In this document: positions 1 to 64,000 of the stretch, one piece after another
Layout of the letters: each line of letters opens with the position of its first letter
Numbering within the stretch: the stretch's first letter is position 1
Source of the DNA: Streptomyces sp. NA04227
Lineage (GTDB): Bacteria > Actinomycetota > Actinomycetes > Streptomycetales > Streptomycetaceae
Direction of reading: 5' to 3'
Length of the DNA stretch: 64,000 nucleotides
Assembly (NCBI RefSeq): GCF_013364195.1
Contig: NZ_CP054918.1
Coordinates: 4,205,001 to 4,269,000, forward strand
Translations under genes and position numbers: made by a program
The notes under the pieces: model-generated
Database searches by the model: none
What the model saw: the letters and a program-made list of their open reading frames with translations, nothing else
Told to the model about the DNA's origin: nothing

Positions 1-46
1 GCTAGCGAACTCGTTCCCGGTCGGCCGATCGGGTACCCTGGGCGCA

Positions 47-132
47 GCCCCTCACGTGGCGCTATCTGACTGAACTCCCCCAGGGCCGGAAGGCAGCAAG
101 GGTAGGTTGGCTCTGGCGGGTGCGTGGGGGGC
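47..132 (+). ncRNA. ffs: small bacterial SRP RNA (4.5S-type)
   Basis: RNA scaffold of the signal recognition particle, which pairs with Ffh to target membrane proteins. The apical domain signature is present: the GGCCGGAAGGCAGCAAGGG block with its GGAA loop and the asymmetric internal loop (about 93-112). The ends pair as GCCCCTCACG (47-56) with CGTGGGGGGC (123-132), closing one long hairpin of about 86 nt, the usual size of actinobacterial small SRP RNA. It lies just upstream of dnaX on the same strand, a common arrangement. The exact ends may differ by a few bases. Confidence 0.93.
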
Positions 133-278
133 CCTTGCGTTCCCGGGATCGGTTGTCCGTGCCGCGTGCCGCGTGTGGTCTGTGCCCTCGCTGCCTGTGC
201 CATCCCTCTCGTCTCCGGGCTCCGGGCTCCGGACTGCGGCGGGACTCGTTGTCGGTGGGCGCCTATAACCTCGTAGGC

Positions 279-2936
279 GTGTCGTCTCTCGCGCTGTACC
301 GCCGTTATCGCCCGGAGTCGTTCGCCGAGGTCATCGGGCAGGAGCATGTCACCGACCCGTTGCAGCAGGCGCTGCGGAACAACCGGGTCAATCACGCGTA
401 CCTGTTCAGTGGTCCGCGCGGCTGTGGCAAGACGACCAGTGCGCGCATCCTGGCGCGCTGTCTGAACTGTGAGCAGGGTCCCACCCCGACGCCCTGCGGG
501 GAGTGCCACTCCTGTCGTGACCTGGCGCGCAACGGGCCCGGTTCCATCGACGTCATCGAGATCGACGCGGCGTCGCACGGTGGTGTGGACGACGCCCGTG
601 AGCTGCGCGAGAAGGCGTTCTTCGGGCCGGCCGCCAGTCGCTACAAGATCTACATCATCGACGAGGCGCACATGGTCACCCCGGCGGGCTTCAACGCCCT
701 GCTGAAGGTGGTCGAGGAGCCGCCCGAGCACCTCAAGTTCATCTTCGCCACCACCGAGCCCGAGAAGGTCATCGGGACGATCCGCTCGCGTACGCACCAC
801 TATCCGTTCCGGCTCGTGCCGCCGGGCACGCTGCGCGACTACCTCGGCGAGGTGTGCGGGCGCGAGGAGATCCCGGTCGAGGAGGGCGTACTGCCGCTGG
901 TGGTGCGGGCGGGCGCCGGGTCCGTGCGTGACTCGATGTCCGTCATGGACCAGCTGCTCGCCGGGGCCCGCGCCGAGGGCGTGACGTATGCCATGGCCAC
1001 CTCGCTGCTCGGGTACACCGACGGCTCGCTGCTCGACTCCGTGGTCGAGGCCTTCGCCTCGGGGGACGGCGCCGCGGCCTTCGAGGTCGTGGACCGGGTC
1101 ATCGAAGGCGGCAACGACCCCCGCCGCTTCGTCGCCGACCTGCTGGAGCGGCTCCGTGACCTGGTGATTCTCGCCGCGGTCCCGGACGCCGCGGAGAAGA
1201 GTCTGCTCGACGCGCCCGCCGATGTCGTCGAGCGTATGCAGGCCCAGGCCGGTGTCTTCGGCGCCGCCGAACTGAGCCGCGCCGCCGACCTCGTCTACCA
1301 GGGCCTGACCGAGATGCGCGGCGCCACCGCTCCGCGCCTCCAACTCGAGCTGATCTGCGCCCGCGTCCTGCTGCCCGCCGCCTACGAGGACGAGCGCGCC
1401 GTACTCGCCCGCCTCGAACGGCTCGAACGCGGCGGCCTCCAGATCATGCCCGGCAGCCCGACGCCCCCCGTGGCCTACGCGCCCGGGGCCGGAGCGCACC
1501 CGCCGATGCAGGCGGACCCGAACGCGGCGGGGCCGGGGGGCGGTCCCGCCGGTGGCGCGGGGTACGGAAACGTGCCGCCCGGTGGGGGACCGGCGGCGGC
1601 GCGGGCTGCGGTACGGGGTGGTGGGGTTCTCGCTCCCACTCCGGCGCCCACTGCTCCCGCTCCCACTCCGGCTTCCGCTCCTCCTTCTGCTGCCCCACCC
1701 TCTACCTCTCCCTTCCCCCCTCCGTCTCCCTCGGCTTCCGCCGATGTGCCCTCCGAGGTGGCGCCCGCGCAGTCCGATGGAGGTGGCCAGCCCGCCCCGG
1801 GCGAGGCCGGACCCGGCGTTGCGGCAGAGACCGGAGCCGGGACCGGTGGCACCGGCGGGCGGCCCGGAGCCTGGCCCGGTGCGGCGGCGCCTGGCAGCGG
1901 AGGTGCTGGTGCCGGGGGCGGCGCCGACCGTCGTCCCGGCGGCTGGCCCACGGCTGCCGCGGCAGGCAGCGGGCAGGCCCAGGCTCCGGGACGCGCCGCT
2001 CCGCCGACGGCGCCGAGCGCCACGGGATCCAGTACGCCGGGACCGAGCTCGGCGCCCGCGACCTCAGCGGGACCGGCCTCCCAGGGACCGGCCTCCGCGC
2101 CCCCGAACCAGGCAGGCCCGGGCGGCACCTCGCCAGGCGCAGGCGCAGCTACTGGCGGTGGCGGCGGCACTGGCGGCGGCCTCGACCCCCGAACCCTGTG
2201 GCCGAACATCCTTGAGGCGGTCAAGAACCGGCGCCGGTTCACCTGGATTCTGCTGAGCCAGAACGCCCAGGTCGCCGGGTTCGACGGGACCACGCTCCAG
2301 CTCGGTTTCGTGAACGCGGGTGCCCGCGACAACTTCGCCAGCAGCGGCAGCGAGGAAGTGCTGCGGCAGGCGCTGGCCGAGGAGTTCAACCTCCCGTGGA
2401 AGGTCGAGGCGATCGTCGACCCCTCGGGCGGCAGCGCACCGCCCCCGGCGGCGGGCGGCTTCGGCGGTGGGCCGGGCGGTGGCTCCGGCGGCGGCTCGTA
2501 CGGCGCCGGGGGTACTGGTGGTTCGTACGGCGGCGGTGGCTCCGGCGCCGGAGGCGGCAGCTCGTACGGCGGTGGTGGTGGAGGTGTCGGTGGTGGCTCG
2601 GGGCCGTCCGCTCCGCAGGCGTCGGCCGGTCCCTCGGCAGGCGGGCCGGGTGCGCAGCCGCAGCAGTCCGGTCCCGGGGGATCCGGGCACAGCGGCCCCG
2701 CCGCCTCCGGATCGCCCGCGCCGTCCTCGGCACCGCCCGCGCAGAGACCGGGCGCCGGTACCCCGGCAGCCGCTTCCGCACCGCGACCTCCGGAGCCGCA
2801 GTACGTGGCACCCGAGGACGACGTACCGGCCGAGGACGACGACGACCTCGACGCCTCCGCGGCCCTTTCCGGCCATGAACTGATCGTCCGCGAACTCGGC
2901 GCGACGGTCGTCGAGGAGACCCCGCACGGGGGATGA
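279..2936 (+). CDS. dnaX: DNA polymerase III subunit gamma/tau (clamp loader)
   Basis: AAA+ clamp-loader ATPase that opens and loads the sliding clamp. GTG 279 is chosen because the conserved N-terminus SSLALYRRYRPESF follows it; the frame stays open upstream only because it crosses the SRP RNA. Walker A GPRGCGKTT, a four-cysteine zinc module (CLNC...CGECHSC) and the Walker B IIDEAHM are all visible in the first 150 residues. After about residue 388 comes a 250-residue Pro/Ala/Gly/Ser linker, then a folded C-terminal block starting LDPRTLWPNILEAVKNRR, then a Gly/Ser/Tyr-rich stretch and an acidic tail, 885 residues in all. I see no A-rich slippery site, so separate gamma production by frameshift is not evident. 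Confidence 0.96.
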   Translation: MSSLALYRRYRPESFAEVIGQEHVTDPLQQALRNNRVNHAYLFSGPRGCGKTTSARILARCLNCEQGPTPTPCGECHSCRDLARNGPGSIDVIEIDAASHGGVDDARELREKAFFGPAASRYKIYIIDEAHMVTPAGFNALLKVVEEPPEHLKFIFATTEPEKVIGTIRSRTHHYPFRLVPPGTLRDYLGEVCGREEIPVEEGVLPLVVRAGAGSVRDSMSVMDQLLAGARAEGVTYAMATSLLGYTDGSLLDSVVEAFASGDGAAAFEVVDRVIEGGNDPRRFVADLLERLRDLVILAAVPDAAEKSLLDAPADVVERMQAQAGVFGAAELSRAADLVYQGLTEMRGATAPRLQLELICARVLLPAAYEDERAVLARLERLERGGLQIMPGSPTPPVAYAPGAGAHPPMQADPNAAGPGGGPAGGAGYGNVPPGGGPAAARAAVRGGGVLAPTPAPTAPAPTPASAPPSAAPPSTSPFPPPSPSASADVPSEVAPAQSDGGGQPAPGEAGPGVAAETGAGTGGTGGRPGAWPGAAAPGSGGAGAGGGADRRPGGWPTAAAAGSGQAQAPGRAAPPTAPSATGSSTPGPSSAPATSAGPASQGPASAPPNQAGPGGTSPGAGAATGGGGGTGGGLDPRTLWPNILEAVKNRRRFTWILLSQNAQVAGFDGTTLQLGFVNAGARDNFASSGSEEVLRQALAEEFNLPWKVEAIVDPSGGSAPPPAAGGFGGGPGGGSGGGSYGAGGTGGSYGGGGSGAGGGSSYGGGGGGVGGGSGPSAPQASAGPSAGGPGAQPQQSGPGGSGHSGPAASGSPAPSSAPPAQRPGAGTPAAASAPRPPEPQYVAPEDDVPAEDDDDLDASAALSGHELIVRELGATVVEETPHGG

Positions 2937-3185
2937 CGGGTAGGGCGGGGGCTGACCTGGGTAGGGCGGGGACAACTCGGCTGGGACGAGGGGATGCCCA
3001 GGCTGGGACAGGAGATGACCCGGGTGGGCGGAGCGTGGAAGCGGCTGGGGCAGAGCGCGGAAGCGGGCGGAGCACGGAAGTTGGCGAGTTCGGGGCGCGG
3101 AAGCGGGCGGGTTCGGAGGAATCCACCAACCTCCCGACCCCCCTCCACTCGGCGGCCCGTACAAGAGCGGGGCGGCGTCGGCGGA

Positions 3186-3199
3186 TAGGCTGGGCGGCG
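3186..3199 (+). promoter_or_regulatory. -10-like box TAGGCT for leaderless purD
   Basis: TAGGCT at 3186-3191 is followed by exactly 7 nt and then the purD GTG, so transcription would begin at or next to the start codon. There is no purine-rich ribosome binding site in the gap. The same spacing is seen before the genes at 23222 and 26441. Confidence 0.5.
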
Positions 3200-4455
3200 T
3201 GAAGGTCCTTGTCATCGGCGGCGGTGCCCGCGAACACGCCCTGTGCCGCTCCCTGTCCCTCGACCCCGACGTCAGCGCTCTGCACTGCGCGCCCGGCAAC
3301 GCCGGTATCGGCGAACTGGCCGAACTGCACACGGTGGACGCCCTCGACGGCGATGCCGTGGCCGTGCTCGCGCGCCGGCTCGGGGCCGGTCTGGTGGTCG
3401 TCGGGCCCGAGGCCCCGCTGGTCGAGGGGGTCGCCGACGCCGTACGGGAAGCCGGTATCGCCTGCTTCGGGCCGAGCGCCGAGGCGGCGCGGCTCGAAGG
3501 GTCCAAGGCCTTCGCCAAGGACGTGATGGCCGCGGCCGGTGTGCCGACCGCCCGTAGCTACGTCTGCACCACGGCCGCGGAGATCGACGAGGCACTGGAC
3601 GCCTTCGGCGCCCCGTACGTGGTCAAGGACGACGGGCTCGCGGCGGGCAAGGGCGTCGTCGTGACCGACGATCTCGCCGCCGCGCGCGAACACGCACTGG
3701 CCTGCGGACGGGTCGTCATCGAGGAGTACCTCGACGGTCCCGAGGTCTCCCTCTTCGCGATCACCGACGGTACGACGGTGCTGCCGCTCCAGCCCGCCCA
3801 GGACTTCAAGCGCGCCCTCGACGGCGACGAGGGCCCCAACACCGGTGGCATGGGCGCCTATTCGCCGCTGCCCTGGGCCGATTCCGGCCTGGTCGACGAG
3901 GTGCTGCGGACCGTGCTGCAGCCCACCGTCGACGAACTCCGCCGCCGTGGCACCCCCTTCTCCGGCCTCCTCTACGCGGGCCTCGCGCTGACCTCGCGCG
4001 GCGTGCGCGTCATCGAGTTCAACGCCCGGTTCGGCGACCCCGAGACCCAGGTCGTCCTGGCCCGTCTGCGGACCCCGCTGGCCGGAGTGCTGCTCGCCGC
4101 CGCCGAGGGCACCCTCGCGGACCTCGAACCGCTGCGCTGGAGCGAGGACGCGGCGGTCACCGTCGTCGTCGCCTCGCACAACTACCCCGGCACCCCGCGC
4201 ACCGGCGACCCCATCACCGGCCTGGACGAGGTCGTCCAGAACGACGCCCCGCACGCCTACGTCCTGCACGCGGGCACCCGGCACACCGACGCCGCCGTCC
4301 TCAGCTCCGGCGGCCGCGTCCTGTCCGTCACGGCCACCGGCCCCGACCTGGCCCGCGCCCGCGAGCGCGCGTACACCGCGGTCGGCCGTATCCACCTCGA
4401 CGGTTCGCACCACCGGACCGACATCGCGGCCAAGGCGGCGGCGGACACGGTCTGA
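3199..4455 (+). CDS. purD: phosphoribosylamine-glycine ligase (GAR synthetase)
   Basis: ATP-grasp enzyme that joins glycine to phosphoribosylamine, step 2 of de novo purine synthesis. The N-terminus MKVLVIGGGAREHALCRSL is the family hallmark, followed by GPEAPLVEGVAD, the ATP-grasp segment VVKDDGLAAGKGVVV, the QDFKRALDGDEGPNTGGMGAYSP block and the metal-binding end VIEFNARFGDPE. At 418 residues it is full length. It starts with GTG and appears leaderless. It is a single-gene unit with a strong terminator about 120 bp downstream. Confidence 0.97.
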   Translation: MKVLVIGGGAREHALCRSLSLDPDVSALHCAPGNAGIGELAELHTVDALDGDAVAVLARRLGAGLVVVGPEAPLVEGVADAVREAGIACFGPSAEAARLEGSKAFAKDVMAAAGVPTARSYVCTTAAEIDEALDAFGAPYVVKDDGLAAGKGVVVTDDLAAAREHALACGRVVIEEYLDGPEVSLFAITDGTTVLPLQPAQDFKRALDGDEGPNTGGMGAYSPLPWADSGLVDEVLRTVLQPTVDELRRRGTPFSGLLYAGLALTSRGVRVIEFNARFGDPETQVVLARLRTPLAGVLLAAAEGTLADLEPLRWSEDAAVTVVVASHNYPGTPRTGDPITGLDEVVQNDAPHAYVLHAGTRHTDAAVLSSGGRVLSVTATGPDLARARERAYTAVGRIHLDGSHHRTDIAAKAAADTV

Positions 4456-4577
4456 CGGGCGGATGGTCTGACGGCCGGACGGCCCGGCGGGCCGGTGGCC
4501 CGGTGGCCCGACGGGCCGAGCGAGGTTCCGCGGTTTCGTAGTTCTGTTCAGGTCAGGTCAGTTCAGTTCAGCGAAGC

Positions 4578-4629
4578 GGGCGGCGGCAGGAGACGGCTGA
4601 AACGGCCCCTCCTGCCGCCGCCCTCTTTT
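4578..4629 (+). terminator. Rho-independent terminator after purD
   Basis: Perfect 15-bp stem (4578-4592 with 4609-4623, GGGCGGCGGCAGGAG) around a 16-nt loop, followed by TCTTTTG on the plus strand. Confidence 0.88.
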
Positions 4630-5059
4630 GTGCCTCCCGAACAGCGTTCCCGTACGCCGTTGTGTCTCTCCCATACGCCCCCGCCCCCCTCCCGTACGTC
4701 CCCGCGTCCCGCCCGCACGCCCCGGCTCACGCGTCGCCGTAGATCTCGCCGTACGACAGCCGCACCTCCTATACGCCTCGCAGGCCTCGGATTTCCCCTC
4801 TTTCCCCAAAGCCATTCCATTGGGTGAGGCGCTGCGCTACGGGCTGACGGGCGGGGCGGCCCCAACTACTGTGCGGCGCAAGCTTTCCGGTACGTGGCTC
4901 CTCGGCCGTATCGGGCACTTGGCCCACTGCCATTGCGATGTCAGTGGCGGCTGCCACAGTGGGGGAGTGAGCAGAGCTGAGGATGTGCGCGCGGGGATTC
5001 CGGCATCGTGTCCGGGGTCGCGGCAGGCGCGCCGGGACTGCCGTCGGCGAGCGTAGGGG
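4630..5059. other. gene-free region upstream of the M48-like gene
   Basis: 430 bp between the purD terminator and the next start. Open frames here have no family signature. An imperfect dyad, CCCACTG (4921-4927) facing CAGTGGGG (about 4958-4965), may be part of the control region of the gene at 5060. No convincing promoter is visible. Confidence 0.4.
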
Positions 5060-7255
5060 GTGACAGCGGCCGTGTCCGGTACGGGTGTGGAGATGGGTGC
5101 GCGAGTGGCGCGGGCCCGGGCCCTGGGAGTGCTGCGGATTCGCGGCCGGGCACTGGCCGTCGCGCTGCTGCCCGCCGCCGTGTTCGTGATCCTCCTGGTC
5201 GCCGGTGCCACGGAACGTCTCACCGGTGCGGCCTGGGACGTGGTGCGCTGGGTCGTCGGCGCCGTCGCCGTCGTGGTGCTCCTGTGCGCGGTCGGGGTCG
5301 GCCTGGTCGTGGCACGTGCCCGGCCCGCGCTGAGCCCCACGGTGCCCATCCCCGAGCATGCCGCCCCGGACCTGTACCGGCTGGTGCGCGAACTGGCCGA
5401 CCGGCTGGGCGTCCCCGCGCCCTCGGCGATAGCCCTCACCCCGGACTGCGACAGCTGGCTGGAGGACCGCACCCATCGGGCGCATCGTGGGCACGACGTG
5501 GTTACGGGAGCGTCGGGGACGGGGGTTGGGTCGGGCGCGAGTGCCGTCGCAGGGTCAACTTCCGCCCCGGCTACGGGTTCCGGCTCCAGTTCCAGTTCCA
5601 GCTCCGGTTCCGGGTCCGACACGTCGTCTCGCGGCGACGATGCGGTCGCAGGCGCCGGTGGGGCAGCGGGCCACGAGGAACCCGGTGGTGGCACCGTCGG
5701 TGAGTCTCGTACGGAGGCCCTCGCCTCGGCCTCAACTCCCGTGTCACGCCCCGTCTCCCATCGGGTCGGTACGGGCGGTACGGGTGTCGGTACGGGTGCG
5801 GACGCGCGCGACGGGGTGCATGGGCGGGGCGGGCCCTTGGCTCCCGTGCTCGTGATCGGCTCGCCGTTTCTGTGGTGGATGCGGGTGGGCGAACTGCGGG
5901 CCGTGCTCGCCCCGGTGGTCGCCGGTACGGAGCCGTCGGCGCACCCGGACATAGCGGCGGCCCGGCGTTTCGTACGAGGACTGGACGCGGCCGTGGCCGT
6001 CAGCGCGGCGCCCGGACGCGGGCCGCTGGCGCGGGTGGCGCTGGCCGGAGTGGGCTGGGTGACACGGCTGATGTTGCGCGGCTGCCGGGTGCACGCCGCG
6101 GAGATGGAGCGCGGGGTCGCGGCGGCCGCCGCCGAGCGTGCACAGGCTGTGGATTACGGTCCGCGCATCATGGCGCAGGAACAGGTGGGCCTCGCCTACG
6201 CGGGGTGGGACCGCCTGCTCACCAAGGTCGCCCTGCCCGCCTGGCGGATGGGGCGCTGGCCCTCGCGCCTGGACGCGGGAGTGGTCGCCGCGCTCACCGA
6301 ACTGTCCCGGCGTGACCGGCTCGCCGACAACTTCTCCTCCCGCCTCAACGAACGCCCCGCCTGCGACCTGCTCGAAGAGCCCGGTGCGATGGACGAGGCG
6401 GCCTCCCTGCTCGCCGCCCGCCTCTTCCACGGCGGCCCCGCCGAGCCCGGCCCCGACTGGGCACCCATCGACTGGCAGAGCTACCCCGACGAAGTCGTGG
6501 ACCGCAAGTGGCGCTCCGACGCGGCCCGCCTCCACAAGGTCCTGGACGGTCTCGGGGAACCTCAGGAGAGCGCTTCCGCAGGGGAGTTGAGGGGTGGGGA
6601 GGCGCGGGAGGGGGCGCATACGGATGCGAGCGCGGACGCGGTGGCTCGTACCGCGACCGATCCCGGCCCGACCCTTGCGCGAGTGGTGAACCAACTCAGC
6701 CTTGTCGGCGTCCCGTTCACCCCCGCTCCGGCCGTTTCCTCCGCCTCCACCACGCACCCCACCGACATCGACACCGAAACCGGCATCAGCACCGGCACCG
6801 ACACCACCTCCGGTGCCGATCGCGACGACCGGGCCTCCCTGATCGCCGCCGCGCTCAGCGCCGAGCTGTCGCGGGAGGAGGCGAGCGGTCCGGGAGCGGG
6901 TTCGTCCGGTGGCGGGGGTACGGGCGGGGGCAGGCACGGGTCCGCCGCGGACGCCGAGGCGGTGTGGTGGGGGGAGGGGATGATGCCACTGTTCCCGTTG
7001 CAACCTCCGCGTACGGCACGGGAGTTGCTGGCCGATCACGTACGGGCGATGGTCTGCTGTGCGGCCGTGGACACGGCGGGCGCGGCGCCCGGTCTCGACT
7101 GGCTGGACGGCCCCTCGCTGCTGATCGACGGCCAACGGGACGCGGGACTGGGGCCGTTGGTGCTCAGCCTCGTCGAGGACGGCGACCCGGAACCGCTCAA
7201 GGACTGGCTCGCCGACCGCGGCGTACGCGCGGACAAGCCCGTACGTCTGGTCTGA
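5060..7255 (+). CDS. membrane protein resembling a degenerate M48 peptidase
   Basis: 731 residues with two N-terminal membrane segments (about 31-50 and 62-85), then a cytosolic region. Two blocks look like M48 zinc peptidases: DLYRLVRELADRLGVPAPSAIALTPDCDSW, and the later VLVIGSPFLWWMRVGELRAVLAPVVAG. In active members the second block continues into the zinc motif HExxH; here the equivalent reads APVVAGTEPSAH, so the metal site is lost. The two blocks are separated by a Ser/Gly-rich insert (about 150-240), and another Thr/Ser/Gly-rich insert lies near 520-610. The start follows GTAGGGG. The function is unknown; a regulatory or scaffolding pseudo-protease is an inference. It stands between purD and a dimethylformamidase-like gene on the same strand. 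Confidence 0.7.
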   Translation: MTAAVSGTGVEMGARVARARALGVLRIRGRALAVALLPAAVFVILLVAGATERLTGAAWDVVRWVVGAVAVVVLLCAVGVGLVVARARPALSPTVPIPEHAAPDLYRLVRELADRLGVPAPSAIALTPDCDSWLEDRTHRAHRGHDVVTGASGTGVGSGASAVAGSTSAPATGSGSSSSSSSGSGSDTSSRGDDAVAGAGGAAGHEEPGGGTVGESRTEALASASTPVSRPVSHRVGTGGTGVGTGADARDGVHGRGGPLAPVLVIGSPFLWWMRVGELRAVLAPVVAGTEPSAHPDIAAARRFVRGLDAAVAVSAAPGRGPLARVALAGVGWVTRLMLRGCRVHAAEMERGVAAAAAERAQAVDYGPRIMAQEQVGLAYAGWDRLLTKVALPAWRMGRWPSRLDAGVVAALTELSRRDRLADNFSSRLNERPACDLLEEPGAMDEAASLLAARLFHGGPAEPGPDWAPIDWQSYPDEVVDRKWRSDAARLHKVLDGLGEPQESASAGELRGGEAREGAHTDASADAVARTATDPGPTLARVVNQLSLVGVPFTPAPAVSSASTTHPTDIDTETGISTGTDTTSGADRDDRASLIAAALSAELSREEASGPGAGSSGGGGTGGGRHGSAADAEAVWWGEGMMPLFPLQPPRTARELLADHVRAMVCCAAVDTAGAAPGLDWLDGPSLLIDGQRDAGLGPLVLSLVEDGDPEPLKDWLADRGVRADKPVRLV

Positions 7256-7258
7256 GTG

Positions 7259-7413
7259 TGACGACCCGGGCCCCGTCTCGCGCCTGGGTCTGACGACTCG
7301 GGCCATGCCTCCCGCCTGGGCCTGACGATTCGGGCCATGCCTCCCGCCTGGGTCTGACGACCCGCGCCCCGTCTCACGCCCAGGGGGGCCCGACGACCCG
7401 CGCCCGCTTCCCG
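7259..7413. repeat. 32-bp tandem repeat after the M48-like gene
   Basis: Units beginning TGACGA recur at 7259, 7291, 7323 and 7355, exactly 32 bp apart, with a partial fifth unit near 7390. The consensus runs TGACGACYCGGGCC then about 18 more bases ending CCTGGGTC. The array starts 4 bp after the stop codon. Nothing else is seen up to the next gene at 7635. Confidence 0.85.
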
Positions 7414-7634
7414 TACACCCGTTACCCCACCCTCCTCAAGCGCGCCCAACCGGCGCGCGGGCGCACGCCCCCGCGCACACTTGTGGTTTCCGTCACGCCA
7501 ATTCACGACGAACGGTGACGAGACAGGTGCGGGATGTGGTGTGCTGGGACCAGTCCTGACACGGGCGGTGGCCGGGGGATCGCGGAACGCGACAATCCGT
7601 TCGCCCTGCCCGCAGGCGAGGGAGGGGAACCACG

Positions 7635-9374
7635 ATGACCACACAAGGCCCGGGGCCGGGGCGCACGCCCAACACCGCCGCGTCCCCGGCAACGCCCCCG
7701 CGCGCCACCGCCCCACCACCCCCCGCGCCGCGCGCGACCCCGGTCACCCCCACGACCTCCGTCACCCCCACGACCCGAGCCATCCCCACGCCCAAGCCCC
7801 CCACCGACCCCTCCGATGCCCCGGCCCGCCACCCCGGCGCCCCGGCCCCTCACCCCGACGCCCCCACCCCACCCCCACCCCCGGCCCCCCGCTCCCTCGA
7901 ACTCCCCACCCCCCGCTGGGAGTCCGGCGCCCTGGCCCACGCCGTCACCGACCCCTTCGGCCAGGGCCCGCTGCCCTGGCTGCGCGGCAGTGAGACGTAC
8001 TTCGACGACACGGGACAGGTGGTGCCCTGGTACGTGGACCACGCTCCGGCGCCCGGGGCCCGGCACGTTCCGGCGCCGCGGGCGAGCGGGCCCCGTACCG
8101 CCGACGACGTGCACCGGCAGATCAAGGGGTTCACCGCGACCGGGGCGGTGGCGCCGGGCGAGGCGATCGACTTCCATGTGACGGTCGACCCGCCGCAGCA
8201 GTTCGGCGTGGACGTGTACCGGATCGGCCACTACAACGGCGACGGCGCGGCCAAGATCACCACGAGCCCGCGGCTCTCGGGCATCAAACAGCCGCCGCCG
8301 CTGACCGCCGACCGCTCGGTCTCCTGCCACCACTGGTGGCTCTCCTGGCGTCTCCAGGTGCCGAGTTACTGGAGCGTCGGCGCGTACGTCGCCGTGCTGA
8401 CGACCGCCGACGGCCACCGCTCGCACGTCCCCTTCACGGTCCGCGACAACCGCAGCGCGGACCTGCTCCTGGTCCTCCCGGACATCACCTGGCAGGCGTA
8501 CAACCTCTTCCCGGAGGACGGCCGTACGGGCGCGAGCCTCTACCACGCCTGGGACGAACAGGGGCGGCTGCTCGGCGAGGAACAGGCCGCGTGCACCGTC
8601 TCCTTCGACCGGCCCTACGCGGGCGCCGGACTCCCCCTGCACGTCGGCCACGCCTACGACGTCATCCGCTGGGCCGAGCGCTACGGCTACGACCTCGCCT
8701 ACGCCGACGCCCGCGACCTGCACGCCGGACGCGTCGACCCGAGCCGCTACCGGGGCATGGTCTTCCCGGGCCACGACGAGTACTGGTCGACACCGATGCG
8801 CCGTACCGTCGAACGCGCCCGCGCCCAGGGCACCTCGCTGGTCTTCCTGTCCGCCAACTCCCTGTACTGGAAAGTGGAGTTGAACCCCTCACCGTCCGGA
8901 GTGCCGGACCGGCTGCTGAGCTGCCGCAAGCGGCGCGGGCCCGGAAAGCCGGTGCTGTGGCGGGAGGTCGAGCGGGCGGAGCAGGAGGTACTTGGCATCC
9001 AGTACGCGGGGCGGGTGCCCGAGCCGCGGCCGCTGGTGGTGCGCAACGCCGGGCACTGGCTGTGGGAGGCGACGGGGGCGTACGAGGGCGACAGCGTGGA
9101 GGGACTCGTCGCGGGCGAGGCCGACCGCTACTTCCCGCGCGCCCCGCTGCCCGAGCACGAGGAACGCGTGCTGCTCGCGCACTCCCCGTACGAGGACGTG
9201 GAGGGGACGCCGCGCTTCCAGGAGACCTCGCTGTACCGTGCGCCGTCCGGTGCGCTGGTCTTCGCCTCCGGCACCTTCGCCTGGTCGCCCGCCCTTGACC
9301 GGCCCGGCCACGTGGACGAACGCATCCAGCGCGCGACGGCCAATCTGCTCGACCGCATCTGCAAGCACAGCTGA
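7635..9374 (+). CDS. N,N-dimethylformamidase large-subunit-like protein
   Basis: 579 residues. The first 85 or so are a Pro/Ala/Thr-rich low-complexity leader; the rest resembles the C-terminal domain of the N,N-dimethylformamidase beta subunit: VDVYRIGHYNGDGA, LLVLPDITWQAYNLFPEDGRTGASLY, a glutamine-amidotransferase-like fold with the stretch MVFPGHDEYWSTPMRRTVERA, and LVFLSANSLYWKVE. In Streptomyces such proteins are conserved but their substrate is not known, so amide hydrolysis is only a family-based guess. ATG 7635 has a clear ribosome binding site (GGGAGGGGAACC). The last codons form the first unit of a tandem repeat. Single gene upstream of purC. Confidence 0.78.
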   Translation: MTTQGPGPGRTPNTAASPATPPRATAPPPPAPRATPVTPTTSVTPTTRAIPTPKPPTDPSDAPARHPGAPAPHPDAPTPPPPPAPRSLELPTPRWESGALAHAVTDPFGQGPLPWLRGSETYFDDTGQVVPWYVDHAPAPGARHVPAPRASGPRTADDVHRQIKGFTATGAVAPGEAIDFHVTVDPPQQFGVDVYRIGHYNGDGAAKITTSPRLSGIKQPPPLTADRSVSCHHWWLSWRLQVPSYWSVGAYVAVLTTADGHRSHVPFTVRDNRSADLLLVLPDITWQAYNLFPEDGRTGASLYHAWDEQGRLLGEEQAACTVSFDRPYAGAGLPLHVGHAYDVIRWAERYGYDLAYADARDLHAGRVDPSRYRGMVFPGHDEYWSTPMRRTVERARAQGTSLVFLSANSLYWKVELNPSPSGVPDRLLSCRKRRGPGKPVLWREVERAEQEVLGIQYAGRVPEPRPLVVRNAGHWLWEATGAYEGDSVEGLVAGEADRYFPRAPLPEHEERVLLAHSPYEDVEGTPRFQETSLYRAPSGALVFASGTFAWSPALDRPGHVDERIQRATANLLDRICKHS

Positions 9375-9515
9375 GCAAGCACAGCTGAGCAAGCACAGCT
9401 GAGCAAGCACAGCTGAGCAAGCACAGCTGAGCAGGCACAGCCCAGCAAGCACCGCTGAGCGATCACAAACCGAGCAAACGCTGCTGAGCAAACACAGCTG
9501 AGCAAACGCGGCCGG
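9361..9515. repeat. 14-bp tandem repeat seeded by a gene's 3' end
   Basis: GCAAGCACAGCTGA occurs five times without change (9361-9430), then in about six decaying copies to about 9515. The first unit encodes the final Lys-His-Ser and stop of the preceding gene, so the coding end itself has been amplified. The remaining 190 bp to purC holds no gene. Confidence 0.9.
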
Positions 9516-9705
9516 GATCCGCGAACGCGGCCGAGGCCCGCGCGTGCGGTCGGATTCGGCCACCGGCACCGCTGTCGCGAGCGGTGCGCGCCTTCCCCGG
9601 CGGACCGCCCGACGGGCCCGCGCCACGAAAGACCCATCCCGTGGCCAGGGCTCCCGCCGCGATGCGGGAGAATCGAGGCACTGTACTGAACCACGGGGAG
9701 GCACC

Positions 9706-10605
9706 GTGTCCGGATTCGTCGTAAAGCCCGAGCCGCTGGAGGTTCCGGGCCTGGTGCATCTGCACACCGGCAAGGTGCGGGAGCTGTACCGCAACGAGTC
9801 CGGCGACCTGATCATGGTCGCAAGCGACCGGATGTCCGCCTACGACTGGGTGCTGCCCACCGAGATCCCGGACAAGGGGCGGGTCCTCACCCAGCTCTCC
9901 CTGTGGTGGTTCGACCAGCTCGCCGACCTGGCCCCGAACCACGTCATCGGCACCGAACTGCCCGCCGGCGCCCCGGCCGACTGGGCCGGGCGCACGCTGG
10001 TCTGCAAGTCCCTGGACATGGTCCCGGTCGAGTGCGTGGCCCGCGGCTACCTCACCGGTTCCGGCCTCGCCGAGTACAAGCAGTCGCGCACCGTCTGCGG
10101 CCTCGCCCTGCCGCCCGGCCTGGTCGACGGCTCCGAACTGCCCGCGCCGATCTTCACCCCGGCGACCAAGGCCGCGGTCGGCGACCACGACGAGAACGTC
10201 TCGTACGAGGAGGTCGCCCGCCAGGTCGGCGCGGAGACCGCCGCCGACCTGCGCCGCGCCACCATCGACGTGTACGCGCGCGCCCGCGACATCGCCCGCG
10301 ACCGGGGGCTGATCCTCGCCGACACCAAGTTCGAGTTCGGCTTCGAGGGGGACACCCTCGTCCTCGCCGACGAGGTGCTGACCCCGGACTCCTCGCGCTT
10401 CTGGCCCGCCGACGAGTGGCAGCCCGGCCGCGCCCAGCCCTCCTTCGACAAGCAGTACGTACGCGACTGGCTGACCTCCGCCGAATCCGGCTGGGACCGC
10501 GCCTCCGAAACCCCGCCGCCCGCCCTTCCGGAGCGTGTGGTGGAGGCGACGCGAGCGAAGTACGTGGAGGCGTACGAGCGGCTTACGGGCTTGAACTGGC
10601 AGTGA
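9706..10605 (+). CDS. purC: phosphoribosylaminoimidazole-succinocarboxamide synthase (SAICAR synthetase)
   Basis: Adds aspartate to CAIR in purine synthesis. Key motifs: HTGKVRELY near the start, SDRMSAYDWVLPTEIPDKG, VECVARGYLTGSG, ADTKFEFG and DEVLTPDSSRFWP. GTG 9706 follows the ribosome binding site GGGGAGG at 7-nt spacing and gives a 299-residue protein, the family's usual length; longer in-frame starts have no support. It stands alone between the repeat-rich gap and the convergent TetR gene. Confidence 0.97.
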   Translation: MSGFVVKPEPLEVPGLVHLHTGKVRELYRNESGDLIMVASDRMSAYDWVLPTEIPDKGRVLTQLSLWWFDQLADLAPNHVIGTELPAGAPADWAGRTLVCKSLDMVPVECVARGYLTGSGLAEYKQSRTVCGLALPPGLVDGSELPAPIFTPATKAAVGDHDENVSYEEVARQVGAETAADLRRATIDVYARARDIARDRGLILADTKFEFGFEGDTLVLADEVLTPDSSRFWPADEWQPGRAQPSFDKQYVRDWLTSAESGWDRASETPPPALPERVVEATRAKYVEAYERLTGLNWQ

Positions 10606-10737
10606 GTCGGGGCTGACCAGGGGGCGGGGCGCTGAGCTGGAGGCGGGGCGAGGCGCTGAGCCGGAGACGGCGGTGCCGTGGCCCGCGTGATCGCGTCCCC
10701 TGGCGCCCCCGCCCCCCGTTGTCCGGCGCCGGCCCTG

Positions 10738-11343
10738 CTATCCCGCGCCACTGCCTCGGGTCAGCGGGGCGAGCGCCGCGTCCACCGTTTTCCGTAGGCT
10801 CCGGGCGCTCGCTCCGGCGCGTGAGCGTACGTTCACGCCGTACGCGAGCAGGGCGAGAACCTCGGCGTACGCGGCCGGGTCGGTGCCCTCGGTGAGCTGA
10901 CCGAGGGCCGCCGCACGGGTGAGCGCGGCGCGCATGGCGTTCCGCAGTGCCCGGTGATGAGCGTCGAGCAGCTTGTGCACCTCGGGGTCGGGGCCCGTCG
11001 CGGCGCCCGTCTGGGCGTTGACGATCATGCAGCCCCAGCCCGCGCGTTCGCCGGTGCAGCGCACCGCGACCAGGCCCGCGAAGAACTCCCGTATCGCGGG
11101 CAACCCCCGCTCGTCCCGGCTCAGTTGCTCGAAGGCGGGCAGCGACCGGTGGTGCAGATAGCGGCGCAGGGCGGCCGCGTACAGCGCGTCCTTGCCGCCG
11201 AAAGTCCCGTACAGGCTGGACCGGTTGAGCCCCGTCGCGGCCGTGACCGCCTGGATCGAGGTGGCCGGTCCGCCCTGTTGCCAGAACAGTTCCTCGACGC
11301 GTTCCAGCGCCTGTTCGGGGTCGAAGTGCTTGATGTCCGGCAT
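10738..11343 (-). CDS. TetR/AcrR-family repressor
   Basis: 201 residues. The N-terminal helix-turn-helix is typical: ALERVEELFWQQGG, TSIQAVTAATGLNRSSLYGTFGGKDALYAAAL, followed by a ligand-binding domain. ATG 11343 gives the expected short N-terminus (PDIKHFDPEQALE). It is divergent from the peroxiredoxin-like gene at 11588, and two matching palindromes lie in the gap, so it probably represses itself and that gene. The inducer is unknown; an electrophile or oxidant would suit the target. Confidence 0.92.
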   Translation of the reverse strand: MPDIKHFDPEQALERVEELFWQQGGPATSIQAVTAATGLNRSSLYGTFGGKDALYAAALRRYLHHRSLPAFEQLSRDERGLPAIREFFAGLVAVRCTGERAGWGCMIVNAQTGAATGPDPEVHKLLDAHHRALRNAMRAALTRAAALGQLTEGTDPAAYAEVLALLAYGVNVRSRAGASARSLRKTVDAALAPLTRGSGAG

Positions 11344-11396
11344 GAGTTGGGCTCGGGCTTCCGTGCGGGGCGGGCGGGGACCGGGGCGGCGCCGTA

Positions 11397-11416
11397 CTTG
11401 AAACGACTGTTCCAAG
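11397..11416. promoter_or_regulatory. TetR operator 1
   Basis: Palindrome CTTGAAACGACTGTTCCAAG, 54 bp upstream of the tetR start. It shares the pattern TGAAACGANYGTTCCAAG with the site at 11475, 78 bp away centre to centre. Size and symmetry fit TetR-family operators; binding is inferred. Confidence 0.72.
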
Positions 11417-11474
11417 ATAGTCCCCGGGGGCCCTTGACGTACGACTGTCGGGCGCAGCAGTCTGGTGGTCCGAT

Positions 11475-11494
11475 CCTGAAACGATCGTTCCAAG
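11475..11494. promoter_or_regulatory. TetR operator 2
   Basis: Palindrome CCTGAAACGATCGTTCCAAG, 93 bp upstream of the peroxiredoxin-like gene. It is nearly identical to the site at 11397. One operator faces each gene of the divergent pair. Confidence 0.72.
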
Positions 11495-11587
11495 TTGATT
11501 CCGGGGCGAGCCGAGCGCCGGAAAACGTGTGCCGGACAAACGTGTGCCGGACAAGCGAGTGCACCGGCCGAATAGGGGGCGGAATTC

Positions 11588-12250
11588 ATGAGCCGTAGCC
11601 TGCGCGAGGAATTACGAGAGCTGTACGAGAACGGTCATCTGAAGCTGCCCGAGGACGTGCTCAAGGTGATGAGCGAGGGCGCGTTGGAGCTCGTGGAGTC
11701 GGGCATGCGGGCGCACGCGCTGTCCGTGGGGGCGGCCGCACCGCGCTTCACGCTGCCGACCGCCTCGGGCCGTACGGCCGCCCTGGACGACCTGCTCGCC
11801 GAGGGCCCCGTCGTCCTCACCTTCTACCGCGGCGCCTGGTGCCCGTACTGCAACCTCGCGCTGCGCGCCCTGCAACGGCACCTCGACGCGTTCACCGCCC
11901 GGGGCGCCCGCCTGGTGGCGATCTCCCCGCAGATCCCGGACGAGTCGCTGGCCCTCTCCGAGCGGGAGAGCCTCGGCTTCGACGTGCTCAGCGACATCGG
12001 CTCCGAGGTAGCCGAGCGGTTCGGCATCGCCTTCGACCTCTCCGCGGACCTCGGCGCCCTGTACGACCGGCTGGGCTTTGACCTCCAGCGCGTCAACGAC
12101 GGCCACGCCCGCACCCTGCCGCTGCCCGCCACGTACGTCATCGACCGCGAGGGCGTCATCCGCTGGGCCTTCGTCGAGACCGACTACACCGTGCGCGCCG
12201 AGCCCGCGGACATCCTGGCGGCGCTCGACGGCCTCGGCGGCGCGGAGTAG
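11588..12250 (+). CDS. peroxiredoxin-like (AhpC/TSA family) protein, bldA codon
   Basis: Thiol peroxidase of the thioredoxin-fold AhpC/TSA family. 220 residues: a helical N-terminal 45 residues, then APRFTLPTASGRTAALDDLL and the active-site region TFYRGAWCPYCNLALRAL with Cys85 and Cys88 in a CxxC; the first cysteine matches the peroxidatic position. It would reduce peroxides or link to thioredoxin in the cytosol. The start has AGGGGG 8 nt upstream. Codon 9 is TTA (11612-11614), the only TTA I found in a gene here, so translation should need the bldA tRNA. Divergent from, and probably repressed by, the TetR gene. Confidence 0.88.
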   Translation: MSRSLREELRELYENGHLKLPEDVLKVMSEGALELVESGMRAHALSVGAAAPRFTLPTASGRTAALDDLLAEGPVVLTFYRGAWCPYCNLALRALQRHLDAFTARGARLVAISPQIPDESLALSERESLGFDVLSDIGSEVAERFGIAFDLSADLGALYDRLGFDLQRVNDGHARTLPLPATYVIDREGVIRWAFVETDYTVRAEPADILAALDGLGGAE

Positions 12251-12371
12251 TGCTGGAGCAGTAGTGCCGGAGCGCGACCGGCCCGGGTGACGCTGCGGCC
12301 GAAGCTTGACGAGCGGGGCGGCTGGGCTGCTGGGCGGCCGAGTGGCCGGGCTGTCACGCGGGCAGCAGAAA

Positions 12372-12403
12372 AGGCCCCTGTCCGGTGATCCGGGCGGGGG
12401 CCT
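12372..12403 (-). terminator. terminator of tRNA-Gly copy 1
   Basis: On the minus strand AGGCCCC...GGGGCCT closes a hairpin followed by TTTTC, about 25 nt after the tRNA 3' end. Confidence 0.75.
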
Positions 12404-12430
12404 CACTGTCGTACTGAACTGCTGAACTGG

Positions 12431-12503
12431 AGCGAACGACGAGGTTCGAACTCGCGACCTCAACCTTGGCAAGGTTGCGCTCTACCAACTGAGCTACGTT
12501 CGC
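12431..12503 (-). tRNA. tRNA-Gly (GCC), copy 1
   Basis: Full cloverleaf: acceptor GCGAACG/CGTTCGC, D arm GCTCAGTTGGTAGAGC, anticodon stem CAACC/GGTTG with loop TTGCCAA, and T arm with GTTCGAA. The anticodon GCC reads GGC and GGU glycine codons. Discriminator T is followed by an encoded CCA (12428-12430). The 73-nt body is identical to that at 17188-17260, which lacks an encoded CCA. Confidence 0.96.
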
Positions 12504-12525
12504 ATGCGCCGTGGCGCGTCATCCA

Positions 12526-13305
12526 CTATACCCAACCGCGAGAGCGCGCGAGCCGGACCGCGGCATGACGGTTCTCGGCCCCGAGTTTGCCGGCGGCGGA
12601 GGACAGGTAGTTGCGGACGGTGCCCTGGGAGAGGCGGGCGCGTTCGGCGATCTCGGACACCGGCGCTCCGTCCGCGGCGAGTTCCAGCACCTCGGCCTCC
12701 CGCGCGGTCAGCGGTGAGTCGCCCGCGGAGATCGCGTCGGCCGCCAAGTCGGGGTCCACATAACGGTTTCCGGCGTGCACGGTACGGATGATCTCGGCGA
12801 GGCCCTGTGCGCTGACCGTTTTCGGAACGAAGCCGCGTACGCCCGCCGCAAGGGCCCGCTTGAGGTGTCCGGGCCGCCCATGACTGGTCACGATCAGCGA
12901 CCGGCACCCGGGCAGTTCCTCGCGCAGCCTTGTGGCCACACTCACACCGTCGGCGCCGGGCATCTGCAGATCGAGTACGGCGACGTCGGGCACATGCGCC
13001 CGGGCCATCGCCAGCGCCTCCGGACCGGACGCCGCCTCGGCCACCACGAGCAGGTCGTCCTCCAGCGCGAGCAGCGCCGCGAGCGCTCCCCGGATCAGAT
13101 GCTCGTCGTCGGCGAGGAGTACGCGTACGGCAGCACCGGAACCGGAGTCTCCGATTCCGATGTTGTCTGCGCTCGCGCGGGAGTCCGAGCCCACGCCCGA
13201 GCCCGCACCCGCGCCGGAGCCCGAGCCCGCGTGCGAGCCCGCGTGCGAGCCTTGCCCCGCGGCCTCGCCGCCCCCGTCCGCCGGGCCCACGATGCCCTGG
13301 ATCAC
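12526..13305 (-). CDS. NarL/FixJ-type response regulator
   Basis: 259 residues. A Gly/Ser/Ala/His-rich leader of about 58 residues precedes the receiver domain (VRVLLADDEHLIRG, phospho-acceptor in VAVLDLQMPG, VTSHG, FVPKTVS) and a LuxR-type DNA-binding domain (LTAREAEVLELAADGAPVSEIAERARLSQGTVRNYLSSAAGKL). GTG 13305 overlaps the kinase stop as GTGA, supporting translational coupling and the long N-terminus, although the leader is unusual for the family. Last gene of the ABC-kinase-regulator operon; probably controls the exporter genes through the dyad at 16890. Confidence 0.92.
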   Translation of the reverse strand: MIQGIVGPADGGGEAAGQGSHAGSHAGSGSGAGAGSGVGSDSRASADNIGIGDSGSGAAVRVLLADDEHLIRGALAALLALEDDLLVVAEAASGPEALAMARAHVPDVAVLDLQMPGADGVSVATRLREELPGCRSLIVTSHGRPGHLKRALAAGVRGFVPKTVSAQGLAEIIRTVHAGNRYVDPDLAADAISAGDSPLTAREAEVLELAADGAPVSEIAERARLSQGTVRNYLSSAAGKLGAENRHAAVRLARSRGWV

Positions 13306-14792
13306 GCCGCCTCCTCGCCGTCCGCAGCACGCTTCGTCATGTACGTCCCACCGTCCGCCGTCGCTGGGCGGTCCTGGTCCAGGCCGTGGCCCAGGCCCGG
13401 GCCCGGGCCCTGTTCCTGCTCTCTCTCCGGCCCGTCCGCACCGAGAGAAGCCTCCCCGTGGGAAGCCGTCCCGAGGGAACCCGCCCCGCGCCCACTCCCG
13501 CCCGTCTGACCCGGCGACCCGCCGGCCCCCCGTACCGGCACCTCAGCAACCACACGGAACCGCCCGCCCACCACCGGCCCGGCGCTCAGGCTCCCGTCCA
13601 CCACCGCGAGCCGCTCCCGCAGCCCAGCCAGCCCGGACCCGCCCGATCCCGGCGTTCGGGCCCCTGCCACCGTCGTCCCAGACGTGGCTGTCGTGGCGGT
13701 CGCCCCCGCCCCGTCCCGCACCCCGTCGTTCTCCACCGTCAGCCTCGCCCGGTCACCGTCGACGGTCAGCGCGATGACGCACGTACGCGCGTCGCCGTGG
13801 CGCAGGACGTTCGTGGCGGCCTCGCGGACCACCCAGCCGAGGGCCGAGCGGGCCTCGCCGGGTAGGAGGCCCGCGGCGGCGGTGCCGGAGACGGCGCAGT
13901 CGATGCCCGCGGCGGTCAACACGCCCTGGGCGCCGGCCAGTTCGGTGTCGACGGCGACTCCGCGATAGCCGCGTACGACCTCGCGTACCTCGCGCTGCGA
14001 CTCCTGGGCGATGCGCTGCGCCTCGATCATCTGCTCCACGGCCTCGGGGCGGGAGCGGCGGGCGAGCTGGACGGCCAGCTCGCTCTTGAGGGCGATGACG
14101 GCGAGGTTGCGGCCGAGGATGTCGTGCAGGTCGCGGCCGAAGCGCAGCCGCTCCTCGGCGACCGCGAGCCGGGCCCGGGTCTCCTTGGCCTCGTCGAGCG
14201 CGTACACGGCCCTGAGCAGCCAGACCGAGAAACCCGAGGTGAAGGCCAGGAACCCGCCGCTAATCAGTACCGCGAGACCGGCCGCGAGCACCTCGCCGCC
14301 GGACTGCCCGACCGGCACGCAGATCAGCGCGGCCGCCACGGCCACCCCGACCACCAGGCCCGGCAGCCGCTTGTGCCGCCGCACGCCGAGCGAGGCGATC
14401 CCGAGGCCGAAGGCGATCATGCCGAAGTACATCTGGCCTCCGGCCCGGCCGACTCCGCCGCCCGGCGCGTGCAGCGCGAGGGCGAGCACGGTCACGGCGG
14501 CGACGAGGGTGGACACGGACAGGACGACCAGCCGCCGCACCGGCCGGGGACGGCGCCCGAGGACCCAGTCCAGGCTGGCCGGGATGGTCACCATGCACAG
14601 CAGCGCGTGCACGGTCACGATCAGCAGCAGCGCGGTGGCCAGCGGCGTCGAGACCTCGCCGAAGCCGGTCGGCCCGAACGTGAAGATCTCGGTCGTGGCG
14701 ATGAAGTAGTAGCACCACCGCGTGTATGCCTCGACCTTCGCCGGTGTGCTCTTGCCCCGCCACCACCTGCCGGGCTTTTCCATGGCCTTCAT
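13302..14792 (-). CDS. sensor histidine kinase (NarL-system type, HisKA_3)
   Basis: 496 residues with about six N-terminal membrane segments (within residues 25-180), a short linker, the dimerisation/phosphoacceptor motif ERLRFGRDLHDILGRNLAVIALKSEL with its histidine, and an HATPase domain (VVREAATNVLRHGDA, GSGGSGLAGLRERL). Start ATG 14792 is 71 bp after the permease stop with GAGGA upstream; ATG 14783 is an alternative. The C-terminal 80 residues are a Gly/Glu/Gln/Pro-rich low-complexity tail. It partners with the overlapping response regulator and probably senses a compound or envelope stress handled by the ABC exporter. Confidence 0.92.
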   Translation of the reverse strand: MKAMEKPGRWWRGKSTPAKVEAYTRWCYYFIATTEIFTFGPTGFGEVSTPLATALLLIVTVHALLCMVTIPASLDWVLGRRPRPVRRLVVLSVSTLVAAVTVLALALHAPGGGVGRAGGQMYFGMIAFGLGIASLGVRRHKRLPGLVVGVAVAAALICVPVGQSGGEVLAAGLAVLISGGFLAFTSGFSVWLLRAVYALDEAKETRARLAVAEERLRFGRDLHDILGRNLAVIALKSELAVQLARRSRPEAVEQMIEAQRIAQESQREVREVVRGYRGVAVDTELAGAQGVLTAAGIDCAVSGTAAAGLLPGEARSALGWVVREAATNVLRHGDARTCVIALTVDGDRARLTVENDGVRDGAGATATTATSGTTVAGARTPGSGGSGLAGLRERLAVVDGSLSAGPVVGGRFRVVAEVPVRGAGGSPGQTGGSGRGAGSLGTASHGEASLGADGPEREQEQGPGPGLGHGLDQDRPATADGGTYMTKRAADGEEAA

Positions 14793-14863
14793 ACGCGCCT
14801 GTTCCTCACCCGAGTTCTTGTCCGCGGCCTGGCCGCCGCTGCCGTTCGTCGCCCCGGCCCAGG

Positions 14864-15771
14864 TCAGCGGCGGGGCTCCCAGCGGAACCACCGTCGCACA
14901 GCGAAGCAGCACACGACGATCCAGGCCAGCGCGGTCGCCGTGGCGCCCAGCGTCTCGTACCCGGAGAGGTCGCCGGTCCATCCGGCCCGGATCAGTTGCA
15001 CGGCCGGGGACAGCGGCAGCAGTTCGCACACGCCGGCCACGCGGTCGGGCATCACCTCCAGCGGGACGGTGATCCCGGAGCCGAGCATCGCGACCAGCAG
15101 GAACGGCATCACGGTGACGCCCGCGCTCTCCACGGTCCGGGTGAAACTCGCGGTCAGCGCGCCGAGCACGGCACACAGCGCCAGGCCGAGCAGGACACCG
15201 AGCAGCGCGAGGTGCGGCGCCTCGGGCGCCTCGACGCCGAGCAGCAGCGCACAGCCGACCGCGACGAGCAGGCACTGCACGAACCCGACGGCGGCCGCGG
15301 GCACCGAGGCCCCGGCCAGGACCTCGGCGTCGCTCGCCTCGCCGGTACGCAGCCGCTTCAGTACGAGTTCCTCGCGGCGTGCGACAAAGGTGGTCGTCAA
15401 CGCGGTGTAGACGGCGAACAGCAGCGAGAAGCCCATCGCGGCGGGCAGCAGCACCTCCGCGAGGTCGAGTCCCGCCTTGTCCAGATCCATGTTCTCGGTA
15501 CCGGAGCGCACGGTCAGCGGGAGCACGAACGGTACGAAGAGCGCCGTGAACAGCGTGCCCCGGTTGCGCAGAAACAGCGCCACCTCGGCCCGCGCCAGCG
15601 CGCCCACCCGCCCCCGCGCCGTAGTGCGCGCCCCACCACCCGCCACGGGGGCACCCACGCGCGCCCCGCCCTCGGCGACCGAACCGACCGAATCGGCTGC
15701 ACCAGCTGAACTCGCTGAACCGACCGAACTCGCCTTACCGGCAGAGAACTTACGTTCCGTACGTTCCGCAC

Positions 15772-15775
<4 letters not shown>
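14864..15775 (-). CDS. ABC-2 type exporter permease
   Basis: 303 residues. After a 55-residue Ser/Ala/Gly-rich cytosolic leader come six membrane segments (from GTLFTALFVPFVLPLTV to ALAWIVVCCFAVRRW) with the ABC-2 pattern, including the central VARREELVLKRLRTGEASDAEVLAG loop. GTG 15775 overlaps the ATPase stop as GTGA. With the upstream ATPase it forms a DrrAB-like exporter for drugs, lipids or peptides; the substrate is not predictable. Confidence 0.9.
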
Positions 15776-16845
<1,070 letters not shown>

Positions 16846-16889
16846 GCCTTCGAGCCTCCCCGCCGCCGGGCCTCATCGGCAGTGCGCAC

Positions 16890-16917
16890 TGTCATCGGCC
16901 CGCATGACAAATGTCAG
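16890..16917. promoter_or_regulatory. putative response-regulator operator for the ABC operon
   Basis: Three half-sites: TGTCAT (16890-16895), 8 nt, ATGACA (16904-16909), AA, TGTCAG (16912-16917). They form two overlapping dyads just upstream of the ATPase gene. Inverted half-sites of this kind fit a NarL-type regulator dimer; that the local regulator binds here is inferred. Confidence 0.5.
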
Positions 16918-16921
16918 ACGC

Positions 16922-17118
16922 GGGTGAAGCGACGACAAGCGACCACAAGCGGCCACAAGCGACCACAGGGGAAAGCCGGGAATCAGCAGTAGCGGCGGCA
17001 GGAAGCAACGGGCAACACGCAACGGGCGAGAGACAACAGGTAACCGGCAACAGCCGCCGCGCAAGAAGCACAACGAGCAACCCACAACCCACAACTCGCG
17101 ACTCGCAACCCACAACGC
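16922..17118. repeat. low-complexity ACA/CAA-rich repeat tract
   Basis: Four adjacent 10-bp units like CGACCACAAG (16926-16967) are followed by degenerate GCAACGGGCAAC/CACAACC repeats up to the tRNA terminator. No gene is visible. The tract separates the ABC operon from the tRNA genes. Confidence 0.7.
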
Positions 17119-17120
17119 AA

Positions 17121-17148
17121 GAAGTCCCGGTCCGAAGACCGGGACTTC
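17121..17148 (-). terminator. terminator of the tRNA-Gly pair
   Basis: Perfect 12-bp stem GAAGTCCCGGTC/GACCGGGACTTC around a 4-nt loop (TTCG on the minus strand). It lies 40 nt after the tRNA at 17188 and is followed on the minus strand by TTGCGTT. Confidence 0.85.
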
Positions 17149-17187
17149 ATCCGTTCACTGCACTTTTACTGCTCTGTGCATCTACAG

Positions 17188-17260
17188 AGCGAACGACGAG
17201 GTTCGAACTCGCGACCTCAACCTTGGCAAGGTTGCGCTCTACCAACTGAGCTACGTTCGC
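17188..17260 (-). tRNA. tRNA-Gly (GCC), copy 2
   Basis: Identical to 12431-12503 over all 73 nt, but followed by CTG instead of an encoded CCA, so CCA must be added enzymatically. It is probably cotranscribed with the tRNA-Gly at 17341. Confidence 0.96.
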
Positions 17261-17340
17261 ATTGCCTCCGACCGGCTCTCACCGATCGGCGCGAGCACCA
17301 GCCTACCCCATCCACAAGAGTGGTCGGTCCGGCGGTGCAG

Positions 17341-17412
17341 AGCGGGTGACAGGAATTGCACACTGCGCCTCCCCCTTGGAAAGGGGGTGTTCTACTACTG
17401 AACTACACCCGC
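17341..17412 (-). tRNA. tRNA-Gly (TCC)
   Basis: Acceptor GCGGGTG/CACCCGC, anticodon stem CCCCC/GGGGG with loop TTTCCAA; anticodon TCC reads GGA and GGG. No encoded CCA. 80 nt upstream of the tRNA-Gly (GCC) copy 2 on the same strand. Confidence 0.95.
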
Positions 17413-17581
17413 ACGTTCGTGAGGCCCGGCCTTTCGGCCTCGCCCCTCGGCGTGCTCCAGACTTTAGCTGACCTGCGGGGGTGCAGCGCAAGTCGGCTGC
17501 GTCCGGGGGCTGTTCCGATGGCCGCGGGCGGCCGGTGCCGACCGCCCGCGAAGTCCCCTGTGCCGAACCGGAACCCGCTGT

Positions 17582-17899
17582 TCAGCGGGCCGCTTCGAAG
17601 GCCTCGTAGACCTTCTTGGGGATGCGGCCGCGCGGCGGGACATCCATCTTGTGCGAGCGGGCCCAGGCGCGGACGGCGGCGGGATCCGGGGTGACGGCGG
17701 TGTGTGTGAAGGCCTTGCCGGACTTCGCCTGCTTGCGGCCCGCGTCGACGTAGGGCGCGAGCGCCTCGCGCAGTTTCGAGGCGTTCGTCTTGCTGAGGTC
17801 GATCTCGTACGACTTGCCGTCCAGGCCGAAGGCGATGGTTTCCGCCGCTTCTCCGCCGTCGATGTCGTCAAAGAGTGTGACCACGACACGCTGCGCCAC
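17582..17899 (-). CDS. lsrL: Lsr2-family nucleoid protein (LsrL-type)
   Basis: 105-residue xenogeneic-silencer-like protein that bridges DNA and prefers AT-rich sequence. The N-terminal dimerisation domain begins MAQRVVVTLFDDIDGGEAAETI; the C-terminal DNA-binding part has AVRAWARSHKMDVPPRGRIPKKVYEAF with the RGR minor-groove hook. Streptomyces carry two paralogues; the one next to purS is called LsrL, and the position here matches. GTG 17899 has GAAGGGA about 10 nt upstream. Divergent from purSQL across a 405-bp, comparatively AT-rich gap. Confidence 0.93.
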   Translation of the reverse strand: MAQRVVVTLFDDIDGGEAAETIAFGLDGKSYEIDLSKTNASKLREALAPYVDAGRKQAKSGKAFTHTAVTPDPAAVRAWARSHKMDVPPRGRIPKKVYEAFEAAR

Positions 17900-18304
17900 G
17901 AATATCGGTCCCTTCGCGCGGCATCAACGGGCTTGACGTGCCCGTTTGCCGACTGTCCGGCTGTCCCTGGGAAAATCCCCCAGTAAGTGATTTCCTTTCT
18001 ACAGGGCCCGGCATTGCATTGTGAAGCCCTCAGAAATATCTCTGCGTGTCTGCACACAATCTGCGCCGGACCATTTCCCTGGGGTTTCTCGGGTGTTTGT
18101 CGGGTGCTTGTTGGGGGGTTTCGACCCGGCTGCCCCCGCGTTAGGCGCATGGACGTGATGGACGTCTCGTGGGAAGCTACGAATCTACTCGCGTAGAATT
18201 TTCGGCGGATAGTTCCAGGTAGTCTGAAGGGACCTTGCAGGAATCTGAAGGGACCTTGCAGGAAGCTGCGGGAACCTGCTCAGCACCACACACCGGGAGT
18301 GCCA
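17900..18304. other. lsrL-purS divergent control region
   Basis: 405 bp without a gene. It is AT-richer than its surroundings (for example 17985-18070), as expected for the promoter of an Lsr2-family gene that may bind its own region. A candidate -10 for purS, TAGAAT (18194-18199), sits inside the dyad CTACG...CGTAG (18173-18197). A 21-bp sequence is directly repeated at 18223-18243 and 18244-18264 in the purS leader. Confidence 0.5.
18223..18264. repeat. 21-bp direct repeat in the purS leader
   Basis: Two head-to-tail copies of TCTGAAGGGACCTTGCAGGA plus A, ending 40 nt before the purS start. A possible regulator site or RNA element; the role is unknown. Confidence 0.8.
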
Positions 18305-18556
18305 GTGGCACGCGTCGTAGTCGACGTCATGCTCAAGCCGGAGATCCTCGACCCCCAGGGCCAGGCCGTTCAGCGTGCGCTGCCGCGCCTCGGCTTCCAG
18401 GGCATCTCCGACGTACGTCAGGGAAAGCGCTTCGAACTCGAAGTGGACGGGCCGGTTGACGACGCCGCGCTCGCCCGAATCCACGAGCTCGCCGAAACCT
18501 TCCTCGCCAACACCGTGATCGAAAACTTCACCGTGAAGGTCGAGGAGGAAAAGTGA
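18305..18556 (+). CDS. purS: phosphoribosylformylglycinamidine synthase subunit PurS
   Basis: 83-residue small subunit that holds the PurL-PurQ complex together for FGAM synthesis. Conserved [22 protein letters not shown] and VRQGKRFEL are present. GTG 18305 is preferred over GTG 18299 because GGGAG lies 5 nt before it and the family N-terminus begins at ARVVV. Its stop overlaps the purQ start (GTGA). Confidence 0.96.
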
Positions 18557-19263
18557 CTTCACGTATTGGAGTCGTCACCTTCCCCGGCAGTCTCGACGAT
18601 CGCGACACCCAGCGCGCCATCCGTCTCGCGGGCGCCGAGCCCGTCGCCCTGTGGCACAAGGACAAAGACCTGAAGCAGGTCGACGCCGTGGTCCTGCCCG
18701 GTGGTTTCTCCTACGGCGACTACCTGCGCGCCGGCGCCATCTCCCGTTTCTCCCCGGTGATGGAAACGATCATCACCGAGGCCCGCGCCGGACTTCCGGT
18801 GCTCGGCATCTGCAACGGATTCCAGGTCCTCACCGAGGCGCATCTGCTTCCCGGCGCGATGCTCGGAAACAATCACCTGCACTTCATCTGCCGCGACCAG
18901 AAGCTCCGCGTCGAGAACGCGGACACCGCCTGGACGGCCGATTACGAGGCGGGCCAGGAGATCCACATCCCGCTGAAGAACATGGACGGCCGCTACGTCG
19001 CCGACGAGCACACGCTGGACATGCTGGAGGCGGAGGGCCGGGTCGCCTTCCGGTACGTGGCCGGTTCGACGGGCAGCACGCCCGGCGTGGGCCACAACCC
19101 CAACGGCTCGCTGCGCGACATCGCGGGCATCACCAACGAGGCCGGAAACGTCGTCGGCCTCATGCCCCACCCCGAGCACGCCGTCGACCCGCTGGTGGGC
19201 AGCGGACGCACCGACGGCCTGCCGTTCTTCACCTCGATCCTCAAGAAGCTGGTCACCTCATGA
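18553..19263 (+). CDS. purQ: phosphoribosylformylglycinamidine synthase, glutaminase subunit PurQ
   Basis: Class I glutamine amidotransferase, 236 residues, giving ammonia to PurL. Nucleophile Cys87 in [10 protein letters not shown] and the His206/Glu208 pair in [12 protein letters not shown] are intact; [15 protein letters not shown] is the family signature. GTG start embedded in the purS end, with the ribosome binding site GAGGAGGAA. Its stop overlaps purL (ATGA), so the three subunits are translationally coupled. Confidence 0.97.
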
Positions 19264-21524
19264 GCCTCGACACGGTCGAGAACGCGACCCGTACCCCGGA
19301 CGTCGACCTGCCCTGGGCCGAACTCGGCCTGAAGAAGGACGAGTACGAGCGCATCCTGGAGATCCTCGGCCGCCGCCCGACCGGCGCCGAGCTCGCCATG
19401 TACTCCGTGATGTGGTCCGAGCACTGCTCGTACAAGTCCTCCAAGGTGCACCTGCGCCAGTTCGGCGAGAAGGCCCCGCGGTCCGAGGCGATGCTCGTCG
19501 GCATCGGCGAGAACGCCGGTGTGGTCGACGTCGGCCAGGGCTACGCGGTCACCTTCAAGGTCGAGAGCCACAACCACCCCTCGTACGTCGAGCCGTACCA
19601 GGGCGCCGCGACCGGCGTCGGCGGCATCGTGCGCGACATCATCGCGATGGGCGCGCGCCCGGTCGCCGTGGTCGACCCGCTGCGGATGGGCGCCGCCGAC
19701 CACCCCGACACCCACCGCGTGCTGCCCGGCGTGGTCGCCGGAATCGGCGGCTACGGCAACTGCCTGGGCCTGCCCAACATCGGCGGCGAGGTCGTCTTCG
19801 ACGCCTGCTACCAGGGCAACCCGCTGGTCAACGCGGGCGCCATCGGCGTCATGAAGCACGAGGACATCCACCTCGCCAAGGCGTCCGGCGCGGGCAACAA
19901 GGTCATCCTGTACGGGGCCCGCACCGGCGGCGACGGCATCGGCGGCGCCTCCATCCTGGCCTCCGAGACCTTCGACGACGCCAAGCCCTCCAAGCGCCCC
20001 GCGGTCCAGGTCGGCGACCCCTTCCAGGAGAAGCTGCTCATCGAGTGCACCCTGGAGGCCTTCGCCGAGAAGCTCGTCGTCGGCATCCAGGACCTCGGCG
20101 CGGCCGGTCTGTCCTGCGCCACCAGCGAGCTGGCCTCCAACGGCTCCGGCGGCATGACCGTCGTCCTGGACGACGTACCGCTGCGCGACTCCACGCTCTC
20201 GCCCGAGGAAATCCTCATGAGCGAGTCGCAGGAGCGCATGTGCGCGGTGGTCGAGCCGGAGAAGGTCGAGCGCTTCCTCGCCATCTGCGAGAAGTGGGAC
20301 GTCATCGCCACCGTCATCGGTGAGGTCACCGACGGCGACCGCCTGGAGATCTTCTGGCACGGCGAGAAGATCGTCGACGTCGACCCGCGCACCGTCGCCC
20401 ACGACGGCCCGGTCTACGAGCGCCCGTACGCGCGCCCCGACTGGCAGGACGCCCTCCAGGCCGACGACGCGAACAAGCTGCCCCGGCCGGGCACCGGCGC
20501 CGAGCTGAAGGACCAGGTCCTCAAGCTCGTCGGCTCCCCGAACCAGGCCTCCAAGGCATGGGTCACCAGCCAGTACGACCACTTCGTGCAGGGCAACACG
20601 GTGCTCGCCCAGCCCGAGGACTCCGGCATGATCCGGATCGACGAGGAGACCGGCCTCGGCGTCGCCCTCGCCACCGACGGCAACGGCCGCTACGCCAAGC
20701 TGGACCCGTACCACGGCGCCCAGTTGGCGCTCGCCGAGGCGTACCGCAACGTCGCCACCACCGGTGCGACCCCGCTCGCCGTCTCCGACTGCCTCAACTT
20801 CGGCTCCCCCGAGGACCCGGCGGTCATGTGGCAGTTCGCGGAGGCGGTACGCGGTCTGGCCGACGGCTGTCTCCAGCTCGGCACCCCGGTCACCGGCGGC
20901 AACGTCTCGCTGTACAACCAGACCGGCGAGGCGGCCATCCACCCGACCCCGGTCGTGGCCGTCCTCGGCGTCATCGACGACGTCGCCCGCCGCACCCCCG
21001 TCGGCTTCCGGGAAGAGGGCCAGCTCCTCTACCTGCTCGGCGACACCCGCGAGGAGTTCGGCGGCTCGGCCTGGTCCCAGGTGATCCACGACCACCTGGG
21101 CGGTCTGCCCCCGCAGGTCGACCTGGACCGCGAGAAGCTGCTCGGCGAGATCCTCGTCTCGGCCTCCCGCGACGGCATGATCGACTCCGCCCACGACCTC
21201 TCCGACGGCGGCCTGATCCAGGCCGTGGTCGAGTCGTCCCTGCTCGGTGAAAAGGGCGCCCGCCTGACCGTCCCCGACGGTCTGGACGCCTTCACCTTCC
21301 TCCTCTCGGAATCCGCGGGCCGCGCCCTGGTCGCCGTCCCGCGCTCGGAGGAGGTCCGCTTCAACGACATGTGCGGGGCCCGGGGGCTGCCGGTCACGCG
21401 TATCGGTGTCGTGGACGGCGTCGAGTCCGAGGGCGCGGTGCTGGATGTGCAGGGCCAGTTCAGCGTTGCGCTGAGCGAGCTGCGTACGGCGCACGAGTCG
21501 ACGATTCCGGGGCTCATGGCCTGA
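19260..21524 (+). CDS. purL: phosphoribosylformylglycinamidine synthase subunit PurL (small form)
   Basis: 754-residue synthetase subunit turning FGAR into FGAM with ATP and ammonia from PurQ. Motifs: [75 protein letters not shown]-like block and [16 protein letters not shown] block in the second half. This is the short bacterial type that needs PurS and PurQ. Start ATG 19260 overlaps the purQ stop. Terminator-like hairpin 28 bp after the stop. Confidence 0.97.
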
Positions 21525-21551
21525 GTTCGGCCTCGTTCGGAGTAACTGCCG

Positions 21552-21590
21552 CCGCCCTGCCCGGAGTTCCGGGTGGGGCGGTGGTGTGTT
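21552..21590 (+). terminator. terminator after purSQL
   Basis: CCGCCC..CCCGG (21552-21564) pairs with CCGGG..GGGCGG (21569-21581), with a 2-nt internal mismatch and a 4-nt loop, followed by TGGTGTGTTT. Confidence 0.65.
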
Positions 21591-21670
21591 TGAGGTGGGG
21601 ATGCCGGGGCCAGTGATGAGATGTCGGGTGCGTCGAAGTAAGAATCGATCTACGTAAGAACTCATCTACC

Positions 21671-21715
21671 TTTGATGGCGTCGAGCCTCCGCTGATGGGC
21701 ATCGAGCCTCCGCGG
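21671..21715. repeat. 20-bp direct repeat between purL and vapC
   Basis: GATGGCGTCGAGCCTCCGC and GATGGGCATCGAGCCTCCGC lie head to tail. Just before them is an AT-rich patch with GTAAGAA twice (about 21637-21660). This could be debris at the edge of an acquired toxin-antitoxin module; no element ends are recognisable. Confidence 0.6.
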
Positions 21716-21780
21716 GCTATGTGGCGCGGCCCTGTCATGGCATCGCCGACCGAGCCGAGGACGACGCGACGACGTCCCGG

Positions 21781-22188
21781 CTATTCCTGCAGTCCGAGGT
21801 CGGCAGTCTGCACGCCGGGTAGTTCACCGAAGTTCGCCCGGTCGTCGAGGGTGACCACGGCTCTCGCTGTGGCGGCGGCAGTGGCCGCGATGATCAGGTC
21901 ATGCGCGCCCCTCGGGCGACCCAGCCGACGAACCTCAGCCAGCAACTGGGCGTGAGTACGGGCGACTTCGAGCGTGTAGTCCTCAATGGGGACGACAGCG
22001 AGAATGGCGGTGACGAAGTCCTGGCGCTTCTGCCGCCGTTCTGGTGCGGCAAGTTCAACACCGAGAAGCAGCTCGGCCGCGGTGACCGCGGCAATGGTGA
22101 CGTCGTCGCTGTCGGCGAAGACGATCCGCTTGCCGGATCGCTCCAGGCCGATAAGGACGCCCGTGTCGAGAATCAGTCGTCGGGCCAC
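21781..22188 (-). CDS. vapC: VapC-type PIN-domain toxin
   Basis: 135-residue PIN ribonuclease, probable toxin cleaving tRNA or rRNA. Acidic metal-site residues are all present: Asp in LILDTGVLIGLE, Glu in AVTAAELLLGVE, Asp in GAHDLIIAAT and Asp in VTLDDRANF. GTG 22188 overlaps the antitoxin gene by 16 bp, as usual in these operons. The host RNA target cannot be told from sequence. Confidence 0.9.
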   Translation of the reverse strand: MARRLILDTGVLIGLERSGKRIVFADSDDVTIAAVTAAELLLGVELAAPERRQKRQDFVTAILAVVPIEDYTLEVARTHAQLLAEVRRLGRPRGAHDLIIAATAAATARAVVTLDDRANFGELPGVQTADLGLQE

Positions 22189-22427
22189 GACGCGCTCGGC
22201 TCGTCGGTGACCAGCGTGCGCGCCGCACGAACGTCGTCGGCGAAGTCAGGGTCGGGGGCATGGGCGGCCAGTATGTCGTTCAAGGCGGCGCCGTTCCCCG
22301 TTGGCGCAGGGCCGATGATGGCCAGACGCCGACCCGCACGAGTGATCACGACCGACTCACCATGCTCCGCCGCGTCGAGCAGAGCGGCGAAATTCCGCGA
22401 TGCCTCTGTGGCGGTCATCAGTCTCAT
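22173..22427 (-). CDS. Phd/YefM-type antitoxin of the VapC toxin
   Basis: 84 residues. The N-terminal Phd/YefM DNA-binding fold is clear: MTATEASRNFAALLDAAEHGESVVITRAGRRLAIIGP. The C-terminal acidic part (DFADDVRAARTLVTDEPSASWPDD) would wrap the toxin. ATG 22427 is the first start; ATG 22418 is possible. A perfect dyad immediately upstream is its likely autoregulatory operator, and a -10-like box within it suggests a very short or absent leader. Pairing a Phd antitoxin with a PIN toxin is common in actinomycetes. Confidence 0.9.
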   Translation of the reverse strand: MRLMTATEASRNFAALLDAAEHGESVVITRAGRRLAIIGPAPTGNGAALNDILAAHAPDPDFADDVRAARTLVTDEPSASWPDD

Positions 22428-22429
22428 GA

Positions 22430-22446
22430 AATCAGAGTATCTGATT
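22430..22446. promoter_or_regulatory. toxin-antitoxin operator/promoter
   Basis: Perfect dyad AATCAGA-GTA-TCTGATT ending 3 bp before the antitoxin ATG. On the minus strand it contains GATACT/TACTCT, a -10-like box 6-8 nt from the start, so repressor binding would block the promoter directly. Confidence 0.7.
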
Positions 22447-22607
22447 CCTGCGATGCGTGACTAGGTGCCACCCATCGTGATCATCGATCCGGAACCCCGT
22501 ACGCCATCCCAGGTTCGGGCGTCACGTTCTCTCCAGCCGTAGCGCTCGTGCACCACCGAGCGGTGTGGCTACCGGAACCCGCCGGGTCGCTGGATCCGCC
22601 CGTCGCC

Positions 22608-23003
22608 TCAGCTCCAGAAATCGTCCGACTTCTCGATGTCCGCGCTGCACTCGTCGATGTCGCTGATCATGCCGTCGACCAGGGTGAAGAACAGGCCTTC
22701 CTGGAGGTCGATCTTCTTGCCCGCGCGTTCGGCGTGCATGCGGTGCATGGAGATCACGTGGCCGCGGCCGTCGGCGCAGACGGCTTCGAGGTCGGCGCGC
22801 ATCTTGCCGGCCGTCTCGTCGCCCATCCGCCGGTACAGGCCGATGCAGGCGTCGCGGCCCTTGTGGTGGCCCGAGAGCTCGCCGTGGCCGGGGACGTGGT
22901 GGACGACGTCGGCGGTCATCAGGCCCGCGAGAGCGTCCATGTCGCCCTTGTTGAAGGCGTCGTAGCCCTTGCGGATGACTGTGCTGTCCGGGTGCTCACC
23001 CAT
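22608..23003 (-). CDS. SnoaL-like/NTF2-fold protein
   Basis: 131-residue single-domain protein of the SnoaL-like polyketide cyclase/ketosteroid isomerase fold: VIRKGYDAFNKGDMDALAGLMTADVVHHVPGHGELSGHHKGRDACIGLYRRM and the end GLFFTLVDGMISDIDECSADIEKSDDFW. Ribosome binding site GGAAGGGG before ATG 23003. Proteins of this type are mostly uncharacterised; catalysis or ligand binding is possible. Monocistronic, divergent from the gene at 23222. Confidence 0.83.
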   Translation of the reverse strand: MGEHPDSTVIRKGYDAFNKGDMDALAGLMTADVVHHVPGHGELSGHHKGRDACIGLYRRMGDETAGKMRADLEAVCADGRGHVISMHRMHAERAGKKIDLQEGLFFTLVDGMISDIDECSADIEKSDDFWS

Positions 23004-23208
23004 GGTGACGCACCCCTTCCCTGTGTGAGTGTTCCGTCCTGCTTCTTCCCTTTGTTCCCCTCACTCATGGTCTCCCTTCGAGGGACTCAGGTCCATGCGG
23101 GAGGAGAAGGGAGGGGCGGGAGGAGAGGGGCGGAAGGCGGGACGAGCCGCGGGGCGAGGGGAGGGTGGGTCGGCCGGAATTGGCGGCACGGGTGTGAACT
23201 GCCGCGAA

Positions 23209-23222
23209 TAGACTGGCCGGCA
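23209..23222 (+). promoter_or_regulatory. -10-like box TAGACT, leaderless start
   Basis: TAGACT at 23209-23214 lies 7 nt before ATG 23222, with no ribosome binding site. Same geometry as purD and purF. Confidence 0.5.
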
Positions 23223-24013
23223 TGCCGCCCAGGAAGCGCACCCGCAGCTACGACTCCGCGAAGATCAGGGCCGCTGTGCTCGCCCAGTACGCGCAGGTGC
23301 GCGAGGCCGTGGCGGGGCTCGACGCGGAGCGGCTCGCGGCGGACAGTGCGCTCGGCGGCTGGGCCGTGCGGGATCTTGTCGCGCACATCGCCATAGGGGT
23401 GCAGTCCGTCAGTCGCGGTGTGCAACGACCCGCGCCCGCGAAGGCCGAACACACCGCGCTCGACTTCCCGTTCCTCACCGCCCCCTTCGCCGAGGTGGTC
23501 GCCGAGGGCAGCAGGGCGCTGGCCTTGGCCGAGGCCGACCTGGTCACCTTCGGAAAGGCGGTCGCCGACCGGGTCGCCAAGGATCTCGCCAAGGCGCCGG
23601 ACGAGCGGGTGATCGACGCCCGGTTCGGCTCGATCACGCTGGGGGACTTCCTGGTCACCCGTACGCTCGAACTCGCCGTGCACACGGACGACTTGAACCG
23701 TTCGACGGGCCTCGCCATCCCCATCGAGCGCGAGGTGCTCGCCGCGTCCACGCGGCTGCTCGCCGACGCCCTCGCCGTGAAGGCGCCCGGTGGAGCGGTG
23801 GAGGTGCGCGTCCCGCCGTTCGCCGTGGTCCAGTGCGTCGAGGGGCCGCGTCACACGCGCGGTACGCCGCCGAACGTCGTCGAGATGAGCCCGCTCACCT
23901 TCATACGGCTGGCCACCGGCCGTACGGACTGGGCCACGGCACTGGACGCCGCCCAGGTCAGCGCGAGCGGAGAACGCGCCGATCTGTCCGAGCTGCTGCC
24001 GCTGATGGGCTGA
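23222..24013 (+). CDS. maleylpyruvate-isomerase-like (mycothiol-dependent, DinB fold) / sterol carrier family protein
   Basis: 263 residues. The N-terminal half matches the mycothiol-dependent maleylpyruvate isomerase fold: ALGGWAVRDLVAHIAIGVQSV and LEAVHTDDL-like LELAVHTDDLNRSTG, which hold histidines of the metal site. The C-terminal 90 residues (PGGAVEVRVPPFAVVQCVEG...NVVEMSPLTFIRLATGRTDW) resemble the SCP-like domain often fused in actinobacteria. A reaction using mycothiol is likely, but the substrate is unknown. 64 bp upstream of the P450 gene on the same strand, perhaps cotranscribed. Confidence 0.82.
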   Translation: MPPRKRTRSYDSAKIRAAVLAQYAQVREAVAGLDAERLAADSALGGWAVRDLVAHIAIGVQSVSRGVQRPAPAKAEHTALDFPFLTAPFAEVVAEGSRALALAEADLVTFGKAVADRVAKDLAKAPDERVIDARFGSITLGDFLVTRTLELAVHTDDLNRSTGLAIPIEREVLAASTRLLADALAVKAPGGAVEVRVPPFAVVQCVEGPRHTRGTPPNVVEMSPLTFIRLATGRTDWATALDAAQVSASGERADLSELLPLMG

Positions 24014-24077
24014 TCCGTCCGCCCGGCGCAGCCCACCCCTCGCTACGCCAACTCCCCTCCCCACCCGAGGACTTCGC

Positions 24078-25292
24078 GTGACCACCCAGCAGGACTCGCT
24101 CCGGGCCGTTCCCGGTTGCCCCTTCGACCACGACTTTCTGGCGGACCCCTTCGCGGGATACGGACGGCTGCGTGCGGACGGGCCCGTGCACCGGATCGCG
24201 CTGCCGGACGGTTCGCCCGCCTGGCTCGTACTGCGCGAGGCGGATGTACGGGCCGGGCTCGCCGACCCCCGGCTGTCCTTGGACAAGGCCCATTCCGGGG
24301 GCGGTTACAAGGGGTTCAGCCTGCCTCCGGCGCTGGACGCCAATCTGCTCAACATGGACGGCGCGGACCATCTGCGGCTGCGGCGGCTGGTCGCACAGGG
24401 CTTCACGCCACGGCATGTCGAGAAGCTGCGCGGGCCGGTACAGGCCGAGGCCGATCGGCTGGCGGACGCGCTCGCCGCGCGTATCGCGGCCGAGGGCAGT
24501 GCCGATGTGGTCGCCGGGTTCTCGCAACCGCTGCCGCTCGCGGTGATCGGGGACCTGTTCGCCGTACCGGACGCCGACCGGCCCGCCTTCTCCGGCTGGG
24601 TGGCCACCATGCTCCTGCCGGAGGACCCGCGTCAGATCCCCGAGGCGGTGCGGCAGATCCACGGCTACTTTGTGGACCTCGTCGCCGAGCGCCGCCGCAC
24701 CCCCGGCGACGACCTGCTCTCCGAGCTGATCGCGGCCCGCGACGAGGGCGACCGCCTCAGCGAGAACGAACTCGTCTCCCTCGCCTTCCTGATCCTGCTC
24801 GCCGGGAGCGAGAACGCCCAGCACCTGATCAGCGGCGGCCTGCTGACCCTGCTCCGCCACCCCGCCCAACTGGCGGAACTGCGAGCGGACTTCAGCCTGA
24901 TGCCCGAGACCGTCGAGGAACTCCTGCGGCACGTCAACGCCAACCAGACGGCCATCCGCCGCTTCGCCACGGAGCCGATCGAACTCGGCGGTACGACGAT
25001 CCCGCGCGGCGACACCGTCATGCTCAGCCTCGCCTCCGCCCACCGCGACCCGGCCCGCTACACCGCCCCGGACACCTTCGACATCCACCGGGCGGACAAG
25101 GGCCACCTCGCCCTCGGCCAGGGCCTGCACTACTGCCTCGGCGCCCCGCTGGCCCGGATGGAGATCGACGTCGCACTGAGCACGCTGCTGCGGCGCTTCC
25201 CGAACCTGGCCCTTGCGGTGCCGGCCGAGGAGCTCGCGTGGCGTACGACGTTCCGGACACACGCGCTGGGGGCGCTGAAGGTGCGGGGCTGA
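24078..25292 (+). CDS. cytochrome P450 (CYP107-like) with altered I-helix and heme motifs
   Basis: 404-residue soluble bacterial P450 monooxygenase. The heme-binding loop is LGQGLHYCLGAPLAR with the axial Cys353; ExxR is EELLRH. Two deviations: the first residue of the heme loop is Leu where Phe is usual, and the I-helix reads AGSEN (residues 242-246), with Asn replacing the oxygen-activating Thr. GTG 24078 has GAGG 7 nt upstream. The substrate is unknown; the changed I-helix suggests unusual proton delivery or a substrate-assisted mechanism. Follows the isomerase-like gene. Confidence 0.92.
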   Translation: MTTQQDSLRAVPGCPFDHDFLADPFAGYGRLRADGPVHRIALPDGSPAWLVLREADVRAGLADPRLSLDKAHSGGGYKGFSLPPALDANLLNMDGADHLRLRRLVAQGFTPRHVEKLRGPVQAEADRLADALAARIAAEGSADVVAGFSQPLPLAVIGDLFAVPDADRPAFSGWVATMLLPEDPRQIPEAVRQIHGYFVDLVAERRRTPGDDLLSELIAARDEGDRLSENELVSLAFLILLAGSENAQHLISGGLLTLLRHPAQLAELRADFSLMPETVEELLRHVNANQTAIRRFATEPIELGGTTIPRGDTVMLSLASAHRDPARYTAPDTFDIHRADKGHLALGQGLHYCLGAPLARMEIDVALSTLLRRFPNLALAVPAEELAWRTTFRTHALGALKVRG

Positions 25293-25442
25293 GGACTTCA
25301 ACGGCGGTTGTGCACAGGAGAGTTCGGCCCGTACGGCCTCACCAAGTGGCCGGTCGAAGGCGCCCTGACGTGCGTACCGACGGCGCGGAGCGCAACCTGG
25401 TAGAGACGCCCGCGTTCGGCGGTCGCCCATGAGGGAGGCACG

Positions 25443-25844
25443 ATGAGCGCACGCAGTGGAAAGCCGCGCAATATCTTCCTCGTATGGCTGATCTGGCCAC
25501 TGATCACGCTCGGTATCTACTTCTTCGTCTGGTACTTCAAGATCAACCGCGAGGCCCGTGACTTCGACGAACGCATCGAGGTCAGCCCCGTACACGCGAT
25601 GTTGGCCCAGCTCATCGGCTGGATCATCATCGTGCCCCCGTTCGTTTCGACCTACCGCACCGGCCAACGGATCGCGGCGATGCAGAGGGCCGCCGGACTG
25701 CCCGGCAGTTGCAACGCGTGGATCGGATTCATCCTGATGTTCGTCGCCGGTCTGCACTCGCTGTACTACCAGCACGAGATCAACCAGGTCTGGGCCCACT
25801 ACGGCAACCCACCCGAGGGAACAGCCGTACCGCTCACGAGCTGA
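25443..25844 (+). CDS. DUF4234-like small membrane protein
   Basis: 133 residues with three membrane segments: NIFLVWLIWPLITLGIYFFVWYFKI, MLAQLIGWIIIVPPFVSTY and AWIGFILMFVAGLHSLYYQ, with the DUF4234 pattern of a charged FKINREARDFDERIEVSP loop after helix 1. Good ribosome binding site (GGGAGG). No known function. Confidence 0.82.
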   Translation: MSARSGKPRNIFLVWLIWPLITLGIYFFVWYFKINREARDFDERIEVSPVHAMLAQLIGWIIIVPPFVSTYRTGQRIAAMQRAAGLPGSCNAWIGFILMFVAGLHSLYYQHEINQVWAHYGNPPEGTAVPLTS

Positions 25845-26427
25845 CGATCACGCGGGAACTCCGGCCGCCGTCCAGTCCGGGGTGAACACGGGCTCGTGGC
25901 TGACCTGGACGCCGGATGTTCGGCCCCGCGGAGCGCCGTCTCGTCTCGGCGCGGAAGGGGCGTTCGGCCGGGGCCGGTGCCGCCGGGACGGACTCCCCAG
26001 GGGTGGCGGCGGTGTGGGCGTGCTGCCTGCCCGAGCCGTGACGTCCGACGGGCGGACGTCGAGAACCGCTCGGCAACGGGAGAACTCTCAGCCGGACCGG
26101 GAGAGCTCCCAGCCGGCCGTCACACAGAGCGACCAAGCGCGGGCTGAGCGCTGATTTTCAGCCAGCGCACCAGCAGATGGCGCTCGCGACACGGACCAGG
26201 TCGACGTGGCGGCGCTCCGCGAGGACGGCGTACGGGCCGTCGGGCAGCTGCATGGCCGAGAGCGTGACCGATGACACTCGTGGCCGTCAACGATGATCCG
26301 GATACCGGACATCGGCGTCTCAATCAGGCTCTGTCCTGGGGTTTCTTGCCGGAGGAGGGGAGTGGCGGCCGGGGCGGGGAGCAGGGGGCGGGTACCGGCC
26401 CCATTCGGACCAGTGGTCGATCTCGCC
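25845..26427. other. gene-free region before purF, possible gene remnant
   Basis: About 580 bp with no supported gene. On the minus strand, short fragments in two frames read like pieces of one lost small gene (SGIRIIVDGHEC near 26275-26310, then LPDGPYAVLAERRHVDLVRVASAI near 26180-26255), requiring a frameshift between them. No full product can be named. Confidence 0.35.
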
Positions 26428-26441
26428 TACACTCGGTGGCG
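26428..26441 (+). promoter_or_regulatory. -10-like box TACACT, leaderless purF
   Basis: TACACT at 26428-26433 lies exactly 7 nt before the purF GTG; no ribosome binding site in between. Confidence 0.52.
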
Positions 26442-27970
26442 TGCCACGTGGTGACGGTCGACTCAATCACGACTTGCTCCCCGGCGAGAAAGGCCCCCAG
26501 GACGCTTGTGGCGTCTTCGGTGTCTGGGCTCCGGGCGAAGAAGTCGCAAAGCTCACGTACTTCGGGCTCTACGCCCTCCAGCATCGAGGTCAGGAGTCCG
26601 CGGGAATCGCGGTGAGCAACGGCTCCCAGATTCTCGTCTTCAAGGACATGGGCCTGGTCTCGCAGGTCTTCGACGAAACCTCTCTCGGTTCCCTCCAGGG
26701 ACACATCGCCGTGGGCCACGCCCGCTACTCCACGACCGGTGCCTCGGTCTGGGAGAACGCGCAGCCCACCTTCCGTGCCACCGCGGAGGGCTCCATCGCC
26801 CTCGGGCACAACGGCAACCTGGTGAACACCGCCCACCTCGCCGAGCTCGTCGCCGAGCTTCCGCAGGGGCACGAGAGCCGCGGCGCCAAGGTGGCCGCGA
26901 CCAATGACACCGACCAGGTCACGGCCCTGCTGGCCGGTCAGCGGGACGAGAACGGCAAGCCGCTCGGTCTCGAAGAGGCCGCGCTGAAGGTGCTGCCCGA
27001 GGTGCTGGGCGCCTTCTCGTTCGTCTTCATGGACGAGCACACCCTCTACGCCGCCCGCGACCCGCAGGGCATCCGCCCGCTGGTCCTCGGCCGCCTGGAG
27101 CGCGGCTGGGTGATCGCCTCGGAGAGCGCCGCGCTCGACATCTGCGGTGCGACCTACGTACGCGAGATCGAGCCCGGCGAGTTCGTCGCCGTGGACGAGA
27201 ACGGCTTCCGCAGTACGCGCTTCGCCGAGGCTCGGCCCAAGGGCTGCGTATTCGAGTACGTCTACCTGGCCCGGCCGGACACCGACATCGCGGGGCGCAA
27301 CGTCTACCTCTCCCGCGTGGAGATGGGCCGCAAGCTCGCCAAGGAAGCGCCGGTCGAGGCGGACCTGGTGATAGCGACACCGGAGTCCGGCACCCCGGCC
27401 GCCATCGGTTACGCCGAGGCCTCGGGTATCCCCTTCGGCGCCGGGCTCGTCAAGAACGCGTACGTGGGGCGGACCTTCATCCAGCCCTCGCAGACCATCC
27501 GTCAGCTGGGTATCCGGCTCAAGCTGAACCCGCTGAAGGAAGTCATCGCGGGCAAGCGTCTGGTGGTCGTGGACGACTCGATCGTGCGCGGCAACACCCA
27601 GCGCGCCCTGGTGCGGATGCTCCGCGAGGCGGGTGCCGCCGAGGTGCACGTACGGATCTCCTCGCCGCCGGTGAAGTGGCCCTGCTTCTTCGGTATCGAC
27701 TTCGCGACCCGGGCCGAGCTGATCGCCAACGGCATGACCGTGGAGGAGATCGGCAAGTCGCTCGGCGCCGACTCGCTCTCGTACATCTCGCTCGACGGCA
27801 TGATCGAGGCGACCACCATCGCCAAGCCGAATCTGTGCCGGGCCTGCTTCGACGGCGAGTACCCGATGGAGCTGCCCGACCCCGAGCTGCTCGGCAAGCA
27901 GCTCCTGGAGACCGAGCTCGCCGCGGGTCCGGCCTCGACGGCCGCCTCCGAGGCCGTCCGGCGCCCGTAG
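26441..27970 (+). CDS. purF: amidophosphoribosyltransferase
   Basis: Commits PRPP and glutamine to purine synthesis. 509 residues with a 22-residue propeptide before the catalytic Cys23 (GPQDACGVFGVW), so self-processing is expected. Glutaminase block LYALQHRGQESAGIAV, HNGNLVN; PRPP loop VVVDDSIVRGNTQRALV. Four cysteines placed as in the Bacillus enzyme (GCVFEYVY, KWPCFFGIDF, NLCRACFDGEYP) point to a [4Fe-4S] cluster, a known oxygen-sensitivity feature. GTG start, apparently leaderless. purM follows 51 bp later, probably cotranscribed. Confidence 0.97.
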   Translation: MPRGDGRLNHDLLPGEKGPQDACGVFGVWAPGEEVAKLTYFGLYALQHRGQESAGIAVSNGSQILVFKDMGLVSQVFDETSLGSLQGHIAVGHARYSTTGASVWENAQPTFRATAEGSIALGHNGNLVNTAHLAELVAELPQGHESRGAKVAATNDTDQVTALLAGQRDENGKPLGLEEAALKVLPEVLGAFSFVFMDEHTLYAARDPQGIRPLVLGRLERGWVIASESAALDICGATYVREIEPGEFVAVDENGFRSTRFAEARPKGCVFEYVYLARPDTDIAGRNVYLSRVEMGRKLAKEAPVEADLVIATPESGTPAAIGYAEASGIPFGAGLVKNAYVGRTFIQPSQTIRQLGIRLKLNPLKEVIAGKRLVVVDDSIVRGNTQRALVRMLREAGAAEVHVRISSPPVKWPCFFGIDFATRAELIANGMTVEEIGKSLGADSLSYISLDGMIEATTIAKPNLCRACFDGEYPMELPDPELLGKQLLETELAAGPASTAASEAVRRP

Positions 27971-28021
27971 CTCCCGTACCTCCGCATTTCTGATCGCCTC
28001 CCGAAAGAGACGTGTCCCCAT

Positions 28022-29110
28022 ATGTCTGGTGTGCCAGGTTCCGCTGACGCACCCACCGGCGCCTCCTACGCCGCCGCGGGTGTCGACATCGAGGCGGGCG
28101 ACCGCGCCGTCGAGCTGATGAAGGAGTGGGTCAGGAAGACCCGCCGCCCCGAGGTCCTCGGTGGCATCGGCGGCTTCGCCGGGCTCTTCGACGCCTCCGC
28201 GCTGAAGCGCTACGAGCGTCCGCTGCTCGCCTCCGCCACCGATGGTGTCGGCACCAAGGTGGACCTGGCGCGGCAGCTCGGGGTGTACGACTCCATCGGG
28301 CACGACCTGGTCGCCATGGTCATGGACGACATCGTGGTCTGCGGCGCCGAACCGCTGTTCATGACCGACTACATCTGCGTCGGCAAGGTGCACCCCGAGC
28401 GGGTCGCGGCGATCGTGAAGGGCATCGCGGAGGGCTGTGTGCTCGCCGGGTGCGCGCTGATCGGCGGCGAGACCGCGGAGCACCCGGGCCTGCTCGGGCC
28501 CGACGACTTCGATGTCGCCGGTGCCGGTACGGGCGTGGTCGAGGCGGACCGGGTGCTCGGCGCGGAGCGCATCCGGGAGGGCGACGCGGTGATCGCGATG
28601 GCCTCCTCGGGTCTGCACTCCAACGGCTACTCGCTGGTGCGCCACGTGCTCTTCGACCGGGCCGGGCTGCGGCTGGACCAGCACGTCGAGGAGTTCGGGC
28701 GCACCCTCGGCGAGGAGCTGCTCGAACCCACCAAGATCTACTCGCTCGACTGTCTGGCGCTGCTGCGGACCACCGAGGTGCACGCCTTCTCGCACGTCAC
28801 CGGTGGCGGCCTGGCCGCGAACCTGGCCCGGGTCATCCCGGATTCGCTGTACGCGCGCCTGGACCGTTCGACCTGGACCCCGGCCCCGGTCTTCGACCTG
28901 GTCGGGCGGCACGGTCAGGTGGAGCGCCTCGAACTGGAGAAGACGCTCAACATGGGCGTCGGCATGATCGCGATCGTCCCGCAGGACTCGGTCGACGTCG
29001 CCCTGGCCACCCTCGCCGACCGCGAGGTGGAGGCCTGGGTCGCCGGTGAGATCACGGCCCGCGGTGCTCACTCGACGGGCGCGGCCCTCCATGGCGACCA
29101 CGCCGCTTGA
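28022..29110 (+). CDS. purM: phosphoribosylformylglycinamidine cyclo-ligase (AIR synthetase)
   Basis: Closes the imidazole ring of purines. 362 residues: YAAAGVDIEAGDRAVELMK, SATDGVGTKVDLA, GHDLVAMVMDDIVVCGAEPLFMTDYI and LIGGETAEHPGLL are diagnostic. Tail ALEKTLNMGVGMIAIV-like (RLELEKTLNMGVGMIAIV). ATG 28022 with AAAGAGA upstream. Second gene of a purF-purM unit; convergent with the DUF3073 gene. Confidence 0.97.
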   Translation: MSGVPGSADAPTGASYAAAGVDIEAGDRAVELMKEWVRKTRRPEVLGGIGGFAGLFDASALKRYERPLLASATDGVGTKVDLARQLGVYDSIGHDLVAMVMDDIVVCGAEPLFMTDYICVGKVHPERVAAIVKGIAEGCVLAGCALIGGETAEHPGLLGPDDFDVAGAGTGVVEADRVLGAERIREGDAVIAMASSGLHSNGYSLVRHVLFDRAGLRLDQHVEEFGRTLGEELLEPTKIYSLDCLALLRTTEVHAFSHVTGGGLAANLARVIPDSLYARLDRSTWTPAPVFDLVGRHGQVERLELEKTLNMGVGMIAIVPQDSVDVALATLADREVEAWVAGEITARGAHSTGAALHGDHAA

Positions 29111-29273
29111 CGCACGAGCGCCGAGGACGGCCCGCCGGCGACATGGCGGGCCGTCGTCCGGCGACCCGTTGACGCATGCGCCGTCGTCCGACGCGTGCCG
29201 GTGCGTGACGCGTCCGCGCCGCGGCTCTCCGTGCGCTGGACCGGCTCCCTCACCGCTCGCGCGGCAGCACGAA

Positions 29274-29305
29274 ACCCGGTCCGGCACAAAGGCTCCGGAC
29301 CGGGT
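29274..29305. terminator. bidirectional terminator between purM and DUF3073 gene
   Basis: Perfect 11-bp stem ACCCGGTCCGG/CCGGACCGGGT with a 10-nt loop. On the minus strand it runs into TTTCGT, so it suits the DUF3073 gene best, and it also lies 160 bp after purM. Confidence 0.78.
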
Positions 29306-29367
29306 GAAGTGCGGTTGTTGCGAGAGCGAGGGCTACAGGAGCCCGGCGGACCGCGAAGGCGGTCGCG

Positions 29368-29625
29368 TCAAGCGCCGCGGCGCTGTGACGACGGATCGGA
29401 CTCTTCGGAGTCCTCGTCCTCGTCGTCGTTGTAGCGAGACGCGTACTGTGCGTACGGATCGTCTTCGCCCTCGTCATCGTCCTCGAGCGGCTCGCCGTTC
29501 GGCGGCTGGCTCGAAGTCGATGCGCCCAGCTCGTTGGCCAGACGCGACAGGTCAGTCCCGCCGCTGTTGTACTTCAGCTGGCGGGCGACCTTTGTCTGCT
29601 TGGCCTTGGCCCGGCCGCGCCCCAT
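29368..29625 (-). CDS. DUF3073 protein
   Basis: 85 residues. The strongly conserved basic start MGRGRAKAKQTKVARQLKYNS is followed by an acidic, disordered tail (EDDDEGEDDPYAQYASRYNDDEDEDSEE). ATG 29625 has GAGGGGG 8 nt upstream; longer frames are rejected because conservation begins at GRGRAK. Conserved across actinobacteria next to purM; function unknown, basic head plus acidic tail suggests nucleic-acid or protein contacts. Confidence 0.9.
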   Translation of the reverse strand: MGRGRAKAKQTKVARQLKYNSGGTDLSRLANELGASTSSQPPNGEPLEDDDEGEDDPYAQYASRYNDDEDEDSEESDPSSQRRGA

Positions 29626-30091
29626 GGCTCGACCCCCTCGGTGACGGGGCTCGACGGCCCCAGAGTCTTGACACGCGTTCATGATCTGGAACGGGCCCTC
29701 CGTGGAGAGTCCGGTCCGTAGGGCTTCCACGGTACCTGCTGTTGCGGCCATACGGTACGTCGCCCGCAGGACGCGCCTGTCAGCAGAACCGGCGAGGAGC
29801 CCCATCCTCGCTGGTCAGCCGCAATATTAACCTCTTCTTCGCGGCCGACCCGCCGACGGGGGTGAGTCTTGTCTCTCACCGCTGCCGACGGCTGCGGTTC
29901 TGCTGGTCAAGCGCTTTCCGGTCGTCTTCCTGGCGGCTTGGCGCAGAGCGTCGCCGCACGCAAGCGGAAGGCGACCGCCCGCCCCCGCCGGGCCGGTCCG
30001 GAACAGATGTTCGGAGCGGTGGTTCGGAGCAGGTGTCCGAAGTCGCGGTCCGAAAAGAGTGTCCGGATCCGGTCGGCGGGGGCGGCCCGGC
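29626..30091. other. gene-free region between DUF3073 gene and vdh
   Basis: 466 bp upstream of DUF3073 and downstream of vdh, both on the minus strand. Holds the DUF3073 promoter presumably. I see no gene, terminator stem or repeat worth naming. Confidence 0.4.
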
Positions 30092-31183
30092 TCAGGCGCG
30101 GCGGGCCTGGGCCATCAGTCCTTCCGCGATGCGGTCCGCCGCCGCGGCCGGCGGTATGCCATCGTCCTTCGCGCGAGCGAATATTTGCAGCGTGGTGTCG
30201 AAGATCTTCGCGGCCTTCGTCTTGCAGCGCTCGAAGTCGAAGCCGTGCAGCTCGTCGGCGACCTGGATGACGCCACCGGCGTTCACCACGTAGTCGGGCG
30301 CGTAGAGGATGCCGCGGTCGGCGAGGTCCTTCTCGACGCCGGGGTGGGCGAGCTGGTTGTTGGCCGCGCCGCACACCACGGAGGCCGTAAGTACCGGCAC
30401 CGTCGTGTCGTTGAGGGCTCCGCCGAGGGCGCACGGGGCGTAGATGTCCAGACCCTCGGTGCGGATCAGGGCGTCGGTGTCGGCGGCGACCGAGACGGCG
30501 GGGTGCCGCTCGGTGATCTTGCGCACCGACTCCTCGCGGACGTCCGTGATCACGATCTCGGCGCCCTCCTCGACGAGGTGCTCCACCAGGTGGTGGCCGA
30601 CCTTGCCGACTCCGGCGATGCCGACCTTGCGACCGCGAAGTTCCGCGGAGCCCCACAGGTGCTGGGCGCTGGCGCGCATGCCCTGGTAGACGCCGAAGGC
30701 GGTGAGCACCGAGGAGTCACCGGCGCCGCCGTTCTCGGGCGAGCGGCCGGTGGTCCACTGGCACTCGCGGGCCACGACGTCCATGTCGGCGACGTACGTG
30801 CCGACGTCGCAGGCGGTGATGTAGCGCCCGCCGAGGGAGGCCACGAACCGGCCGTAGGCCAGCAGGAGTTCCTCGCTCTTGATGCGCTCGGGGTCGCCGA
30901 TGATGACGGCCTTGCCGCCACCGTGGCCGATCCCGGCCATGGCGTTCTTGTAGGACATGCCGCGCGAGAGGTTCAGCGCGTCGGCGACGGCCTCCTCCTC
31001 GCTCGCGTACGCGTAGAAGCGCGTACCGCCGAGCGCGGGGCCGAGAGCGGAGTTGTGGATGGCGATGACGGCCTTGAGGCCGCTCGCGCGGTCCTGGCAG
31101 AGCACGACCTGCTCGTGGCCCGCCTGGTCCGAGTGGAACAGGGTGTGCAGTACCCCGGCAGGGGCGCCGGTTACGTCGGTCAC
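30092..31183 (-). CDS. vdh: valine (branched-chain amino acid) dehydrogenase
   Basis: NAD-dependent oxidative deamination of valine, leucine and isoleucine, feeding branched acyl-CoA precursors for fatty acids and polyketides. 363 residues: [49 protein letters not shown] holds the catalytic lysines, and [24 protein letters not shown] the Rossmann site. GTG 31183 has AGGAG 8 nt upstream. Divergent from the gene at 31499. Confidence 0.95.
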
Positions 31184-31498
31184 TGTGGTGACTCCTGGGT
31201 AATAGCGGCGATGGACGGATGGTCCGCGGCCCGGTTGCCGCTTGTGGCGGAACGCCGGTCCGCGGCATTTCGGGTGCGGCCTTGGGGGCCGACGAGCACG
31301 AGATTAGAGCCTGTGGGGCGATGCGTGCGCACAGTCCCGCCGATCACGTTCCGGCCGCGCGGTGCCGTGGCACGATTTGCAGTGCTTTCCGTGCCGTCGA
31401 CCGCCGTCGATCGCCGCCGCCCGCCGCCCGTCGCCCCCCCTGGGGCCGGTGCGGCACCGGCGGCCGGGCGGGCGGCCCGAACTGGAAGAGGAGTGGCT
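31184..31498. other. vdh / 31499 divergent intergenic region
   Basis: 315 bp holding two outward promoters presumably. GC-rich with CCGCCGTCGATCGCCGCC-like near-repeats (31387-31430). No clear operator. Confidence 0.35.
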
Positions 31499-32341
31499 GT
31501 GCCCCAGGTGTCCTCGGTGACGGTGCCGTACGCCACGTATCTGCGTGTGTACGAGCCACTCGCCGCCTTCCCCGAGCCGGAACGCGGGCACTGGGAGCGG
31601 TACGCGAAGCGGACCGAACTGCCCTCCTGCCAGGACGAGCTGCGCCGCTCGCTGGCGTCCCTGGTGGCGACGCCGCCGATGGCGGTGCCGGTGCACGAGA
31701 GCGAGGACGCCTTCGTCGCCGAGGTGGACGGGGTGCTGTGCGTCTGCCCCTGGCGGACCCGGCTGCGCGGCTGGCAGTCGCTCGGCGAACTGGCCGGGCA
31801 GTGGCCGCTGCCGGTCCTGGACGCGGTGCTGCCGCCGGTGGTGCGTCAGCAGGCGATGGCCGACTACGAACAGTGGCTGGCCGAACACCCGGACGCACGG
31901 CCGTGGATCAGGTCCTCGACCTGGCAGGTGCCGCTGAGCTGGTTCGCGCTCTTCGAGGACGAGGAGCGCGAGTACGCGAAGGAGAACGGCGAAGAGCCCG
32001 CGCGACTTCGCTATCGCACGCCGATGGTGCAGGCCAGGCGCCGGGTCGCGCGCGCCTTCAAGGCGCTCAAGGACAGCGTGGACGAGGGCCCGCTGCTGGA
32101 CGGTCTGGTGGAGGTGGGCCGCTGGCTGGAGGAGTTCCATCCGCGGTCCCTGGTCGAACTGGACTACGGGGGACTGGTACACGCACTCCCGGCGGAGGAA
32201 CTCGACGCCGACCATTCGGCGGCGGATGTGACAGAAGGCATCACGGCTTTGCGCAGGGGCGAGGGAGCACAGGCGGCCGAGGCGTACCGTCGTCTCGTGG
32301 AGCGCTGGCGTTCGGTTCGCGAACGTCAGTTGGCGAACTGA
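31499..32341 (+). CDS. conserved actinobacterial protein of unknown function
   Basis: 280 residues, soluble, rich in Glu, Arg and Trp: PYATYLRVYEPLAAFPEPERGHWERYAKR, VCPWRTRLRGWQSLGELAGQWPLPVLDAVLPP, then a helical region (TPMVQARRRVARAFKALKDSVDEGP). GTG 31499 is favoured over GTG 31493 because GAAGAGGA lies at proper distance. It sits just upstream of bldC with a 465-bp gap. I do not recognise a domain. Confidence 0.78.
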   Translation: MPQVSSVTVPYATYLRVYEPLAAFPEPERGHWERYAKRTELPSCQDELRRSLASLVATPPMAVPVHESEDAFVAEVDGVLCVCPWRTRLRGWQSLGELAGQWPLPVLDAVLPPVVRQQAMADYEQWLAEHPDARPWIRSSTWQVPLSWFALFEDEEREYAKENGEEPARLRYRTPMVQARRRVARAFKALKDSVDEGPLLDGLVEVGRWLEEFHPRSLVELDYGGLVHALPAEELDADHSAADVTEGITALRRGEGAQAAEAYRRLVERWRSVRERQLAN

Positions 32342-32806
32342 CGGGCCACCACATCTCCTTGTGGGGACGTAGGTCCCGATCCGGGCCAACCTCTCAAGCG
32401 TGATGGACCGCACTTACGGCCCTCTTGCGCCCATCACCCCTCCTCGTGCCAAAATAGGACAAGGAGTCCGGTGAGGCCTCCTTCCGCTCAACTGTGGGTG
32501 GAATGCTCGACATTGCACGCCATCGGGGGTCCGAGTGATCACCGAGCGCCACTGTGACTGATCGTCACGGTGGCGTAACTGTCCGCTATGGCATGGTCCA
32601 TCGGCTTCCGTCGCTGATGGATACCTGACGGGGCAATTCCATCGGTTTGGCCGACGCGGCTGGACAGATGGTGTAGTTGTAGTGCCGAGGACAAGCCGTT
32701 CGTCCTATAACCGACTCGACCCGGGTCGCCCATTTCGGGCAACGCGGGCCAAGGTGCAGAATTTAGAGGAAAGAACCGAAGGTTCGGTTCTCCGAGGAGG
32801 CCGCTC
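32342..32806. other. long bldC upstream region with hairpin
   Basis: 465 bp with no gene. It contains a strong dyad at 32547-32575, CGCCACTGTGAC and GTCACGGTGGCG around a 5-nt loop (12 pairs, one G-T), without a T-run after it. Base composition is lower in GC from about 32440 to 32700. Likely the complex control region of bldC. Confidence 0.55.
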
Positions 32807-33013
32807 ATGACCGCTCGCACCCCTGATGCCGAGCCACTGCTGACGCCCGCTGAGGTTGCCACGATGTTCCGCGTCGACCCGAAGACGGTCACGCGCTGGG
32901 CAAAGGCCGGCAAGCTCACGTCGATCCGCACGCTCGGCGGCCACCGCCGCTACCGCGAGGCGGAGGTCCGTGCCCTGCTCGCGGGTATCCCGCAGCAGCG
33001 CAGCGAGGCCTGA
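32807..33013 (+). CDS. bldC: developmental regulator BldC (MerR-like DNA-binding protein)
   Basis: 68-residue single-domain winged helix-turn-helix protein that binds direct repeats and delays entry into development. LLTPAEVATMFRVDPKTVTRWAKAGKLTSIRTLGGHRRYREAEVRALL is the MerR-type domain, without any effector domain; length equals known BldC. ATG 32807 follows GAGGAGG at 6-nt spacing. Monocistronic with a terminator at 33175. Confidence 0.98.
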   Translation: MTARTPDAEPLLTPAEVATMFRVDPKTVTRWAKAGKLTSIRTLGGHRRYREAEVRALLAGIPQQRSEA

Positions 33014-33174
33014 GAAAAACCGCAAGAACCGTAGAAAACAGGACGTAGAGCCCCCAGTCGGGGCTTCGCCCGCACCGGACCCCCATCCGGTCGGCGTCCG
33101 ACTTGCAGCTCCATGCGGCGCGGGCCCTGCCCCAACAGGCCCTGTTCCCCTGCAAGATCAAAGGGTGCGTCGTC

Positions 33175-33215
33175 GATCGCGCTGGACTCCGCCGGGTCCA
33201 GCGCGATCTTTTTTG
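33175..33215 (+). terminator. terminator after bldC
   Basis: Perfect 13-bp stem GATCGCGCTGGAC/GTCCAGCGCGATC with an 8-nt loop followed by six T residues. The clearest intrinsic terminator in the window. Confidence 0.95.
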
Positions 33216-33866
33216 TGCCCGGTGAGTGGCGCGCGCGAGGCCGCCCGGGACTCCCTCGTGAGCCGCTGGGCGCGCCGCGGACCCTCGCACTCTCTTCGCG
33301 CCCGCCGTTTCTTCCGCTCGCCACAGCGGGCGGCCAGCGCTTCTGTGGGATCCCTCCAACTGCCGGAACGGTGCGTGAAGCTCTCGCCACCGCCCCTCAC
33401 CGGCACGTGCAATTGCACATATTAAATCGATGCGTTGTAGGAGGGGGTTAAGTAATGCCCCTGCGGTAAGAGATTCCGTGACACCTGTCACAGTGTGATG
33501 CTCTTGTTACTGCACCAGGGCCTGCGCTATGCGCAACTCTCCTGAATTGGAAGATGCTTGACAGCTCCCGGAGGTTGCTTCGCGAAGAGCATCAGTTCTG
33601 GCGAGTGTGTCCGGGGGCGGGGCGGCGGCGGGGCTCACGCCCTGTGAGGGCGGCGGTCCGGCGGGAGTTGGGGGCGGGTGGGGGTGCGGCGTACGTACGG
33701 GGTGCGGGCGCGGCGTGCTTGCGCGTACGTACGGGCCTGCCGTACGGCCCCTGGAGGTCACAGCGGGACTTGGCCGGGCGGGCCCGGCTCGGCCGGACTC
33801 CGCGCGGGCGCGTGCCCGCAGCACGGCGAAGGCCCGCACCCACTGGGTACGGGCCTTCATCTACTG
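33216..33866. other. gene-free region downstream of bldC
   Basis: About 650 bp with no supported gene. 33405-33560 is unusually AT-rich and holds TGCAATTGCA (33407-33416), TATTAAATCGAT, and the palindrome GTGACACCTGTCAC (33478-33491). A 15-codon frame (33498-33545) with a TTA codon follows but has no support. The rest is GC-rich low complexity. Confidence 0.5.
33478..33491. promoter_or_regulatory. palindrome GTGACACCTGTCAC
   Basis: Perfect 14-bp palindrome with the core TGACA-NN-TGTCA, the same core as TGACA-AA-TGTCA at 16905-16916 in front of the ABC/two-component operon. Possibly a binding site; protein unknown. Confidence 0.45.
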
Positions 33867-33941
33867 CGGTCCTGACGGGATTTGAACCCGCGGCCTCCAC
33901 CTTGACAGGGTGGCGAGCACTCCAAACTGCTCCACAGGACC
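33867..33941 (-). tRNA. tRNA-Asp (GTC), copy 1
   Basis: Acceptor GGTCCTG/CAGGACC, anticodon stem CCACC/GGTGG with loop CTGTCAA, T loop GTTCAAATC. Anticodon GTC. No encoded CCA. Identical over 75 nt to 40750-40824. Confidence 0.96.
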
Positions 33942-34035
33942 TGGCTTGCAGCGGAACCTTCCTTCGCTGCGGAAGAGACTGTACCCCAGGTCAGGGGGGT
34001 GGGTCGAACTGAGCGGGAACGGGGCCCGAACAGCG

Positions 34036-34076
34036 GTCGAGCAGGGCCCCGACAGGTGTCCGTGGCCCTGCTCGAC
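34036..34076 (-). terminator. hairpin after hrpA
   Basis: Perfect 13-bp stem GTCGAGCAGGGCC/GGCCCTGCTCGAC with a 15-nt loop, 30 bp beyond the hrpA stop. No T-run, as often in Streptomyces. Confidence 0.65.
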
Positions 34077-34105
34077 GTCGCGCGGGGATGCGTCCCGGCG
34101 CCGCC

Positions 34106-37100
34106 TCAGGCGTACTTGTCGACGATCTTCAGGATGCGCTTGTCGGAGACCGGATACGCGGTGCCGAGGGCGTGCGCGAAGTAGCTGACGCGCAGTTCCT
34201 GGAGCATCCAGCGGATCTCCTGGACCTCCTGCGGCGCGGGACGGCCCTGCGGGAGCTGTTCCAGGAGCCAGGCGTACTCGTCCTGGAGTTCGCGGACCTT
34301 GTCCATGCGGGTGGTGTCCCGCTGGGCGTTGGACGGCATCTGCTGGAGACGGCGGTCGGCGGCGACCAGGTACCGCATCAGGTGACCGAGCCGCCCGAGC
34401 CCCGCCTCGGTGACGAAGCCGGGGTGCACCAGGGCGTCCAGCTGGGCGCGCACATCGGCGACGTTGTCCTTGAGCGCGGGCGAGGTCACCGTCTTCAGGC
34501 GCCGCTCGCAGGACTGCCAGGCGGCGAGCACCTGCTGCACCTGGCCGACCGTGTGCACGGTCGCGTCGACGATCTCGGCGCGGACCTTCTCGTACAGCTT
34601 GCGGTAGGACTCCTCGTCCCAGGCGGGGCCGCCGAAGTCCGCGATCAGCTTGTCCGCGGCGGCCGTGACACAGTCCGCGAAGAGCTGCGGGATGCCGCCG
34701 TGGGGGTTCGCCGAGAGGGCGAGCTTGGCGGCGTTGCTCAGCTTGTCCGAGGCGAACTTGGCCGGGTTGACGGGGATGTTGCGCAGGATGAGCCGCCGGG
34801 TGCCGCGCCACATCGCCCGCTGCTGCTCGGCCTCGGTGTCGAAGAGACGTACGGAGACGGTGTCGCCGTCGTCCACCAGCGCCGGATACGCCTTGACCGG
34901 CTGCCCGGCCCGCTTGGTCTCGAAGAGGCGGCTGAGCGTGCCCACCGTCCAGTCGGTGAGGCCCGAGCGCTCCACCGACTGCTCGCCGGAGCGTTCCGCG
35001 GTCGCGGCGGCCGCCCGGGAGATCGCCTTGCGCGCCTTGGGCCGCAGCTGGAGCTTGAGCGCCTCCAGGTCCTTGTCCTCGGCGAGTTGGCGGCGCCGTT
35101 CGTCGACGATGCGGAAGGTGATCCGCAGATGCTCGGGCACCCGGGACAGGTCGAAGTCGTCGCCCGTGACCGGCACCCCCACCATCCGCTTCAGCTCGCG
35201 CGCCAGCGTCACGGTGATCGGCTCCTGGAGGGGCTGGGCACGCTCCAGGAAGGCCTTGGCGTAGTTGGGCGCCGGGACGTAGTGACGGCGGATGGGCTTG
35301 GGCAGCGAGCGGATCAGCTCGGTGACGACCTCCTCGCGCAGGCCCGGGATCTGCCAGTCGAAGCCCTCGTCGGTGACCTGGTTGAGGACCTGCAGCGGAA
35401 TGTGCACGGTGACGCCGTCCGCGTCCGCACCCGGTTCGAACTGGTAGGTCACCCGGAACTTCAGCGCACCCTGGCGCCAACTGTCCGGATAATCCGCCTT
35501 GGTGACCGCCTGCGCCTGCTCGTTGATGAGCATCGAGCGCTCGAAGTCGAGGAGTTCGGGCTCCTCGGTCTTCTTCCGCTTCCACCAGGAGTCGAAGTGC
35601 GCCCCGGACACGACGTGTTCGGGCACCCGCTCGTCGTAGAAGTCGAACAGGGTCTCGTCGTCGACGAGGATGTCGCGGCGCCGCGCCCGGTGCTCCAACT
35701 CCTCGACCTCGGTGAGGAGTTTGCGGTTGTCCGCGAAGAACTTGTGGTGCGTGCGCCAGTCACCCTCGACCAGGGCGTGCCGGATGAACAGCTCGCGGCT
35801 GACCTCCGGGTCGATCCGGCCGTAGTTGACCTTGCGCTGCGCGACGATCGGCACCCCGTACAGCGTCACCTTCTCGTAGGCGAGCACCGCCGCCTGGTCC
35901 TTCTCCCAGTGCGGCTCGGAGTAGGTGTGCTTGAGCAGATGCCCGGCCAGCGGCTCGATCCACTCCGGTTCGATACGGGCGTTGACGCGCGCCCACAGCC
36001 GCGACGTCTCCACCAGCTCCGCCGACATGAGGAACCGCGGCGGCTTCTTGAACAGCGCCGAACCCGGGAACACCGCGAACTTCGCGCCACGCGCCCCGAG
36101 ATACTCGTTCCGCCCGCCACGGCCCTTCTCGCCCTCGCCGCCGCGAGCGGGCTTCGCGTCCTTGCTCTCCTTGACGTCCTTCATACCGACGTGCGACAGC
36201 AGACCCGCGAGCAGCGAGATGTGGATCTGCTGGTCACCGGAGTCGTCCTCGGCGATCGTCAGGCCCATCTGCTTTGCCACGGTACGCAGTTGGGTGTAGA
36301 TGTCCTGCCACTCGCGGATGCGCAGATAGTTCAGGAACTCGCTCTTGCACATCCGGCGGAACGCCGATGACGACAGCGCCTTCTGCTGCTCGCGCACATA
36401 CCGCCACAGGTTGATGTACGCGAGGAAGTCGCTCGTCTCGTCCTTGAACCGGGCGTGCTGCTGATCGGCCTGCGCCTGCTTCTCGGTGGGGCGTTCGCGC
36501 GGGTCCTGGATCGACAACGCGGCCGCGATCACCATGACTTCACGGACACAGCCGTTGCGGTCCGCCTCCAGCACCATTCGCGCAAGGCGCGGGTCCACCG
36601 GCAACTGGGCCAGTTTCCGCCCCATTTGGGTGAGGCGTTTGCGTACGTCCTTCTCGCTGGGGTTCAACGCCCCCAGTTCCTGAAGGAGTTGGACGCCGTC
36701 GCGGATGTTGCGGTGGTCGGGCGGGTCGATGAAGGGGAACTTCTCGATCTCGCCGAGCCCGGCCGCGGTCATCTGCAGGATGACGGAGGCCAGGTTCGTA
36801 CGCAGGATCTCGGCGTCGGTGAACTCCGGCCGCGCCAGGAAGTCGTCCTCCGAGTACAGCCGGATGCAGATACCGTCCGAGGTACGGCCGCAACGCCCCT
36901 TGCGCTGATTGGCACTTGCCTGACTGACCGGCTCGATCGGCAGCCGCTGCACCTTGGTGCGGTGGCTGTAGCGGGAGATACGGGCGGTGCCCGGGTCGAT
37001 CACGTACTTGATGCCGGGGACGGTCAGCGAGGTCTCGGCGACGTTCGTGGCCAGCACGATGCGCCGCCCCTGATGCGCCTGGAACACCCGGTGCTGCTCG

Positions 37101-38140
37101 GCGTGCGACAGCCGCGCGTAGAGCGGCAGGATCTCGGTGGCACCCGGCATGCCCTGGGTGTGCCGGTACTTCTTCTCCAGCGCGTCCGCGGTGTCGCGGA
37201 TCTCGCGCTCACCGGACAGGAAGACCAGGATGTCGCCGCGCGGCTCGCGCGAGAGCTCGTCCACCGCGTCCACGATCGCGGTGATCTGGTCCCGGTCCGA
37301 CTCGGCGGAGTCCTCCTCGAGCAGCGGCCGGTAGCGCACCTCCACCGGATACGTCCGCCCGCTCACCTCGACGATCGGCGCGGCCCCGAAGTGCCGCGAG
37401 AAACGCTCCGGATCGATGGTCGCCGAGGTGATGACCACCTTCAGGTCCGGGCGGCGCGGCAGCAGCTGCGCCAGATAACCCAGCAGGAAGTCGATGTTCA
37501 GGGAACGCTCGTGCGCCTCGTCGATGATGATCGTGTCGTAGGCGCGCAGCTCCCGGTCGGTCTGGATCTCGGCGAGCAGGATGCCGTCCGTCATCAGCTT
37601 CACGAAGGTCGAACCGCCGACCTGGTCGGTGAACCGCACCTTCCAGCCGACGGCCTCACCCAGCGGCGAGTCCAGCTCCTGCGCCACCCGCTCGGCGACC
37701 GTACGGGCCGCCAGCCTGCGCGGCTGCGTGTGCCCGATCATGCCGCGCACACCCCGGCCCAGCTCCAGACAGATCTTCGGGATCTGCGTGGTCTTACCGG
37801 AACCGGTCTCACCCGCGACGATCACGACCTGGTGGTCGCGTATCGCCGCGAGGATCTCGTCCTTCTTCTGGCTGACCGGAAGCTGCTCGGGATACGAGAC
37901 GGCCGGCACCCGGCCCGCCCGCAGGGCGAGCCGCTCCTCGGCGGCGGCGGCCTCCGCCCCGATCTCCGCGAGCACGGCGGACCGCGCCTCGGGCTTACGG
38001 ATCCTGCGCGCACCCTCCAGCCTGCGGCCGAGCCGGTTGGCGTCGCGCAGCGACAGAGCGGAGAGGCGGTCGGAGAGAGCGGCGAAGTCGCCCTGCGGGG
38101 CGGTGCCCGAGGCGGAGGCGGGGGCGGGCTGCGTAGACAT
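34106..38140 (-). CDS. hrpA: ATP-dependent RNA helicase HrpA
   Basis: 1344-residue DEAH-box helicase that acts on RNA, in other bacteria on stalled ribosomes. Walker A GETGSGKTTQ near residue 110, TQPRRLAA, IIDEAHERS near 205, ITSATIDPERFSRHFG, VFLSGEREI and the motif VI QRKGRCGRTSDGICIRLY; then the winged-helix/HA2 region and the long HrpA-specific DUF3418 C-terminus (KAYPALVDDGDTVSVRLF). Full length. GTG/ATG region: ATG 38140 with GGGG 6 nt upstream. Transcribed toward the tRNA-Asp. Confidence 0.96.
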   Translation of the reverse strand: MSTQPAPASASGTAPQGDFAALSDRLSALSLRDANRLGRRLEGARRIRKPEARSAVLAEIGAEAAAAEERLALRAGRVPAVSYPEQLPVSQKKDEILAAIRDHQVVIVAGETGSGKTTQIPKICLELGRGVRGMIGHTQPRRLAARTVAERVAQELDSPLGEAVGWKVRFTDQVGGSTFVKLMTDGILLAEIQTDRELRAYDTIIIDEAHERSLNIDFLLGYLAQLLPRRPDLKVVITSATIDPERFSRHFGAAPIVEVSGRTYPVEVRYRPLLEEDSAESDRDQITAIVDAVDELSREPRGDILVFLSGEREIRDTADALEKKYRHTQGMPGATEILPLYARLSHAEQHRVFQAHQGRRIVLATNVAETSLTVPGIKYVIDPGTARISRYSHRTKVQRLPIEPVSQASANQRKGRCGRTSDGICIRLYSEDDFLARPEFTDAEILRTNLASVILQMTAAGLGEIEKFPFIDPPDHRNIRDGVQLLQELGALNPSEKDVRKRLTQMGRKLAQLPVDPRLARMVLEADRNGCVREVMVIAAALSIQDPRERPTEKQAQADQQHARFKDETSDFLAYINLWRYVREQQKALSSSAFRRMCKSEFLNYLRIREWQDIYTQLRTVAKQMGLTIAEDDSGDQQIHISLLAGLLSHVGMKDVKESKDAKPARGGEGEKGRGGRNEYLGARGAKFAVFPGSALFKKPPRFLMSAELVETSRLWARVNARIEPEWIEPLAGHLLKHTYSEPHWEKDQAAVLAYEKVTLYGVPIVAQRKVNYGRIDPEVSRELFIRHALVEGDWRTHHKFFADNRKLLTEVEELEHRARRRDILVDDETLFDFYDERVPEHVVSGAHFDSWWKRKKTEEPELLDFERSMLINEQAQAVTKADYPDSWRQGALKFRVTYQFEPGADADGVTVHIPLQVLNQVTDEGFDWQIPGLREEVVTELIRSLPKPIRRHYVPAPNYAKAFLERAQPLQEPITVTLARELKRMVGVPVTGDDFDLSRVPEHLRITFRIVDERRRQLAEDKDLEALKLQLRPKARKAISRAAAATAERSGEQSVERSGLTDWTVGTLSRLFETKRAGQPVKAYPALVDDGDTVSVRLFDTEAEQQRAMWRGTRRLILRNIPVNPAKFASDKLSNAAKLALSANPHGGIPQLFADCVTAAADKLIADFGGPAWDEESYRKLYEKVRAEIVDATVHTVGQVQQVLAAWQSCERRLKTVTSPALKDNVADVRAQLDALVHPGFVTEAGLGRLGHLMRYLVAADRRLQQMPSNAQRDTTRMDKVRELQDEYAWLLEQLPQGRPAPQEVQEIRWMLQELRVSYFAHALGTAYPVSDKRILKIVDKYA

Positions 38141-38342
38141 ACGAACCCCAGGATCTCATCCCGGGGAAATCGGTGGCGAACTCTTTTGCCGGGGAGGCAG
38201 GGGAGGCGGGAGGGAGAGGGATCACGAGGGGCCGGGGGCTGGGTGCCCTGGGCTGGGGGCCTCCGGGGGCGGGGCTGGTGTGGTGGGTCGTGCGGCCGAC
38301 CGTCGCGGGGCCGGTTTGGCGGGTTTGTCCTAGCGTGGCCGT

Positions 38343-39476
38343 ATGTCTGAGGAATCCGGGGCGGATACGGGCGGGGACGTCCCCGAGGACGGGGACAGGG
38401 ACGGGGGCGAGGGCCGGAGCGGGGGCGGCGCGCACGCTCGTACGCGGCGGCCCCGGGAGCGGTGGTCGTGGTTTCGCGGGACGCCGTTCTGGCCCGCGAC
38501 CGTGCTCGTCGTCATCCTCGCCCTCGCGGCGGGCCTCTTCGCGGGCTCGTACACGTACTCCATGGCCAAGCCCACGCCGCACCACATCCCCATCGGTGTG
38601 ACCGGGGACGTCGCGGCACTGAGCGGCAAGTCCTACATCGCCGACCTGGAGCGCGAACTCGACACCTCGCTGAGCCCGCACCGGTACGACACCCGGGCCG
38701 AGGCCGTGCACGAGGTGCAGGAGCAGAACATCTTCGCGATCGTCGACGTCGCGCCGGGCGGGCGGGCCGTCGAGTTCGCGGTGTCCAGCGCCTCGGGCGC
38801 CTCGGTCGCCGACGTACTCACCCGGGCGGCGCCGCAGGTGGCCGAGGAGGCCGGGGTGAAGGTGCGGGTGAGAGACCTCAACCCGCTCCAGGAGGGCGAC
38901 CCGCGCGGCCTGGCGATCTTCTACATCACCCTGGCCGCGGTGATCGTCGGCTTCGTCGGCTCGATCCAGCTCTCCGTGCACGGCAGGGACCTGGGCCCGC
39001 TGGCACGCATCGTGTTCACCTCGGCGTACTCGATGCTCGGCGCCCTGGTGATCGTCGGGGTCGTCGACTGGTGGATCGGGGCCGTCGACCTGCCCGAGGG
39101 CGAGTCCTGGGTGATCCTCGCGCTGACGATGTTCACCTCCGGCATGGTCTCCACGATGTTCACCACCCTCTTCGGCCGCTGGGCGATGCTGCCCACCTGG
39201 GGCCTGCTGATCATCCTCGGCAACCCGTCCTCCGGCGGCGCCGTCTCCTGGCCCCTGCTGCCGACCGCACTGCGCGTCATCGGCCGTTGGCTCCCGCCCG
39301 GCGCCTCGGTCAGCGCCCAGCACACGGCCGTCTACTTCCCCCACAACCAGCACGCGGCCCCCTTTCTCGTCCTCGCCGCCTGGGCCCTCGTCGGCACCTC
39401 GGTGTTCTGGTTCTGGCGGCATCGCCATCCCGGCGCCTCGTCGACGTTGCCCCGGGGGGAGCACGCGGCGGTGTGA
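38343..39476 (+). CDS. membrane protein, ABC-2/YhgE-like (DUF3533 type)
   Basis: 377 residues. After a 45-residue Gly/Asp/Arg-rich cytosolic leader, helix 1 (ATVLVVILALAAGLFAGSYTYS) is followed by a ~130-residue external domain and then five membrane segments (GLAIFYITLAAVIVGFVGSI to APFLVLAAWALVGTSVFWFW). The layout matches YhgE/Pip-type or ABC-2 permease-like proteins. Role unknown, perhaps export. TAGCGT lies 6 nt before ATG 38343 without a ribosome binding site, so it may also be leaderless. Divergent from hrpA. Confidence 0.82.
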   Translation: MSEESGADTGGDVPEDGDRDGGEGRSGGGAHARTRRPRERWSWFRGTPFWPATVLVVILALAAGLFAGSYTYSMAKPTPHHIPIGVTGDVAALSGKSYIADLERELDTSLSPHRYDTRAEAVHEVQEQNIFAIVDVAPGGRAVEFAVSSASGASVADVLTRAAPQVAEEAGVKVRVRDLNPLQEGDPRGLAIFYITLAAVIVGFVGSIQLSVHGRDLGPLARIVFTSAYSMLGALVIVGVVDWWIGAVDLPEGESWVILALTMFTSGMVSTMFTTLFGRWAMLPTWGLLIILGNPSSGGAVSWPLLPTALRVIGRWLPPGASVSAQHTAVYFPHNQHAAPFLVLAAWALVGTSVFWFWRHRHPGASSTLPRGEHAAV

Positions 39477-39686
39477 GAGGGGCCGGGTTGGTCGGCTCGG
39501 GTGGGCAACCGTTGGGCGGGGCGGATGGTCGTTGTCTGTACGGATGCGCGAAAGCGTTCGTGTGCGCGTACGCCGCCAGGACTTTCAAGAGCGCAAGATC
39601 ACCAAGATCACCAAGAGCGCGACGATCGCCAAGATCACGAACATCGCAAGGTTCACGAAACACGAGATCCGTCCTAGGGGGGACCC

Positions 39687-40424
39687 ATGTCTCGCAGTGC
39701 TCGTACGTCCCGTTCGCTCGGCTTACTGGCCGCCTCGGCCCTGATCGCCCTGCCCGTCGGGGTGGGGCTCGCGGCCTTGCCCGCGTCCGCGGCCGAACCC
39801 ACGGCCACGGCGGTCGCCGACGACGGCGGCCACTCGGTCACGTACACGGCCGGGGCGCAGCAGTACAACGAGGTGGTGATCACCGAGGCCAAGGGCACGG
39901 AGTTCACCATCGACGACACCGTGCCGATCACGGCCGGCACCGGATGCGTGCACCCCGACAAGACCGACCAGACCAAGGTCGTGTGCACCCTGACCGAGTT
40001 CGGCGACTACTGGGTCCGCATCCATGTCGACCTCGGTGACTACAAGGACGAGTTGTCCATGCACGCTGGCAACGAGAACGTCATCCACGGCGGCTCCGGC
40101 AACGACACCCTCACCGGCGACGGCAACGACATGCTCTACGGCGACGACGGTGACGACACCCTCACCGGCGGCACCCAGCTCGGCGGCAACGGCGCCGACC
40201 TGCTCTCGGCCCCGAACTACAGCGCCGACGGCGGCTACGGCAACGACACCCTCGTGGGCACGGACGACGCCGACACCCTTTACGGCGGCCCCGACCACGA
40301 CATGCTGATCGGCCGCGCGGGCGACGACGTGCTGTACGGCAACAGCGGCAACGACACCATCTACGGCGGTGGCGGCAACGACACCATCTCGGGCGGTCCG
40401 GGGACCAACGAGATCCACCAGTAG
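39687..40424 (+). CDS. secreted RTX-type calcium-binding repeat protein
   Basis: 245 residues. A Sec signal peptide (SRSLGLLAASALIALPVGVGLAALPASA, cut before AEP) is followed by a ~90-residue beta-rich domain and then nonapeptide repeats GGSGNDTLTGDGNDMLYG, GGPDHDMLIGRAGDDVLYG, GNSGNDTIYGGGGNDTISGG that form a calcium-binding beta-roll. There is no transport signal of type I secretion, so it is exported by Sec and folds on extracellular calcium. AGGGGGG precedes ATG 39687. Function unknown; surface or matrix protein possible. Confidence 0.87.
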   Translation: MSRSARTSRSLGLLAASALIALPVGVGLAALPASAAEPTATAVADDGGHSVTYTAGAQQYNEVVITEAKGTEFTIDDTVPITAGTGCVHPDKTDQTKVVCTLTEFGDYWVRIHVDLGDYKDELSMHAGNENVIHGGSGNDTLTGDGNDMLYGDDGDDTLTGGTQLGGNGADLLSAPNYSADGGYGNDTLVGTDDADTLYGGPDHDMLIGRAGDDVLYGNSGNDTIYGGGGNDTISGGPGTNEIHQ

Positions 40425-40501
40425 GGGCGCACGGCTCGGCGTCGTCGAGTCATCGGTAACGAAAGCGGTCGCAGGTACGAAAGCGGCTCCAGGTACGGAA
40501 G

Positions 40502-40539
40502 CGGCCCCACCGATGGATGGTCTTTCTTCGGTGGGGCCG
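40502..40539 (+). terminator. hairpin terminator after the RTX gene
   Basis: Perfect 12-bp stem CGGCCCCACCGA/TCGGTGGGGCCG, 14-nt loop, 78 bp after the RTX stop. Confidence 0.7.
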
Positions 40540-40581
40540 TGCCGGGTGCCTTGTTCGGGCGTACGTTGGCGTACCGGTATG

Positions 40582-40615
40582 AAAAAGGCCCCCTCCGAGA
40601 ATCTTCGGAGGGGGC
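40582..40615 (-). terminator. terminator of the tRNA-Asp/tRNA-Phe pair
   Basis: On the minus strand, 11-bp stem GCCCCCTCCGA/TCGGAGGGGGC with a 6-nt loop, then CTTTTTC. 22 nt after tRNA-Phe. Confidence 0.9.
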
Positions 40616-40637
40616 GTTCTGCCTGTTCAGGCTGCTG

Positions 40638-40711
40638 TGGCTGGGGCCGGGGTCGAACCGGCGACCTTCCGCTTTTCAGGCGGACGCTCGTACCAACTGA
40701 GCTACCCAGCC
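40638..40711 (-). tRNA. tRNA-Phe (GAA)
   Basis: Acceptor GGCTGGG/CCCAGCC, anticodon stem TCCGC/GCGGA with loop CTGAAAA, T loop GTTCGAC. No encoded CCA. 38 nt after tRNA-Asp copy 2 in the direction of transcription. Confidence 0.96.
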
Positions 40712-40749
40712 ATCCGCTCGGAGAGCGGGAGTGATCCGAGGGATCACAG

Positions 40750-40824
40750 CGGTCCTGACGGGATTTGAACCCGCGGCCTCCACCTTGACAGGGTGGCGAG
40801 CACTCCAAACTGCTCCACAGGACC
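40750..40824 (-). tRNA. tRNA-Asp (GTC), copy 2
   Basis: Same 75-nt sequence as 33867-33941. Cotranscribed with tRNA-Phe. Confidence 0.96.
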
Positions 40825-41319
40825 AGGCTTTTGCGTGGTGCGCGGGATAAGTCTCGCACATCCTCTCGCGTGTCCCCAACGGGATTCTCGCCGTCTCCGC
40901 ACGCTCACCGGGCAGCCGGAAGGTGGGGGATTCGCAGATTCCTGGAGGGAGATCACACAAGCCCGCCACCCTTCTTCCGGAAGCTCCGCCTTGCTCCGAG
41001 AAGCCCTTGAGCAAGGCCTTCATCGGTGTGAGGTGGTGCTCCGTCAGCTCGGGTGACGTCGCTGAATGAGCGTATCAGAACCACGGGGGTGCTCCGAAAA
41101 CGTCCATGTGGGGAGGGTGGGAGGGGAGGGCGCGTGCGGGGTGGGTGGTCGGCTCCGGGAGCGCAAGTTGTTGTCCCCGGGCTGTGGATAACTGCCCGAC
41201 CGTGACTGCCTGTGGAAAACCTCGGGTGAGGTCCGTCGCCGTGCCAGACTCGCAGTGCCTTGATCACAGGGCGCCGGGCCCGGGGAGCGGGCGCGGCCGG
41301 GGGGGAAGGGGCTGGGGGA
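40825..41319. other. gene-free region upstream of the small exported protein
   Basis: 495 bp without a supported gene. It holds the tRNA-Asp promoter (on the minus strand) and, further right, the upstream region of the gene at 41320. No strong stem or repeat seen. Confidence 0.35.
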
Positions 41320-41790
41320 GTGAAACCGAGGATACGAGGGACCTTGATCGCGGTCGCGGTGGTGGCCGCCGCGATCGGGGTCACGGAGTGCGGCAAGGCG
41401 GTTCGGGGCGACGAGGAGCCTCCGCGAGCGAAGAAGGAAGTACAGCGAGATGTGCGGCAGGTGATCGAGGACGCGGGGCTTTCGCCCGTGGACTCCTCGT
41501 ATGTGGCGACCATGCACAGCGGGGGCTCGGCGCCTCGGAAGGAGTGTTGGATCGATGCCGAACGGTCGTTGGCCGCGGCGGTACCCGCGAAGGAGGACCT
41601 GGGCGCGGTGGTCGCGGTCGCCGAGCGGCACGGCTGGCGGGCGGGGAAGCGGCAGAAACTCCGAGGCGAAAGCGATCTTGAGTTCGTCGAGCTGAAGAAG
41701 TCGGGCTGGACACTCATCTTCTCGCGGTTCCTGTCCCAGGACCGCTTCGGGGGTTCCCTCCACTTCTCCGCCAGCCGCGACGACTGCTGA
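41320..41790 (+). CDS. small exported or membrane-anchored protein of unknown function
   Basis: 156 residues. GTG 41320 with AAGGGG about 8 nt upstream. The N-terminus KPRIRGTLIAVAVVAAAIGVTECGK is a signal peptide or membrane anchor; the Cys context (VTEC) does not fit a lipobox. The mature part has a predicted alpha/beta pattern (VIEDAGLSPVDSSYVATMHS, CWIDAERSLAAAVPAKEDLGAVVAVAERHGWRAGKR, GWTLIFSRFLSQ). No family recognised. Confidence 0.72.
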   Translation: MKPRIRGTLIAVAVVAAAIGVTECGKAVRGDEEPPRAKKEVQRDVRQVIEDAGLSPVDSSYVATMHSGGSAPRKECWIDAERSLAAAVPAKEDLGAVVAVAERHGWRAGKRQKLRGESDLEFVELKKSGWTLIFSRFLSQDRFGGSLHFSASRDDC

Positions 41791-41877
41791 GGGGGCGGTG
41801 GTTGGCGTCGGCCGGAGCGGAAAACGCTCGAAGCCCGTCACCTGGGAAGGCGAACGGGCTTCGGGAAAAGAACGATG

Positions 41878-41950
41878 TGCCCCCAACGGGATTCGAACCC
41901 GTGCTACCGCCTTGAAAGGGCGGCGTCCTAGGCCGCTAGACGATGAGGGC
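41878..41950 (-). tRNA. tRNA-Glu (TTC)
   Basis: Acceptor GCCCTCA/TGGGGGC, anticodon stem CCGCC/GGCGG with loop CTTTCAA, T loop GTTCGAA. No encoded CCA. It marks the left edge of the accessory NRPS locus. Confidence 0.95.
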
Positions 41951-42112
41951 TATCGGCCCACCTGGGCGCTGCGGTGCAGCGCGTCGGGGACGTGAGAAGC
42001 ATATGGGATGCGAGGAGGGATCGCCAAAACGATTGTCGGGCGGAGCTGGCAGCAACGACCGACCACTGCCGGCACCGGGTGACGGCCACGGCCACGGCCA
42101 GGCCACGGCCAC

Positions 42113-42158
42113 GCCTCCCGCACCGACCCGTCCCACAGGGCGGCCCGGTGCGGGAGGC
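42113..42158 (-). terminator. hairpin terminator of the NRPS-monooxygenase operon
   Basis: Perfect 12-bp stem GCCTCCCGCACC/GGTGCGGGAGGC, 9 bp beyond the monooxygenase stop. The tract just beyond it has GGCCAC repeated (42083-42112). Confidence 0.72.
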
Positions 42159-42166
42159 GCCGGAGC

Positions 42167-43390
42167 TCAGCTGGTCGCCACCGGCTTCCCCGTCTGCTGC
42201 TCACCCTTGTCCGACCCCTGCTGCTCCCTGATGGGGAAGGCCAGGGAGTCCTCCAGCATCTTGATCAGGCTGGCGCGGGGCAGGAAGCGGAAGAAGGCGT
42301 CGCGCAGGGGGCGGAGGATGCCCGTGGCCTGCTCGAAGGAGCTGAGCCGACGGGAGGCGGCGACCATGCCGCTGGTGCGTTCGCGGCGCTCGTCCTCGTA
42401 GCGGCGCAGGGCGGCCGGGAGGTCGGTGGCCGATTCGAGGCAGCGGCCGAGGACGACGGCGTCCTCGATGGCCATGCCGGAGCCCTGGCCGAGGCTGGTG
42501 AGCATCGGGTGGGCGGCGTCGCCGAGGAGGGTGACCGGGCCCTTGCCCCAGCGGTCCAGGAAGGCGCGGTCGCGGGAGGGCACGGCGATGATCGACTCCT
42601 CGGGAGTGGAGCTGATCGCCTGCCGCACCTCGTCGGCCCAGCCCTCGTAGGAGGCGAGGACGTCGTCCTTGGTGCCCTGCCAGTCGTGGGAGCGCTCGGT
42701 GGGCATGTTCTCGGTGCCCCACCAGTAGAGGGTGCCGCCGCCCATGTCGACCAGACCGAAGCGCTTGCCGCTGCCCCAGAAGTGCACGACGGAGCCGGGC
42801 GGGAAGTTCGGGTGCGAGAAGGGCACCAGGCCCAGGTAGCAGACGTAGCCGCTGTCCTGGGACTCCTCCGGGGCGGGGCCGACGAGTTGGCGGCGGATGA
42901 CGGAGTGGAAGCCGTCCGCGCCGATGAGTACGTCGCCGTGCGCTTCGGTGCCGTCCTCGAAGGCGACCCTGACGCCGTCCTCTTCGGACTCGAAGCCGGT
43001 GGCCACGGCGCCGGTGCGGATCGGGATGCCCTCGGCGGCGTCGAGCAGGGCCTTCTGCAGGGCGGGGCGGGTGATCAGGACGCTCGGTATGCCGATCCGG
43101 TCGATGATCTCCGGGAAGGGGAACTCCCGGATCGGCCGTCCGGCGGCGGTGCGGACGTGGTACGACTCGAGCGTCTGGCCGTGCGCGGCCAGGTCGATGC
43201 CGAGGCCGAGCGAGTCCAGGGCGCCGATGGCGTTGCTCATGACGGACAGGCCGGAACCGGCCGCCCGCAGTTCCCCGGCCCGCTCGTGGACCTCGACGTC
43301 GAGTCCGGCGCGACGCAGCGAGATCGCCGCCGTCAGTCCGCCGATTCCCGCGCCGATAACGAGGGCCTTCTTGGGTGCGTGCTGTGTCAC
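42167..43390 (-). CDS. FAD-dependent monooxygenase, PxaB/LgnD-like candidate
   Basis: 407-residue group A flavoprotein monooxygenase (UbiH/salicylate hydroxylase fold). N-terminal GAGIGGLTAAISLRRAGLDVEVHERA binds FAD, GADGFHSVIRRQL is the DG motif and GDAAHPMLTSLGQGSGMAIEDAVVL the second FAD site. GTG 43390 lies 1 bp after the NRPS stop, so the two are surely one operon. Next to a Ser/Pro-type bimodular NRPS, the best reading is the Baeyer-Villiger enzyme that turns an indolizidine-like NRPS product into a pyrrolizidine, as PxaB, LgnD and BhmK do. This assignment rests on context; plain hydroxylation is the alternative. Confidence 0.85.
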   Translation of the reverse strand: MTQHAPKKALVIGAGIGGLTAAISLRRAGLDVEVHERAGELRAAGSGLSVMSNAIGALDSLGLGIDLAAHGQTLESYHVRTAAGRPIREFPFPEIIDRIGIPSVLITRPALQKALLDAAEGIPIRTGAVATGFESEEDGVRVAFEDGTEAHGDVLIGADGFHSVIRRQLVGPAPEESQDSGYVCYLGLVPFSHPNFPPGSVVHFWGSGKRFGLVDMGGGTLYWWGTENMPTERSHDWQGTKDDVLASYEGWADEVRQAISSTPEESIIAVPSRDRAFLDRWGKGPVTLLGDAAHPMLTSLGQGSGMAIEDAVVLGRCLESATDLPAALRRYEDERRERTSGMVAASRRLSSFEQATGILRPLRDAFFRFLPRASLIKMLEDSLAFPIREQQGSDKGEQQTGKPVATS

Positions 43391-43391
43391 T

Positions 43392-46300
43392 TCAGTGTCC
43401 GATCAGTTCGGTGACGGCCTTGACCAGGTGGGCGATGTGCGGTTCTTCCATGATCGTGAGGTGGTCCCCGGGCACGTCCACCACGGTGAGTTCACCCGCG
43501 GTGAGTGCGCCCCAGCCGTTGGCCGGGTCCTGGTGCAGGGACTCGGCGTGGCTGTGCATGGCGTCGAGGACCGCGGGCAGCGGCTCGGAGGCGTGCAGGA
43601 GTACCAGGTCCTGGTCGACCACGTCGGGCCGGTAGGCGGCGGTGGCCCGCCAGTTGGCCTCGTAGACGCGGAAGAGGCGGCGTACGACGGCACCGGTGCT
43701 GCCCGCGGGGAGGACTCCCTCGTCCACCGCCAGCCGGGCGATGAACTCGAACTTATCCTCCAGGGTGTCCAGTTCGGCGGGGATCACCTCCATCGGGGAG
43801 TCGCCGCCACGCTGGAGCCACAGCAGTTCCCAGAAGAACCACCCGAGCAGGGCGTCGTCGTCGGTCCTCTTGTGGGTGCCGAACTTCAGCGCCACGGTGT
43901 CGAGCAGGATGACGCGTTCGGCCTTTTCCCCCGCGGCCCGCAGCTGCCGGGCCATCTCGAAGGCGACGAAGCCGCCGAAGGACCAGCCGCCGATGGTGTA
44001 CGGGCCGCTCGGCTGTGCGCGGCGCATGGCGGCGACGTAGGAGGCGGCGATGTCCTCCAGGGTGGTGAGGGGTTCGGTGCCGTGGTCGCCGCCTGCCGCC
44101 TGGAAGGCGTAGAACGGCTGGTCCTCGTGGAGGTACTTGGCGAAGGGGACGTAGCACAGGACGTTGCCGCCCATGGGGTGGACGAGGAAGAGCGGGCGCC
44201 GTGAGCCCTTGGTGCGCAGCGGCACCAGTGGGTCGAAGGCGGTGGTGGCCCCGCCGGAGCGCAGTCGCCGCGCCAGTTGCGCGACGGTCGGCGCGGACAC
44301 GAACTCGGACAGCGGCAGGGCGGCGCCGTAGCGCTGTTCGAGGATGACGACCAGGCGCATGGCGGTGAGCGAGGTGCAGCCGAGTTCGAAGATGTTGTCG
44401 TGGACGCCGAGTGAGGGCAGTTCGAGCAGGTCGCAGATGACCTCGGCGAGGGTGCGTTCGTAGGCGTCCCGGGGCGCGGTGGCCTCGGTCGCGGCGGCCG
44501 TGGTCAGGGGGAACCGGCGCAGGGCGGCGTCGTCGCGTTTGCCGCTCGGGGTGAGCGGGAGCGCGTCCAGCCACTCGAAGTGCGAGGGCACCAGGTAGTC
44601 CGGCAGGACGGTCCGCAGCTGCTTTCCGAGCAGGGTCAGGTCCGCGCCCGCCGGGTCGCCGACCAGGAAGGCGGCGAGGAAGGAGTCGTTGCTCTCGCGC
44701 CGCCGGGCGACGACGGCCGCCTCCGAGAGGCCGGGGTGCATGGCCGCGAAGCGGGTCACGGCCAGCTCCACCTCGGCCGGTTCGACCCGGTAGCCGCGCA
44801 CCTTGACCTGGGAGTCGGCCCGGCCGAGGCAGACCACGTCGCCGCCGGGCAGGGCGAAGGCCAGGTCGCCGGTGCGGTACAGGCGGCCGAGCGGATGCTC
44901 CACGAAGCGTTCCGCGGTGAGCTCCGGCTGGCCGATGTACCCGTCGGCGAGGCAGTCGCCCGCGAGGTACAGCTCGCCCTTGACCCCGGTCGGCACCGGC
45001 CGCAGCTCCTCGTCGAGGATCAGCAGCCGCGAGCCGTCGACGGCGGTGCCGATCGGCGGCAGCGCCGGGAAGAGGGCCGGGTCGCCGCTCATCGTGTACG
45101 AGGCGACCACGTGCGACTCGGTGGGCCCGTACTGGTTCTCCAGGATCACCCCGGGCGATGCCGCGCACAGGGCGCGGATTTCGTCGGTGACGCGCAGCTG
45201 CTCGCCGGAGGAGATGACGGCCTTCAGGCCGCTCGGCGCCAGGTCCAGGGCGGCGGCGGTCTCGGCCAGTTGCTGGAGGGCCACGTAGGGGAGGTAGATC
45301 CGCTGGACGCGTTCGCGCTCCAGCAGGCGCAGCAGTCCGGGCAGGTCGCGCCGTTGCTCCTCGGTCAGTACGTGCAGGGTGCCGCCGCTGCCGAGAGTGG
45401 CGAAGATCTCCTGGAAGGAGACATCGAAGCTGAGCGGGGCGAACTGCGCGGTGGCGCCGCCGGGTACGCCGCTCGGGATGCCGTTCTGCCAGTCGATCAG
45501 CTGCGACAGCGAACGGTGCGGCATCGCCACGCCCTTGGGGCGGCCGGTCGAGCCCGAGGTGAACAGCACGTACGCGGTGTCCGTGGGCGAGATCGCCGGG
45601 AGCGGCCCGCTCGCCTCGGCGCCGCCGAGGGCCTCCTCGGCGAGGAGTACGGGCGCGCCCTGGCCGAGCGGCGCGATGTGCGCGGCATGGGCGATGACGC
45701 TGTGCGGCCGGGCCTGTTCGACCATGGCGGCGAGCCGTTCCGCGGGGTAGGCGACGTCGAGCGGGACGGCGGCGGCGCCCGCCTTCAGCACGCCGAGGGT
45801 GACGGCGACCGTCTCGGGCGAGCGCTCCATGGCGATGCCGACCCGGTCCCCGGAGCGCGCGCCGCGCGCCAGCAGGGCGGCGGCCACCCGGTCGGAGGCA
45901 CGGCCCAGTTCGGCGTAGGTCCAGTGCTCCTCGCCGAAGGCGAGGGCGCGGGCCTCGGGAGTACGGGCGGTCTGGGCGGCGACGGCGGTGACGACGTCCT
46001 GGGGCTCGGCCCCGGTCCGGGTGGTGAGGATGTCCTGGGGCTCGGCCCCGGCGGTCGCCCGGCCCGGCTGCCCGTCGGTCGGGGTCAGGAAGCCGAAGTC
46101 CGGTGCCTCGTCGGCGTGTTGGACCAGTCGCTCCAGGATCGCCGTGAAGCGGTCCCCGTACAGCTCGGCCTGCGCGTGCGTGAAGGTCTCGCCGTGGTGG
46201 TCCATCCGCAGCCGCAGGGCGCCGTCGCGGGGGTCGACCACGGCGTTGACCAGGAGCTGGAAGTTGGTCTCCTCCCAGGTGCGGAAGTCGAGCAGCCGCA

Positions 46301-49300
46301 CTCCGGGCAGTGCGAGCACGGCGGTGAGCTGGCGGAAGTGGACGTAGTTGAAGGCGGTGTCCACCACGGTCCGGCCGAGGTCCTCCTGCACGGCGCTCAG
46401 CGGGTAGCGCTTGTGCGGGTGGCTCTCGCGCTCCAGCCGGAACGCCTCGCGGGCCACCTCCGCCCAGCTCGACCGGGCGGTGTTCAGCCGCAGCGGCAGG
46501 GTGTTGAGGAACAGCCCGGCGGTGCGGTCGGCGTCCTGGACCTCGGGGCGGCCGTGGGCCACCAGGCCGGTGGTGACGTCCTCGATGCCGGTGAAGTGCC
46601 GCAGCGTCAGGCAGTGCGCCGCGAACAGCACCGACTTGAGCGGCAGCGCGCGCTCGTTGGCGAACTCCCGTGCCGCGTGGACCAGTTCGTCGGGGATGCC
46701 GATCAGCCGGGTGATCTGCTCCGGTGGCCGGACGTCCTCGTGGGGGCGGAAGCCCGCGAGGCGCAGCCGCGGGGCCCCGGCGAGCAGCTCGCGCCAGAAC
46801 TCCCGGGTGGGCGCCGACTCCAGGGCCTGGCGCTCGGCGCGTACGTGGTGCGCGGCACTGGGCGCGGCCGGGTCCGTGACGGCGGCCACGTCGAGGCCGC
46901 GGGCGTGCAGATGGTCCTGGAGGAGTTCCTGGATGAGGTGGGCGACGCTGCCGCCGTCGAGGATCGCGTGGTGGAAGCTCAGCACCAGCTCTACGGAGTC
47001 CGCCAGTACGTACACCTGGAAGCGGTGGAGCGGAGCCCGGGCGAAGTCGTAGTGGTGGAAGCGGCGTTCGTCGACGTGGGCGCGGATCTCGGCACGGGCC
47101 GCCTCCTCGTCACGGTCGCGCAGGTCGGTGATGCCGAGGCCGTCGGTGACCTCGGTGTGGACGATCTGCAGCGGCTCGGAGTGGCCGCCGAGGTCGAAGG
47201 AGGAGCGCAGCACGGGGTGGCGGGCCACCAGCCGGTCGAAGGCGGTACGGAAGGCGGACTCGTCCCAGTCGAGGGCGAGGGAGTACTGGAAGACGTCGTG
47301 GTAGACGGCCGAGTCCTCCTGGGCCCTGCTGTGGTAGAGCAGTCCGAGCTGGAGCCGGGTCAGCGGATGGGCGTCCTCGCGGCCCTCCAGGCGGCCCCGG
47401 TCCACTGAGGAGATCAGCGTGAAGGGCGCGAGCGGCGCGGAGTCCGCCGCGTCCGCCGGGGCGGTGGCGGTGGAGCGGGCGGCCACCTCGGCGACGGTCG
47501 GGTGGCGCACCAGGTCGCCGAGGGAGAAGTGCACTCCGGCCTGCTCGGCGCGGGCACGGATGCGCAGCATGGTGAGGGAGTCGCCGCCGAGCGCGTAGTA
47601 GTCGTCGTGCACGCCGACCCGTTCGACCTCAAGGACCTCGGCCCAGATTCCGGCCAGCAGCGCCTCGGTCGCATCGCGCGGAGCGCCGTCGCCGCGGCCG
47701 CTCGCCGCCACCGGGGCGGGCAGGGCGCGGCGGTCGGCCTTGCCGTTGGGGGTGAGCGGTACGGCGTCGATCCGGACGAAGTACGCCGGGAGCATGAACT
47801 CCGGCAGTACGGAGGCGAGTTCGGCGCGCAGCCGGGCCGGGTCGAGGGTGTCCGCGCTGACGTAGTAGCCGGTGAGGAAGGTGCCGCGGGTCGGTGACCG
47901 GTGGTCGGTGACCACCGCGTCGCGCACCCCGGGCACCGAGGCGAGGCGGTTCTGGACCTCGCCCAGCTCGACCCGGTTGCCGCGGATCTTCACCTGGCCG
48001 TCGATGCGGCCCAGGTACTCCAGGTCGCCGTCGGCGAGCCTGCGGGCCAGGTCGCCGGTGCGGTACAGTCGCCCGCTCCCGGCGAAGGGGTCGGGCCCGA
48101 AGCGCTCCTCGGTCAGCTCGGGACGGCCCAGATAGCCGCGGGCCACCTGGACGCCGCCGATGCACAACTCCCCCGGTACGCCCGGGGGTTGGAGGTTGCC
48201 CTGCGGGTCGAGCACGTAGAGGCGGGTGTTGTCGACCGGGCGGCCGATGGGCACCCGGCGCACCGGCTGCGAGGGGTCGGTCGGGCAGTCGTGGTACGAG
48301 ACGTCGACGGCCGCCTCGGTGGGCCCGTACAGGTTGACCAACCGGGGCGCCGGGCCCGGTCCGTCGGCGAAGACGCGGTTGAACTGCTCCACGCGGGCCG
48401 GGGGAAGCGCCTCTCCGCTGCAGAACACCTGGCGCAGCGAGGCCACTTGCGCGCGGGCCTCGGCGGAGGCGTCAAGGAGGTCGAGGAAGGGCGCCAGCAT
48501 CGAGGGGACGAAGTGCACGGTGGTGACGGCCTGTTCGGCGATGGCCCGCGCGATGTCGCCCGGGTCGCGCTGGGCGCCGGGCGGCAGCAGGGTGAGGCTC
48601 GCGCCCTCGATGGCCCACCAGAACAGCTCCCAGACGGAGACGTCGAAGGAGATCGGCGTCTTCTGGAGCAGGGTGTCGCCTTCCCCGACCGGATAGCGCC
48701 GCTGCATCCAGGCGAGCCGGTTGACGACCGAGTGGTGCTCGACCATCACGCCCTTGGGGCGGCCCGTGGAACCGGAGGTGTAGATGACGTACGCCAGGTC
48801 GGAGCCGGTGGCCAGCGGCTCCAGTGGCCCGTCCGGGCCGGTCAGGCAGTCCTCGACCGCAAGCACGGACACCTCGCCGACCTCGCCGACGTCGTCGGCC
48901 TCGGTTTCCGGCAGTACGGTCCCCCGGTCGGTGAGCGCGACGGGGGCGCCGCTGTCGCGCAGCACGAAGCGGATGCGGTCGGCGGGGTAGCCGGGGTCGA
49001 CGGGGACGTAGGCGCCGCCCGCCTTGAGTACGCCGAGCAGGGCGACGATCAGCCGCGGGGAGCGGTCCATCAGGACGGCCACCCGGCTGCCGACGCCGAC
49101 GCCGCGGGCGCGCAGCGCGCGGGCCACCTGGTTGGCCGCGGCGTCGAGTTCGGCGTAGCTGAGGGCGTCGCCCCGGGCGCCGGTGACGGCGGTCCGGTGC
49201 GGGGTGCGGGCGGCCTGCTCGGCCACCAGCTGGTGCAGGGTCTTCTCGGCCGGGTACGCGACGGGGGCGTCCTGGCCGCCGTGGACCAGTGCGGCGTATT

Positions 49301-50645
49301 CCGCCTCGTCCAGCATCGGCACGGTCAGCGCGGGGCGTTCGGGTTGCTCGACGCCGTTGCGGAGCAGGTTGAGCAGGTGCGCGGAGACCGATGCGATGGG
49401 CAGGTCCTCGTCGAAGATCTCCGTGGCGTAGTCGAAGTCGACGCGCAGGTCGCCCCCGTCGCCGAAGGCCCAGATGACCACGGCCAGCGCGGAGCCCTCG
49501 TGCAGCGGCGCCATGAACACCGTCTCGCGGTCCAGTCCCTCGGGCGCCTCGCGGGGCGGGTAGCGCAGGTAGGACAGCGTGACGTCGAAGAGCCTCCGGG
49601 AACCGGCCTGGTCGGGTGCGAGGGAACCGAGCACCTCGCCGAGCGGCAGCCGCTCGTGTTGGTGCAGCCGGTCCGTGTCGCGGCGCACTTCGGCGGCCAG
49701 TTCGGCCAGGGTCGCCTCGGGCGGCACGGCGACCCGCAGCGGCAGGTTGTTGGCGCGCTGCCCGGCGATGCTCAGCTGGGCGGCACCCCGCCGGTTGAGG
49801 AAGGGCACCCCGAGCACGACCTCCGGACGGGAGTGGACCCGGGCCAGGTAGGTGGCGAAGACGGCGGCGAGGTAGGCGAAGGGCGAGCTGCCCTGGGCGC
49901 GGACCCGGCGGACCAACTCGCCGTCCACGGTGAAGGAGTGCCGGGCCCGGCGGGCCCCGCCGGGGTGCTCCGCGCCGCTTCGCGCGAACAGGGCCGGGCT
50001 CGCCCCGGCGAGGTAGTCCCGGTGGAAGGCACGGTCGCGCGCGTGGTCCGCGGAGGCGCGGTAGGCGGCGTCGTCCTCGACCAGGGTGCGCACGGAAGGG
50101 GGCGCGGGCGGCTCGGCGGGGGCGGATCCCGCCGCCGCCGTGAGCCGTGCGTACTCCTCCCACAGCTGGCGGTCGATCTCGTTGCCGGACCAGCCGTCCA
50201 TGAGGAGGTGGTGGGTCTTCAGGTGCAGATGGAGTACGGAAGGGCTCTCGCGCAGCAGGGTGGCGACGACGAGACGCGTACGGCGCGGGGGGAAGGGGCG
50301 GACGAAGGACTCCTCCCGCCAGGCGGCACAGGCGGCCGCGGGGTCCTCGGCCCCCGACAGGTCGAGGTGTTCGACCCACGGTTCGGAGTCCGCCGTCTCT
50401 ATCCACTGGTAAGGAATTCCGTCTTCTTCATCGAAACGCAATGAGAATGCATCATTCCGCTTGAGGGTGCGCGTCAGGCTTTCCGTCAGCGCTGCCACGT
50501 CGACGGCCCCGGAAAGTCGCTGGTACAGGACACCGTTGAACTGTGGATCGCCGACGGCTGCCGCCTCGGCGGTCCAGATATCGTGCTGGTAGGCAGACAG
50601 AGGTATGCGCCGGGAAGCGGGCACGGGCCTTCCTTCAGTAGACAA
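43392..50645 (-). CDS. bimodular NRPS C-A(Ser)-T-C-A(Pro-like)-T-TE, PxaA/LgnB-like
   Basis: 2417 residues. Domain order with landmarks: C1 (HHLLMDG near 142), A1 (YTSGSTGRPKG near 620), T1 (GGDSL near 1018), C2 (HHAILDG near 1221), A2 (FTSGSTGRPKG near 1692), T2 (ELGCTSL near 2086, Cys for the usual Gly), TE (GWSFGG near 2219, late His in GDHL near 2394). The A1 pocket residues read DVWHFSLVDK, the serine code of EntF. The A2 pocket reads DVQYISQVVK, two changes from the proline code DVQYIAHVVK. The leading C domain implies acyl-CoA or carrier-bound acyl initiation. This organisation is that of pyrrolizidine alkaloid synthetases. No MbtH or carrier activating enzyme is adjacent. ATG 50645 follows GGAAGG. 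Confidence 0.93.
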   Translation of the reverse strand: MSTEGRPVPASRRIPLSAYQHDIWTAEAAAVGDPQFNGVLYQRLSGAVDVAALTESLTRTLKRNDAFSLRFDEEDGIPYQWIETADSEPWVEHLDLSGAEDPAAACAAWREESFVRPFPPRRTRLVVATLLRESPSVLHLHLKTHHLLMDGWSGNEIDRQLWEEYARLTAAAGSAPAEPPAPPSVRTLVEDDAAYRASADHARDRAFHRDYLAGASPALFARSGAEHPGGARRARHSFTVDGELVRRVRAQGSSPFAYLAAVFATYLARVHSRPEVVLGVPFLNRRGAAQLSIAGQRANNLPLRVAVPPEATLAELAAEVRRDTDRLHQHERLPLGEVLGSLAPDQAGSRRLFDVTLSYLRYPPREAPEGLDRETVFMAPLHEGSALAVVIWAFGDGGDLRVDFDYATEIFDEDLPIASVSAHLLNLLRNGVEQPERPALTVPMLDEAEYAALVHGGQDAPVAYPAEKTLHQLVAEQAARTPHRTAVTGARGDALSYAELDAAANQVARALRARGVGVGSRVAVLMDRSPRLIVALLGVLKAGGAYVPVDPGYPADRIRFVLRDSGAPVALTDRGTVLPETEADDVGEVGEVSVLAVEDCLTGPDGPLEPLATGSDLAYVIYTSGSTGRPKGVMVEHHSVVNRLAWMQRRYPVGEGDTLLQKTPISFDVSVWELFWWAIEGASLTLLPPGAQRDPGDIARAIAEQAVTTVHFVPSMLAPFLDLLDASAEARAQVASLRQVFCSGEALPPARVEQFNRVFADGPGPAPRLVNLYGPTEAAVDVSYHDCPTDPSQPVRRVPIGRPVDNTRLYVLDPQGNLQPPGVPGELCIGGVQVARGYLGRPELTEERFGPDPFAGSGRLYRTGDLARRLADGDLEYLGRIDGQVKIRGNRVELGEVQNRLASVPGVRDAVVTDHRSPTRGTFLTGYYVSADTLDPARLRAELASVLPEFMLPAYFVRIDAVPLTPNGKADRRALPAPVAASGRGDGAPRDATEALLAGIWAEVLEVERVGVHDDYYALGGDSLTMLRIRARAEQAGVHFSLGDLVRHPTVAEVAARSTATAPADAADSAPLAPFTLISSVDRGRLEGREDAHPLTRLQLGLLYHSRAQEDSAVYHDVFQYSLALDWDESAFRTAFDRLVARHPVLRSSFDLGGHSEPLQIVHTEVTDGLGITDLRDRDEEAARAEIRAHVDERRFHHYDFARAPLHRFQVYVLADSVELVLSFHHAILDGGSVAHLIQELLQDHLHARGLDVAAVTDPAAPSAAHHVRAERQALESAPTREFWRELLAGAPRLRLAGFRPHEDVRPPEQITRLIGIPDELVHAAREFANERALPLKSVLFAAHCLTLRHFTGIEDVTTGLVAHGRPEVQDADRTAGLFLNTLPLRLNTARSSWAEVAREAFRLERESHPHKRYPLSAVQEDLGRTVVDTAFNYVHFRQLTAVLALPGVRLLDFRTWEETNFQLLVNAVVDPRDGALRLRMDHHGETFTHAQAELYGDRFTAILERLVQHADEAPDFGFLTPTDGQPGRATAGAEPQDILTTRTGAEPQDVVTAVAAQTARTPEARALAFGEEHWTYAELGRASDRVAAALLARGARSGDRVGIAMERSPETVAVTLGVLKAGAAAVPLDVAYPAERLAAMVEQARPHSVIAHAAHIAPLGQGAPVLLAEEALGGAEASGPLPAISPTDTAYVLFTSGSTGRPKGVAMPHRSLSQLIDWQNGIPSGVPGGATAQFAPLSFDVSFQEIFATLGSGGTLHVLTEEQRRDLPGLLRLLERERVQRIYLPYVALQQLAETAAALDLAPSGLKAVISSGEQLRVTDEIRALCAASPGVILENQYGPTESHVVASYTMSGDPALFPALPPIGTAVDGSRLLILDEELRPVPTGVKGELYLAGDCLADGYIGQPELTAERFVEHPLGRLYRTGDLAFALPGGDVVCLGRADSQVKVRGYRVEPAEVELAVTRFAAMHPGLSEAAVVARRRESNDSFLAAFLVGDPAGADLTLLGKQLRTVLPDYLVPSHFEWLDALPLTPSGKRDDAALRRFPLTTAAATEATAPRDAYERTLAEVICDLLELPSLGVHDNIFELGCTSLTAMRLVVILEQRYGAALPLSEFVSAPTVAQLARRLRSGGATTAFDPLVPLRTKGSRRPLFLVHPMGGNVLCYVPFAKYLHEDQPFYAFQAAGGDHGTEPLTTLEDIAASYVAAMRRAQPSGPYTIGGWSFGGFVAFEMARQLRAAGEKAERVILLDTVALKFGTHKRTDDDALLGWFFWELLWLQRGGDSPMEVIPAELDTLEDKFEFIARLAVDEGVLPAGSTGAVVRRLFRVYEANWRATAAYRPDVVDQDLVLLHASEPLPAVLDAMHSHAESLHQDPANGWGALTAGELTVVDVPGDHLTIMEEPHIAHLVKAVTELIGH

Positions 50646-51114
50646 GGGGTATCGGGTTCCGTTTATCGAAGGTCACCACCCGACACTCATCGACCCTATG
50701 TCCCGTCAGGTGGACGCTGTGGCCAATCTTCCTGAACCGGGCTCGCATCCCCTAGGAGATCGGCTGGTCAGGGAGCAAGGGGAACCCCCCGACGACAGTA
50801 GGTCCGTGATCGTAACCGGAAATGACGAGGGAATTAACACCGGTCTCATAAGGCTGCGGGGCAGCGGCTGAGGGGCGGCGTCCGGCACGGGGCGAAAAGA
50901 CGTGCACAGTGATTCTGTGGCCGAATATCCCTGGGTATGGCGAGAAGCGGAGCGGCCACTTCCTCGTTAACTTCGGGAGATCCCGCGAGAATTCGCCCTA
51001 CTATCCATCGAGTGAGTTTTTTCACGTCGGATGCACGGGAGAGTTGTGGCGGGGTTGGGTGCCGAAAAGGGCAGTCAGCAGCCTCGTCAGCCCCACCCCA
51101 CCCCAGCCGCGGAA
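50646..51114. other. control region upstream of the NRPS
   Basis: 469 bp with no gene, AT-richer than average at 50790-50850 and 50905-51030. Contains CGGGAGATCCCG (50976-50987) and other short dyads. The NRPS promoter must lie here on the minus strand; I cannot fix it. No regulator gene is adjacent. Confidence 0.4.
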
Positions 51115-51465
51115 CTACCCCCACCCCAGCTCATGCAGCCGCTCATCCTCGATCCCGAAGTGGTGGGCGACCTCGTGGACGACGGTCACGGCGACTTCCT
51201 CGACGATCTCCTCGGGGGCCTCGCAGTAGCGCAGGGTGGGGCCCATGTAGATCGTGATGCGGTCGGGGAGCACGCCGGCGTACCACTCGCCGCGTTCGGT
51301 GAGGGGCGTGCCTTCGTAGAGGCCGAGGAGTTCGGGGTCGTCGGAGGGGGGTTCGTCCTCCACGAAGACGGCCACGTTGTCCATCACCCGGGTCAGCTCG
51401 GGCGGGATCCGGTCGAGGGCCTCGGCCACCAGCTCTTCGAAGGCGTCGCGTGTCATCTCCAGCAC
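51115..51465 (-). CDS. minimal zincin-like metallopeptidase (PF06262 type)
   Basis: 116 residues. The zinc signature VVHEVAHHFGIEDERLHELG is complete (HExxH plus the following Asp/Glu), with IYMGPTLRYCEAPEEIVEEVAVTV ahead of it, the hallmark of the small bacterial MMP-like zincins. Substrate unknown. GTG 51465 preferred: GACAAT lies 6 nt upstream and no ribosome binding site fits, again suggesting leaderless expression. Confidence 0.9.
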   Translation of the reverse strand: MLEMTRDAFEELVAEALDRIPPELTRVMDNVAVFVEDEPPSDDPELLGLYEGTPLTERGEWYAGVLPDRITIYMGPTLRYCEAPEEIVEEVAVTVVHEVAHHFGIEDERLHELGWG

Positions 51466-51556
51466 ATGCCCATTGTCCGGGACGCGGCCGGATACGGGAG
51501 GTGGCGTGCGCCAGGTGGCGCGCGGGAGGTGGCGTTTGCTGACCCCGAGGCCCGGG

Positions 51557-52723
51557 TCAGCTCGTCTGGGCCGTCAGAGCGCGGGTCGACAGCAGGCGGG
51601 TCATGGATTCCAGGTCCTGGCTGTCGTAGCGGCGGCTTTCGTTGTCCTCGCCGACGATGGCGGTGAGCACGGTGCCGGTGCGGACCAGGGTGCAGCGGGT
51701 GGTGTTGGCGTTGTAGCCGTCGCCGCGGTTTTCGGTGAGGGCGAAGGCGAAGGTCTCGTCGCCGATCCGGGGCATGGCCAGCGGGGTCGCGCCGTCGGTG
51801 CGTGCTTCCTCGCTCCAGGTGTCGAAGGCGCGGCGGGCCGCGTCCGTGTCCGGGAAGGCGGCGACGATGAAGTCGGTTTCCATGCTGTAGGTGCCCGCGT
51901 ACTCGGCCTCGCCCCGGTAGGTCGAACCGTCGTCCTCGCCGGAGACGTCGGCCGAAGGTGCGGTGAGCTCGGTCCAGCCCGTGGGCAGGCTCGCCGTGTC
52001 GGGCAGGACTTCGAGGAGCCGGTCCGCGCTGGTCAGCGGGGCCATGGCGGCGTCGCCGTCCAGGCCGCCCGCGGAAGCGCCGCCGTCCGAACCGCCCGCG
52101 TCGCCGTCGCCCGCCTCACCCTCGCTGGCCCCTCCGTTTCCGGAACCTGAGCCTGAGCCCTCCCCGTCCTCGCCCGCCGGGCCACCGGTCCCGCCCGGGT
52201 GCTGGGCAGCCGGACCGTTCGACCCCCGCCCGTCGTCGGAGTCGACGAGTTCGGTGGCGGTGAAGACGAGCAGACCGGCGAGTACGGCCAGGGCGAGGGC
52301 GGCGAGGGCCAGGGCGGTGCGGCCGGAGGGGGTGTTGTTGAAGGTGACGGGGCCGAGCGAGATCGTGTTGCCGCGCACTTTCGAGCCGCCGTCGATGACG
52401 ACGCTGTGGTGGTACTGCCGGGGCGCCTCGCCCGGCGGCGGTCCGGCCAGCGCCGCGGTGAGCCGGGCGGCGAAGTCGGGGTCCTCGGTGAGGTGTGCGG
52501 CCACCGCCTCGCGCAGGCGGGCGACGGTCTCGGGGTCCTGCGGCCGCTCCTCGGTGGCGTCGAGCGCGTGCTGCCCCTCGCTGCTGCGGCTCAGCTTCTC
52601 GCGTACGAGACCGGCCACCGTCTGTCCGATTTCGGTGCCGACGCCGGTGGCGGCTCCCGAGGACAGCCCTGTCACCACACGTACGGCCACTGCGACCAGA
52701 TCCGAAGACTCCACAGACTCCAC
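51557..52723 (-). CDS. single-span membrane protein with exported sensor-like domain
   Basis: 388 residues from GTG 52723 (a TTG 63 bp upstream is possible but weaker). A cytosolic N-terminal 120 residues (SSDLVAVAVRVVTGLSSGAATGVGTEIGQTVAGLVREKLSR; ALAGPPPGEAPRQYHHSVVIDGGSKVRGNTISLGPVTFNN) resembles bacterial effector-associated regions; one membrane helix (TALALAALALAVLAGLLVFTATEL) follows, then a Gly/Ser/Asp-rich linker and an external ~130-residue domain (LLEVLPDTASLPTGWTELTAPSADVSG, FIVAAFPDTDAARRAFDTW) like PknH-type or DUF sensor domains. Function unknown. Confidence 0.75.
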   Translation of the reverse strand: MESVESSDLVAVAVRVVTGLSSGAATGVGTEIGQTVAGLVREKLSRSSEGQHALDATEERPQDPETVARLREAVAAHLTEDPDFAARLTAALAGPPPGEAPRQYHHSVVIDGGSKVRGNTISLGPVTFNNTPSGRTALALAALALAVLAGLLVFTATELVDSDDGRGSNGPAAQHPGGTGGPAGEDGEGSGSGSGNGGASEGEAGDGDAGGSDGGASAGGLDGDAAMAPLTSADRLLEVLPDTASLPTGWTELTAPSADVSGEDDGSTYRGEAEYAGTYSMETDFIVAAFPDTDAARRAFDTWSEEARTDGATPLAMPRIGDETFAFALTENRGDGYNANTTRCTLVRTGTVLTAIVGEDNESRRYDSQDLESMTRLLSTRALTAQTS

Positions 52724-53114
52724 GCCCACCCATCCGAGCCGTACGTGCGCCGGTCCGGCCTCCGAGGTGCTGCGCCGGACAACCAAGTATGAGTCAACTC
52801 ACGGTCATATCCCAGGAGTTGAGCACGTGTCGGGACCGGTGCGGTCCGTGGTGGTGCGGGGCGCCGCAAGGGCGTGAAGTGCGCACGCCGGGCGTACGCG
52901 GTGCGTGTCCTCTTGTGCGCCACGGGAGTTGGTCAGTCCGGTGTCCGTTCGCCCGGGGCATTCGGTGGCCCCGCGACCCGCACACCCGTCCGACACGACC
53001 GTCCGACCAGTGCCTGTGCCCGTACCCGAACCAGTGCCTGTACCTGTGCCTGTGCCCGTACCCGAATCCGTACCCGTGCCGTCCTGCGCCGTGCCGCATC
53101 CGGAGGTGGCTGTT
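52724..53114. other. divergent intergenic region with hexamer repeats
   Basis: 391 bp between the membrane protein and the lipoprotein. The right part is occupied by the simple repeat at 53009-53080. No operator identified. Confidence 0.4.
53009..53080. repeat. 6-bp simple repeat (GTGCCT/GTACCC-like)
   Basis: About twelve imperfect hexamers alternating GTGCCT, GTGCCC and GTACCC/GTACCT. They end 34 nt before the lipoprotein start codon, so copy number could alter promoter spacing. Confidence 0.8.
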
Positions 53115-53657
53115 TTGCGTTCCTTGTCGTTGGCCGTTCCGTTGAGTCTGAGCGTTCCCCGTCCCCTGCCCGTGCGGCTGGCCGCCGTGGCGCTCGTGGT
53201 CCTCGCGGCCGCGGGATGCGTGAAGGTGGCGGGCGACGACGGCGGCCGCCGTCCGCAGGTCCCGGACGGGCAGGGGGGTGCCGTGGCCGGGGTGGACGCC
53301 GGGGACACGGTGGGCGGCGAGGGCGCCGGGGCGCGGTCCGAGCAGGGGACGGGCCCGGACGGGGCGCAGGAGAGTCCGTCCGCTTCCGCGTCGGCCCCGG
53401 ACGCCGAGCGCGGGGACGGCGCCTCGCCCTCCGCGCCGGCGGACCGGAGCCCGGGCCCGGACGGGGCCTCCGGGCCCGCGGCCGGAGGTTCCGGCGGCAG
53501 TGACGGCGCGCCTACGGACCGTCCGACCGCGCCGGACCGGCCGACCCCGCCCGCGCCCGGCGCGACGCCGACCTCGCCGCCCGGCGAACCCTCGCCCGAA
53601 CCGACATCCGGCGGCGAGGGCGACACGAGTCCGAAGCCGTCACTCCCGGCGAAGTGA
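53115..53657 (+). CDS. low-complexity lipoprotein
   Basis: 180 residues from TTG 53115, chosen because GGAGG lies 8 nt upstream; GTG 53106 would overlap that site. The signal peptide SVPRPLPVRLAAVALVVLAAAGC ends in a lipobox (AAAGC), so the protein should be lipid-anchored outside the membrane. The mature part is a disordered Gly/Ser/Pro/Asp/Ala chain with no domain. Function unknown; it could be a surface spacer. Confidence 0.7.
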   Translation: MRSLSLAVPLSLSVPRPLPVRLAAVALVVLAAAGCVKVAGDDGGRRPQVPDGQGGAVAGVDAGDTVGGEGAGARSEQGTGPDGAQESPSASASAPDAERGDGASPSAPADRSPGPDGASGPAAGGSGGSDGAPTDRPTAPDRPTPPAPGATPTSPPGEPSPEPTSGGEGDTSPKPSLPAK

Positions 53658-54097
53658 CTTTCCGGGCCTCCTGCCCACCTGTCGGGCCCGTCAACTTGCC
53701 CACCCTGCCCTGCTGTTGAGCCGCCAAAGCCCCAGCGCCCTGCGGGGGCGCCCCTCGCGCGCTCACCCCGATATGGCGCACCTCACAACATCCACCTCCG
53801 CCCGCCTGCTCCCCGCCCCCGCGCCGCCCGCCGAGCTGACCTGCTGAAACGGTTACGGTGGGGTGGCGGGGCGGTGGCCACCAGCCGGTTTGCTCCGTGG
53901 GGGCGGGGGTGCGTATGGTGGTAGATCGTTTGATCCCATTTGCCCGGCGCAGCTCCTCACCGTACGAGGAACGAAGCGCGCCGCGTGTGGCGCGTACTCC
54001 CCCTAGCCGTGGCTGGACCGCATAGAGGCGGTCGATTGCGAGAACTCACGGAGTTTTGGGCGCGCGTGCCGAGACTCCGGAAGGTTTCGCATTTCGC
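53658..54097. other. region before the DEAD-box gene, long leader
   Basis: 440 bp without a gene. The right half is likely a 5' untranslated region of about 170 nt; it contains the hairpin GACCGC/GCGGTC (54016-54033), which may take part in temperature- or growth-linked control as in other DEAD-box genes. Confidence 0.4.
53890..53919 (+). promoter_or_regulatory. candidate promoter of the DEAD-box gene
   Basis: TTGCTC (53890-53895), 18 nt, TATGGT (53914-53919). Would give a leader of about 170 nt before ATG 54098. Confidence 0.42.
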
Positions 54098-56518
<2,421 letters not shown>

Positions 56519-56590
56519 CGGAGTTCCGTCCGGCGCTGCGGCCGTAACCGTGCTGTAGTGCTGTAGCCGTCCTCGCGACGACACGTGCAC

Positions 56591-56640
56591 CGAGGCCCGG
56601 CCCGATCCCCCCAAGGGGACCGGGCCGGGCCTCGTTCGTC
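56591..56640. terminator. convergent terminator, DEAD-box gene / sugar operon
   Basis: 14-bp perfect stem CGAGGCCCGGCCCG/CGGGCCGGGCCTCG around 16 nt, followed by TTCGTCGTG. It can serve both the helicase gene and the sugar operon that ends at 56719. Confidence 0.82.
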
Positions 56641-56718
56641 GTGTCTCCCGGAGCCGTGTCTCCCGGGGAAGAGGGCCCAGCCGCCCTCAGAGCAGCCGCC
56701 CCCTCAGGGCAACCGCCC

Positions 56719-58041
56719 TCAGACCAGATGCACATCCGGCACGTAAAGAATCCACTTGCCGCCGCTCGCCCGGAACGCCGACTCCTTGGACATGATCTCC
56801 TCGGCGTGGTTCCAGGCGAAGAGCAGGGCGTAGTCCGGGTACGGGGACGCGAAGCGGTCCGGGGTGACCACGGGGAGGTGGGAGCCGGGGGTGAGCTTGC
56901 CCTGTTTGGCGGGGGTGGTGTCGGTGACGAAGGGGATCAGGTCGGGGCCGATACCGCAGTAGTTGGCGACGGTGGCGCTCTTGGCGGTGGCGCCGTAGGC
57001 GACCACGCTGTGGCCCTCTTCCTTCAACTTGACCAACAGCGCGATGAGTTGGTCGCGGATCGCGGCGACGCGGGTGGCGAAGGCGTCCAGCGTGGCGGGC
57101 TCGGTCAGGCCGCGTTCGGTCTCCTCGGCGAGGAGCGCGCCGACGGCCTCGGCGACCGGGCGGGCGCCCTTGCGGGCCAGGGTGTAGCGGACTTCGCCGC
57201 CGTGCACGGTGAGCCGTTCGACGTCGACGAGCTCGAAGCCGTGGCGGGCGGCCAGGGCGGCGACCGAGCGGGCGGTGAAGAAGTAGAAGTGCTCGTCGTA
57301 GATCTGGTCGAAGGAGGCCCGCTCGACGATGTCGCCGAGGTAGGGGTCCTCGAAGACGAACACGCCGCCCCCGGTGAGCACCGCGTCCAGGCCTCGGAAG
57401 ATCGAGTCCAAGTACGGGATGTGGCACAGGGTGTTGGCCGCGTAGACGACATCGGCGCGGCCGTCCTCGGCGGCGATCTCGCGGGCGGTCGACTCCTCGA
57501 AGAAGGCGGTGCGCACCCGGATGCCCTTGCCGCGCGCCACCTCGCCGACTCCGGCGGAGGGCTCCACGCCGAGGTGGCGCACCCCGGCCTCGTGCACGGT
57601 GCGCAGCATCACCCCGTCGTTGCAGCCGAGTTCGACGAGGAAGGAGTCCTCGCCGGTGAGTTCACAGTCCAGGAAGTGCCGGGCGGTACGGGTGAAGTGC
57701 TCGCGCATCACCGAGGAACCCGAGGAGTGGTACGGGTAGTCGGCGTGGAACATCTTCTCCCGCGGTACCTCCTCCAGGAGTTGGACCATGGTGCACTCGG
57801 TGCAGTGGCCGACCGCGAGCCGGAAGAAGAACTCTTCGTCGGTGGCGTCCGGGGCGCGGAAGGCATCCGAGACCGGCTGCCGTCCGAGGTCGAGGAACTC
57901 GCGGAGCGCGCCGCCGCAGATACGGCAAGGCGGCGTGGTGGCAGGGTAGTTGGCGGGCGCGGGCGCCGGGGCGGTGTCGGGGCTCGCGGTGGTCCCGCTC
58001 TCGTCTGTTGCGTTCGTCTCGGTCGCGTTCGTGTCGGTCAC
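56719..58041 (-). CDS. sugar C-methyltransferase (NovU/TylC3/EvaC type)
   Basis: 440-residue SAM-dependent enzyme that puts a methyl group on C-3 of a dTDP-4-keto-deoxysugar. N-terminal zinc finger CRICGG...CTEC, SAM motif VELGCNDGVMLRTVHEAG near 138, FEDPYLGDIVERASFDQIYDEHFYFF, and the C-terminal family block SVVAYGATAKSATVANYCGIGPDLIPFVTDTTPAKQGKLTPG are all characteristic. GTG 58041, 3 bp after the epimerase stop. The N-terminal 30 residues are a Thr/Ala/Pro-rich leader. Last gene of the operon. Confidence 0.92.
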   Translation of the reverse strand: MTDTNATETNATDESGTTASPDTAPAPAPANYPATTPPCRICGGALREFLDLGRQPVSDAFRAPDATDEEFFFRLAVGHCTECTMVQLLEEVPREKMFHADYPYHSSGSSVMREHFTRTARHFLDCELTGEDSFLVELGCNDGVMLRTVHEAGVRHLGVEPSAGVGEVARGKGIRVRTAFFEESTAREIAAEDGRADVVYAANTLCHIPYLDSIFRGLDAVLTGGGVFVFEDPYLGDIVERASFDQIYDEHFYFFTARSVAALAARHGFELVDVERLTVHGGEVRYTLARKGARPVAEAVGALLAEETERGLTEPATLDAFATRVAAIRDQLIALLVKLKEEGHSVVAYGATAKSATVANYCGIGPDLIPFVTDTTPAKQGKLTPGSHLPVVTPDRFASPYPDYALLFAWNHAEEIMSKESAFRASGGKWILYVPDVHLV

Positions 58042-58044
58042 GGT

Positions 58045-58770
58045 TCAGCTCTCCTGGGCGGCGGGGTGGTTCGGGACGCGGCCGCCCGTGGCGGGGTGGT
58101 GCGGGTCCGGTCGGGTGGGTCGGTGGACGGGAAGCTGTCCGGCGGCGCGGGCCTCGGCCAGGGTGGGCGCGGCGAGGTCGCGTGCGGAGAGCAGCGGCTC
58201 GATGTCGGCGGGGATCGGCAGGCCGAGTGCCGGGTCCAGGGCGGACAGGGCCCGCTCCTGCGCGGGGGCGTAACTCGCCGCGAGCAGATAGGACATGACG
58301 CTGTCGTCGCGCAGGGAGACGAAGGCGTGTCCGACGCCGGGCGGCAGGTAGACGGCACGGCAGTGGTCTGCGTCCAGGACCACCGCGTCCCAGGCGCCGA
58401 AGGTGGGCGAGCCCTCGCGGAGGTCGACGACCAGGTCGAGCACTTCGCCGTACGGGCAGTGCACGTACTTGGCGTTGGCGGGCGCGCGGTCGTCGGTCAG
58501 CGTGTAGTGCACGCCGCGCACCACGCCGCGCCGGGAACGGCTGTGGCTGAGCTGTGCCACCTCGAAGAGCGGTCCGCCGTGTGCCTGGAGGAAGGCCGGT
58601 TCCTGGAAGGGGGAGACGAAGGCGCCGCGCTCGTCCGGGTAGACGGCGGGCGTGAACTCCAGGGCTCCCGCCACCGCGAGTTCCCGTACCAGGGTGTCGC
58701 CGTAGCGGCGGGGCTCGTCCTCGGCGAGGCCGCGTGAACTCCCCTGCGGGGAGGGCGAGAGGGTGCTCAT
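58045..58770 (-). CDS. dTDP-4-keto-sugar epimerase (RmlC/EvaD family)
   Basis: 241 residues of the RmlC cupin fold, epimerising C-5 or C-3/C-5 of a dTDP-4-keto-6-deoxysugar. [68 protein letters not shown] (with the catalytic His of RGVHY) and [24 protein letters not shown] are present. Single- versus double-epimerase activity cannot be decided by sequence. The start overlaps the aminotransferase stop (ATGA). Confidence 0.9.
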
Positions 58771-59876
58771 ACCGCCGCCAGGACCGTTCGCAGGGCGCCG
58801 ATCACCTTGTCCTGGAGGGACTCGGGCAGCGAGGGGTACATCGGCAGCGAGAAGATCTCCTTGGCCAGGGCCTCGGTGTGCGGCAACGAGCCCTCGGGGA
58901 CGCCGAGATGGGCGAAGCCGGACATGGTGTGCACGGGCCACGGATAGCTGATGTTGAGCTGGATGTCGTGCGCGCGCAGTGCTTCGAGGACGGCGTCGCG
59001 CTCGGGGTGGCGTACGACGTAGACGTAGTACACGTGGTCGTTGCCCTCGGCCAGACGCGGCAACTGGAGCCCCGTGTCGGCGAGTTCGGCGGCATAGCGG
59101 TCGGCGACGCGGCGGCGGCCCGCGAGGTAGTCGTCGAGGCGGCCGAGCTTGCGGCGCAGGATCTCCGCCTGCACCTCGTCCAGGCGGCTGTTGTGCCCGG
59201 GGGTCTCCACCACGTAGTAGCGCTCGGCCATGCCGTAGTAGCGCAACCGCCGTACCCGCTCGGCGACTTCGGGGTCCGAGGTGAGGACGGCGCCGCCGTC
59301 GCCGTAGGCGCCGAGCACCTTGGTCGGGTAGAAGGAGTACGCGGCGGCGTCGCCGAGGGTGCCCGCGAGGCTGCCGTGGTGCCGGGCGCCGTGGGCCTGG
59401 GCGCAGTCCTCCAGGATCACCAGGCCGTGCCGGTCGGCGAGTTCGCGCAGCGGCGCCATGTCGACGCACTGGCCGTACAGGTGCACCGGCAGCAGGCACT
59501 TGGTGCGCTCGGTGATCGCGGCCTCCACCCGGGAGGTGTCCATCAGGAAGTCCGCGGGCCGTACGTCCACGAAGACGGGGCGGGCGCCGACCGCGTCGAT
59601 GGCGATCACGGTGGGCGCCGCGGTGTTGGACACCGTGATGACCTCGTCGCCGGGGCCGACGCCGAGCGCTTGGAGGCCCAGCTTGACGGCGTTGGTGCCG
59701 TTGTCGACGCCGACGCAGTGCGCCGCGCCGTGGTAGGCGGCGAACTCCTCCTCGAAGCCGCGCACACTGCGGCCGAGGATCAACTGCCCAGAGGAGAAGA
59801 CGGTTTCGACCGCGTCGAGCAGGTCCTCGCGCTCCTCGCGGTACTCCTGAAGGTAGTCCCAGACGTACGTGGTCAC
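58767..59876 (-). CDS. sugar aminotransferase (DegT/DnrJ/EryC1/StrS, EvaB type)
   Basis: 369-residue PLP enzyme, transfers an amino group to a keto-deoxysugar. [104 protein letters not shown] with PLP Lys about 186, and the substrate end [18 protein letters not shown] start overlapping the reductase stop (GTGA), with AGGA upstream. In the five-enzyme set it would give the 3-amino group. Confidence 0.94.
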
Positions 59877-61042
59877 GCGCTGTCCTTTCCGAGGGCGCGG
59901 GCGGTGCCCGGTGCGTTTGCTGCTGCGGGTGCTTGCTGCTCGCCGGGGCGGGCCCGCCGGTTCCCCGAGGCGAGGTCGTGCTCGGCGGCCGGTGTCGCTG
60001 CCGGTGCCGCCGTCGTGGACATGGGCGGTGGCGCCCCCGGTGGTGGCACCAGGGCGGCGACGGTCGCCTCCAGGGCGGTGCGGGTGTCCAGGAGGGGCCG
60101 CCAGCCGGTCACCGCGCGGAACGGGGCCGCATCGACGCGTACGTCCCGGAAGTCGCTGCCGGTCGCGGCGCCCGTGGGCGGTGCGGTGCGGTGTACCGGC
60201 ACCGGCGGGCGGCCGGTGTACTCGGCGACCAGGGCGGCGACCTGCTCGAAGACCTCGCCGAGCGAGCTGTCCCGGTCCGCGCCGAGCGTCCAGGAGCGGC
60301 CCGCGAGCCGGTCCGCGTGGTCGAGCGCGGCGAGGAAGCCACGGGCGGCGTCGGCGACCGGCAGCAGATTGCGCCGCAGCGACCCGTCCGCCCACAACGT
60401 CAGCGGTTCGCCTTCCAGTGCGCGCCGCACCATCGCCGAGACCACACCCCGGTCCGGCGCCCGCGGGTTCACGGCCGGTCCGAAGACGGTCGGCAGCCGC
60501 AGGGCGACGCCGCGCACCACGCCCGCCAAGTCGGCGGCGCGCAGGGCGAGTTCGGCAGCATACTTCTGGCGGTCGTAACCGGTGAGGGGGCCTGCGGCGG
60601 CGGTGGCGGGCGGTGTCGCACCCGGGGCGGTGGGCGGTGGCTCGTGGGCGTCCAGGCTCGCCGTCGACGCGAACAGGACGGTCGGCGGCGGGGCGCCCTC
60701 CGAGCGGGGCCGCTCGGCGAGGATCTCCAACAGGTCCCTCAGTACGGTGACGTTGGTGTGCTCGGCGACCGGGTCACCGTCGCGCGTACGCCAACTCCCC
60801 TGTGCGTCCCGGTGAGTTACGAGATGGACGACGGCGTCGGCGTCCGCGACCGCTTCGGCCAGGGCGGTGCGGTCCGTCAGGTCCGCGCTGCGGATCTCGG
60901 TGTGCGCGGGCGCCGAGCAGGCGGGCGGCACGGCCGGGCGCCGGGCCACCGCGCGCAGCAGTACGGGCCGCTCGGCGAGCTGCGCCACGAGCGTGGCACC
61001 GAGGAAGCCGGAGGCGCCGAGCACCACCACACGCGGGGTCAT
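59873..61042 (-). CDS. NAD(P)-dependent sugar 4-ketoreductase (EvaE/TylCIV type)
   Basis: 389-residue extended [21 protein letters not shown] nucleotide site, VLFASTASL, and the YDRQKYA catalytic Tyr/Lys near 155, then [54 protein letters not shown] as in dTDP-4-keto-hexose 4-reductases. A ~60-residue Pro/Ala tail is extra. ATG 61042 overlaps the dehydratase stop (ATGA). Would set the C-4 hydroxyl in the last sugar step. Confidence 0.9.
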
Positions 61043-62730
61043 GCCGGGCCTCCCGGGGCGCCGGTCGCGGCCGGGGCGAGCGCGGGGGCGAGCGCCGGGG
61101 CGGCCGACGGACGCGCGGCCGCGTCGTCCCGAGTACCGTCCGCCTCCCTCACGGCCACCGCGTCCACCGCGTCCACCGCGTCCACCGCGTCCATCGCGTC
61201 CACCGCAGACATCGCGTCCATCGCGTCCACCGCAGACATCGCGTCCATCGCCCGCAGGCACACCAGCAGGCTCCGCGCCTGCATGTTCACGTAGTGGCTG
61301 TGCCGCAGCAGGGCGCTGATCTGGTGGACGGAGACCCAGCGATGCTCGGGGCCCTCCGACACCTCACCGCCGCCCTCGGCCAACTGCCCCGCGTCCAGGA
61401 CAACATGGCGCGTACGGGCGTGGTGGAACCGTCCGCCCTCCTCGGAGAGCACCGCGTCGAAGCGGACCGGGGACCGGTCGCCGGAGAGGGCGTCGAGTAC
61501 CAAGTCCAGGTAGCGGGGGCGGAGTTCGGCGGGCAGGACCTCGTAGGTCTCGGGGGCGCACTGCACGGTCGGGGCCAGCTCGGCGGTGTCCACGAAACCG
61601 GGTTCGGTGCGGCAGTGCAGCAGTACGTGCGGTACGTCGTCGATACGGGTGACCAGGAAGGCGACAAGTCCCGTATGGGCGGGGGCGATCATCGGCTGGC
61701 TCCACTGCGAGACCTCCCGGCCCGCGGCCCGGACCCGGACCCCGATGACCCGGAAGAACCGTCCGCTCTCGTGCGCGAGGTCCCAGGCGCCTTGCCGCCA
61801 TCCGTCGAGTTCGGCCAGTGCGACCCGCTCCACCTGTGGCTCGGTGCTCTCCCGTACGTCGACGATCCAGCTCAGCAGCGAGCGCGTACTGTGCAGCGAG
61901 GTCGCGGGCGGCAGGTCGCCTTCCGAAGCCTCGCCCGTGTGCCCCAACTCCCTTGGCAGGCAGGCCAGTACGGACCGGGTGTCCATGTTGACCAGGTCGT
62001 CCACGGCGAGCAGGGAGAGCAGTTCGCGCAGGGGGAGCCAGACGAAGCCGTCGTGCACCGGCACCGGCACCGACGGGTCCACCTCGACCGCGATGTTCCG
62101 GTTGCGTTTGCGCAGGAACCAGGCGCCCTGCTCGGACTGCCGTACGTCGCACAGGACGTGGTGCTGTTCGCGTGCCTCGGCGGTGAAGTACTCCACGTAG
62201 GGCACCCGGCTGCCGCCGTGCACGCCCTGGTAGTTGCTGCGGGTGGCCTGCACGGTGGGCGAGAGCTGGATGCCGTTGCAGTTGCCGGGCTCGGCCTTGA
62301 GCTGGACCAGGACCTGTGGTTCGCCGTCGACCCGGCGCAGCAGCAGGCCGAGGATGCCGGTCTCGGGCTGGTTGATGATCGGCTGGTCCCAGGCCGGAAC
62401 GGGATGGCCGGGGCGCCGCACCCGCAGCCCTTCGACCGCGAAGAAACGGCCCGAGCGGTGCCGCAGACATCCGGTGCGCGCGTCGACGGCCCAGCCGTCC
62501 AGGCCGTCGAGCGGCACCTGTTCGGCGTGGGTGTGCATCCAGCCGCGCGCCTCGTCGAGCGGACCGGCGAGTGCGCGGGGAAGCAGCCCCGCCCGTGCCG
62601 GTCCGGTGGCGCCGACCGGGGCGTCCGTGGTCAGCAGACCGTCCCCAGGCGACCGGTCGGCCTCAGCGCTCAACTGCCTTCTGTCAGCCGGGAGTTCAGC
62701 ACCCCTGGTCACACCCGCATTTCCACTCAC
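61039..62730 (-). CDS. NDP-hexose 2,3-dehydratase (EvaA/TylX3/OleV type)
   Basis: 563 residues, starts the 2-deoxy pathway by removing the C-2 hydroxyl of dTDP-4-keto-6-deoxyglucose. The family's internal duplication is evident: QPIINQPETGILGLLLRRVDGEPQVLVQLKAEPGNCNGIQLSPTVQATRSNY in the first half and QPMIAPAHTGLVAFLVTRIDDVPHVLLHCRTEPGFVDTAELAPTVQCAPETY in the second. It is about 80-100 residues longer than usual: an N-terminal 55 and a C-terminal tail of (Asp-Ala-Val/Met) repeats from a DNA minisatellite. GTG 62730 overlaps the glycosyltransferase stop (GTGA). Confidence 0.93.
   Translation of the reverse strand: MSGNAGVTRGAELPADRRQLSAEADRSPGDGLLTTDAPVGATGPARAGLLPRALAGPLDEARGWMHTHAEQVPLDGLDGWAVDARTGCLRHRSGRFFAVEGLRVRRPGHPVPAWDQPIINQPETGILGLLLRRVDGEPQVLVQLKAEPGNCNGIQLSPTVQATRSNYQGVHGGSRVPYVEYFTAEAREQHHVLCDVRQSEQGAWFLRKRNRNIAVEVDPSVPVPVHDGFVWLPLRELLSLLAVDDLVNMDTRSVLACLPRELGHTGEASEGDLPPATSLHSTRSLLSWIVDVRESTEPQVERVALAELDGWRQGAWDLAHESGRFFRVIGVRVRAAGREVSQWSQPMIAPAHTGLVAFLVTRIDDVPHVLLHCRTEPGFVDTAELAPTVQCAPETYEVLPAELRPRYLDLVLDALSGDRSPVRFDAVLSEEGGRFHHARTRHVVLDAGQLAEGGGEVSEGPEHRWVSVHQISALLRHSHYVNMQARSLLVCLRAMDAMSAVDAMDAMSAVDAMDAVDAVDAVDAVAVREADGTRDDAAARPSAAPALAPALAPAATGAPGGPA
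61145..61255. repeat. 9-bp minisatellite at the 3' end of the dehydratase gene
   Basis: About twelve copies of GCGTCCACC/GCGTCCATC, partly grouped with GCAGACATC into 33-bp higher-order units at 61197-61250. Being multiples of 3 they add Asp-Ala-Val/Met units without shifting the frame. Confidence 0.85.
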
Positions 62731-63794
62731 CGGGTCACGCTCCCCGCCGCCCGGACCACGCTCGCCTCCCCCAGCACCTCCGTGAAGAACCCCATCTGGT
62801 GGTGCATACGGCTCCGGAAGAACTCGCTGTAGCGGGCGGCGTGTTCGGGGGTCATGGTGCCGAGGACCATGGCGAGGGCGACGTAACCGTCCTTGGGTTC
62901 GATGATCAGGTTGTTCCAGGCGGGCTCGACGTTGTCGACGTGGCGGTGGACGGCGCGGTCGAGTTCGGCGCGGCCGCCCTGCCAGCCTCGCGGCAGGGCG
63001 AGTTCGCCGCTCGCCGCGAGCGAGCCGTACCAGTCGAGCAGGTCCGCGCGGGCCGCCTCGGTCCCGGCCCGGTGGTGGCGCGGGTGGGTCAGCGCGCGGT
63101 AGGCGGCGCGGGCGCTGCGCGCGTCGGGAAAGCGGGCGATCTCGTGGTCGTGGTCGCAGGGCAGGCTGTGCTGGCGGGTGCCGAGGTCGTGCAACATGCT
63201 CACCGTGCAGTCGAGCAGGGTGGTGCAGCGCGCGCCGAGGTCGGTCAGGCGCAGCCACAGGTCCCAGTCCTCAAGCCCCACCCGTGACTCCCGCCAGCCG
63301 CCGGCCTGTTCGGCGAGCTCGGTGCGGTGCGCGGCGCAGGAGTTCTCGAAGAGCGGGTTCATGAGCTGGAGCTCGGGGTGCCAGCACATGGTGAGCGGGT
63401 CGGCCACCGAAAGCAGCGTGCCGGCGGCGTCGACCTTGCGGGCCCGGGTCGCGGCGAAGTCGGCGCCCTGGTCGAACACCTCGGTCAGCAGGGCCAGATG
63501 GTGCGGGTCCCAGACGTCGTCGTGATCGAGGTAGGCGACGATCTCGCCGCTCACCTCTTTCAGGGCGATGTTGGTGGGGCCCGCCTGGAAGCCGAAGCGG
63601 CGGGTGCGGCGCAGGGTGATCCGCGGGTCCCGCGCGGCGAGTTCGGCCACCACCTCGTCCGTGCCGTCGTCGCTGGCGTCGGACATCACGAAGAGTTCCC
63701 AGTCGGTCATCGTCTGGGCGCGCACGGATTCGAGGGTCGCGGTGATCGCCGGGCCCCGATTCCAGGTCGGACAAATCACGGAGATGCGAGGCAC
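62727..63794 (-). CDS. family 2 glycosyltransferase
   Basis: 355 residues. VPRISVICPTWNRGPAITATLESVRAQTMTDWELFVMSDASDDGTDEVVAEL is a GT2 (GT-A) N-terminus; LDHDDVWD supplies the DxD metal site and GLEDWDLWLRLTDLG the acceptor-side acid. The C-terminal 120 residues are helical. GTG 63794 has AAAGGA 8 nt upstream; codons further upstream are non-conserved. First gene of the six-gene sugar operon, so it probably attaches the amino sugar. GT2 rather than GT1 points to a polymer or lipid/cell-wall acceptor, not the usual polyketide. Confidence 0.88.
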   Translation of the reverse strand: MPRISVICPTWNRGPAITATLESVRAQTMTDWELFVMSDASDDGTDEVVAELAARDPRITLRRTRRFGFQAGPTNIALKEVSGEIVAYLDHDDVWDPHHLALLTEVFDQGADFAATRARKVDAAGTLLSVADPLTMCWHPELQLMNPLFENSCAAHRTELAEQAGGWRESRVGLEDWDLWLRLTDLGARCTTLLDCTVSMLHDLGTRQHSLPCDHDHEIARFPDARSARAAYRALTHPRHHRAGTEAARADLLDWYGSLAASGELALPRGWQGGRAELDRAVHRHVDNVEPAWNNLIIEPKDGYVALAMVLGTMTPEHAARYSEFFRSRMHHQMGFFTEVLGEASVVRAAGSVTR

Positions 63795-63963
63795 CTGCGT
63801 GTCCTTTCGTGCTCCGTGGGGGACCAGCGGTACGCACTCGCGACAAGCCGTAAATCGTGAATGGGCGGGCCTGGCCCGTGAATTGGGCGGCCTTGAACCG
63901 GCAGGCGCCGGACGCCGAGAATTTCCCCCGTCAATGCCATGCGAGAGGCATGTACGAGGAACA

Positions 63964-63992
63964 GGGTTAACGGGATTCCCGGGGCCTGTCAA
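63964..63992 (-). promoter_or_regulatory. candidate promoter of the sugar operon
   Basis: On the minus strand: perfect -35 TTGACA (63987-63992), 17-nt spacer, -10 TAACCC (63964-63969). Gives a ~165-nt leader before GTG 63794, with a small hairpin ATGCC/GGCAT (63936-63952) inside it. Confidence 0.55.
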
Positions 63993-64000
63993 TCCGGGAT

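Follow-up and report, generated by a model that had tools for sequence, protein, structure and literature searches.

Which natural product would be made by two adjoining minus-strand genes, an NRPS gene followed by a flavoprotein monooxygenase gene, in a 64-kb window (the whole stretch of DNA that was analysed) of Streptomyces sp. NA04227? Judging by its features, the pair is very probably an operon whose product is a bicyclic Ser-Pro alkaloid with an N-acyl group, of the pyrrolizixenamide, legonmycin and brabantamide kind. An earlier note on this DNA had read the locus as a pyrrolizidine-alkaloid-type pair of NRPS and Baeyer–Villiger monooxygenase (BVMO), and this reading is upheld by the bimodular NRPS relatives and by the grouping of the monooxygenase with LgnC-type enzymes. 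Of the three outcomes that the note had listed as refuting it, none was seen, although for C1 the evidence is a PDB ranking only.

The Gene Pair

The NRPS frame (43392..50645, minus strand) encodes 2417 amino acids from its first TTG and is a bimodular enzyme with a serine code in A1, a probable dehydrating C2 and a family code, probably for proline, in A2. A GTG at 50624 is the likelier start, because GAAGG (50636-50632) lies 7 nt upstream of it. A single base (43391) separates the NRPS stop from the GTG start of the LgnC/PxaB-type FAD monooxygenase gene (42167..43390, minus strand, 407 amino acids), and from this 1-bp spacing, which the earlier note had given without a strand, we infer a single operon. 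The NRPS frame is not a product of chance, since it stays open for 2417 codons with a GC3 of 0.93 (0.93-0.95 across both genes) and has 119 listed relatives of the same architecture. All seven domains recur in these relatives in unchanged order, at 47-71% identity over residues 1060-2417; the best matches, which the earlier note had proposed as a test, are thus to the same bimodular type and not to other NRPS families.

The NRPS Domains

Two condensation, two AMP-binding and two carrier domains and one thioesterase were found with Pfam, in the order C1-A1-T1-C2-A2-T2-TE already read in the earlier note. The motifs are intact: HHLLMDG in C1, HHAILDG in C2, GWSFGG in the TE and the carrier Ser in both T1 and T2.

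By domain order, C1 (49266..50624, minus strand) holds the N-terminal acyl-starter position. It is the least conserved domain of the NRPS, with at most 59% identity to the 119 listed relatives; in the nearest of these, P0124, the domains other than C1 are 70-76% identical. In the PDB matches, which give a ranking only and in mixed company, 7c1k/7c1h, which we take to be starter C domains (RzmA), come first, and Txo1, EntF, Txo2 and ObiF1 stand above the CDA starter domain, presumably 4jn3. The low identity raised the idea of a swapped C1, yet the C1 tree and the tree of C2-A2-T2-TE both place this locus beside L118-L120 and L123 (support 82 and 99, respectively). As the two trees agree, C1 seems not to have been exchanged but simply to evolve faster than the other domains; its terminal branch is longish (0.42 vs. 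a median of 0.23).

The pocket letters of both adenylation domains were recomputed and are identical to those given before. A1 (47691..49259, minus strand, residues 463-985) has DVWHFSLVDK, presumably a serine code by the code tables, and the same code is found in 113 of the 119 listed relatives. A2 (44481..45980, minus strand) has DVQYISQVVK, which the earlier note had called a deviating code that hinted at a variant second building block. It is instead the commonest A2 code type among the listed relatives, with Ser301 present in 106/119 and Gln322 in 111/119, and the Xenorhabdus hominickii locus L014 differs by one letter (DVQYISQVIK) and keeps both Ser and Gln. The code is a family signature, and it therefore gives no hint of a different second residue. 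Other A2 codes exist among the relatives, such as DVQHCSHAAK. Loci with that code were considered as bohemamine-like; they hold a flavin reductase, a PF08028 protein, an SDR and a PapA-like protein, with no clear match to the printed lga content.

T1 (47460..47684, minus strand, residues 988-1062) was placed by Pfam and by its core motif, LGGDSLTM. C2 (46086..47411, minus strand) is probably of the dehydrating type, as its best matches, in a PDB ranking only, are McyA (1e-77) and AmbE (1.5e-54), with PvdL next (1e-30). It would dehydrate Ser to Dha ahead of condensation, with LgnD-C2 as the precedent (PMC8748450). T2 (44241..44462, minus strand, residues 2062-2135) was read from its core, LGCTSLTA, in which Cys 2090 precedes the carrier Ser 2092. 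This Cys is unique, as 71 of the 119 listed relatives have Gly at the site and the other 48 have Ala; the carrier Ser is intact, and the altered carrier handling that the Cys had been taken to hint at finds no support. The TE (43395..44225, minus strand) was assigned by Pfam and motif.

The Monooxygenase

The monooxygenase has the motifs GAGIGG (GxGxxG), YWWGTEN and GDAAH. The second differs from the motif as printed, YWWxTKN (PMC7820566), by an E at the K position. Of 119 homologues, 92 have K at this position, 19 have R and 8 have another letter or none; the Xenorhabdus locus has A, so the K is not invariant. By motif context, H203, Y222 and W224 match H200, Y219 and W221 of LgnC, residues important by mutagenesis (PMC11457151). 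Both H203 and Y222 are present in all 119 listed homologues, and W224 is present in 114, with F in the other 5.

In a tree, the monooxygenase and 28 NRPS-linked homologues (a group of 29, preselected at an identity of at least 44% and with no named PxaB, BraC or LgnC among them) split from 45 other FAD enzymes with an SH-aLRT of 100. The earlier note had asked whether the enzyme falls among aromatic hydroxylases only; it groups with NRPS-linked LgnC-type enzymes.

Relatives and Neighbourhood

The monooxygenase was found in 36 of 392 genomes of the genus, this one counted, and a BVMO lies near matches to C1, A1, C2, A2 and TE in all 44 wide related loci. In 25 of these 44 loci an SDR gene lies no more than 5 kb from the monooxygenase (the other 19 have none within that distance), and in the four nearest relatives the SDR gene directly follows the monooxygenase. 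The SDR, LysR, MFS and hydrolase genes of these four kin are not linked to the pair studied here, nor, unlike in the nearest kin, is a transporter. A search with eight accessory proteins found no decayed remnants of an SDR or other accessory gene near the pair (best E 0.12). Minimality, two genes and no SDR, is what is specific to this locus.

No second copy of the pathway was seen in the genome, where the next-best FAD enzyme is 34% identical. Between 40425 and 42166, none of four tested ORFs had a Pfam match, and our guess is that this stretch is non-coding. It includes a terminator-like hairpin of 11 pairs followed by a T run (40588..40615, minus strand), 1.55 kb downstream of the monooxygenase; the call is a weak one, because 3 such sites were found in the region vs. 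2.6 expected.

Comparison with Known Systems

PxaA/PxaB, the pyrrolizixenamide system of Xenorhabdus stockiae, is like this locus a bimodular C-A-T-C-A-T-TE NRPS with a BVMO, in a host of a different phylum. Its stand-in here is the X. hominickii locus L014, with an NRPS 41% and a BVMO 50% identical to those of this locus. C1 is only 24% identical, and the acyl group may therefore well differ. L014 and the split-architecture locus L131, picked by genus or architecture, served as stand-ins in place of the characterised PxaA, BraB, LgnD, PxaB, BraC and LgnC.

The legonmycin system, LgnA-D of Streptomyces sp. MA37, has in common with this locus an LgnC-type BVMO with the conserved H/Y/W and a dehydrating-like second C domain, and Pro is the second residue of legonmycin. 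By the description of LgnA-D, its A1 is split off into LgnB and LgnA is needed to move Thr, whereas here A1 is in cis and has a Ser code; the split A-T protein with a C-T-C-A-T-TE NRPS, the legonmycin subtype, is not found at this locus. The earlier note had cited LgnB/LgnD as a bimodular synthetase and its flavoenzyme, which has to be corrected on both points: LgnB and LgnD are both NRPSs, the line is a split A1-T0 plus C-T-C-A-T-TE and not one bimodular protein, and the BVMO is LgnC (PMC11457151).

The bohemamine/legoncarbamate lga cluster of Streptomyces sp. CT37 has a C-A-T-C-A-T-TE NRPS (LgaD) and an LgnC-like BVMO (LgaE); by its published description it also carries tailoring genes and is about 17.6 kb long, compared with two genes here (PMC7820566). 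The brabantamide pair BraB/BraC of Pseudomonas sp. SH-C52 is described as having the same kind of NRPS, a homologous BVMO and the same intermediates (PMC11177316). There, BraC rearranges the carbamate and the chain is rhamnosylated, whereas no glycosyltransferase adjoins the present pair in the flanking scan. Azetidomonamide, clipibicyclene and metaze follow a related alkaloid logic, with a bimodular NRPS and bicyclic carbamates, and their products contain azetidine-2-carboxylate. The metaze cluster adjoins clpP (PMC13386464). No clpP is present in the 64-kb window, and an azetidine subtype recognised by that neighbour was set aside; four ClpP-family matches lie in the genome.

Proposed Pathway and Its Alternatives

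The gene pair, domain order, active-site residues, pocket letters and family placement are read from the sequence; every chemical step is carried over from the published work on PxaA/B, BraB/C and LgnA-D. The pair fits the family of pathways to acyl-Ser-Pro bicyclic alkaloids that is represented by PxaA/PxaB, BraB/BraC and LgnC. C1 would take an activated acyl group and acylate the serine loaded by A1 onto T1. C2 would then dehydrate the acyl-Ser to acyl-dehydroalanine and condense it with the proline loaded by A2 onto T2, and ring closure by the TE would release a [5+6] indolizidine, the mechanism published for such a TE (PMC11177316). Baeyer–Villiger insertion by the flavoprotein would give a [5+7] oxazepine carbamate, which may be hydrolysed, lose CO2 and reclose to a [5+5] N-acyl pyrrolizidine, or may be kept or rearranged as a carbamate.

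The earlier note's N-acylated pyrrolizidine is right in kind, but it is only one possible end product, as brabantamide-type lipocyclocarbamates and [5+7] carbamates also arise from gene pairs of this sort (PMC11177316, PMC11457151). That this assembly line ends in such a lipocyclocarbamate or in a stable [5+7] bicyclic carbamate is possible, if rather unlikely, and is a variant within the same pathway family, not an alternative to it. BraC and PxaB use a common intermediate, and the outcome depends on the enzyme and the side chain (PMC11177316); clipibicyclene and legoncarbamate are put in the same pathway group (PMC11457151). Against a brabantamide-like outcome, the nearest annotated glycosyltransferase, of family 2, lies more than 12 kb away (62727-63992) in a separate sugar-gene group.

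A second residue other than proline itself, the variant building block hinted at in the earlier note, is highly doubtful; azetidine-2-carboxylate, methylproline or pipecolate would be the analogues to consider. The A2 of PxaA accepts supplied azetidine-2-carboxylate (PMC11794875), and A2 domains of this sort are therefore permissive; other A2 codes occur in the family. The code found here, however, belongs to the type most frequent in the family and differs from the L014 code in a single letter, clpP is missing from the window, the annotated flanking genes include no amino-acid-modifying enzyme, and no AZE synthase (AzeJ type) was recognised among the flanking genes scanned.

Silence or decay of the pair, to which the absent accessory genes of the four nearest kin, the odd T2 Cys and the C1 end branch might point, is very improbable: neither frame is interrupted, every motif is preserved, GC3 has the values given above, 19 of the 44 related loci likewise have no SDR within 5 kb, and most pathways of the family are said to have just two essential enzymes, an NRPS and a BVMO (PMC11457151, Fig. 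1 legend). An unrelated lipodipeptide NRPS beside an HpxO/salicylate-type aromatic-ring hydroxylase can be dismissed almost entirely, for although the best NCBIfam match of the monooxygenase is HpxO (sub-threshold, 251.9 bits vs. a cut-off of 500) and its best solved relative is the flavoprotein monooxygenase 3rp6, the tree placement, the LgnC active-site residues and the NRPS linkage in 44/44 wide loci speak against it.

Significance

The predicted acyl-Ser-Pro alkaloid locus described here appears to be one more ordinary instance of a gene pair that many related bacteria are known to carry. There is a small chance that it was secondarily stripped, having lost the SDR, LysR, MFS and hydrolase genes of its four nearest kin while C1 diverged, and that its compound is new to the family; one example would be a new acyl chain on a pyrrolizidine or on a stable bicyclic carbamate, of a kind that is SDR-modified in other strains. 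The comparison with relatives flags an SDR gene as a companion of the monooxygenase, one that is missing here, and an A2 pocket with Ser301 and Gln322, as the family norm, should not be taken as the sign of a new building block. Otherwise the strain is one more predicted producer among many, and with its two genes the locus is a compact case on which to test a pathway family that is already known.

The gene pair and its relatives

The window's reading frames held the two genes as the earlier note had described them, both on the minus strand, with the NRPS in an open frame of 2417 aa running from 50645 to 43392 and the monooxygenase in one of 407 aa from 43390 to 42167, so that a single base lies between the NRPS stop and the monooxygenase start. 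From the sequence, the more likely NRPS start is a GTG at 50624, which is preceded by a GAAGG site at a distance of 7 nt. By the names of its closest proteins, the genome would be that of a Streptomyces. Pfam assigned two condensation, two AMP-binding and two carrier domains and one thioesterase to the NRPS, and FAD_binding_3 to the monooxygenase. Recomputing the pocket letters returned DVWHFSLVDK for A1 and DVQYISQVVK for A2, both as first read, and the T2 core as LGCTSL.

A search with NRPS residues 1060-2417 matched at least 5266 proteins among 7980 scored candidates, and the best 120 of these, namely the window's own protein (P0123) and 119 others, formed the comparison set. The closest other NRPS among the matches listed was 71% identical over those residues, and all 119 listed relatives had the same seven domains in identical order, including two longer proteins with inserted stretches (P0125, 2972 aa, and P0175, 3505 aa) and two with a short N-terminus (P0127 and P0153). 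In P0125, encoded at locus L156, some 500 additional residues separate C2 from A2; in P0175, named as from Nocardia, the inserted stretch falls between A1 and T1, and this protein also has a precomputed PF03007 domain.

Adenylation codes and the T2 carrier

The A1 code of the window was identical in 113 of the 119 listed relatives. The textbook code for Pro is DVQ..AHVV, and the Ser and Gln of the A2 code had been taken as a departure from it. That view proved misleading, as residue 301 was Ser in 106 of the 119 listed relatives (Cys in 11, Ala in 2) and residue 322 was Gln in 111 (His in 8), with the complete window code present in four. A2 codes were also read in a set of wider loci from named genomes (8) and from the same genus (20), and of these 28 all had Ser301 and 24 had Gln322. 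A locus of Xenorhabdus hominickii, a member of the genus of the pyrrolizixenamide producers, had DVQYISQVIK, which differs from the window's code in one letter, and L131, a locus with a split architecture like that of legonmycin, had DVQFVSQVVK. Taken together, these counts and the two loci make Ser301 and Gln322 the usual A2 letters of the family.

Four of the 28 wider loci (L011, L012, L132 and L134, where the monooxygenases of L012 and L132 do not differ, so that these two may come from a single strain) had the A2 code DVQHCSHAAK, and carried genes for an SDR, a flavin reductase, a PF08028 acyl-CoA-dehydrogenase-like protein and a PapA-like protein. Judged by code, these loci are candidates for the use of a different second residue, which would be more plausible for them than for the window. 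Five loci, these four and L160, had both a flavin reductase gene and a PF08028 gene, L160 being placed by gene content.

The Cys of the T2 core, at residue 2090, was found in the window alone, the site being Gly in 71 and Ala in 48 of the 119 listed relatives, and the carrier Ser of T2 was kept in all of them. The Cys supports no functional claim, and the suggestion of altered carrier handling was not upheld.

Condensation domains

C1, the N-terminal domain, has the motif HHLLMDG, and its top solved relatives in the PDB were 7c1k (2.2e-31) and 7c1h (3.8e-31), followed by Txo1, EntF, Txo2, ObiF1 and the CDA domain 4jn3 (1.9e-19), with surfactin synthetase subunit 3 (1.3e-11) and tyrocidine synthetase 3 (1.1e-6) ranked lower. 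An acyl-starter role would fit this domain, on the basis of a PDB ranking in mixed company rather than a subtype tree. Among the 119 listed relatives, Ala and Gly are equally common as the final residue of HHxxxDG, with 59 proteins each, and one protein lacks the position; this residue is Gly in the window but Ala in its nearest kin, L118, L119, L120 and L123.

C2 was closest in the PDB to McyA (1e-77), which has a role in forming a dehydroalanine residue, and AmbE (1.5e-54), and then to PvdL (1e-30). Dehydration by C2 in the window would have a precedent in LgnD-C2, which was shown biochemically to dehydrate acyl-Thr (PMC8748450).

The monooxygenase

Of 7999 scored candidates, at least 2156 proteins matched the monooxygenase with E<=1e-40, and the best 120 were listed, 119 without the window's own; the closest non-self protein among the matches listed was 76% identical. 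Matched by motif context, H203, Y222 and W224 of the window correspond to H200, Y219 and W221 of LgnC, which were important by site-directed mutagenesis (PMC11457151). H203 and Y222 were present in all 119 listed homologues, and position 224 was Trp in 114 and Phe in 5. The published motif YWWxTKN (PMC7820566) reads YWWGTEN in the window. At the Lys position of the motif, 92 of the 119 homologues have Lys, 19 have Arg and 8 have another residue or none, and the Xenorhabdus locus has Ala.

A tree of 74 rows was built from the window, 28 homologues with an identity of 44% or more, and those 45 of the other FAD enzymes that resembled it best; 26 rows of lower similarity were omitted, and one of the 100 loci yielded no row. 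The window and its 28 homologues, a group of 29 defined by identity before the tree was made, formed one side of a branch with an SH-aLRT of 100. NRPS linkage is independent of that choice, since an NRPS lay near the monooxygenase in all 28 homologues and no TE-domain match at E<=1e-8 was found in the other 72 of the 100 loci compared.

Distribution and chromosomal setting

With four candidates scored per genome, 36 of the 392 genomes of the genus, counting that of the window, had a match to the monooxygenase at E<=1e-90. A second monooxygenase of this kind was not seen in the window's genome. Matches to C1, A1, C2, A2 and TE lay near the monooxygenase in all 44 wide loci (8 + 20 + 16, some being near-duplicates and some cut by contig ends), with exceptions in form at L148 (a divergent NRPS), L016 (intervening genes) and L131 (the A1 match in a separate gene). 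In 25 of the 44 (L118-L127 and others) an SDR gene lay no more than 5 kb from the monooxygenase; the other 19 had none at that distance. In L118, L119, L120 and L123 it was directly 3' of the monooxygenase (PF00106 in L123), and LysR, MFS, hydrolase and aldehyde-dehydrogenase-like genes surrounded the pair. None of these five kinds of gene was found in the window, where a tblastn search with eight accessory proteins gave nothing below E 0.12. The best SDR in the window's genome was 38% identical; the aldehyde-dehydrogenase-like protein had a 58% homologue elsewhere in that genome, and its gene may therefore not belong to the pathway. No role for a monooxygenase-linked SDR was seen in the parts of the PA pathway literature consulted.

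The pair lies between hrpA (34106-38140) on the left and a PF06262 metallopeptidase gene (51115-51465) on the right, which are 13.0 kb apart. Among 12 relatives picked because they matched the metallopeptidase region strongly, the gap was 0.65-4.5 kb in 10, hrpA falling outside the stretch in the other two, and no NRPS or monooxygenase match was found in any of the 12 stretches; one of these genomes (G004) had both at another chromosomal place. Because the flanking genes sit closer in relatives and without the pair, and G004 has both genes elsewhere, the pair looks like an insertion into a housekeeping region. Near hrpA, 39687-40424 encodes a protein that looks secreted and carries RTX calcium-binding nonapeptide repeats (PF00353). 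Separate from the pair, towards the window's right edge (56719-63992), are deoxysugar-type genes for a C-methyltransferase, a dTDP-4-dehydrorhamnose 3,5-epimerase, a DegT aminotransferase, an epimerase and a family 2 glycosyltransferase.

Proposed pathway

By analogy with the published steps, drawn from PMC11177316, PMC11457151, PMC8748450 and PMC11794875, acyl-Ser would be converted to acyl-Dha on T1 and condensed with Pro, and ring-closing release would give a [5+6] indolizidine. Baeyer-Villiger insertion would then yield a [5+7] carbamate, which may become the [5+5] product through non-enzymatic hydrolysis, decarboxylation and reclosure or, as an alternative fate, rearrange to a lipocyclocarbamate. 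The features once singled out as unusual, the A2 code and the T2 Cys, do not hold up against the relatives; the pair is an ordinary further member of a well-studied pathway family, and what is specific to this locus is its minimal two-gene form.
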